Source: Apostichopus japonicus (taxonomy: Eukaryota; Echinodermata; Holothuroidea; Aspidochirotida; Stichopodidae). Taken from it: a stretch of 64,000 nt of DNA. The notes beneath the pieces are model-generated. The model was not told where the DNA came from. It ran no database searches and saw only the letters and a program-made list of their open reading frames with translations. The stretch is taken from assembly GCF_037975245.1 (NCBI RefSeq), contig NC_092579.1, positions 4,550,001 through 4,614,000 of the forward strand, in the 5' to 3' direction. Positions 1 to 64,000 of this stretch are shown here, piece by piece (positions within the stretch are counted from its first letter, which is position 1; every line of letters begins with the position of its first letter). A program made the position numbers and the translations under genes.

Positions 1-838
1 TGAGTTGGTAATTAATTACAATTGATTTGCACTACATTGTTTAATGAGTATCAACATAATTGGAGAATGCAGAAATATTGATGAACTGACTTAAAATAGC
101 AGCCGGTCTTTATGGAGTTATTTAAAAGGCAATTTTAAGTAGTAAAACTTGCTTTAATGCCATTTTGGCCTTTGAGAATGTGAGTGATGGTGGCCTGTAT
201 AATATTCAAACTACTATGGAGCCAAAACTAGTTTTGTGTACTACAGTGCTCAGATAACTGAGTTGCTGAGTAACTAAGTTGTAACTTAGAGTAGCCTCTT
301 GGAATGGGTATGCTGTACCACAACAATATGTCCAGAGGGCCATGCCATGAAAGGAGCATCAGCACATCATCAGTGTAATGCTATAAGCCTCAAACAGTTC
401 TTGACTCTTTAAACCTGCACTGCTCAGACCACCAGGCCAATGCCCTAATCACCATAACTCTCACTAATGCAACCAAATGTCCCAAGAAATAATAAGTTAA
501 ATGTATGTATTTAAACTGTATTTTGAAGTAGGAAATACTTGACAATGCTTCTTTTGTTATGAAAGGTTTATCACGCCAGACACATTCAGTAGTCTATTAA
601 GGTCCCATGAGCACAATTCAGGTCCACTGAATGCCACTTGGCTCCTGCTTTTAAAAGCACCCATTGGTCATGGTCGAGAATCATGTGGTTCACTCACATC
701 CGGTAAATGGAACATAAAACGACTGACCCCGGAGCAGGATGGGATCAGCTACCCTTAATCGCAATATCATGAGTGCCCAAGTCAAGTTTTGCTGGTTCCA
801 CATGACAATAACAGTCTCTCTTGTTTTTTTCCTTTCAG
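1..838. other. Intron or 5' flank, no gene recognised
   Basis: I see no convincing exon here. The stretch lies upstream of the acceptor at 837-838, so it is probably an intron of the SAMD3-like gene whose earlier exons lie outside the window. Around 400-480 the reverse strand has a weak tRNA-like look, but not enough to call a SINE. Confidence 0.4.
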
Positions 839-2649
839 ATCAATGTAGAATTTGACTTAATGTATCCTGAAAAATCCCAGAATTTCCTGACTAAATGGGA
901 TGCCTACTTCAAGAAGCGTATCATAGCTGTAGGAAAGAAGTTTTCAACAGCTGTGGCCTTGCTAATCAATTCTTTTGATGAGTGTGACAGTAAGTTTGAT
1001 CATTTTTGTTCAAGTATGTTGGGGTAGTAGGTTTGACGTAAGTCTGTCCTATGGATTGGTGTGTTCATTCAGAGAATAATGCCTACATTAGAAAGAAAGA
1101 CTGCCTTAAGCTCTTGGAATTTTTAGATGTGCCCTTTAATTAGTTAATTAGAGAGGCACTGTAAAAGTTGTGGGAGGTGGATGGGAAATCTCCATACCAT
1201 TTGACCTATGGTGCATTTCTGTGATGTTCTAATTCTTTGATATTGTTTCTTTTCATTTTAGAAGACATCTGTGCAATATCTGCTCTTATCTACATGTTGC
1301 ACAGATCTGTCAACATGAAGAGGTCCAGTTATGGGAAGCTGGCAACTAGTAGATCTGGAGCTGTCCTGTACTTTATACAGAATATACCTGTAAGTAAAAC
1401 CTGTAATGAATTAATGGATATTTACAAGGGGCCACTGAAAAACCATGCAAATAAGTGATGCTTTCATCACACTGTTAATAGTAATACCAGTATCCAACCT
1501 ACCCATAGTGCTGATATCATCCCCCATAGTCTGCAATAACATCTTTCCAATTGTGTATTTCTTTCTAAACATGTTTGCTAATACATAAAGTAGCACCAAT
1601 GAGACCGTTGCTTTGTTATATATATCACTGAGTATGGTACAGTGTGGCCTTCAATACATGCACACTGGGACTCAGAAAATGCAAACACTGGCATATATGT
1701 GAATTAAGGCCGGATTTGTTTTGATCTGATCTTGTTTAATTGTTCACATTTGCCAAACAGCCTAAATGTTGACAATAAAGTGCAGTATATGTGAAAGTGT
1801 GATTATAGGCTTACTGTGAGCAAAGGAAGAGACAATTTGGTGTCTTGACACAACATGTGACCTAACGATCTTGTCAGCATTGAAACCTCATCACAATACA
1901 TATTTTTTTTTTTTAAAATGTACTAGCATTCTAAACCAAGAAAATGCCATCCATGATAGGTTCGGCTATCCCTTGCTTATTATTATTATTATTATTGGTA
2001 GTTGTTACACTGGTCAAAGTTTCTTTGCAGGCCATCCTTCATTGTATACATCACATGTAACAGACATTGCATATGTGGTGACCAAAGCTAGCTCTGCCCT
2101 CTCTTGCCAGTCGTATGTATTGTCATTATTCTTTCCTAGGGAAATACAAGTACTGTATCCTTTGTTTCTAGGTTCCAAGTTAAGGAATCCCATGACATGA
2201 TTGATTTATCGATGTCAGGAGTTCTCAACAATTGGGTTCATTTAAAATGCATTAATGGGTTAAGTTCACTCCCTTGACAATTCTATAATAATATTCCTTT
2301 AAATTGATTTCATATCCTTACTCAACAGGAAGGCACAGATGTTGAAGTTGCAGCCCGAGAAAGGAACGTCTATCGTCAGCCATTTATACTTTCTGTTGGA
2401 CATGAAACTGGCCATCAGCAATATTTCATTGTAGCCGACAAAATGGCTATTCCAGCTGGGGAAAATATTGTGGAGGCAGCTGACATGCTCTTCAAATGTC
2501 ACTATGTATTTAATGTTGAATACGCCCCACCTCTCCAGCAATTTTGGGAGTTTTTGGCTTCTGTGATCTATGAAGTCTTGCCACCAACAGAAGTCAAGTC
2601 TCTTGTGCGAAGCTTAGCCACATCGGTCAGAGCTGTAAGCTTTCAGTAA
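839..2649 (+). CDS. SAMD3-like family protein, 3' exons (partial gene)
   Basis: Three exons join cleanly: 839-989 (acceptor TTTCAG, donor GTAAGT, ends phase 1), 1262-1389 (donor GTAAGT, ends phase 0) and 2329-2649 (ends TAA). Together they encode about 199 residues. The protein has a cysteine/aspartate-rich stretch (DECDS), a conserved block around QPFILSVGHETG, and a hydrophobic C-terminal segment with the pattern YVFNVEYAPPLQQFWEFL. I recognise this C-terminus from the large family of uncharacterised animal proteins often labelled 'sterile alpha motif domain-containing protein 3-like', which is multi-copy in many genomes. The SAM domain itself would be further upstream, outside the window. 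No lesion is visible in these exons. Function is unknown. The repeat array at 4.13-4.42 kb suggests that the gene may sit inside a DNA transposon. The family call rests on memory of the C-terminal pattern, not on a search. Confidence 0.6.
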
Positions 2650-4127
2650 AAAGGGAATGTTGTGATTGTATTACATTAGTTATTTTCACTGTTGTAGCCA
2701 ATGGCAATTAAATCTTGGGAATCCAATACCCCTGTGATTGATTATTTCCTTCTTTGCTCATGTTGGAAGCATAAACATCTCAAGGTCAAATCATTGTTTC
2801 ACTTTGGTGGAATGCAAAGATCTTTTGGAACATAGTACCTGTATGACATTACATAATTCCTACTTAAGTTTGTTTGTTAATTTTCTTGCATTTAAATACG
2901 CAATTGCTTGTTAACTTTAACCACAGATATACATTGGATAGAAGTCGCTTTACATCATCTGACAATGATAGATGTTTGCCGCGAACTGAAGATGTCTCAC
3001 ACCATTTTAAATCCATTCAAATCAATGATTCACGTACATGATTTGCATGTTAAGTGAACAAGATTCAACTGTTCGGAACCTGTGTGGCAATTTGCTCAAG
3101 CTTCAAACTTAAAACAGGGAATACTTCAGACTTGCTCAAAGTTTTGGCAATCTTCTATACCGTCTGTTTTCATTAGAAGTGTAATAAGTAATGCTATTAG
3201 TAGCATGCATAGTGCATACTACCATGGACTGTAGGTGTTCTTGTTTTGTGGAATTCCTCTTTTAAAATTAAATATAACATCAATAATGACAGGCATTTTA
3301 ATTGCTTACTCACATCTTTGCAACGTCTGCGCATATATCCTGAAGATTTTTTGTCTTTATCTTTATTAAGGTAAATCCAGCGTAAGACAAATTTATCAGG
3401 CCCTTGATTGCCTGATGTTCATGTTCTATAAAAAACGACAGTGTAGGCTATTTGTTTGCACTTCAAATGTTTGAATCGTGCAAACACTAAACGTTGCTTC
3501 TCTCCAGTGCAGCTCTGTGATGTTAATGTATTCAGTGACAGAGATAGAAGCAGATAGATTAAACAATACACGAGCTAGTACAGGAATTTACACGAAGCAT
3601 AGAAATTATTTTTTTAATTAAGTCAATTTTTAGCTGAAAACATTAGCTCACACCAATGAATTTAATTCTATTTCATATTTGAAGCCAAATGTTAGACTCT
3701 CTTACATGTTATCCCTGTAAGGTATCTACAATTCTTGTTCAACTGATATTATATCCAAAGTATAGTGTGTTCATTGATGTTGAAATATCATTTGTTTTCA
3801 ACCATTTTTTTTTAACTTTCATTGACCATGTTGAAATATAACATGATTTGTTTAACATTGATCCGAATAGTTTATTGTGTTTTCTGGTGTTTGTGTGGAG
3901 AAAAAGACTGAAATTAAGACCACAATAATTCAGAAGCCGTTATGCACCTTTCAGTAAATTCCCCTGCATTAACAGATCATTGAATGTTGTCGTTGATGGC
4001 CTTAAATGCATCTATGTTGAAGAATTCCAGCACTTATCCAACACGGAGGATCAATAGAAAAGCTTGTTCAATCCAGAATTTGCAGTTTATAAGATTGACA
4101 GTATAGCTGTGATGTGTAATAATTCAG
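2650..4127. other. 3' flank of the SAMD3-like gene, no gene
   Basis: AT-rich sequence without a supportable exon on either strand. It lies between the stop codon and the CAGTCTAA repeat array, and may be the 3' non-coding part of the same transposon. No clear polyadenylation site could be picked. Confidence 0.4.
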
Positions 4128-4419
4128 TCTAAAGGACCGACTGTTCAGTCTGATATCAGTCTAATAGACTGAAAGTATTCAATCTAATTAAGACTGGTGC
4201 TGCAATAAATCAGTCTAAACTGCTGACTGTTCAGTCTAAAGTGGTTTGATTTTCAGTCTATTAGACTGAAGAGTATTTAGTCTAATTAAGACTGACCTTC
4301 AGTCTTTACATTTCAGACTGGAATTCAGTCTAAGTAGTCTGATCCCTTATCCCATCCATCATTAGACTGAAATTTCAGTCGATTAGACTGAAATTTCAGT
4401 CTCTCATTTTAAGAGAGTA
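4128..4419 (+). repeat. Subterminal repeat array and possible transposon 3' end
   Basis: About 290 bp densely packed with CAGTCTAA / TTAGACTG words in both orientations (more than ten), often as short palindromes such as TTTCAGTC-GATTAGACTGAAA. The array stops abruptly at CTCTCATTTTAAGAGAGTA (4401-4419). The end resembles a CACTCTTAAAA-type terminus read in reverse. Arrays of short words just inside the tip are typical of CACTA-type DNA transposons, where they bind transposase. The array lies 1.5 kb downstream of an intact SAMD3-like gene. Element identity is inferred. Confidence 0.5.
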
Positions 4420-5870
4420 TAGTAAATAATATAGCAGATAATGGACCCCCCTCCCCCACCAACCTTTATTTCCGTTATTTCCGATAACCCTATATCCAAT
4501 CTAACTTGTCTGGAACCATCCTTGAAGAGATTGTGTCAGCCAATGAATAAGCCATGTTTCTTTGATAAATCTTAAAAGATCCTCCATTAATTAATTTGGC
4601 AAGACAGTATTAAACGCACTTGAAAAATCAAGAAAAAAACCCTTTGTTATAATTCATTCCCGGAATAACATTGTGTCTCATTGAGATTGCAAGTTACAAT
4701 ATCAATGAGAGACAATATCTTGGATTAATCAAACGTTTGATACCTGCAATACATGGATTCTTCGAGTGGCTTGCAGCTTCCGTTTTGGAACAGCAAGTGC
4801 CTTCTCCTTTCTTATGTCGAGCAACATTATGGGTTAACAATCCCAATGTATGGAAACCAGGGCTGAGGGTGTATCAGTTTGGTGAAGTTCATTTGGTTTG
4901 TATGTACATGTTCTGACTTGGTTAATTTTTCCAAAAGGTCTTTTATAACTTCCCCTATGATCCTGAACTTCTTAGCCTGTGGAAGAAAACATCCAAGGTT
5001 CTGTCAAGTGGAAATCAGCTGGTATTTGCATGTTTTAATTTGTCATAATACTGGTATTTGTTTATTGAACTGTTTCCATTCACATTGAAAGGAGACAGGA
5101 AACCAAAAGAATAAAATTATATCGCACCCAACCCCCCGCCCCCCCCCCCTCGACCACCAGCCCAAGTGGCACTACGACATTACACATTGGCAAAAAAATA
5201 GCTCTATGCCATGACTTTTAAAAACCAATTTACTCCCGTACCGTGCAAGATAATGGACTTAGATATTTTAGGGATAAGTTCATCACAAGGATCATGGTGA
5301 TATAAGTTCATTATGATGATTTGGGATTCATTTCCTTAAATCATTAGGTATGGTTAGGCTAACACTAAGAATGGCTTAAATTAATTAACCTTGGTCGATG
5401 TATTTATAGTCTTCGCGGTTACAATTAACAGTTGAGTGATTTATTCATCATTTTTATACGAGTTACACCAATATGTAATCAATGTCCGTCAGTAACTTAC
5501 ACCACCAGTTTCCTCATTGACACACAGCTCTAATTAAATGTATCGACATTGTAACACCGATTTAGTAGAGAAAACTAGCGTTAGTCCAGACTACTGTCCA
5601 TAGCTACTCGCGCAACAGATACATCATCGAATGTACAGCAATCATAACACTAGGTATATTTATGTTGACCCACTGGCCATTCTGTTTTCACGAGTTATGC
5701 TATCGTGTATGCAATGCTGCATAAATCAATTAAAAGACGAGCTGGAAATAATAAAGATATAACCTTCCAATAATCCTGGGTGTTTTCAAATGGCAGTTAG
5801 TTGGTTCTCAAATCTGTATGACATGGTTGTTATACTCGGTTTGTTCCCATAGGCCTACGGGACCATTTCG
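4420..5870. other. Intergenic, no gene seen
   Basis: No convincing ORF or exon. A C-rich run lies near 5130-5152. The sequence otherwise looks unique at this scale. Confidence 0.4.
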
Positions 5871-6042
5871 GTTTGAAGGGGGGGGGGCAGAAACTTTTGT
5901 GCCCGAAAGTTCACATGACACTATCTAAGCGGAGCGCCACCATCGGTTGGCGCGTAGCGTACAAGATTTTTTTTTGCAAAAAAAAAGGCCTCTCAGATTG
6001 CCGGAAATGGCACTTCTGAGGCCTTGCAAGTTGCATCAAAAC
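5870..6042 (+). repeat. Interspersed repeat, 'gcggagcgccacc' family, copy 1
   Basis: A G-run is followed by ACTATCTAAGCGGAGCGCCACC, TTGGCGCGTAGCGTACAAGA and CCGGAAATGGCACTTCT, ending near GTTGCATC. The same ordered blocks recur at about 24.9 kb and 26.15 kb, so this is a dispersed family. Its ends and class are not resolved in this copy. Confidence 0.65.
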
Positions 6043-6474
6043 ATTCTTTATTTTATAATCACTCTCCCAAAAATTTGGTAAATTAGAAGAAGAAAAAATG
6101 GTAAAATCACTTTGAAGGGGAAAAATAGGACAATATTTTTCTTAAGCTCCTATTTAGTTACCGCATTTACTATGTTAACATTGTATCAGCTACTTCCAGA
6201 AAAACATACATTGTAGGCCGGAAAATGTCGCTGTGTCGGGTGAGACTGCAGTTTGTCTCACAAAATAGTATAACAAATAACAAAGAATATGATAAACCTG
6301 TACTTTTAGGCTTGTAGGCACTCCCCCCCCCCCCCCCAACACCATCCATGAAAAAGAAAACGTTTCTTATATACACTCATGTCGGGGATGTCCAGGTATA
6401 CAGTTAACTAGTTAGAACAAATGTTTACTGCGGTTTTTTCACTTCAGAGACTGCTAATCTCCATGCATGCATGT

Positions 6475-6692
6475 CACCACGATTGGGCGATTGTGCAAAA
6501 AGCGTGGTTGTCGGGCAAAATATGAAAAAGATTCGGGCAAGCTACTGCATATTTATATATATATATTGTTTTCTCCTCTTAGGCTGCCCGAATTTGTCAG
6601 AACTTTTGCCCGAATTTCTTGTCTTTTTGGAAATTTTTTTTTTGGGGGGGCAGTCTGCCCCCTGCCCCCCCCCGCCTCGTACGCCTATGTTT
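6475..6692. mobile_element. hAT-like MITE fragment (CATAGGCGTA family)
   Basis: The right end reads CGCCTCGTACGCCTATG, the reverse complement of a CATAGGCGTA tip, preceded by long G and C runs. Internal words with TTCGGGCAA match the better preserved element at 25554-26031. The left end is not clear, so this copy looks truncated or diverged. Confidence 0.5.
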
Positions 6693-6719
6693 GTTCCAAA
6701 GGGTAACATTCGTCGTTAG

Positions 6720-9700
6720 GCAAAAACGCATGGACCTTAGACAATTGTGTTACTGGGTGGTTAATGACTGAAGTATTTGTCAGTATGTGAAAACGAGAGA
6801 TGGACCTTAGTTGGACATTCGTCAAAAATCAGTCAGAAATAACTAAAAAATAGACAGTTTTAGAACTTCTAACCCTGCTCAACCGATTCTTCACCCTCGA
6901 AATATATAGGTAAGAACAATATTTAACTCAGTTTCGCCAAAAGTGCACATTCGCCACTGCGAGAAAACGGGGACGACTTGTTATCGATGAAGTGGTGTGT
7001 TACCGGATTTTGGGTAATTAATTAAGTTTCGTAACTCATCGGGAAGCGATTAGAGGGTTGGGGTGTAGGGTTGGCGAACCGTATGCACAACGACGACGAC
7101 AACGTGCGTTCTCTATGATTCGTCATAAGTTGTTGCACGGACCACATGTTATGAAGCTAAGCTAGTAATCGTACGTGATAACGCGCTTCCTATAAATAAT
7201 TATAACACGGCTAATACACTGCGATGACGATATTTGATTTTAGGCCACTGCACATCTGGCTGTCTTACAAAATATGAACGTTTATATTGTCCATTAAGTT
7301 CGTCAAATGTATTAAAGTCCAGATTTTGGACAATAAACGAAAATCATCCTTCTGGAAAAATTGTAAAAGAGCACCATGTTTGTCTTTCTGATAAAATATG
7401 TAAAAGAACATGTAAAAGAGTTCAAACAGGAAACAAAATCTGCTGATAATATGATATCATATGATAATGATGAAACTGGCAAAACATTGCACAAGATCGC
7501 ATCTAAGGACCTTCAATTGTTCCAAAAAAAAAGGTAACACCCCTCCATTACACCCCTCCCCAATAACAATCGCAAAATGTGCTCCCCCTTGCAAATTTCT
7601 GGCTACGTCGCTGTGTACAGTGTTTCTTCAATAGTTTTCTCTATGTATGATTTAGCCCAATGAAGATACATAATTCAACAGAAAAGTTGTGTAAATTACA
7701 CCTTGGTTATTCGCGTAAGTTTTAGGCAGGAAACTTCAGACTAACTACGCTCCAAAGAAATATTAATTTGTTCAGCTCAAGAACCATATGTTTCAGTGAC
7801 GTCAATAAACTTTCGTGTTTTGACATTTTAAGCCCCGTGTACCCCTATCATTCTTCTGATACAGTGTATATCTTCAAACTTCCAAGAAATCCCTACTGAT
7901 GCTGACGTCACGATGAATCTGATTGGTTGAAAATTCCGTTATTGCAAACCTGTTTGGGAAAAATAAAATCGCGACCGGGACTGGCTGTATCATTAGCTCA
8001 ACTGCAAGCTTTCAGCTGAGGTACAGCTATCGTGCGATGTTGCCGAAGTTCTCTCTTTTTTTGCCACCGTGTTTCAAATACTGCCGTTCCGTCATCTTTT
8101 GTCATCGACATTTCGTGCGAGGTTTGTGTGAGTTAAGTTTTTATACAAACGATCATATTTTATCATATTGAAGATTATTTGAAGACACGAGGGTCATTTC
8201 TGAAAATACTACTCTTCCTAGAGCTTTTGTCAAAATCTTCTGAAATGTTGTGGATATAGCGTTTGAATGGTGGTGAACCAAAGTTGTTCGGGAAAAAAAA
8301 CTTGTCGTCATGCGAGGTCCCAAAACAGGGCCTTTTGTAAAGTTTTGAGTTATGAAGACACGTTGGCCACAGATCATATGCAATGATCATGAAATTTGTT
8401 TTTCAACTTTATGGTATTCATGACTAATATGCGTTTGGTGTGAGTAGCAAAAAATGTCTTCCATGTTCATTTTCTCGTTTATTTTTTTAAATAATATAAC
8501 CCGTGTGAGACTAGATCAAGTTAAATATTTATTTGTTCTGCAGGCTTGCTATGTAATTCGATGTCATATCTGTAAGGGACCTACTTGGCAGATTTTTAAT
8601 TTGAACTTTTAAACAGTTTGTGTGTGGAGAAGACATGTAAGAATGACCAGCATTGTTGAAGCCGATTCCGATTTCTGCTCTATAACGATTCTCTGTGGCT
8701 CGTCGATTGTAAACAAGTTGCAGGTCGTTCTATTATTGTATGGGTGCAATTTACGTAGGCAATTTTGGGTCAGCACAATACAAACGTGATATCCACAACA
8801 TTTGAGCAGATTTAGCAGAGGAATCATTTTTTTTTACGTTTCTGTTCTATCATTGTATGAATGAAAACTAAGAAGTTCATATACTGTAGGTTCTTTGTTT
8901 TTTCAATGGGGCAAAGTTAATCCCTAGTAAATAAGTATAATGATCTACTGCATAAAATAAGTTCGTGACAGTGTTTCCACTTTAAAGGAATACAACTTTC
9001 TCACATTGTACAAACTATGTCTGCTAAGAAGGAGCGAAAGGCCAGGGAAAAAATGTGATGGGAGGAAAGGATATGACATCGTTGTCTAGTGAATGTCTTA
9101 TATTTGTCGCACAAACCAATGGATTAAAACAGCTCAGAAATTTTCAATCAAAACAACTTTCTCAAATAGAAACTTGGGCTGAGCTTCTGCAGCTGTGTGC
9201 ACCTTTTTTGTATATTAATATTCATAAAAGACAACTGTTTATGTGACTGTTAAGGCGGGGTTAGGAAGATTTAGAACTGTCTGGGAAAATGTTTTAGTCT
9301 GATTTGGGTCGCACATAATAAAAGGGAGTTTCTACGCTATATTTGATAATGATCGTTATAAGTTTGAGAGTTTAAGAGTTTGAGAGTTTAAGAGTGATAT
9401 CAGAATTAGAAGACGAGATTGGGGACAAGCTGACGAGTGAAAACTTTGAAAGACAACTGAAGTGAATTTTGTGAGATTCGAGAACGGTTTATATATTTTG
9501 GCTAAGAAAACTTACTTAAATAAATAGGGATAGCGATTTTATCGGAACAAAGAGAGAAATAGAGAATGATTTAGGGCCGTCCAAAACTTAATGGCACTGA
9601 GGCAAATTTGTTTAAGTGTAACTTTCGTTCAACTGTTCTAGAAAAGTACAATCTATGGACTAACTACTGCTTGCCACCCATTAGGAACGGGAATACCGGT

Positions 9701-9780
9701 GGGCGTTGAAGAGAATTATTGTTGGTCGTTCTAATTAATAACTGGATATAGGTCGCCAAGTTATAATCGCTAGCGATAGA
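6720..9780. other. Intergenic, no gene supported
   Basis: Small ORFs occur on both strands, but none shows splice structure or a recognisable domain. A C-rich fragment ending GGCTACGTCGCTG near 7560-7610 looks like the end of another dispersed repeat. Short direct repeats of GAGAGTTTAA lie near 9365-9395. Confidence 0.4.
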
Positions 9781-10245
9781 ATACAAAACTCTGCTGCCAG
9801 GCTCATCACATTAACCTCAGCAGCTTCCCACATTACACCAATTTTGAACAAATTACACTGGTTACCGGTTGAACACAGGATCATTTAAAAGACCGCTCTT
9901 TTCGTTTGTAAAATTCTGAATAATGTTGCACCTGTGTACCTGTCAGAACATGTACAGCCGTTTACAGACTTATTCGTCAAGCACTTCGTTCGTCCAGCAA
10001 AAACCTACTCCAGGATCGTGTTTCAAGGAATCGGTGGGGCCAGATATCCTTCTCCTGTGCAGCCGCAAAAGTGTGGAATAACTTACCTCAATCAGTAAGA
10101 CTTGTCAACAGCCTTGGACCTTCAAGATAAATCTAAAAACTTACCTGTTCCAAATATCATTTATGTAACCCTTTTCTGTTGTTTTTGCAAAGCGCACTGA
10201 GCACCTTCGGGCGGATACCGGCGCTATACAAAGTGTCTATTATTT
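9781..10245 (+). mobile_element. 5'-truncated non-LTR retrotransposon (L2/CR1-type 3' end)
   Basis: Broken reading frames encode the typical C-terminus of a reverse-transcriptase ORF: IQNSAARLIT, then ITPILNKLHWLPVEHRI, later AAAKVWNNLPQSVR and INLKTYLF. A 3' tail follows with a GCGC...GAGC hairpin and an ATTATT-like end at about 10190-10245. Stops and frame changes show it is dead. The clade is assigned from the motif order and tail form; L2 and CR1 cannot be separated here. Confidence 0.8.
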
Positions 10246-10779
10246 TAATACGAGCAAACTGATTTATGTATTTTAAGTAAAGAAAAAGAAAATTTGTCTC
10301 AAAACCAACGATTGAAAATTTATGTCATAACTGATATTAGTACGAGAGTAGTGTTTCAGCAGAGTCGGCGAAAGTTTTTTGCTGTATCACTTTGTGACCA
10401 TTTTGTCTTTGACAGACACTCTGGCAAAGTAGACAACAAAAGTATGTAGAGTTCTTGAATACATTGAGAAATTGACATATTAGAGAAGGCGATTACTTCA
10501 TAGTCATGTCTGATGGACTATTCTCTCAAAGAGAGAAAACTACTGATAAATTACTTAGTTAAATAATCTCTTTACAGAATATAATACTAGGATAGAAACG
10601 TAAGGTCCTTGTATACATTTATAATAGTAAGAAGTTGTGAAGATTTTGCTCTCAAGGTTAACTTGAAGAAAACATGAAGATATGATTTCGTAGCTGAACA
10701 CTGACAAAAGAATATTTGTTTTCCTCAAAATCTGTATCCAGTATACTTCACTGTTGACAGTTTCCATAGACAATGTTGT

Positions 10780-10780
<1 letters not shown>
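10246..10780. other. Intergenic, no gene seen
   Basis: No exon or recognisable repeat between the LINE fragment and the TA microsatellite. Confidence 0.35.
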
Positions 10781-10957
<177 letters not shown>

Positions 10958-11428
10958 ATGGAATGGCCTATAGGGAAAACAACCATTGACGTTTCAAAAG
11001 GGTTTCAAAAGTGGGGGAGGTGGAAATTCTAAAATTTTAAAATTCCTATTCTTATAGCATCAATTTACTAAACATTACATAAAAATTCATAATTTCAATA
11101 AAATGTAGGGTAGAGTAAAATACCTTTATCATTGTGATGCTACCCTTTAATGCACTAAAGTTAGTTGCGAAATCATGCTAGGATTTTGAAATTTATTCTT
11201 TTTACTTGGGCTGGCAGATATTCATTGTAACTTCTGCTTCAAAACAAAGGATCCGAGATCTTGTTGGCCATTCACCATCCATCCGTTTTCTGCCCCTCTT
11301 TCCGTTTTGTAAGTTTTTGCGAGGTAGTTGGCAAGGCACAATTCAATGATAATCATTTATAACATTTTATGTTTCTTGTATCACCTTTTCAAAGATCGAT
11401 TACAAGGAAAAGCAAAAGTACGACCAAG

Positions 11429-12841
11429 ATGGATTCAGATTGGTGGAAGCAGGTCCCCTGCCACTTTAATTGGCAGCTTGAGAGGGACTGTACCGTGGAT
11501 TACAAAACACTTGTAAACAAACTCGACAGTCAACTTGAAACGAGAGACGAGGTAGGTTGGAGAGATTCAGTATGTGACCTTCTGCTTTTTCGAGGGTACA
11601 TAGAGGTCTTCCCGAAGTTCAAAGAAGTGAACCTTAACCCGGTGAAGGCTCGTGAATTCTTTCTTCAGGGGGAAGAGGAGGCTCGTGAACTTGACGATAA
11701 CCAAGAGCGACAGGCTTGTCTAACAGTGTCGTCTGCAAACCGCCTTTGGCTTCTGGAGAACTTCAAGCAGGGTGGCTCCGCGGCGCCTAATGATGAACGA
11801 GAAATGCTGCTCAAAACGCTGACGGAAAATTGGTTGGCAAAGCCAACAGCGCAGTCAGAGGAGCTTCATGCTTACATGTATGTAATAGAGGGATTTGCTC
11901 TGGCCCGTCTTGGGCTCACTAGATGTCAAGAAGCACTGCAAAGATACAAAAGAGCGACAGAAGTAATCCAATCCAAAGCATCTTGGTTTCACACATGTGG
12001 TGAATTGGTCGGACGGTTAGCTCGCAAAGATACCAAGAGCAACACCGACCGGTACGATGAAATGGACGAGGAAATTAAATACTATGAGAAGGCTATCGAG
12101 CTAGATCCAACAAATGACGCTGCCCGGTGTGAAATGGCGTCAGTTTTGATCAGAATTCCAGAGAGAAGCATTGAGGCGAAGCGACTGATTGAAGAAGCTC
12201 GAGACGAATCGTGTCAAGTGATTCTCGTCAAAGCTCGTTTTTATCGTAGGCAAAACGAGCTTCTAAAAGCGCTGGAAGTGTTACAAAAGGGTGAAAAGTT
12301 GAAGACGCCTAGATCAGACATATTCTTCCAAATGTCTCTGATATATAGTCATGTTGCAAAGCAGAGTAATAATCATGATGACAAGTACAGGTATCTTCGA
12401 GGTGAGATGAGTTGCATCGACAAATGCCTCGAAAAGGAGCCTGGACATTACTTTGCACTTCTCAATAAGGCCTGGGCTCATCACAAGTTGAAAGAGTATG
12501 ATAGAGCAGAGGAAACTTATTTGGAGGCGATTGAAAAATTCAAGTCATCTGAACAAAGTCACTTGGAGACACAGCACCGGTTTGTCCAGCACTTAGTGAA
12601 GTCAAATAGTGGCCGCAGAGTTACGGAGAAAGCTGCATCGATTTGTGAAGAAATATTTGATTCTTGTGTGAAAATACTGAAGGAAAGACCAGGCGAGATG
12701 GAAAATAAAATCACAGGAGAGTGGGGATACTTGACTGAAGCTACAAAAAACCTTAAAAAGTATTACTCCAATATTCCAGATGGACATGTAAAAATTAGAC
12801 AACTTCAGTTTAAATTATTCCAGGTAAATATTAAGGATTAA
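11429..12841 (+). CDS. IFIT-like tetratricopeptide repeat protein
   Basis: A single uninterrupted coding block. I place the start at the ATG at 11429 (MDSDWWKQVPCHFNW), giving about 470 residues; an in-frame ATG at 11369 would add 20 residues that look non-coding. The N-terminus carries the CHFNWQLE block that matches the 'CHFTWEL' start of vertebrate IFIT proteins. TPR-like helical pairs follow, including KYYEKAIELDPTNDAARCEMA (about residues 212-232), an ARFYRRQNELLKALEVLQK block and a segment HYFALLNKAWAHHKLKEYDRA. IFIT proteins bind foreign 5'-triphosphate or cap-0 RNA in vertebrates; whether this one does is unknown. As in vertebrate IFIT genes, nearly all coding sequence is in one exon. 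A possible acceptor (TTTTCAAAG) lies just upstream near 11394. CAG|GTAAAT near 12824 could be a donor, so the last five codons are uncertain. Confidence 0.75.
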   Translation: MDSDWWKQVPCHFNWQLERDCTVDYKTLVNKLDSQLETRDEVGWRDSVCDLLLFRGYIEVFPKFKEVNLNPVKAREFFLQGEEEARELDDNQERQACLTVSSANRLWLLENFKQGGSAAPNDEREMLLKTLTENWLAKPTAQSEELHAYMYVIEGFALARLGLTRCQEALQRYKRATEVIQSKASWFHTCGELVGRLARKDTKSNTDRYDEMDEEIKYYEKAIELDPTNDAARCEMASVLIRIPERSIEAKRLIEEARDESCQVILVKARFYRRQNELLKALEVLQKGEKLKTPRSDIFFQMSLIYSHVAKQSNNHDDKYRYLRGEMSCIDKCLEKEPGHYFALLNKAWAHHKLKEYDRAEETYLEAIEKFKSSEQSHLETQHRFVQHLVKSNSGRRVTEKAASICEEIFDSCVKILKERPGEMENKITGEWGYLTEATKNLKKYYSNIPDGHVKIRQLQFKLFQVNIKD

Positions 12842-13146
12842 TTAATACCTTTAATGTTACCCTCATTTAAAATAAGACAAAATGTCTGCCAAGAATGTGT
12901 CATTTTACTGTAAATCCATAAATTGCAAGCAAGAAGATGAAAACATCTATTGAATGGAAAGTACGGTAGGCATTACATTTATCACTATAGGCATTACATA
13001 TCACTATAGGATACATGCGTACTTTACGAGAAAAGCGTGGTTCTTACATGTTTTGTTGACTCATACTGTAAAAGTATATGGGAGGATGTGATACTTGTTT
13101 GTATCTGTTTGATTGCGAAAAAAAGTTCCTCTATAATATGCAACCA
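12842..13146. other. 3' flank of the IFIT-like gene
   Basis: AT-rich, no ORF. A short direct repeat with CATTACAT...ATCACTATAGG occurs at about 12970-13010. The transposon terminus at 13147 follows directly. Confidence 0.4.
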
Positions 13147-13149
13147 CAC

Positions 13150-13385
13150 TCTAACAAATGGTGTTAATGTTTTAACGCCTAAATTAACACATTTTTGTAA
13201 CACTTAATGAACGCGTTTTAGTGTTAATCGGATAAGGTATTAACACGTTTATGTGTTCATGTAAAATTAACGCCTCAACGCGTCTTCAGCCATGTAACAC
13301 TTAATTAACGCGTATACGCGTCTATAACAACAATTGTGTTTTAAAAGCAACACTAGGTGTTGAAACAGGGATTAATGCTTTAGCA
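13150..13385 (+). repeat. Subterminal GTGTTAA/ACGCGT repeats of the transposon tip
   Basis: Repeated GTGTTAAT, AATTAACAC and AACGCGT words in about 230 bp, with two closely similar 20 bp units (TAACACTTAATGAACGCGTT and a TAACACTTAATTAACGCGTA copy). It is the counterpart of the CAGTCTAA array at 4.1-4.4 kb, in the same position relative to a SAMD3-like gene. Confidence 0.7.
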
Positions 13386-14319
13386 AGCATGGTGTTCATT
13401 TTGGTTTTAACCATTCGTTCCAAAATGACCTTAGATGACCCCGGGGCAGTCTGGGAACCAGCTTGGTAAAAGATGTGAAGCACACTAAGCAGCCCTTGCT
13501 TGAACTAAGGTAAAATCCCAGTTTTTATATACACAAAGATGACTGGGTTAATTTCTCAATCTGGAAATGAATTACTTGTGCTCACATGAGGGTTGAAACA
13601 AACTGTTCTTATTAAGAGTGGTACATCTTGTTCACATTACGAACTCTTAAACAGTGCAATGTATATCATGAAATGTGCAGAGGACTGAAACAAAAGGAAA
13701 CAGATTATTGAATATGCACTTTTTATTAACATCCACTACTTCATTGAATCCAAAAAGCCACAACACCTGTCAACTCCAAAAGAATCATGCCAAGAAAAAT
13801 TAAAGCTCTTTAATGGAAAATTTAAGCTTGTTAGAAAACTGCTGGTAATTGCTTCCCTTGAAGTATGTGTACGGCTCTTCAAGAATATGCTGTTGGAGGA
13901 AGCCCAGCAGCTGTCCATATATGGCCGGATAGTTCAAGTCAAAAATGTAATATCCACCCAGCAGAGCAACAATTGCTTTAAGGGAATTGTTTGTTCCACA
14001 GTCAATGAATACTCCTCCACCAACAGCATAAATAATTTTGATGTTATTGTCAATTGTTAGGCTGCGAAGCTCAAGAGGGGCTTTATCCTTCACGCCAAGC
14101 TTCTGGGCGAAGGACAACCTCCGGCATGTCAATGTTGTCGACCTGCAATTAAATAGGATGAATATTATCAACAGTAACTATATATTCTTGAAAGTCATTT
14201 CATAAATAATAATGTTGCCATTCATATATACCTACTCTGATATCCTGTTCAAGGAAGCTATAAGGGACCGAATAATAACCTTTGACCTCAAATATAAAAC
14301 AGCTCATTTGTCATAGAAA

Positions 14320-14925
14320 CACATAATTGTGACTTTCTGCACACAAGGATGCTGCGTTACTTTATCAAGTGAGGTAGTCATGAAGGAGTCTAGTCTTTTT
14401 TAAGCCCCACAGTGAATGTCCATGCCACACTAGAGTATAGCAGACTGGAAGCACAATGGAGTTGAACACTTGGGGAGCTTTTTCCCTCTGCCCAAATGAC
14501 GTGATTGTCAAACACCATTATCCGGCAACCTCATGACTCATGCATGCCAGACTAAAAATAATTACTAAAATGAACTCAGGCTCGCACGACACAGAGCCAC
14601 TGCCAAGGCAGAAAAGGACTCAGTGACCTACACATTTTCACCCAAAACAGGGACAAACTCAACAGTACTGTCCAAGATACCACCAAAGGACTAGATGTTG
14701 GTCTTGGTCGATGACACCTGTAATCCCAACGGAGAAACCACAAACTCTGCAAGCAAGGTAGCATCTTCTACAAATACCAGGTCAGACACCCGAACTTCAC
14801 CAAATGAAACCCTGCAGTATGGGTCTCTTATAAGCCTCTCCATAATTAAGTGCATACAGGTGTTGAAAAGGCATAGGAGCTAGTGTGCACCCCTGCCTCC
14901 CCCCTGAAACAAGAAAGTCAATGAC
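14320..14925 (-). mobile_element. Degenerate non-LTR reverse-transcriptase fragment
   Basis: On the minus strand, broken frames give RQGCTLAP, then VSFGEVR, LVFVEDATLLAEFV (an eroded FADD catalytic motif) and PLGLQVSSTKTN. Further on, near 14.4-14.5 kb, comes VFNSIVLPV with a tryptophan-threonine pair. That order matches the fingers/palm to thumb part of a LINE reverse transcriptase. It contains several stops and is nested between exons of the SAMD3-like pseudogene. Confidence 0.65.
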
Positions 14926-16061
14926 TTTGTGATTCCTTGTTCATGAAAACTGCTGTATTCCATATTTTACCTTATATGACCCTATTTGACCACGGTATAT
15001 TATGATGGCAGTAAATTACCAGAAATCACCATGTAAATTTACTGTAAATTACCGACTCACAACACTGGTGTCTATGACCCCAAGCCCCTTAGATTAAATG
15101 GCAACTTACGGAAGGAGCATCAGTTAGGACTTCGGCAACATTTCTGAAGAGCTTGTTGGAATTGGCCTTTATTAACTGACGGCCCTTCTCTATGTTGGAG
15201 CTGCCAATCCATGCCTACAGTTCTTCTAGAATCTGAAACCATAAAAAGCAAGCCCTAATAACTAAGAGTGGTGGCCCATGGCAAACAGTAAGGTCACTAA
15301 CCATTCTAATTGGGGGATAAATGCCAGGGTGCCAAGGTCTTTCATGTTATTTTTAAAACTGAGCCACAAAATAATTCTCCTTCCTGCACCTAAGCCTCAT
15401 ACTGTCCCTTCTAGTGACGTCACAATAGGGGAAACCCCGATTGGGGTAACACAGAGCAGACTGCTGCTTCCGATATTATTCCCTACTGCTGAGTGCATAC
15501 GTAGTGACATCACCTAAAGAGAGCTGGGCCACGTATACAGGTCATGGTACTCTGCTATAAGTGATTCTACAGAAAACACATACAGTACACACATGCACAT
15601 AATTTGTGTAGACAGTCACAGAGTACTCTATGTGTACCTTAGTGTTAGATCAATTGTAGGTAGGCTACATCAGAACATAATTGTGACACCATAGCAACTC
15701 ACATAGCCACCATCCTGCAGGCAAGGAATCATTGCCACAACCTCCTTCACTGTTTTGCCAAGTCTCCATGATGATAAGTAGGGCCGGACTACTGCCATTA
15801 GCATCTTGATAGTGGCTTTACGTCGCTGCCCATTCCATTCATCAACAAGTTCATCGCAACGTTCCAGGAAGTCATCTTCGGATAAAACTTTGCCAGTCGT
15901 AGGTCTAGAATTGAATAAATTTTGTGTTTATTGCCAAAATCGTATTATGAAGGGCAGGCACAGTGTGGTTCCACAATAACAATTCACATTTATTGATGAT
16001 TCATTGTCTCTCTCTATTCAGATTGTACCTCTTATACTTTCAGTGTCCCCAAGTGAGAACC

Positions 16062-16091
16062 CCTGCTCATTTGGGGCCCCAAATGAGCAGG
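16062..16091. repeat. Perfect 30 bp palindrome
   Basis: CCTGCTCATTTGGGG is followed immediately by its exact reverse complement, with no spacer. It could be a tiny fold-back or the fused tips of a lost element. No function is evident. Confidence 0.9.
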
Positions 16092-17769
16092 TTAAGACCT
16101 ATAAAATGTAAGCGTTTTGGAACCAGACTCAGTAGGCTCACAAATTTTTCAGACACAAATGACCTTTCATCCCAGCGCTCGGGCAAATTACTGAAAAATA
16201 GGAATACACATTTTCAAGGATTCATTACATATACAGCAAGCAAGTCTACTTTACCATGGAAGGCTGAATCTATTTTTTTCGTGTATTACCTCATCTATAT
16301 TTTGGATTATGTAATTGACATATTTTTCTCCCAAAATCTTGTGAATTTTTCAAAATTTTATGCTAACCTGGCGATTGTTTAGATATGCTTTTTAAACCTC
16401 AAAACTATGGTCATGAAACAGATTGTTTCAAAACTGGCACAGAGAAAAAGAAGGCATGTAAAATCCCAACATTCAAAATTTGAGCATGATGCCTTGTTGA
16501 GTTATTTTATCTATAATGAATTTCACCTTCATCGATGACGTCACAAGGAGAGGGGGGGGGGGGATGCCAAGGCCACCCATAGACTCTACACAGTAAATGC
16601 TGCTACTTTGCACCTTGGTGGTGGAAAGACGAAAGGTAATATTTACAGAGGAAATTAATGAAATTCTTTCAAAATCTTGTGAACAATTTTGTAAGTTTGT
16701 ATTCAGATCCCAATCTGAGTTCATTTGTTACAGTGTTTTCCAAAGTATGTTTTGCATTAACTTTGTGTTACACAGGTTCCCACAGTGGCCCTTGTGATGT
16801 CACAAGGGGTATTGCGCAAAAGCAGATGTGTCTTACTTTCACACTCATATCGGCTGAAAGTTTGTCTGAGGTTTTTGGGGTTCCTCAATAGACGGTACCG
16901 AAATACCTGAAGGCATATTTACATGATCATTGTACTATAAAGCAATATGTTATTCCGTTTCCTTCTGAGCGTCCGTAGGTAAAGGGTAAAGAGCATGCAA
17001 ACCAACCTTCCCAAGTGGAATTTTTTTTGCAACTGGCATGTCTGGTGACTCAGCTGATGAACAGGTGGTGAGGGATGTTTTTCTGTTTTCCTTCAATGCA
17101 GCTGATGAATTCTGGAGCTCAGCTTACTACTGAAATATGACTAAAAAGAAAAAAATTATTTAAAGCTTTCTTGCATATAGAGCAAAACATCCCAAAAACA
17201 TATACCACTTCATTAACCAGGGCAACATGCACATTAACAGTCAGAAAGCTCTGACCACTGAGTACTAAACATCAGGGATGAATATACTTTTACAATGGCA
17301 TGATATGCTTGGTGACTGGGTATCTTGAGGAGACGAGGAACACTCCTGTTGTGGTCCAATTTGGCACACTTTGCAGATGGTCTAACCATGGAGTTACGAA
17401 AGACACTTGCTGCTATTGAGTTAAGTACACCAACAGACTGATGTTATTGTTTGGTCCTGGTCAACAGTGTCTTAGAGAGATTTGGCAGAAGGTATGGGTC
17501 ACGTCAAGAATGCTAATTAGAATGTAACCTGGTGAAAAGAAGCACTGTCCTAGTTTTTGTATTCTTCCATGGCTCGTCATACTACATACTCATGAATATT
17601 GATGAGATCGGCACTGGAAAATGATGGGGACCATCTACTCATTATGGGTATTCCACCAGCCAAGTACTGTATGAGACCAATCTGACCTTGCATCTTCCAC
17701 TTATCTTGTTAATGAGGTACTGCTTGCTGGTTTTGCTATCTCACATCATGCATTTCCTAACAAGCTTAC

Positions 17770-17947
17770 TGGTAATTAGTCTGCTCTGGGAGTGTGATAC
17801 CCTGTATAAAATCCAGTCCCCAAATTCACCATAGACCCTAAAGCGAGGGTTATTCCTGTGGATTCTGCTGATATGATTTGTGAACTGATTAAAATTATCT
17901 GCAATGTAGTTGCACATGGTGCAACAATGAATAATTTCATCTCCCAT
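17770..17947 (-). CDS. C2H2 zinc-finger exon inside the candidate transposon
   Basis: From an ATG at 17947 (minus strand) the exon reads MGDEIIHCCTMCNYIADN, then FTNHISRIHRNNPRFRV. The spacing Cys-X2-Cys-X12-His-X4-His fits a classical zinc finger at about residues 8-29. A good donor (A|GTAAGC) follows at 17769-17764, giving about 59 codons. N-terminal fingers of this form, followed by an 'RFRV' block, occur in multi-copy uncharacterised animal proteins. It is probably the 5' exon of, or a companion to, the decayed SAMD3-like gene 3' of it on the same strand. The usual second cysteine-bearing block after RFRV is not present, so this copy may also be eroded. Confidence 0.5.
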
Positions 17948-18639
17948 GATGTTATACCTAGTAGATAAGATACCCCCAACCACTAGTAGAAATAGTTTAT
18001 TTCATGACATACAGTATCTGAAAACTACCAAACTGAAAAATTTACTGGACAAAATGATGCCATCCTTAACTTACAGAAGCTTGAGATAGCACAACAGAGA
18101 AACAGGTCACTGCACTGTGGAGAGAAACAACAAAAAAAAAGAAATTAAATAAATAAAATTACTAACAAGGTCATTAGGAACATTAATCCACGAGTTTTGA
18201 CCCCGACTGTGTGAATCCGGGTTCTGGGTCCGAATTTCCTTTTGGGGTTTGAATCTAATTATATTATTTGTTTATAGTGAATTGTGATTCTTTTAGAAAT
18301 GTATAATGACAAAGCCATGTTTTGACAGTAAACTTTAATAATATATCATTTTTGTTACTGACTTTACGACTAGTTCCTGGTATATTTCTAGGCACCATCG
18401 GGCAGGAGCCTGCAGGCCACCTTTTATTAAAATTCAACAATTTATGCAAATTAGGCATATTAAGTGACCTCCAGTGACCTTTACTGCCTTAAAAACTATC
18501 AGCACTGAATTTTTACCGTATCAACTAGATTTTGTGAAAATCTGACAAACTTAAAAAACTGCATAAATTATGCAAATTATACAGAGCAAATGACCTCCAG
18601 TCACCCCAACTGTATACTAAAATTTCACGTGACAGAAGA

Positions 18640-18950
18640 TAGACCATACCCACCAAGTTTCGCTAACATTCGACAAACATTGAAAAATTGCAGGGGTTAA
18701 ATGTGGTGATCATGAAAGTTGGTCAGTATTACCATTGACCAATAGTACATATGGGGTGTTCAGGAATTTTAGGGCAAAGGTCAGCATGGAGGTCAGTTTT
18801 GGCCATTGTGTGAAAAATTGCAAAGTGCTTCTCCTACAGATCAAATTGGATGATCATGAAAGTTAGTCAGTATCACCGAGGACCAAAGGTACGGGTGCGT
18901 TCAGGGATTTGAGGCCAAATGTCACCTAGGGGTCACTTTGGCCCCAAATA
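18640..18950. repeat. Imperfect duplication of about 170 bp
   Basis: Two successive blocks share GATCATGAAAGTTNGTCAGTAT, then a 'GTTCAGG...TT...AGG' segment and AGGTCA...TTTGGCC. GTGACCTCCAGTGACC words occur upstream. Probably part of a dispersed repeat within the candidate transposon. Unit boundaries are approximate. Confidence 0.45.
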
Positions 18951-20262
18951 GCTATTTTCCTGCACGTTTGTAGTGAAATACTAGGCTAAGATAGGCCCAC
19001 TGATAAAGTTAGCCTAACGTTGGAATGGTTGACTGTGTCATGTTTCGCTGCGGTGCTTCCACTTTCAGAAAACTAGCGTGGGTCAGTTACGTGTAATGGT
19101 GTAAGAAATACAGTATGGGGTGGCCAGATGCAAGCAACATGTTCAACCAAAAAATTATGATTTTGATTGGCTTTTTTCTAGTATTTATAAGATGTTAGGA
19201 ACAATATAATAAATCTGGTGGCAATACACTCACAAATGAGGAAATCTTGATTTTTCTTGTTTGCTACTGCGGCTAACACAAACTGCGGCTTGATTTACTT
19301 ATAAGTACCGATAGCTGCATAGTGTCACATTGGCATGCTAGCTTTAGCACACTTTTCCGGTGGTTTTGCCAGTCTGTGTGAGATAATTACAAGTATTTAT
19401 TACATTACGAGCTGTTTCAGACTTATTTTATTAAATTCTACAGGTTAGGAAATGACAATTTTCACAAAATACCACTTAAATATTAGTAACTGCCTAGTTA
19501 GGGCCTAGAGAAAATCGGGTTTTAATTACGACCAAGTCCAACCTGTTTAGCAGATTACTAAGGCATAATTCATTTTGACTGTTGTAAAGCTAACATTACT
19601 GTGGGAGTTCTAGTTTTAACTAGTTTTACCGGTTCCATTTTGGCTTATACTCAGGCATAGATAGTTCTAGGTTAGGCTAGAAATACAATTTCTACAGTTA
19701 ATATTTATTTAATCGATAGGGTTAGGGTAGTATTGTTAAGTTCTTACAGTTTTTTCTACTTAAATTTAATTATTCTGGCTAATCTGGAAACTTTTTAGAA
19801 ATCATGATCACTTAAGTTCACGACTGCATGCTGTGCTCTGCACCAGTGCGCTGTGGTATATGACGTAGCACACATGACAGTGACGTAATGCACATGTTTA
19901 CTGTTGATCAGGCTATTAATTTTCAAAATTTTTGGTAAACAAACAAACACATCAAAATTACAAGTTATCACAAGGAGTTGGGGCCTAGCGATGGCGCTTG
20001 TTTGTGGGTTCGCCCCCCAGATAACCTAAAATCTGACGGTCCTTTGGCCAGCAGGTGCGGTACCGTCATAAGAGTCAGTCCAGAGAAAGCGGTACCACTA
20101 AGACAATCCAGCCCAAATTGCCCCTACGAAATGAATTCCGCACACCACCTTTAATCCTCTAATCTGTAAGTAAATTGAAGAACATTGACCCATAGCCTGG
20201 GGAAATAATTAAGAATCTGTGACAGGAAGTACATCACACTGTGCACTAAGTCAGTACAGGAG

Positions 20263-20532
20263 TGGCTATTCTTATGACTGTTCGTAAGAATAATTTCCGA
20301 TTACGCATGCGCAGTTGCTATTTTTATGACAGGAGTACTATTTTTTACGACCAGGAGTAACAATAATTTCCGGTTAGGGTAAGTGTTAGGGTTAGGATTG
20401 GGGTTTAGGGTTAAAGTTAGGGTTACCCCTACTACATGCGCAGTTGCTTTATTTACTTTACTGCGCTTGAATTCGCCTTTGTCGTAAGAATAGTTTATAA
20501 ATAATTGTTACAACTAGTCGTAAGAATAGCCA
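20263..20532. mobile_element. MITE-like element, 270 bp, TGGCTATTCTTA tips
   Basis: Perfect 12 bp inverted tips, TGGCTATTCTTA at 20263 and TAAGAATAGCCA ending at 20532. Longer imperfect complementarity involves CGTAAGAATA and CATGCGCAGTTGC words near both ends. The middle holds degenerate GGTTAGGGTT-like words. No target-site duplication is obvious. Confidence 0.6.
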
Positions 20533-21481
20533 TGGACTCCATCATTATAATTACATTCTGGGTATGAAGTAGGGCTAGTTCGGTCACAGATTCTAAATTA
20601 GAGCCAGGTAGCCTAGCCCTATTTCTTCTGAGCATATTCAGGGTTTTATAGGCTTCATTTGTCAGTTTGCGGAACTGAATAGGCAGATATGATCCCAAAC
20701 CTAGGCCCGTAATTTAACATAGACCTAGCCTAGGCCTAAATAGCCTACTGACTGTGTCCAACTTAGCAGCTAAGGGCTAAATAGCCTACCGTACTGACTG
20801 CGTCCAACTCAGCATTGTTGACTTAGTTGCAAGTTAGCAGACAGCACGTTAGGCTATCTGCATTCCGTTTTGTGTCAATGTGTAGCGTCAGTTAACGTTA
20901 GGCTATTTGCCGCCTTTTAGTTCAACAATTCTGGCCTGACGGTCGCTAGTTCTAGGCCTATGTTCAATTTTCACGTCTAATATTTCACCCTATTAATCTA
21001 GGTAATGCAAAAATTAAGCAGACTGCAAAATACCTCTTCTTTTCCTTTCAATCTGACTGGTACAGAACGGTAAATCAGGAGGTGATGATGATATTTAGGT
21101 AGGCACTGCAGGCGTACGACGTTCGCGTGTCGCGCTCGTGGTGTCAGCCTCAATCCACCAATCATATATCAATACGTCTGAAGAAGGCGTGGCTTAATTC
21201 GTGACATCATTTGCTATCAACACTTGGGTGCTAATACTACTTGGGCCGTGCTGTTAATATTAATATACCACAAAGACGCTGGTGTTGATAAAAACATTTG
21301 AGGCATACGTCGAGCTCAATATCGTTACGCGATCACAACTTTGGAAACACATGGCAGTGTTTATAGAACTGGATTAACACCAATAGCCAATGCGCACTAC
21401 CATGCGGGACGATGCTATTGAACGGAATGTTTAGAAAATAACACACCAACGCGTTTTCAAAAGACGTTTCTTTTTAGAGTG

Positions 21482-23322
21482 CATTGTTTTAATCATATAA
21501 CACAAAGTTAGTTTAAGAAGTTCATCTTACATGTCGTCGTGAATATGCTTACATATATATTCCATTTTACTTGCTCAATTTTCATATTTGGAAAACTATA
21601 TAACATAGAACACATTTACAGCATATTTGTTATATATTCTTGTAATGTAGTAATTAATCTGGTTTAATCACATTGTTAAAGTCTTGATCACATCAGACCT
21701 GAGAAAAACCGGAATATAATTCTTGAATTTATCCTAACTATTTCTTTATCAGTTTCTACATGTCATTATGTTGGGACAGGCTAAATTAAACATGTAGAGA
21801 AAGATGATGACGCCATAATGACAGTAGTAATGACGATGGTGTATGACACCTCCTTTGTTATGCAAATGAGGCTATTGTGTTGAGGAATTAATATTTTTAG
21901 TAACATTTTTGTTAATATTTGTATTAATATTTTATTTTTTTTTATTTATTTTTTTTAATGAAATTTCATATAAGTTTCTATATATTTTTTTGATTATTAT
22001 TTTTTTTTTGAAAAATGGTTACTGGAAGACAGTTTTTTGTCTTGCCTTTTGGTCTTGAGTTTTAGGGTTATGAGTCAAGAAGTATCGATGAGAATACTGG
22101 AAGACAGTTTTTTTTTAACTTACTATTTTTTTATGTGGTGAGGGGATACATTCAAAGAATCATTAACCCCGAGAATGACATGGCGACGTCTACACTTTTC
22201 ACCACACTGAGTTAAATTGTTTTTTCTCCTATGTCGTCTCGGATGAAAAGTCTGTAAATAAAAATAAAGAGATATTTGATTGAAGAAAAGAGTATTTAAG
22301 TAAGTTAAAAGATAAAAATACAATACAATTATAAATAAATAAATACAGAGACATTGATATAATATTTATTTTTTACCTCCGTTTATTTTAACTATACATT
22401 AATATCCAAATAACGTATCCATTCAAATATTACAAAAATTAAATAACAATGAAGTTAAGCATTATCATGCAGTATAATAACGATCAACGTGTCGGATAGA
22501 AGACAAATAAATATGATAAGAAAAATTAGAAGAAGTACTACAATTTTATAGAAACACTTCAATAGTCCCACACTCACTACAGAAATATTACAACGAATAG
22601 TAGCAAAAACTAGGAGAAGTGAGGATGCAGAAATAGCGAAATATTAAATATTTCGGATATTTATATAGATAGATATTTTATGTACATATAATAAATAAAT
22701 ACAAAGATATAAAAAAAATAAGTAACTAAAATAATGAAAAAGCACTCTTCTGATGTCGCACCGTCTTCCCGTTAATCCACGTGTATTAAAATGTACAACA
22801 GTTAACAGCTTGATCTACTTTTCAGAGAATTACTAACCCTTAGATGTGAACATAGTAAACACATTAAATAAATTACCTGAAAAAAATCACTTCTGCTTTT
22901 GAGTTGTTTGGGTGATGACCCCCCCCCCCCCTTTGTTCACAAGTGTCTTAACTTCCGGGCAGAGATAAGCCGTTCATTATTTCAAGACGGACCATTTGGT
23001 GTTGGTACCCGTATTAAAAGGAATAAACAAGGTTCAAGTTAAAAAATACATTTTGAGGATTACCGGTACCCTTTGTTGAATGCTCCTTAGAATCGATAAG
23101 GAGCATAAACTCTAATAACATTTGATACAAGTAGAGTGCCATTAGTGAATTAGAGGCTGAACATATGCACTATAGTCTATGATGGAATGGGGAAGGTTAA
23201 GAAGTATTGTTGTTTACGACTTAAAAGGAGAGGAGAAAAGGCAAGTTAATTTACAATCTGTAGGGTTGCGGTTAGTAAAACCTGAAAGGTTCAAACCTTT
23301 CCCTGTATCTGTAATAGTCACC
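21482..23322. other. AT-rich intergenic region, no gene
   Basis: Long A and T runs. A CTGGAAGACAGTTTTTT motif occurs twice near 22,023 and 22,097, and there is a C-run at 22,920. No supportable exon on either strand. Confidence 0.45.
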
Positions 23323-23330
23323 AAACAAAT

Positions 23331-23682
23331 CAAGGGCGTAGGAACCGGGGGGCTGGGGGCGCTATCCCCCAGTGAAAAATATGGGGGGCGGAAGTATCAT
23401 TCCGCCCCCCCCCCCCCGCTTCGCAAGTCAGAAAACCCCTTTTTCATTTCCAAATGAGAAAAAAATCTCATTTGGAGCATCAAATTGCATCTAAGCCAGG
23501 TAAAAATGCAAAATTATTTACAAAATGGAGTGGGTGTTGAAGTGTGCTATATTGCACCAAATTGCATCTGAGGCCACCTGGAATGCAAAAAATATCCAAA
23601 GGGGAAGGGGACTCCACTCCCCAGGCCGGCCATCAGTCTGCAGCCCCCCCCCCCCACTCAAAAGTACCTTCCTACGCCACTG
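23331..23682. mobile_element. hAT-like MITE, 352 bp, with 8 bp target duplication
   Basis: The left tip is CAAGGGCGTAGGAACC; the right tip, reversed, is CAGTGGCGTAGGAAGG. The 8-mer AAACAAAT flanks it exactly on both sides (23323-23330 and 23683-23690). An 8 bp duplication with CA(G)NGG tips is the hAT signature. It has no coding capacity and contains long C and G runs. Confidence 0.8.
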
Positions 23683-24074
23683 AAACAAATACTGTTAGCA
23701 CTCGGTTGTGTGGATAATGATGTACATATCAGCGTTTTTCCTAAGGCGGGCGTAGGCTTAACAACGGCGAAGTCCCGCACAAGGTAATAGGAAATTCAAA
23801 TGGAAACAGAGAACGGACAGCTAATATTTGACTTATTGTTGACATTGTCCCCTATGTGAGAGGACTAAACAAGGTTTATATGTGATCGTTGGAACATATG
23901 ATAGAAGTTAGGGAATGGTAGAGGAACTCGATTTTACTGTGACCACTTACAAGGCAAAATATATGAAAATCAAGCAAGTTTTCGCATTCACTTACGGCGT
24001 TGTCATTTGTATACGTTATGTGTCTGACTTGCAATCTTGTGCAATGTACTGATGTACTTATGATGTACTAATGT

Positions 24075-24087
24075 ACTTATATATATA

Positions 24088-24155
<68 letters not shown>
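24075..24155. repeat. (TA)n microsatellite
   Basis: About 80 bp of TA dinucleotide. Confidence 0.95.
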
Positions 24156-24160
<5 letters not shown>

Positions 24161-24877
24161 GCTTGCCATACTTTCCTCACATACTCTACTTCTAATACTA
24201 TTCTTCATTGTTTGTCTATAGTTATTAGATTATTATATATTATTTGCTTTGAAATTTTGATAAGGGTTCACGGGCAGGGGCGGACTGGATCTTAAAACCG
24301 GCCAGGGCATTTTCACCTAGACCCGCCCATTATTCATTGATATTGATATGTTATACTGACTAGTGTTTGCCATCCTACCTGAGGCAGGGTTTAAGGGGAG
24401 GGTTTACCCCTTTGAGATTTTTTTTTAAATTAAGGAATGCCTAGATGCAAAATGGTGCTGTATTTCTCAATTTTGTAGGTAACAATAATCTTTCAAAAAA
24501 GACCCAAAAATAATTTCCCAGAAGCAACACTTGATTAAACTAAGAAAAGTGAAAAACGTAAACAAAAAAGACAAAAATATGTTTTAGACTGAATTTTATT
24601 AAGTTTTTCAAGCATTTTGTGACAACATGAAAAAAAGGAAAAAAAAAAACTGAAACCTAAATAAAATCCACTAAAACATATATGTTCAATAACACGAACA
24701 CACGTCATGTCTACGAGAGTAAGAGCCTACGCAGTTCGCTGCTTCTGGCATCCACACTATCAATGATATTTTTAGTGTCAAGTTTGGCCAAGATCTTTTT
24801 TCCCACAGACATCAACATGAACGCCTCAAGATGTTCGTCGACGACTAACATTCGTCTAATTTTGATAACCAAAACAC

Positions 24878-26876
24878 CAGGGGCGTATCCAGGATTTTCT
24901 AACCCGGGGGGCGCGAATTACTATCTAAGCGGAGCGCCACCATCGGTTGGCGCGGAGCGTACAAGAAAATTTCTGGTTTTGATACCCCCAGATCACCGGA
25001 AATGGCACTTCTCGGGCTTGAAAATGACCAACCAGATGTACACTTTTGCCTGAGAACCAAGTATTTCCCAACAGTTTTTTTTACCATCCATAACCTTTTT
25101 GAAGATTGTCACCAGTCACACATCATGTTCGACCTCATTGCATGTCCTGTGGATCATTGCTTTTGTAGGTGATTCTACGTCACGGCCCACAATATCCGAA
25201 AGCCCCACTTTTCAAGGTTTTAAGACCATTATTTGTTCAGAATTTGAAAATTCACATTTCTCGTGAATAAAATCACTTCAAAACATACCCATAATGTTGC
25301 ACAAAATTCAATCTATGGACAACCAATATAGAAAAACCTCCTTAAACCCCCAACAGACAGGTCAAAATTGCACGAGTAGAGGGAAGTTTGATGAAGAATG
25401 TTGGTCAGGAAATTTTCGAAAATTGAGACACAGTTAATTTATTAGTGTAGAAACATTAAAACCTCTTGTAACGGCTATTATAAAACTTCGTTGAAGGATA
25501 TGAAAATACCAGATATTTCCGATATCAGATATTTCGAAACCGAACACTACACACATAGGCGTAGGAGGCGCGGGCTGCAGCCCCCCCCCCCCCAACCAAT
25601 TTTATTCCCCTGAAATTCGGGCAATATGCTGAGAATTTTTCCGGCACCTACTAAAAGAAAAATAAATAGCAATGATGTAGCTTAAGGAAATGAATAGTTA
25701 AAAAATGATCTCCTTGGTAATTAAAATAAAGTTCTAAGCTTGGCCGACTAATTCGCCATTACTACTGTAAAAGAGAGTTTTGATATAATTGGACCTGTAT
25801 GCTTTTTCTACATCTACATAAGACATTTCGTTGTTTACATTAGCATCCGGCGGTATACTGCGCAACTTTCACGAACCGTACGGAACACGATGCCATTTGA
25901 TGTAATGACCGATGCTTGCTTATATGATATTGACATTAACATGTTGAACACGCGAAAAATTTTGCTTATATTTTTCGGGCAAGTCGTTACAGCCCCCAAA
26001 TCCAATTGGGCTCCTAGCTACGCCTTTGACTACACACATAGACAGTTTTGAGGCTGTTCATCCTGGAACATGCATTTTCATGCTCACTGATATGATGTGA
26101 TATCTGCTCTTTGCTTTACAAATTCAAACAGACGTGTAGCGAGTAATTTGCCAAGGGAGGGGCGAAGCCTGTAGGCAAACTATCTAAGCGTAGCGCCACC
26201 GAGCTGGCGCGAAGCGTACAAGAAAATTTTGGCCGAAAATGTCTCCCAGAGCGCTGGAAATGACACTTCCCAGTCCTTGTAAGTTGCATCTAGGCATTGT
26301 CTATTTTGGAATTACTAGCGATATCATAAAGAAAATTTGCTCAGGGAGTGGGGGGGGGGGCGGTCGCCCCCTTCCCGAAATGCGTCATGTTCCCCGACGA
26401 CTCGGTCGAGTTCAAGACCAGCCACAGTTGGTTCCATAGCACAATTGTAACAATTGTTTAAGGCGTCCATACACACACACGCGTTATGATAGACCATATA
26501 TAGTATATATATATATAGATACATTAGTGGGAGAGGAAAAATGGAAACGTCAAAAATGGAGTTGTCAGTGTAAGGGGTAGGGTGAGGCGCACACCCCCTC
26601 CGTAATACTCGATCCGTCACTGGCTACCCTGTGTATATAATAGGGGTCAGCGTTGTAAGTATGACTGTTCCTCTCTCTCTTCCAGAGGTCTTGGCGTTTA
26701 TCTTCTACTCCCTCCTTTTCTCCTTTTTCTCTCTTTCTTCTTTTTCTTTTCCCTTCCTTCCTCTCCTTCTTTCTTTTCCCCCTCTTTTTCCCTTTTTTTC
26801 CCTCTTTTTTTCTCTCCTCTTTTCCTTACCCGGGGGGGGGGGGCTCGCCCCCAACGCCCCCCTGGATACGCGCCAG
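24878..26876. mobile_element. Candidate 2.0 kb element with GGCGTATCCAGG tips
   Basis: The left tip is CAGGGGCGTATCCAGG; the right tip, reversed, is CTGGCGCGTATCCAGG (14 of 16). AACACC lies at both borders, but its register on the left overlaps the tip, so the target duplication is uncertain. Just inside are G-runs and the 'gcggagcgccacc' blocks (about 24.91-25.03 kb, repeated at 26.17-26.30 kb). A polypyrimidine tract fills 26.66-26.83 kb. No transposase is visible. Confidence 0.45.
25554..26031. mobile_element. hAT-like MITE, 478 bp, nested
   Basis: The left tip is CATAGGCGTAGGAGG; the right tip, reversed, begins CAAAGGCGTAGCTAGGAG. ACTACACA flanks it on both sides (25546-25553 and 26032-26039). 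The match extends five more bases because the element also begins CATAG. Related sequence lies at 6475-6692. It sits inside the 24878-26876 element, so it inserted later. Confidence 0.75.
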
Positions 26877-27343
26877 AACACCCTACCGTAGGCCTATGTG
26901 GGTCATTTTTATTCATACATAATCTCTCAGGAATTAGCTACTGAGTGATATCCAAATAATCTAATAAGATTTTACCTTTTTAACTTCGTTTTCTGGAGGG
27001 GTTGCCAATAGCACGTTCTTTTGTTACGAACTAACAGACTAACATGGTGATTTCATGAGCTGATTCCCACAGTTAAAAATATATTTCTACACAGCCCGTC
27101 TGTATTCAAATTAGCTATTGTGAAAATGGGCTGTAATTTTACCAGGCTCCCTAGCCCACCGGGCATTGCCCAAATGCCCGTGTGGCCAGCCCGCCACTGC
27201 TTAGACAAGCCATAGTGTAAGTTATGCTACTATACACGGTGTAAACTCTATTAGTTGGGAATCTCCTTGCTCACACCGTGCATGGGAACTAAACACAGTT
27301 ACATGCCACCGCATTTACAGATATCCCCGGAAAATCAACGAGA

Positions 27344-38902
<11,559 letters not shown>

Positions 38903-40005
38903 TTTGCCGGCCATGATGGAATTCATCTTGAAGATGTAAAGTAACTTCATTCTCTCGACGTTGTCTATTTAGAGGCTGAAACACTCAGCATCTAAAACCG
39001 AAAGGTTTTTTTTTATTGTTGAGAGAACTTGGCAATTGGATTTTTGCAAAATGTAAGCACAGCAGCGACGATGTTTTTTTTTTTAGTCCCCAAACAAAAC
39101 TTGTTATAACATTTGAGAGTGTGATTTACCCTTGCTGAAATATTGTCAAGTTTTCAAGAGACACGTCCGAATACTGCCGTGGGAAACATGCAACCGCCAA
39201 TATGCTTGCAATATGCTCGACTTGTGATAACTTTACAGATTTAGGTATGGTGAGGTATGATGATCTGCCTGTCTGCAAGTTTTGTTAACCTTTCTTAAAA
39301 GAATTGTCTGGTAGCCATTAGAAGTTACCTTAAAAAACGAAAAATAATTTCTTAAACATGTTTTCAAAATATGAGAACGCTAATGTTGCGTTTGAGAGAG
39401 AAATTGATTTTTTAATTGTTTAGGATGGATATATCAATTATACTTTGAACAGTACAGAATGTGATGTCACCTTCCAAAATGCAGATTGCGACATAACCCA
39501 CGCTCCATACAGTTCCTACAGTAATCACAACAAAAACCATGTTTGAATACAGATTAATTTCTGAATTTTCGGTGAAATTTCTTATAAATTATATATGATT
39601 TAAAAAAATCCTTAAGCCGTCATATATGTACTGCATCGATGATTTTGTGAGTTTTGTGTTACACAAGTTTGAACAGCAGACTCTTCGTTGTTTACACATC
39701 GCTCTATCCAGCTCCAACACGAAGAATGTTCCCATGTAGGCTGCTCTAACGTTACAACCGGAGAAGCTTAAGCTTCTTGGTACTACATTCTGCTCTGACA
39801 TCTATTCTGCCAAGTTTCATATTTCGGTGTTCCAAATAGTTTTCAAGCTTCCTTTAACTGTAAAGTTGATCCTTGAATGTTATTTCAGCAATTTCAAAGA
39901 ACTGTTTATGAACTGGTTTTAGTGGGAGAGTGTATTATGTACAACGCTATGTACGTATACCAACTGGGCATGGTAGGCTGTTTACGTATAAATATGTGAA
40001 AAATA
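38903..40005 (+). other. ADSL 3' UTR and downstream flank
   Basis: No ORF of note. The 3' UTR must begin here, but I cannot choose the polyadenylation site from the sequence alone. Confidence 0.4.
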
Positions 40006-40009
40006 TATA

Positions 40010-40280
40010 TGAATATTGGTGAAGTTCTCTCTGCTCTCAACATGCTAATCTCCTTATTGAGCCTCACTTCAAATTCAATGGATAAGGTGGTCGTGCATTT
40101 TTCTAGAATTGGCCCTTGTTTATGGTATTCCATGCCACATGAACTCATACATTGCCACTCACTGACCAGTTTCAAGATACAGCTTAAAGCCTTTCTCTTT
40201 CAAGGCGCATCTGAAGTGTGTCGTGATATTAGCGCTTTGTAAATACTGATCGCTTATTGATGTTTGATGATTGATAATGA
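40010..40280 (+). mobile_element. Truncated LINE 3' end (L2/CR1-like)
   Basis: An open frame contains LWYSMPHELIHCHSLTSFK followed by IQLKAFLFQ, the usual 'LWNSLP..LR....SL.SFK..LKT.LF' end of a LINE reverse-transcriptase ORF. A tail with AGCGCTTTGTAAATACTG and a TGATGATTGATAATGATGAT repeat follows. It is separate from the copy at 9.8 kb and more diverged. Confidence 0.65.
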
Positions 40281-42107
40281 TGATAGAACTGAGGTAAACA
40301 AGTTCTATGTAAACCTACTGTACTTCATAGTACACTGCAAATACATGGGAACAGCCATATTCACATTCCTGTGAGATTGTCTCTTGGAGGGATTTTCTTC
40401 ATCATCTGAAGAAATTAAAAAACTGAGGAAGAAATCAAGCTAAGTAAAGAACTTGAAAATAAACTTCTGTCAATCTAAACTTTGTACCTGTAACTGAAAA
40501 GGATTTTTTTAGCTAGTCCTTAAATATTTATACCTAAGCTTCTCACTAGCACTGTCCTTGCCATAGTAAGACAAGTTTCCATCATAATCTGGATCTGATA
40601 ATAATCACTGAATTTAACTTTCCTTCTTTACCCATATTTATTTTGAACTCATGCCTCTGACTGTTGGTAGTGTTAACACAAAGAAGCAGATCAATTCAAA
40701 AGATGTGATATATGGTATATGTGGTGTATAGTGGGTATTGTGGTGGGTATCGTAGCGTAAATATAAAACTGAAATATATGATTAGTGGTGGGGATAGAAC
40801 TGAGGTAACAAAAGTTTTCTCTTGTTGTATGAATTCAGATAAGATTTATGATGAATTTGTTGGCATACATTGTCATAATTTGGACCTTATTGGGGAATTG
40901 TCCAGCCATACATATTCAAGGATACAATTACACCTTCCATTCTCTGTTAATGTGCTATGAAATTGTGGAATGTTTTGAGAAAGATGTTTTGTGGATTTTT
41001 TTGTACATTTATCTCTGCAAGTGTTAAGTCTGTTTAATATATAACTGTTTTTGGTAGTTTTGCCCTGTTTAGGGAGTTTGGTAACATATAAGTTGAGGTC
41101 CTTCAATAAAAACATATCTTGATAGAACAATAAGGCCACCCTAAGTAACTAGTCAACTTCAATATAGAGCATTTAATGTCCAAACAATTTGATGTAAAGT
41201 ATTATTCTTCCATTGCAAGACTTTGAAATTACTGCCTTATTTCTTTACACCCAGATGTAAATTATTGTGGGACAAAATTAACAGCTCATGTTTTTTCAGG
41301 AAAAATGATCTTTCCTTTCATTGCATTATTTCACCAGATTGTTTCAAATTAATGTTTAAAAGCACAAAAAAACTTCATGGCATCTATGCATACCTTGTTC
41401 AACTTATTGGCCATTCTCAGTTACTGTACATGTGTGATTCCAAAAATGGGAAATTTTCTGGTTTACCTTTTTGAAACGTTTCCTGAGATGGAACAATATT
41501 CTGTCTTGTGTTACATTAATTTACACTAGGTGACCTTTGTCCAAGATAATAAAGTTCAGTTGACCTCACTCTCTTTGTTTAGTAACTGAGGTCAGAAAAG
41601 GGTCAGTAACTGGCAGATTTGCCTAAAATATCATTGGAAAATATCTCAGTTTGTTAGTTGGCCTAGGAAGACTTACTTCTCATGCCATTTCATTAATACA
41701 TTGTCTGTCTCAACAACCACCAATGATTAAACTGGTCTACCTCTGTAAACCTGTGAAAATCTTGATTACTCATAACTTGGGGGATTTATTGTGTGTTCTT
41801 CTTTAGTTTTGTATTTAAATAAGGACAAACATTTAGGACTTGCGATGGGAGGATGTGTTTTTTTTTGAGGGTGGGAAAAGTATGTTAAGGATTAAGTTTA
41901 CAGGATAATGTAAGGTTGTGTAGTTTCATTATTTTGAGATTTTAATCCAATTATATTTTGATTTAAATGTACACGATTTTGATTGGTTTTTATTTACGGT
42001 TTCGGTGATCTTTCCTTACCCAACGGGGATGCTAGCAAGACTCTTGCTTGATAAATGCAATCCTCTTTCATGAGTGAGCTATAATATAAGTGGTGTTAGA
42101 TTAACAC
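40281..42107. other. Intergenic, no gene supported
   Basis: Several short ORFs without splice structure or recognisable domains. Some of this may still be ADSL 3' UTR. Confidence 0.4.
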
Positions 42108-42111
42108 TTAA

Positions 42112-42658
42112 AAGAATAGTGCAGGTCAAAATGTGTTTTTGATATGTTACAGAGGAACATAATCTAAGCATTCTAGTTAAATTTGCATTCAATTACTATG
42201 TACTGTTTTTGAGATATTGACAGTTGAAGTTATCTGATATTCTACCAAAAGTGAACTTGAAGCAAACAGGTGTTATGTCATAGTTACACACTGACAAATA
42301 ATGTTTTGTTTGTTCTTTATTTTTTAGTCTATTGATTTCACCTTGGATTGGATAGGGGTTACTAGTTTGTCGAAAGGGGATGTGAAGATTATAAAATAGC
42401 AATACTTCTGGTACATTCACATAGTGGATGCATCCAATTGTGGGGTTTAAAATTCGACGAAAATTTTAAAGGAAAACAAAACATATTTTTATCAGTGGGC
42501 AACAATGACGTCACACTTGTTTGCTCCAAGTTAACTTTTGGTACGAAAGGTGGCAACTACAACTGTCAATATCTCAAAAACAGTAAATTTCACCAGAATG
42601 CTTAGATTTTGTTCCTCTTTTAACATTTCAAAAAGAAATTAAGAGCTGGACTATTCTT
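42112..42658. mobile_element. Long-TIR MITE, 547 bp, TTAA target
   Basis: The tips are AAGAATAGTGCAG and, reversed, AAGAATAGTCCAG. TTAA lies directly outside both (42108-42111 and 42659-42662). The arms stay similar for about 200 bp (shared TTTTTGAGATATTGACAGTT, CCAAAAGT, GAGCAAACA/AAGCAAACA), so the element could form a large hairpin. A TTAA duplication fits the piggyBac or Kolobok superfamilies. The tips lack the piggyBac CCC start, so Kolobok is the better guess. Confidence 0.8.
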
Positions 42659-43399
42659 TTAAGCTTTAATATACAAAGGATAACACTCAGCGTACCTCAG
42701 GTCATTTTTTATTCAAACCTGGAAGTATTTCAACATCTCATATACCTGTAAATCTCCTTTTACCTGTAATACAATGGTATAGTCTGCATAATCATGGACT
42801 TCCCAACTATATCTACATTTAAAACTTCTATTAGAAAGATTTATAAAATGCTAATGTTAGAACTGACAAAACACCTTTTTGTTGAAAACTAATGCACTAA
42901 ACAGTAGCCAGAGAATTTGTTTTAAAATATTCCACTAGGTGATATGAAGATAATTAAAAATGCTCCATTCTGTATGTGGGGAAGAGAATGGATGGGGGGG
43001 GGTTTAATAATTTGTTCTTGCTGTCTGCCCAGATGTACAGTCTTGCTGTGTTAGGCAGTCTACAGTTAGGAATATCCTTAATTTAGGAAACTAATGTAGT
43101 ACGTGCATAATTTATTCGAAAATGGCCTTCCCCATCGCCAATAGCCAGAATGACGAATTAATGTTCCTTCACCAAGGTGAATAAAATAATGAAGTGAATA
43201 TAATACAAGCCCCTTGTCCCATTATGTTGGATCTGCGGCCATGCGTTTGTACTGAAGGTCTTTTCTAGCACGTAGTTGGAATTACAGAACATTTTAACGC
43301 ATCCGCTAATATATTACGATACCTTGATATGTAATCCTTACAATAAAATCAATTAAAAATTTACTCCTCGAGGACAATTTTTGATCTTAGATATGAAAG

Positions 43400-43925
43400 A
43401 GGAAAAGGATGATCCTGGTGACAGTTGTATTCAAAATTCCACATTGCAATTTAGAGATATCGATAGTTGAAATTGTTGCATTTTTGTACCAAAAGTCAAC
43501 TTGAAGCAAACAAAGCTTGATATTATAGCTACACACACTGAGAGTAAACATCTGTTGTTTTTCATCCCCCCCCCCTCACTTTGCTTTATTGATGTGAGCT
43601 TGAATAGAATAGGGACATTCCATCTTGGATTTAGGGATTTATTTATCAACCACTCAATGACCATATTTTAGTCACATGTTGTTGTTAATGTTTGTCCAAA
43701 TTGTGAAGAAAATTTGGATTGATTTCTCAGTGTTCATCTATGACATGGTACTTGTTTTCTTTAAGTTCAATATTATGGTACAGCAAAATGTCAAATTTCA
43801 AAAGGTGTTATCTCAAAAAAGATATAATTAACAGATGCAAATATTCATGAGGATGCTTACAATATGTTCCTCTTTCATTCTTCAATATAAACTTCCCTCT
43901 GGATTATTCTTGAATAGTGGAAAAG
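43400..43925. mobile_element. Diverged relative of the 42.1 kb MITE
   Basis: Shares ordered blocks with the left arm of that element: AGAGATATCGATAGTTGAA, TACCAAAAGTCAACTTGAAG and CAAACA, then ACACACTGAGAG. A right-arm-like part lies near 43,800-43,920 (ATGCTTACAATATGTTCCTCTTT, TGGATTATTCTTGAATAG). Tips and TTAA target are not preserved clearly. Confidence 0.5.
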
Positions 43926-45241
43926 GTCAAGTTCATCATGTGATGGACAAGCATATATATATATTTGAAATAAATGAATTATGTTTAAATTAATGCCTCT
44001 AGATATTATAAATATTTGCTAGTTGAATGTCACTCACACGATGGAATATCAGTGAATGATAGAAGTAAGAACCTCCCCATAAAGGTATTTTAAATGGTAA
44101 TTCATAGCTGTAAATTAAGCATGTCGGAATTGGACGCTATTTTAGTGACTTGACCATTCAAGTAACATCTGATTCTAATTAGTAACGAATATACTTTTCA
44201 GTTTTGTGTGTGTTTCTGGTTTCTGATGTGGGTTTTTTATTCTTTTAAATTTGTTTGCATGTCTTTAGATCAGTTTGAGATGATGTACAGTTTGTGCACC
44301 TTATTAACACAGTAAGGGTTTAATAGTTTTAAATTTAAAAGAAAATCCAAAGAAAATAGAATTAATTTGTTTCCTTTGCATGTATATATACTCATGGCAT
44401 TTTAAAAGGCATGTTATTTATCTCATCAGTTAGGGGGTAAACTAATGGTATATATATCCAAAGGAAATTAGGTCTCCTTGAAGAAAAATTTTGCATTTTC
44501 TTTGCATATTGTATCCTTCCTCAAAATTCTATGGATATCAGTAAGCCCAAGGTGTGGATAGCTGGATGTTGAAAATTTTGGGTCATGCATATTCATGAGT
44601 AGAGCTAATACATATGCAGAGGACTTAAAACCTGTTCAGTTTGGTATGTGAGGTATTACAGGACTGGTCAGGGATTAGGTGCAATATGATGATGAATAAC
44701 AATGAAAGGAATTGCAAAGCTATTGGCTGGTCAGTAGCAGACTGCTACAGCAGCCAGCATTTAGTAAAGCAGTCTTATTCCACCCTACTTTTCTGAAGGC
44801 TGTGTGGACCTTAGTTGAGAGACTGACTGTTTTTTGTTTCCTTTTTTGGGTTGGCAGAATTAATTTATTGAAACAAATATGTAAGTATATGTTTGATTTC
44901 TTTTTGTCCAGGGGGTATTTTTAAGTATTTTAAATTCATCCCTTTCATGGCTCTGTGACATCTTCAGTTAACATTGTGGAAGACTGTAGGAAAGGAAAAG
45001 ACTAGGCTATGATTTACTATAGTTGCCAAGGTATACATTGTCTATGCATATTGTATTGTAAGCATAATAGGATATGCACTGCACTTTTCAATAGTCAAAC
45101 ATATATACATTATATAGTAATTAACATGTTATTCCTGCCTGCAATCTTGACAACATATATATTCAATATGTATTTGTTGTGAATTCCTGCTTCATATATT
45201 TACTGGAATGTTAGTTATATATCAACATTATTTGCTTTTCC
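43926..45241. other. Intergenic / 5' flank of the EAR gene
   Basis: AT-rich, no exon recognised. Promoter and 5' UTR exons of the EAR gene probably lie here or further upstream. A possible acceptor (TTTTCCTTAG) at 45245 would put the first coding exon after an upstream intron. Confidence 0.4.
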
Positions 45242-45341
45242 TTAGGCCATCTTCCATTCTAGGGGATTCACATTGGCACTTATATTACAGCATTGGCTTT
45301 CGCTACACAGTTTCACTTCTCTCCGCAGTCTTGTTTTGAAA

Positions 45342-48300
45342 ATGCCACTCTTTCTGGTTATTTTGGTCGCTTTAAGTGGACTGTCTTCCTCTCTTGAGCA
45401 CGGTTTAGATTTTCTAAATTTTGGAGAAGATGCACCTTTACTTTCAACAAATCGCGATGAGATGCGGGCAGACACGTACGATGCTGCTCTCAACTTGAAG
45501 ATGAGTTCAATTTCAGATGAGATTGTCAGCTTTGAAAAAAGTCTTTTAGAGCATCACATAAAATCTCAGAAAAGGTTTAAGAGAGATTCAGGTTAGCAAA
45601 ATATATATTTTTGTCTGATATATCTTTTCATACCATCTTAGGTGTTATAGAAATGTATGTATTCATAGCATCTTAGGTGTTACATTTCATAGCATCATAT
45701 AGATGTATGCATAGCATCTTAGGTGTTACAGAGATTTATGTATTTCATAGCATCTTATGTGTTACAAAGATGTATATATTTCATAGCATCTTAGGTGTTA
45801 TAGAGATTTACAGTATCTTTTCATAGCATCTTGAATGTTACAGAGGTGTATGTATTTCATAGCATCTTTGGTGTTATAGAGATGTATGTATTTCATAGCA
45901 TCTTAGGTGTTATTCAGATGTATGTATATCATAGCATCTTAGGTTTTACATTTCATAGCATCTTATAGAGGTGTATGTATTTCATAGCATCTTAGGTGTT
46001 ACAGAGATGTTTGTATTTCATAGCATCTTAGGTGTTACATTTCATAGCATCTTATGTGTTACAGAGATGTATGTATTTCATAGCCTCATAGATTTTACAA
46101 TTGGGATGATCCTATTTCTTTGGTTGAAAAGTGGAACATTGTGTCATGGGGGAGAGGTGAATCAAGGGGGAGGGGGAAGTGTGTGAAGAATGTTTGGATT
46201 TGGAGGTCTGCATAGCAAATGGTGGCATATGTACATTTTTAATACTAATAATAAAGCATAACAATTTTCAAAATGTTTACCAGATTTTCTTCTAGCTAGC
46301 CACACATGGATAAGTAGTATTGTACATAGCCAAACATTATTAATTATTAAATTTAACTTGTCTCACTGTTGTCGTCTAGTAATTTATGCGCTCTCCTTTG
46401 CATAGTTTGTGTATCAAAAGAAGAGTGATATTTTTTGGAGGACTTCACAGTCAAATTTAGATTCTGTTATATTTGTAATTGCTTTTGTAACTCGTGCTCA
46501 TTGCGTGAAAACGACTGTTAACAAAATTTGACGTATTTTAAATAACTTCAGGGCTCTAAAATAACTCCCAACACCTTGCCTTAACTGCTTCTCTGAGCAT
46601 TGAAGTACAGGCCCACCTGCAGCTGTACGTAATACTGAGCTTCTGTAGCAATGCTGGTCTATAGGTCCTGCAATAACACCAAAGGTTTGATTTAAAGGGA
46701 GTAAAGACTCACGCACAAAGAAACGTCTGATGCCAGTAATCTGACCTAGTTTTGAATGAGGTGTAAACAGAAGTGTTAGACATCACCATCGATCACAGAA
46801 AATACACACATAGCTTGCTACCGTCAGTAATTATACATTAGTGTACAGTCAATACATGCAGCTACAGTCAATACCCACAACACAGTGTACAAAGCAGCGA
46901 TGGACATCTCAGCAGGGAGTTGTAATGGAACTCAGTGATCTCAGTTCCAGATAAAAGATAACAAGGTATCACGTTTCATTACTGTCTGCATTTTGTAGTG
47001 ACAAGAAGAAATCTTCAATTGCAAGCAACGGAAAGTTAACTTTTTTCAGAGGGCGACACACGATTTGTGGCGCGTCTTCAATGCCTTTAAGGCAGTTTGG
47101 TTAAGGATATTATCTCTGAAAAATCAATCCATGTTACAGTACGCATATAACATACCCTGGATAACCCTCTGTCTGGCTTTAGAGTTACCCTTTGTGTTTC
47201 AAACTAATTTTATCTTTGATAAATTTGGCAACTGAAATCAAAGAATTTCTTGACCTCATCCATAGCATTAAATGATTCCGTTATGAGTAGTTCCAGCCTA
47301 GAGCTATTCTTGAAGATACAAGATCTGCAATTGTATTGGAATATAGCTTCAACATACAGATATAACAGGGAATACTTATTAAAATTTTATAAAAAATTTG
47401 AAAAATATTTTCACAAAAAAAAAAAAAAAACAGTTTTTCTCCTTCTTACATAATTTACAGAGATAGAGGTCAGTTGGACAATTCAGGCCGAGAGTGGATT
47501 TGACGTCGGGAACGCAACCGTCTTAAAGTACTTCTATCTCGATGGTGAACATTTCCTGATTCGCGGACAGTACCAGTCGGACGAAGGAAGCTACTTGCAC
47601 TATGCAGAAATATTTCAGTGGGATACGGATACATTTGTCAATACAGGTAAGGGATTCTCGGAACTGAAACAGATCCCTCTTTAAATGTTCCTTTCATGTA
47701 TTCTTTTCGGCACCGGTATAGTTTCAATATACTTGTCTGCCATGTAGAATCAACATCTGTAATCCCAAAGTTGTCATTTCATTATAATAAAAAAACTGTA
47801 TAAAAAATGTGTCTAACAAATTGGCTTTATTTTTCATTCTTGTCTTGACTGACACATTTCACAGCTAAAGGTCTATCCAAAAGTTATCCCATAACAAGTT
47901 TTATTCCTTCCCCCAATTTGATTTTTTCTCTTTTCTTTATTGATTTTTTCTTGTTTTTACTTTTCTACTTTTCTTTTTTTTCTGTTTATTTTCTTGTTTT
48001 TTCTGTGCTGATCTTTCTAGGTGCCACCTTTGAGACTTCTGGATTGTCCGTCATTGAGACTCACTTTGTCAATGACAAGCTTCTCATAGCTGTGATGAAT
48101 TCCAGATTTGAAGGTGATCTCTATGAGGGTATATCGAGGATACTTGAATTCGACGCCGAGACTCTTACAAGTACCACTCTGCAAACTGTGCTCACCCACG
48201 GTACCTCGGGAGTGCATTTCTTCGATTACGAGGGAGAGACTTATCTTGTGATTACAAACCTGAGGGAAGATGGATACGCTAAATATGACAGTTACCTAAG

Positions 48301-51300
48301 GTGAGGAAATACCTTGCCTCCAAACCAGGCAGGCTGTCAAGGATGGGTCTACGTGGGCAAAAGTTATGTATTAAGGGCATGTGCTGTTGTGATCTGTGGT
48401 TGAAATTTATGAAGTGATAAGTTTGCTGAAAAACTTCCTGCTCACCTTTTATGAATACCATGTGCACTATTGTTTGGCAAAGTTTTGTGAATGCACCTGG
48501 CAACCCAACCTGACAATTTTTTCCCCTTCTGCTTTAGGCATTGCGTCAAAGAGGCAAAGCTTGTCATAGCCCCCTACAACCAAGGCTGGATCGACATCAG
48601 ATAATAATAATAATTATAATAATATTGAGAATTTATAAGGGCAGACATATCCACCGAAAACGGTGCTCAAGGTGTATAGCAACATTACCCTGGTCAACGA
48701 TAACCTGCCAAACATAGAAACAATCCCTCCAGATGGCAGCAGCTAAACAGCGCACACACTGACAGTTTATCTCACAGGTCCCTCCCCATTCATATACCTG
48801 GGTGAAGAGCGGTAATGGAAGATAAAGTGCCTTGCGCAAGGACACAACGTACTGATCTGGCCAGGACTTAAACCTGTGAACCTTAGATCACAAGTCCACT
48901 GCCGTACTAAACCATTTGACCACAAAACACTCACATATCAATTGAGATTACTGTGTATGTCATTCCTATTCTGTGAGACTGCAGAAGCACATAAAGATTG
49001 TGCTATGCAGCCCGACAACAGGGACACTGCTACTCACCTCACCGTCCTGCGACGCAGTGCCGTATTTGTTAAAATCAAAGTAGATACCGGGTAAAATCAA
49101 CATTGGATGCCGAGACTTTCTCGGAAAAGTATTAAATTTGAAAGGAAAGTCGAGTATCTCTCCTTTGCACCATTCTTTTCCTGTTTTTTTTTTCCAGGAT
49201 TTTCCGATACGAAGGAAGTTATTTTGATCAGCTTGTTAGTCATCCGACTTCAGGAGCTTGCGACACCATCAGCTTCACCTACGAGGGCTATGTGTACCTT
49301 GTGATCGGCCAGTATATCGATAACGATGGCAACTATGATGTGGGATCTCCCGTCTACCTCTTTGATAGTGGTGGGTTCTCCCTTGCATGGAGACACCTAG
49401 CTAGATTTGATAATATTTGATATTTATATAGTACTTTATACCAGTGATAGGTCTCAAAGCGCTTTACAGACGTTATATTGCCCCTGGTCAATGATAATCT
49501 GTCCCAGAGACAATCCCTCCAGACTGCTGCAGTTATATACTGCTCCCAATGACAATTAAGTAAACTCACAGGTACCCATTTAACCCCTGGGTGGAGAGAG
49601 GCAATTGAGGATAAAGCATCTTGCCCAAGGACACAACGTAATGAACTAGGCAGGAATCCAACCAGCAATCCTTGGATCACGAGTCCGACGCCTTAGCCAA
49701 TTGGCCACCACGCTCTCAATTTAGCATTAATCTATGCAAATAATAGTATTCTGTAGGTTATAAATAGGATACAAACCTTGCTACTTCAGGGCAAAATATA
49801 CCCTGTTATAGCATTTAACAAAATGCTGCCAAAGATATCATCAATATTTTTACCCATCAAGAATCCATGTTCTGAATTAGATGTAACTATGGTAACCTCA
49901 ACTAGAGGTCAGCGGTTGGGAAAACTACAGATGAAACATACATGAAAAGTAGAATAAATATTACGACGATGTGAAATTTTTGTAGGATGAACACAATTTC
50001 ACGTAGGTCTTAGTATCTTCCTGTGAACTTTGACCTTTAATATATCAATATAACAAAAAAAGATGGGGCCCATGGAAATTGTATGACAAGGTCTGTGGTA
50101 AAACATTAATATTCGCTGTGACTATTAACTTAATATGTGAAGTTAAAAAATGCAATATTGGAATGTTCTGACAAAATTTCTTCCACTTTATTTGACTGAA
50201 CGTTATAACTATAAGGTTTTTTTTTGCCATAAAATTCTTCTTAGTCTTTTCTTCTTTGTTTTTGTTTTGCTGTTTCAGAAAACGAAGAATTACTTTTGAT
50301 TCAGATCATCCAGACATCTGCAGTGATTGATTTAGAATACTTTCAAATCGGTTTCGAAATTTACCTCGCAGCCACTTGCCAAAGAGATAGCGTCACTGGC
50401 TCTTATGACACAAACTCATACATTTTCTGGTGGTCAGGTGAGTCTTGCACTTTCATAGAATCAACTTCGTATCAATATTGCTATTTACAAATACCAATTG
50501 AGTTTGAGGATTTTATGTTGACCTTGCTCGCACCCTGCCCACATGCTGAAGTTCCTGACTAAGTATTGCTTGTGCTAGAGATTTTTTTTTTGTTGCAGAA
50601 TTGGGCATGGATTGAACACTGTTTATACATTTTTCATTTCTAATAGGTTGAGAGCTCTAGAAAATGCCCGAACTGTGATGAACAAAACAAACGGGATATT
50701 TTTATGATTTCAGAGCATCTCTGAAACTATAATAAAACAAAGATCTTATGCCTTTATTAGCCTTTATTACATTTACTGTAAATGAATGTTATTTGTTCTT
50801 GACTCTGTGAACAGGTAGTCAATTTATCAGGTACCAATCCATCCCGTCGTACGGGGCACGGATGTGGCACTATCAGTTACTGGAGGGAGAGGACAGTTTA
50901 CTCTTCCTAACAGAAAAGCAGGTATTTGTTTATACACTAATTGTCTACAGAGAGAAATTATACGCAGAGGTTTTCAATCTACATTTTGCCAGGTGTATCA
51001 GTTTCTTGCGTGACGTTAATGCTTTTTAAGATATGCCATTAAAATGGACTTAGCAAAGAATTTTATAACAGATAGCAAAAAATCATTTCAATTTAGCGTT
51101 AAAAAAAAGTTACTGGTGATAAGCAATGTGAAAATTATGACTGTATTGAAGAGAAAAAATATTTCAGATGTGCTAGTTTGAAAACACCTCAATATCTTGC
51201 CCCTAACTCGAGATATGGTCTACTGAATGTTACCAATTTTGACTGGCTATAAAACCTTCAACTACTAACTCCAGAAAGTTGGATGAAAGTAGTGGTTCTG

Positions 51301-54300
51301 TGATGATGTCATCTGGACAAATACTCTTCAAAAGCTTTACTAATAGGTTCTTATAATCTTGTTGATTTGTCCTGGAAACCTAATACATTTTGAATGTTTG
51401 CTTAGCATTTTTGCTTTGTAGAAATATTCTCTTTTTTTGCCCTCTGTGTATAAATGATTGACAAAATATGAAGAAAAGTGGAGGCATTTTCAGACGAATT
51501 GCCATGACGATATCAATCTTTCTTCTGTTGCCAGATGATGCATTCATAAAATATCACAAAATTTGAAAAAAATTATCATAAAAAATGCTATGAGGATGTG
51601 CTTTCATTTATTCACAGTAACCTGAAGTTGTCCAAGTATTTTAGTTTTTTTAGTTTTTGAGCTGTTGCCAGATGATGAATTCACAAAATATCACCAAATT
51701 TGAAACCTTAACATAAAAAATACTATGAGGAGGTGCTTTCATTTATTCACAGTATCCTGAAGTTGTCCGAGTTTTTGAGTTTGATGATGACAATGATTGG
51801 GTGGAAACTCATGTACTATTTGAGGCAACCAGTGGTGACAAAACTACTGTTGCCATGGAAATATTTCCAATCGATGATGTCATTTATCTGGCTTTATCAA
51901 GAAACTTGACAGCCATGGATGACTTCAACACCTACCAGTCCAATTTTTTCAGCTTTATTGAAGGTCCAAAAGGTGAGTTCATTGTCTAGAAGATGTTCAT
52001 CTGCCCAGGGGGTGGGGGTGGGGGAGGGGGAGGGTGGAGTAGGGGAATGGGGAGACAAAAGTTAGGATTTGAATATATATGGAACAGTTTTTCATGAATG
52101 CTGTTTAATTGTATTATATCTGTCATATTTAGTAAGCCTCCTTATTTGTGGTTTCAATTTTTGTTTGTTTACCAGGGATCACTTCCCGAGAATAAATTTG
52201 GAAGCCTTGATCAATCTTTAATGATCATAGTTGTTCCTAGACCGAAATTGTAAAAAAGTCAATCATTATATTTGGAATGTGTTTTGGGAGACATAGAACA
52301 CGGCACATATGAAATAATTTTTTTCGTAGATATTTTGTGTCTTTTTTTTGTGTGCAGCAAATGTAATAATTGATGTAAAATTGACAAAAATTACCTTCTA
52401 TTCAATCATATTTGAAAGAAAGCATTTACAGACAGGCTGACATATTTACAGGGAATGGTTAAATGTGATCGGTCTTGTAGATAGAGAAAGAAACATGTTT
52501 GAACTACCCCTGTAATAATTCTTACACAAAAAAATATCAAAAGTCCCAACCAAAGTAACTGTACTGTTTTAGCTGTGAAACTTGGCAGTTTCTACAGTAG
52601 GTGAAAGTGTGTGAAACTGACAGACTAATATAAATATAGCGCATTTGAAGGATTGAGATGATTTTTAGTAGAGAGAGAAACACAGTGTGTCTAATTATGA
52701 TTATTGCACAACGTACCTATCCAGAAAAAATTAATACAACTATAAAGTGTTTTACCATGGGGCTGAATCCTGTTTACTACGTGTGTAGCCGTGGTGAATG
52801 GATAAAGACGAGAAGGACACTAAGTCTTCTACTGGATAATTTCATCTATTCAATCCGTGAAAACTACAAAAATATATATAAAACTTGGCTTTTTAATTTA
52901 CATTTAAATCTGAGACCTCTTATTACCATGTTACTACGGAGCGCTTACAAGTTAACGTTTCTTGATTCTGTTTTTTTTTCTCTTTCGACGCCTATTTCTA
53001 ATACCAATAAATGAATCCAAGAGATATTTTTGAACTGTTTGATGCTATTCTTGATCTCGCATAGTATTAATATTATACATGGTGGCTCTCTTTTTCAGAG
53101 GTTCCTGTGGTTCCTATCGATGCTATAATTGAATGTCACGACTACATTGAAACCCACTGGAACAAAAGTACGATTGCAATGCACGATGTCTATGCGACGC
53201 TTAACGAAACTTTCAAAGAGTATGGGGATCAGGAATTTGTAGGACCTCTTGCTCTTAGTGGTGAGTCTCCCCGTTATATCTGTTGAAGAAACATCCAGTA
53301 ATCATAGACTAGTGTACACATGATGCATCAACAACATCACCTTTGCAATGTTAAATGCTTTTCTTGTATCTTGCAACAGGTGATCTCTCAGTTCTGAACA
53401 TTTTTACGGTGGTGAATTTGACAGTGGAGGGAGACCACGACTATAACATCGATCCAGCATTCATCGCTCACGTAGAAAAGAACAATGAGAATTTACTTGA
53501 CCTCAGGTCATGGCTTCCCAATCTGGTATCCTTGACTGGTGATCATGTGATTCAAGGTAAAATTTATGCGTCAGTTTTATATTTTGTTTTATGTGTGCAT
53601 GTTATCACTCCCAGTAGGTATCACACCATTATTGGTAATAACAACACCTTGTCCACTTACAGTGCAATGATTACTCCCATTAGGTTACACAGTCTTCCAG
53701 AAAGCACCATTATTGGTAATAACAACACCACCACTGACAGTGTAATGATTACTCCCATTAGGTTACACAGTCTTCCAGAGTACATGGATATCAAATGCAC
53801 CATTATTAGTAATAACAACACCTTGTCTACTAACAGTGTAATGATTACTCCCATTAGGTTACACAGTCTTCCAGAGTACAATGATTTCGAAAGCACCATT
53901 ATTAGTAATAACAACACCTTGTCTACTTACAGTGTAATGATTACTCCCATTAGGTTATACAGTCTTCTAGAGTACATTGATGTCAAAAGCACCATTATTA
54001 GTAATAACAACACCTTGTCTACTTACAGTGTAATGATTACTCCCATTAGGTTATACAGTCTTCTAGAGTACATTGATGTCAAAAGCACCATTATTAGTAA
54101 TAACAACACCTTGTCTACTTACAGTGTAATGATTACTCCCATTAGGTTATACAGTCTTCTAGAGTACATTGATGTCAAAAGCACCATTATTAGTAATAAC
54201 AACACCTTGTCTACTTACAGTGTAATGATTACTCCCATTAGGTTATACAGTCTTCTAGAGTACATTGATGTCAAAAGCACCATTATTAGTAATAACAACA

Positions 54301-57300
54301 CCTTGTCTACTTACAGTGTAATGATTACTCCCATTAGGTTATACAGTCTTCTAGAGTACATTGATGTCAAAAGCACCATTATTAGTAATAACAACACCTT
54401 GTCTACTTACAGTGTAATGATTACTCCCATTAGGTTATACAGTCTTCTAGAGTACATTGATGTCAAAAGCACCATTATTAGTAATAACAACACCTTGTCT
54501 ACTTACAGTGTAATGATTACTCCCATTAGGTTATACAGTCTTCTAGAGTACATTGATGTCAAAAGCACCATTATTAGTAATAACAACACCTTGTCTACTT
54601 ACAGTGTAATGATTACTCCCGTTAGGTTACACAGTCTTCTAGAGTACATTGATCTCAAAAGCACCATTATTGGTAATGACAACACCTTGTCTTCTAACAG
54701 TGTAATGAATACTCCCATTAGGTTACACAGTCTTCTTGAGTACATTGATGTCAAAAGCACCATTATTGGTGATAACAACACCTTGTCTTCTAACAGTGTA
54801 ATGATTACTCCCATTAGGTTACACAGTCTTCGTGAGTACATTGATCTCAAAAGCACCATTATCGGTAATAACAACATCATGTCTTCTAACAGTGTAATGA
54901 ATACTCCCATTAGGTTACACAGTCTTCTAGAGTTCATTGATCTCAAAAGCACCATTATAGGTAATAACAACACCTTGTCTTCTAACAGTGTAATGATTAC
55001 TCCCATTAGGTTACACAGTCTTCTAGAGTGCTGATGTCACAAACACCATTGCACCTAACACCAGCAATTGTATTTTAATGGTGTATCTTCTCTCTTACAT
55101 GTACTCTCCAAAAGGTTTAACAGTCTTCCAGAGTGCGGTAGATGTCACAGACACCACCATCGGTAACATCAGCACCATTTATTTTGGCGGTGCAGATCTG
55201 GACGTCTGTGTCTCGGCCTTACCAGACGGTTACACCGTTGATGATATTTCTAGCTGTGAGGGGTTGATAGATGTGGAAGGTATAGGGGCTAATGCTCTAT
55301 CTCTCGATGGTGATCAAACTATTGAGAGTCATGTGGTCTTTGCGGGAAACGTGACAGTCCATGGAAACGTGACAGTCGACGAGAAAATAAATAATCTCGA
55401 CGTACCAGGTGAGATATCCATTATTTATGTGTTACATCTATAGTTGTGTAAAGAACAAGTGGTTTCTGTACTAAGTCTTAAGAGAGTCACAAAAAAAATA
55501 TACATGTACATGTAGTGGATTGGCTAAGCATATGGGCTTGATATCTTTGTGATGCCACCTTGTCAGTGTATAATACAATACATCAGATATTAATCACGAT
55601 ATTTCGGACTGTTTCGTTATTTGTAAAATAGGCTCAGAACATGGCAATACATTTCTGCCTTCCATTCAGTATGGTACGGTACTGTATGGTATGCTATGGT
55701 AGGGCAGGGTACGGTACGGTATGGTATGCGATGGTATGGTATGGTATCGTATCGTATAAAGTAGTCTCAATTCAACTAAAGTATGATGCTATAAAATAAG
55801 CAAAAAGAAAGACATTGGCCCAACTCGCATCTTGAGAGGATAATCCAATGGAGAGAGTTTTAAAGTTTGAGAAGCTATCAATTAATGAATATGAAGTAGA
55901 ATAATTTCATATGTGTACAATACATCAAATTGTCTTTGTTGTCAAATGCTGTTGACCCTTGCAGTTGGACCCCATCACAATTTAATTTTGATGAAGTCGC
56001 TTTATCATACCTTGTCAATGTAAACTAACATTCAACTACACATTTTAAGAAGTTTCCAACGTTGTACAAGTCATTTCAGTGTTAGATGAAAAGATAGTTG
56101 TTTTTGGTGTCGTCATTTTACGGTATCACAACCCACAGATTATTAGTGATTTTGTAAGAACACAAAATATTTTTTAACATTGTGAACATTTTTCCATATA
56201 TCTCGTTCATGTAGATGACCTTCTGTTGACCTTTAGCGATCAAGTCGTGGAAGGTCTCATAACCTTTGACAGTAATGTTACCTTCCAATCCAATGCTTGG
56301 GTCAAAGGTAAAGTCAACAACTTGAATCTGACTTCTGATGTCGTGACGACCTCCGAACCTAGCAGCATCGGAGGATTCAAGACTTTTAACAGCGATGTAA
56401 AACTGGAAGATGAGACCAGAGTGCATGACAGTAAAACAGTCGACCAGGTAAGTATGGAGACAAGAAGGTCATAGAAGGTCATCAAAATATGTGTAAATGT
56501 CTTTACTACGACTGCTATGAAATTGTTTTGTTTTTTTCCAATTAATTTTTAAGAGTACTATAATTGTTTTAATAAAAAAAATATTTATTTGAGACATTCT
56601 TTTGAAATGCTTTTCCTACAGGTTGATCTATCAGAATTTAAAACCGTGGTTGTCTTACTAGATGAACTGAACAATATCCATGGCAACCTAACATTTTTAA
56701 ATGGAACGGTCATTGAGGGAGATGTGAATCTAGCCAATGAGAAGATTAATAATGTCAACGTAACTCTACTAGCAGAGCAAGCTGTCGTCCAATTAACAAC
56801 TCAAACTATTACAGGTATATTTTTTTCTTTCAATATTAATATGTAGTACATATTTTAAACTGTTTTCATGCCAATGTGTAAAATTTATTTAGACCGATAC
56901 TAACTCTCCTTCATAGAACAAAGGATTGGTATTGAAAGGGGCACTTTAAAATGAGCCAACTTTGAATGAAATACAGAACTTTTAAGATATAGTTGGACTG
57001 ATTAAAGATCCTGATTTATTGCCAGAGAAAGGTAGACAGTGCATAAATTATTTTAGATGAATTTTGGGGGCTTCTAACTAAGTTGGGTTGGAGGGTTTGG
57101 TGACAAATACCTTCTAACGATCATCTGTGACTACATCATTGTTTAAGTGAAACCTTTTGACTTTTGTTCTTCTTATAGCCTTTCTAAGCCCCCCCCCCCC
57201 CACCTGCCTCAAACTATCAGTACTTAGATTTTCAAATCGCAATAAACTTAAAACCTTAATCATGGTCGTACAATGTTGCATCAGTTTTAGCATCAAGATC

Positions 57301-60300
57301 TCCTTGTAGAAGACATAGGGTCCTGCAGATGTAACAGTCAATGATCGGATGGACAGATATCTGTGCATTGTGCATTGCATTTCTGTCATAACGACAATTA
57401 AGACATGCAGTGTTATGTATGCAATGTTTATCTAATTCGGTGCTCAAATGAATCCCATGCCGGTCGTATTACATCTACCACCCTCACCCCACCCCCCCCC
57501 ATTCCAACGCCTTGACCTCTTCTCTATTCATTGGCCCAATGGATAAAATACTCTCTCAAGTTTGTTATTCATGACGTAGCCTCCATTCTGTCATATAACA
57601 ACAAGACGTCATACAGTGTTATCTATGCAAAGGTTTATTTAATACAGCTCTCAAATGTATCTCACACTGGTCATATTACATCTAACACCCTCATCTTCCC
57701 CCCCTCCTCCCCATCCCTTGCCCTCCTCTTTTCATTCACCCCCTCTATTCATTGACCCAATGGAAATAATTTCTCTTAGGAGAGTCAAAATAAAATAAAA
57801 CTGTTAGAAAACTGCTTATCGACTATAGAGCCTGTGTAAGAGAATGTGTAAAAGTAAGTTGGCCTGACGTTTCGATCCTACAGCAGGATCTTCTTCAAAG
57901 GATCTTCAAAGGCTAAAAAGCCATTGAAGAAGATCCTGCTAGGATCAAAACGTCAGGCCAACTTACTCTTAGGATTGTGTAAGTTATTCATATAAAGCTG
58001 CCAGTAACATTTTGTTTTTGGTAGGTATAAAATATCTTTATGGTGACCTTGTTGCTGAGGGTGACGTAAATGTGGATGGTGAAGTGAATGGAATAAATCT
58101 TCCCTTTGAAGTGGTTCCCTTGACAACAGACCAGATTGTCAGTACACCTATCATGGTTGACAACCTCACCTGTGATGCATCCATAGAAGTGGATGGCACT
58201 GTTAATGGACTTGATATATCTGAAGATGTACTCCTAATATCTACCAATCAGACAATTTCTGGTAAGGGCTAGTATTCTATTTACAGAAAATTTATAGCCA
58301 TTTACTCCAATAGCTCATTGGTCAGACTGCCTCTATTTTATATCTGGAAGATCAAATCACCCTATCCATATTTTAAGGGTCCTTTGATACTCTTTAAGTA
58401 AACAACTGCTCAGAAGGTTTTGCTTTTGTTTCAGAGACATGCTGATTTATAATGGCAGTAAGTTAGATGATCATCAAGTTGTAATTGATTTAAATTTGTC
58501 ATCAATTAATGAGACAACCGATCAATCATTCAATCAATGCTGAGGTTTGTCCATAATGTAATGTCTTTTCCTGGTACGGTGATACTTCAAAATAAACACC
58601 CTGTTATGTTTCATCTTATCAAGGGAGGGTTAACTTCACACAGACTGTGACTATGGATGAAAGTAACATCCTTTTCCCATCTGGCGTAAAGATAGACTCT
58701 GTGGATGTCAGTGAACTAGACCTCAGCACCGTCAAATTGACTGGGCCACAGACATTTGCAGGCAAGATAACGTTTGCTGAAACGATAAAAGGTAAGTAAA
58801 AAATATCGCTTCTTTGACAGCATTTCTCATCTTTCCTTCTTACATGATTTATACCACAAAAGTTAATAATAGACAGTGTAAGTAGTTCATATTTTTGGAA
58901 AGATCACTTGGAAAATAAAAAAAATAACAAAGGATTGTTTTGCTATGACATTTTTGTAAAGCTTTAATACCAGAATTTGGTAAGCAGTTAGTATTTAGCC
59001 TATATGTCATATGATGCATATATTTCCTTGTGAAGATTTGTTCCACCAGTTGAAGTCGTCCAAATGACTCAGAGATAAAGTGCTTTGGTTCTTCTGTAAA
59101 ATTATCCACACTACAGGACAAAGAGATTTAACTTAATGCACTCTTGAGTGGTATTTCACGCATAGGGTATTAACACACTAAGAGTAACATCTCTAAGAGT
59201 ATTAAACAAAGTTTATGGTATTGTAAAACGAAAATGAATCGTTTGTTCTGTCAATATAAAAAACCAACCAAACCTGTTGCTTGCCATCTGATCATGAGTA
59301 CAGTCTGAAACAAGAAGCTTAAATTGAAGGCTGCGTAGTTTAGAGTTTAATCCGATATGTTAAAGGAATCGTCTTGAATAGTTCTATGCATGCGCATGAT
59401 GAAGAAACAGTGTTGAATGTGCGACATAAAGGTTTTTTTTCCATTCTCCTGCTTTTAATTGTATACAGTTCAAAATGTTCTCTTTTGTGAGACAGCATCA
59501 CACAGTTCGAGACAGAGCTGAAAATGTACAGTAAATTAACAATTGTGGTTTATCGGACTTGGAACATGGACCACACAAATTTGAGATATTCTATATTTTC
59601 TAACACTTAATTTGGATATTTTATAACTGGAGAGCCTCACCTATGTATTTTAATACCAGTGACTGAAGTATTCCTCCTTTATCCCCCAGCTTCCGATGAC
59701 ATCGTTGTAGACGGTTTAATTGATGGAGTAAACATCTCTGCTCTTAACGACGTAGCGTTGTCAAAGTCCAAATCCCAGGTTATACCAGATGATCTGTCCA
59801 TAGCTGGTAATATAGCAATAAATTCGGCCTTAATCGTTAATGGCACTATGGACAACCTTACAACAGCTGATTTCATACCAGTAGATGGAGACACCACTAT
59901 CTCAGGTGAGAAAGTTAGGCTAGAAGAAATTTATCTATGCCCTTGTTGGGAACTATATCAAAGTTTAATTGTATTTGTGTCAATATTATAGTAATATAGT
60001 AGAATATTAATGTCTACAATAGCCTGATCACCTGACGTGAGCAATGAATACTGTGATATTAATGTGACATATGTGTGTGATATTAATGTGACATATGTGT
60101 GTGATATGAATGTGACATATGTGTGTGATATTAATGTGACATATGTGTGTGATAATAATGTGACATATGTGTGTGATATTAATGTGACATATGTGTGTGA
60201 TATTAATGTGACATGTGTGTGTGATATTAATGTGACATATGTGTGTGATATTAATGTGACATATGTGTGTGATATTAATGTGACATATGTGTGTGATGAT

Positions 60301-63251
60301 GTGTGACTTGTGTGAGTACTTGTCACATGACTTGAAACCAATAATAAGTCATCTGATTGTATAGTGATTATAGTGATGAGTACCAACACCATCTATCTCC
60401 CTTGTGTTTGCCCTTAGGTTTAATTTGGTTTCCCTGATTTTATGCAAGCTTCTCTAAACTTTCCCTCTGGTTACCTTTCATATCAATGACAGAGTTATTT
60501 TTCTCTATTCTCATACATAAAGTTATGTTTTTCTATTATTATAATATGATTCCTGTTACTTAGTATACTCTATATACTATGTATACATACTCTCTATATA
60601 TTAATCTATATATTACTCTTTATATTACTCTGTATATTACTATATATCTTACTCTACATCTATATATACTATTTACATATGCATATTTACATATACTATT
60701 TACATATACCATTTACATGTACTTTATACTATTTACATACTCTATATATTAATACTCTATATATACTCTATATATATTCTATATATACACTCTATATATA
60801 CTCTATATATTAATACTCTATATATACTCTATATATTACTCTATATATACTTTATACTCTATTTATTACTATATATATTACTTATAACTCTAAACATAAT
60901 ACTCTATATATATACTCTTGATATAAATACTCTATATATGTACTCTATATTTGTTTTCCACTTTCATTTGTACTGCACCACTGCTTTGATAATGAATGAA
61001 TTGACTTGAATTAAGCGATACCACATTTCAGTACAATTAAAGGTGAAGTGACGATGTCAAAAAGATGATGTGCATGCATGGTAGAGGAGCCAAACTAGTT
61101 ATAACAGTCTCCGCCTCCACAAGTACCATACCTGTCTCGTTTTTCAAAGCAACATTTCAGACTTCAGTCCAATAATTCTGTATAATTCATTGCCTCAGGT
61201 CACAAGTCATTCAATAATGACGTGACTGTGAAGGGAGACATCACCCTGGACGATGGTGAGAGAGTGAACTGTGAGGATCTGACAGATTTACCGTCGGTAA
61301 TCCTACTGTCTACGGGAGAGCAAACGATGTACGCATCCGATGTCTGGTTCAGCGGTAAAGTGCAGGTACTCGGTAATCTAACGTTGGATGGTCTCATGCA
61401 CAACTTGGAAGGATCTATTTACCTGTCGGAAGGGGTCGTCCGGGGCTCGGACCTGATCTACGACTTTGATCTTAGCTCGTTGGTCACCTTGAACGGTAAA
61501 CAAAATATAACGGGTAAGATGGAACAACTTTGCTCTCTTTTCTCTTTCATAATTAAACATGATATTGATGCCGTGTGGATCAGATAAGATATGAATATAG
61601 CTCACTTTGAACTTTCATCTGTATCTGTTTTGACATAACGATAGCAGTCTCCCTCTGTTGTTATAACTTTGTTACCTCTTGGTACTGACTTCACATTATA
61701 GCACCACTCTATGGTAAATTGTCCCACCCCCCACCTCCCCCCCCGGCCACTAGCATCTCCACCGCACTCCTAATCGCTTCATCCCACCTCTTGCGATGAC
61801 ACAAAAGTATCATATCTATAATTGGAATATCAAATCAGGAATCAAAATTTGCCATGGAAGTATTAATAGCATAGCATAAAGTTATGGAATTGAATTTTCT
61901 TGTCGAGGAAATGCAACATTTGTTCTACTCAGTTGTGCCTATAAACCTCTGACTCATTATGTCATTCAATAATCATGTACTTCCAAGTATTACTATATCG
62001 TTAATGGTCCATAATATGATTTATTTTTAAGCATCGAACATCCGTTGAATTCGTCTCTATCTTTAGGTACAAAAATTTTCCATAAACCAGTTACGGTGTT
62101 TGGGAATATGAGTTGCACAGATGTCAATGTCACCGGGTATCTCCAGGACATTCAACCCGATGAATTTTATTATTATGCTGTGCTTAATGACAGCGACCGT
62201 ACCATCGAGGGACAGAAATCGTTTTCTTCGATGACAGGTAAATATGCAAGACAGCAGCATGAGACTGTAGTCTTCTATAGTAAATGAAACTTACACAAAA
62301 ACCTGCTGATGACCAAATAATGAAACTTTGGATAATGTTATATTCCTAGTTGTAGCACAATGTACCCACAACTCACATTTGGAGCTAGCTTTGGATTTTT
62401 GTCAGTCGTACTAAAACTAGTACTAAGGCATACGGGCGAGGTAGGTAGAATCACAAAGCACGTAATAACCGACATAAATTTTGTCTCTGAATCAAAGATA
62501 ATGGCATTGCATCGTCATTCCTTGCAGAAACCTGAATGCCTGGCAACATTTAGCTGTATTGTGAAACTATTTACAAGTCAAAATAATAGAAAATATGTCT
62601 TAATACTTTTGAAGTGAATATCAAACTAGATAATTTGATGCAAAGTATGAAAAAATTGCAACATATTGCTTTTAAAAAAACCCAAATGAGACACCAATGT
62701 TTCAATGAGAAGAACTTCATTTGCTACCTTTAACATTGTGTACTGACTGGTTTTAGGGTTCACTGGCAGTCATAAATTGTAAATTAAACTTCAAGGGTGA
62801 GTATGTTTCTTGAATATTTTATTCTTGTAGCAAATGAGTGATCTTGTTAGTTTCTTTCAGACAAGCCTTTTTGGTACATTTTACTGCTTGCTCTGTAAAA
62901 GTCTGGTCATCTTTGTCATAGTTCCCAATTTGAAATCAGCTCTCGACATTTACCTTCAAAATTTGAGCTGTAATACTGATTTTACATTTTTCCAATACAT
63001 ATTTTTATTAATTTAGCAATGAAGTGAATATTTCTATTTTGTGTTAGAAAAGTAGTTTTTTTCCTATCATACAAAGTTGATTTTTAAGAGGATTTTATAA
63101 TCAAAACAAGTTTCCAGGTAAATGTTTATCCACATGGTTTTATTTTCGACAGTCAAGGACAACTTGAACGTGACCGGCACAGTTGATGGAGTTGACCTGG
63201 AAGTCTTTGATAATACTGTTGTTACTTTAGACGGAAACCAAGAAATTACTG
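45342..63251 (+). CDS. Secreted EAR-propeller protein with C-terminal beta-rich repeats (partial, 18 exons)
   Basis: Exons: 45342-45591, 47461-47646, 48021-48300, 49198-49370, 50279-50437, 50815-50921, 51753-51972, 53099-53260, 53380-53556, 55115-55408, 56215-56447, 56622-56814, 58025-58261, 58624-58791, 59690-59905, 61199-61513, 62067-62237, 63153-63251; the gene runs off the window. Phases agree throughout (about 1213 codons). An in-frame ATG at 45273 exists, but 45342 starts a clean signal peptide (MPLFLVILVALSGLSSS). A furin-type RFKR site ends exon 1, implying a propeptide of about 60 residues. Exons 2-7 (about residues 84-458) hold seven EAR units such as FYLDGEHFLIRGQY and FDYEGETYLVITNL, enough for a seven-bladed propeller as in LGI and TSPEAR proteins. 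Exons 9-18 carry repeats of the form 'VDGTVNGLDIS...L..DQTISG' with many N-glycosylation sites. Ligand unknown. Confidence 0.85.
45650..46095 (+). repeat. Minisatellite in EAR-gene intron 1, about 40 bp units
   Basis: About ten irregular units built on TTTCATAGCATCTTAGGTGTTACAGAGATGTATGTA, some truncated. It starts shortly after the exon 1 donor. Confidence 0.9.
48601..48928 (-). mobile_element. tRNA-derived SINE, copy 1
   Basis: Reading the minus strand, the head has an A-box-like TGGTCAAATGGTTTA and a B-box-like GGTTTAAGTCC. A conserved middle (ACGTTGTGTCCTTG.GCAAGGCACTTTATC, CTCTTCACCCAGG) follows, then a 3' ATTATTAT tail. The layout matches tRNA-derived SINEs with the central domain common in marine invertebrates. 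It lies in intron 3 of the EAR gene, antisense to it. Confidence 0.75.
49408..49716 (-). mobile_element. tRNA-derived SINE, copy 2
   Basis: Same order as copy 1: head with GTGGCCAATTGGCTAAGGCG and GGTTGGATTCC, middle with GTTGTGTCCTTGGGCAAGA and CTCTCTCCACCCAGG, and tail AAGCGCTTTGAGACC...ACTATATAAATATC. Nearly full length, in intron 4, also antisense to the EAR gene. Confidence 0.8.
51528..51775 (+). repeat. 135 bp tandem duplication across the exon 7 acceptor of the EAR gene
   Basis: TTGCCAGATGATG...TTTCATTTATTCACAG plus the first bases of exon 7 occur twice, with acceptor AGs at 51616-51617 and 51751-51752. The true exon begins TATCCTGAAGTTGTCC; the upstream copy begins TAACCTGAAGTTGTCC. 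Exon 6 ends in phase 0, so splicing to the upstream copy would put TAA directly in frame. Confidence 0.95.
53609..55065 (+). repeat. 96 bp minisatellite in EAR-gene intron 9, derived from the exon 10 acceptor
   Basis: About 15 units. Each contains ACTCCCATTAG|GTTACACAGTC (acceptor-like) and then CTAGAGTACATTGATGTC and AGCACCATTATT.GTAATAAC. This parallels the start of true exon 10 (AG|GTTTAACAGTCTTCCAGAG, then GATGTCACAGACACCACCAT, then GGTAACATCAGCACCATT). Six or seven central units (about 53.95-54.6 kb) are identical. The unit is 32 codons long, so one frame stays open on each strand, giving a long false ORF; it is not the frame exon 10 uses. Confidence 0.95.
55668..55760 (+). repeat. GGTAT pentanucleotide microsatellite
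   Basis: About 18 imperfect units of GGTAT / GGTAC in intron 10. Confidence 0.9.
57852..57967. repeat. Long inverted repeat (hairpin), arms about 45 bp
   Basis: AAGTAAGTTGGCCTGACGTT...CAGGATCTTCTTCAA (57852-57898) is mirrored by TTGAAGAAGATCCTG...AACGTCAGGCCAACTTACT (57924-57967), with only a base or two unmatched and a loop of about 25 bp. It lies in intron 12, 60 bp before exon 13. Confidence 0.95.
60047..60305 (+). repeat. 24 bp minisatellite in EAR-gene intron 15
   Basis: About ten units of GTGTGTGATATTAATGTGACATAT. Because 24 is divisible by three, frames stay open on both strands; no protein is implied. Confidence 0.95.
60560..60960. repeat. ACTCTATATAT-rich low-complexity tract
   Basis: About 400 bp of irregular TACTCTATATA words in intron 15. 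No coding content. Confidence 0.85.
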
Positions 63252-64000
63252 GTAAGATATCCACACAAGTATTTATTATCAAACGCTAAAAAGTAAGCAG
63301 AAGTTTATCTTGTTTTTTTTTGCCTCGGTTCTAGAGGTGGTGGTGGTGGGGAGGAGCCAATTTGAGAAGGATTACTTGACATGGTTGTCAGTGTTGTTAA
63401 TATTTCTTTGCCAATATGTATTGTGGGTGGTGGGGGTGGGGTGGATGGGTGGGTTATACGTATTGGGTTGTTGTGTGGGCGGATATAAGTGTTACTGTTT
63501 TCTTGTATTGTCCTCTTTATTTACTTATGGGAGTGCTATACTAGACAAGCCCTCTGGATTTTTTTTGGAGTACTTCCTTTCACAATTTTCCCTGTTGTTG
63601 ATATGTTTTGTCACTTAGTTAACTTCTCTGTATTTATATTGTGAAGAAACAAATAAATGAAATGAAATATATATTAAGCAAATTTATTTTTGAAAACAGC
63701 ATAAACTGGGGATTACTCATGCTTATATGCTCATCTAATCTTCTTTTGAGTTCCTTCCTATATTCTGTATTGTACTATTTTAATTTTCTTTATATCAACA
63801 TTAAGTTTTGACTTAAGACTTTTGACTTAAGACTTTTGACTTAAGGTTTGACTTAAGTTTTGGCTCAAAGTAAATTGTGTCAGAAACTCAGACAACTCGG
63901 CTATAGACAAGTTCAAAGCTGACTAAAATTTAGACTAATTTTCAAACTTAGTTTGCCACTCCTCGGTAAATATCCCAAAGCTTGACTCCATAGTTATAAA
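63252..64000 (+). other. Start of EAR-gene intron 18
   Basis: Begins with donor GTAAGA. Contains a GT-rich tract at about 63,420-63,480 and short repeats of TTTTGACTTAAGAC at 63,800-63,860. No further exon is recognised before the window ends. Confidence 0.6.

Follow-up and report, generated by a model that had tools for sequence, protein, structure and literature searches.

CACTA elements are described as having terminal inverted repeats, direct and inverted subterminal repeats that extend over several hundred nucleotides, and a 3-bp target duplication (PMC8978399). The same source gives them two open reading frames (ORFs), one for the transposase and the other for a protein of unknown function (PMC8978399). 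In maize, the tnpA and tnpD products are both reported as essential, and the binding of TNPA to DNA is stabilised by TNPD (PMC1636069). Animals have relatives of these elements as well: those in the same paper start with CCC rather than CACT, and in one of them, SmTRC1, 7 of 14 copies carry a duplication of 2 bp (PMC1636069). Outside this group, the Kolobok lineages that carry accessory proteins, such as KolX, provide a precedent for a second, lineage-specific protein in a eukaryotic transposon (PMC9587614).

This article deals with a 64-kb window (the whole stretch of DNA that was analysed), and more particularly with the segment 13147..21481, which we regard, with a probability of roughly 0.8, as a real element: a decayed DNA transposon with a CACTA/EnSpm-like build. 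A gene lies inside it, here called gene A, and the window holds a second gene, gene B; we take both to belong to the "SAMD3-like" group. Many unexplained "SAMD3-like" genes are often found in the annotations of animal genomes. The coordinates of all these features are collected in Table 1.

The ends of the element

Inverted tips at 13147 and 21481 had been proposed in the first-pass annotation, and they are indeed there, with CACTCTAA at both ends in opposite orientation. The terminal inverted match covers 8 bp and then 2 of the next 3 positions, and both terminal inverted repeats have a CACT start, although at 8 bp they are short and, taken alone, of chance frequency. The window contains 3 copies of CACTCTAA for an expected 2.49, which places the tips by themselves at chance level. 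For the 2-bp target duplication, suggested as possible at first pass, there is a candidate in the form of CA on the left and CA on the right, a flank pair that chance would give about once in 16. Among the 54 inverted CACTNNNN pairs spaced 0.3-15 kb apart, such a 2-bp duplication is seen in 2, one of them being the element's own pair. When read directly, the flanks AATATGCAACCA and CATTGTTTTAAT hold no duplication of 3, 4 or 8 bp, which is evidence against an element of the hAT or Chapaev type.

Immediately inside the tips come the subterminal arrays. Counted per 250 bp and allowing at most one mismatch, GTGTTAAT occurs at the left end 0 times outside the tip, 7 times inside and once in the next interval inwards, and at the right end once in the next interval inwards, 5 times inside and once outside, for a background elsewhere of 0.35. 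ACGCGT is present 6 times in the 64 kb; the first 250 bp of the element account for 4 of these and the last 250 bp for 1. The pattern G[CT]GTT[ACG]A is found 11 times at the left end against 0.59 in shuffles, and twice at the right end against 0.35 (p 0.048). Both ends had earlier been called TGTTAA-rich. The repeats themselves are confirmed on either side, but this word describes them badly, TGTTAA and TTAACA amounting to 2 + 2 in the left 300 bp and 1 + 1 in the right, and GTGTTAAT/ATTAACAC plus ACGCGT makes a better description. Overall, these repeats exceed chance by a wide margin on the left and moderately on the right.

Because the GTGTTAAT-type patterns had been written with both ends already inspected, the test was redone using 8-mers picked by left-end enrichment alone. 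Ten of the top 12 words (9 of the 11 distinct ones, since one is the reverse complement of another) are present at the right end, with nominal p values from 0.0004 to 0.12 for words that overlap and are non-independent; the other 2 of the 12 were not found in the right end. For AACGCGTA, the right-end count is reached by 6 of the 2530 windows scanned, each of them overlapping the right end itself. The two ends have 50 7-mers in common, compared with 25.6 when the right end is shuffled (p 0.01), and the same comparison gives p 0.016 for 8-mers and p 0.048 for 9-mers. In a pair test on the 54 CACTNNNN pairs, the element's score for 7-mers shared between ends is 25, tied with two others and beaten by one (33).

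Could there be no transposon at all, and just a host gene in decay that, with its regulatory DNA, happens to lie between two chance tips? This would agree with the chance frequency of the tips, with the fact that blastn found no second copy of the element within the 64-kb window, with the modest array at the right end and with the one chance pair in 54 that shares more end 7-mers. It does not agree with the way in which motif density jumps at both tips, nor with the enrichment of left-end motifs at the right, and we consider it quite improbable. Once this motif density and the left-to-right sharing are weighed against the pair test, the two ends appear to belong together, and they are likely partners of one CACTA-like element.

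Table 1. Positions, strands and properties of the features discussed in the text.
Feature	Positions	Strand	Remarks
Candidate CACTA-like DNA transposon	13147..21481	.	8335 bp; paired tips with CA on either side; subterminal motifs common to both ends and stopping at the tips
Left tip CACTCTAA	13147..13154	+	
Right tip CACTCTAA	21474..21481	-	
Candidate target duplication CA, left	13145..13146	.	Chance expectation about 1 in 16
Candidate target duplication CA, right	21482..21483	.	
Left subterminal array	13147..13396	.	Forward and reverse copies of GTGTTAAT/ATTAACAC, with ACGCGT; 7 GTGTTAAT-like sites (3 forward, 4 reverse)
Right subterminal array	21232..21481	.	Motifs as at left, sparser; 5 GTGTTAAT-like sites (3 forward, 2 reverse)
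Gene A exon 1	17830..17947	-	ATG at 17947; C2H2 finger
Gene A exon 2	17007..17122	-	Linker; frame open after exon 1
Gene A exon 3	15703..15904	-	Phase mismatch with exon 2
Gene A exon 4	15110..15232	-	In-frame stop
Gene A exon 5	13800..14142	-	C-terminal module; frame change inside; stop at 13800; local likeness to gene B
Gene B	839..2649	+	Exons 839-989, 1262-1389, 2329-2649; earlier exons beyond window edge; open where visible
CAGTCTAA/TTAGACTG array	4115..4424	.	Ends in a TACTCTCTTAAAA tip-like end; 8 of the 9 exact copies in the window

The gene inside the element

Gene A is located entirely between the ends of the element. Zinc-finger exons on the minus strand had been announced at first pass, and five exons can be drawn there, the first with a C2H2 finger and all four introns running from GT to AG. 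The spacing of the finger is C-x2-C-x12-H-x4-H, and the Pfam C2H2 models reach E values of 0.027 and 0.031, which lie below the cut-off. As exons 2 and 3 are out of phase, an exon or a boundary of gene A has been missed or lost. Exons 3 to 5 share one joined frame, interrupted by the stop in exon 4 and by the frame change in exon 5. The gene is thus broken or degenerate.

What gene A has in common with the "SAMD3-like" proteins that occur in many copies in fish and invertebrates is, we assume, its C2H2 start and its C-terminal pattern. The transposon-like subgroup of SAMD3-like proteins has an N-terminal C2H2 finger; the finger expected of this subgroup is present in exon 1 of gene A, and the N-terminus of gene B lies outside the window. 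For the candidate exons, Pfam gave matches below the cut-off only and NCBIfam gave none, and the best E values were 0.04 in PHROGs, and 0.87 and 1.8 in the PDB for gene B. Among the matches listed in the literature, none links a SAMD3-like protein to a transposon.

The introns and flanking DNA of gene A hold some features of their own. In the intron between exons 4 and 5, the minus-strand stretch 14691-14879, for which Pfam and the PDB gave no match, presumably corresponds, judging by its motif, to a decayed fragment of a LINE reverse transcriptase. A 50-bp direct duplication (18699-18748 and 18843-18892, 80% identity, separation 144 bp) also lies inside the element. At 20263-20532, an inverted pair of 34 nt (82%) flanks a telomere-like GGTTAG run (20372-20425), and this is possibly a nested small element.

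Searches for a transposase and for relatives

Pfam was run on 17 reads (7 + 10) of exons or ORFs from the element, for which 157 ORFs of at least 30 aa are listed. Neither a transposase nor any other Pfam family came out above the cut-off in these 17 reads, and 0 of the 17, out of the 157 ORFs, match a DDE transposase (Transposase_21/tnp2). The copy at 13147..21481 may be non-autonomous. One could also imagine that the proteins of the gene A family are themselves the recombinases of a transposon superfamily not yet described, and require no other enzyme, given that gene A is the sole recognisable gene between the ends and that the 17 reads are without a known catalytic domain. The exons searched show, however, no similarity by sequence to DDE or other nucleases, and such a role appears very improbable.

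Rfam, applied to all 64 kb with its gathering scores, gave 0 matches. Relatives were looked for in several collections. In viral contigs, none of the stretches found with gene B exon 3 (0 of 14), gene B exon 1 (0 of 25) or gene A exon 5 (0 of 18) was confirmed; with gene A exon 3, 2 of 12 were confirmed, each a match of 13 residues, and these were discarded as chance. The genome contigs of a prokaryotic-type collection gave 0 of 71 for gene B exon 3 and 0 of 78 for gene A exon 5, and there were no plasmids with gene B exon 3 and no phages with gene A exon 5. Since these collections of contigs, plasmids and phages are made of viral and prokaryotic sequence, this absence of relatives says little.

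A second gene next to a second array

Gene B, whose exon borders were partly set by eye, seemingly is of a type similar to gene A, with a weak likeness. The two share 20% identity in a MAFFT alignment, the likeness being limited to the C-terminal module, and BLASTP returned no alignment between them. When exon 5 of gene A is compared with gene B, shuffling gives p 0.008 (5000 shuffles) and p 0.016 (1000); only one of the nine validly framed exon pairs, a count that leaves out the three pairs with gene A exon 1, falls below p 0.05, the other 8 staying above it.

About 1.5 kb beyond the stop of gene B starts the array at 4115-4424. Allowing at most one mismatch, TCAGTCTAA is found there 14 times (4100-4424), compared with 0.07 per 250 bp elsewhere. 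Repeats were also counted in 545 windows of 300 bp, a set from which any window in contact with a tandem array longer than 60 bp was excluded. When the best 25 of the 545 are ordered by p, ranks 1-3 are taken by this array, the 4th by 12001 (an ORF with TPR repeats) and the 5th by 13101, which is the left end of the element. Hexamers repeated at least 4 times, again among the best 25 of 545, number 7 at 4101 and at 4201, 6 at 4001 and 5 at 13101. From this ranking, the two richest interspersed arrays of these best 25 windows adjoin genes A and B.

It is possible that the 4115-4424 array is the 3′ end of an element to which gene B belongs. A separate element of about 0.7 kb would fit as well, with inverted segments of 12 nt (92%) lying at 3693-3704 and 4410-4421; pairs of such a length are common among those found in the same way. 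The first-pass annotation had counted a gene of this kind without tips as an argument against the transposon. Gene B goes partly in that direction, none of the 3 exact CACTCTAA copies of the window being near it (its 5′ side lies outside the window), and partly in the other, with the array and its TACTCTCTTAAAA end placed past the 3′ end of the gene.

Is gene A then a simple passenger or a captured host gene, carried by a non-autonomous CACTA-like transposon and with no role in its movement? The absence of a transposase from the 17 scanned reads and the decay of gene A both point that way. The presence of gene B near a different array nonetheless counts against a chance capture of gene A, which does not predict it, even if the link between the two genes is weak. 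We hold the passenger explanation to be somewhat unlikely.

Other features of the window

Directly outside the left tip, at 11429-12838 on the plus strand, an intronless gene encodes a 470-aa TPR protein (Pfam TPR, E down to 8.4e-12), which we take to be IFIT-like. A 96-bp minisatellite of about 14 copies (95% matches) occupies 53701-55050, mostly within an open frame of 559 aa, and the region around it, from 45 to 62 kb, presumably resembles a gene of the TSPEAR/EPTP type. Finally, the ORFs 24661-25053 and 26606-26944 have similar Gly/Pro-rich stretches and may both derive from a single interspersed repeat.

A proposed role for gene A

The first-pass annotation spoke of a candidate CACTA-like transposon, with its gene as cargo or as a second protein of the transposon. 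Of this, the element with paired ends is well supported within the window, and the ownership of the gene comes down to its position and to the place of gene B near another array. Tentatively, and with odds that we put just short of even, we propose that gene A is a gene of the element and encodes an accessory end-binding protein. The spliced product, with its N-terminal C2H2 finger, would be, or would formerly have been, a factor encoded by the element; it is predicted to bind the subterminal sites and would so aid the pairing of the two ends for a DDE transposase, itself to be supplied in trans from another copy. What the sequence shows is the anatomy, with its tips, the motifs common to both ends and a broken gene between them; we infer the mobility of the element, the binding of the protein to its sites and the trans-acting transposase on another copy. 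An accessory protein combined with a transposase in trans is the most economical mechanism.

A wider version of this proposal may be formulated, which we judge unlikely: the animal "SAMD3-like" C2H2 proteins, a large and scattered family, would be the second protein of CACTA-like elements, each subfamily having evolved together with its own subterminal word (GTGTTAAT/ACGCGT for gene A, CAGTCTAA for gene B), and the single-copy SAMD3 of vertebrates would be among its domesticated descendants. If SAMD3-like genes were transposon genes, their counts would reflect transposon load, not the expansion of a gene family, and the transposase of animal CACTA-like elements would acquire a candidate partner.

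Comparison with known systems

The locus resembles CACTA/EnSpm (CMC) elements by its CACT-type tips and by direct and inverted subterminal repeats spread over a few hundred nucleotides (PMC8978399). Short subterminal repeats in both orientations are a trait of the group, and here 7 and 5 GTGTTAAT-like sites are concentrated inside the tips. It differs from them in that its tip is CACTCTAA and not CACTA, that the 17 reads hold no transposase and that the window contains one copy. With the animal CACTA relatives it would share a duplication of 2 bp, for which CA is the candidate here, whereas their CCC start contrasts with the CACT-type CACTCTAA found here (PMC1636069). The target duplication of the plant elements measures 3 bp. 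What is proposed is a likeness to CACTA elements, and membership is not claimed. Kolobok elements form another superfamily, and their target duplication is TTAA, compared with CA here. In maize En/Spm, TnpA works beside TnpD, with a presumed role in pairing the ends of the element. The gene A protein differs from TnpA, being a C2H2 finger protein for which no sequence similarity is claimed, and the likeness would lie in its proposed place as a second protein of the element, working on the repeats at its ends.
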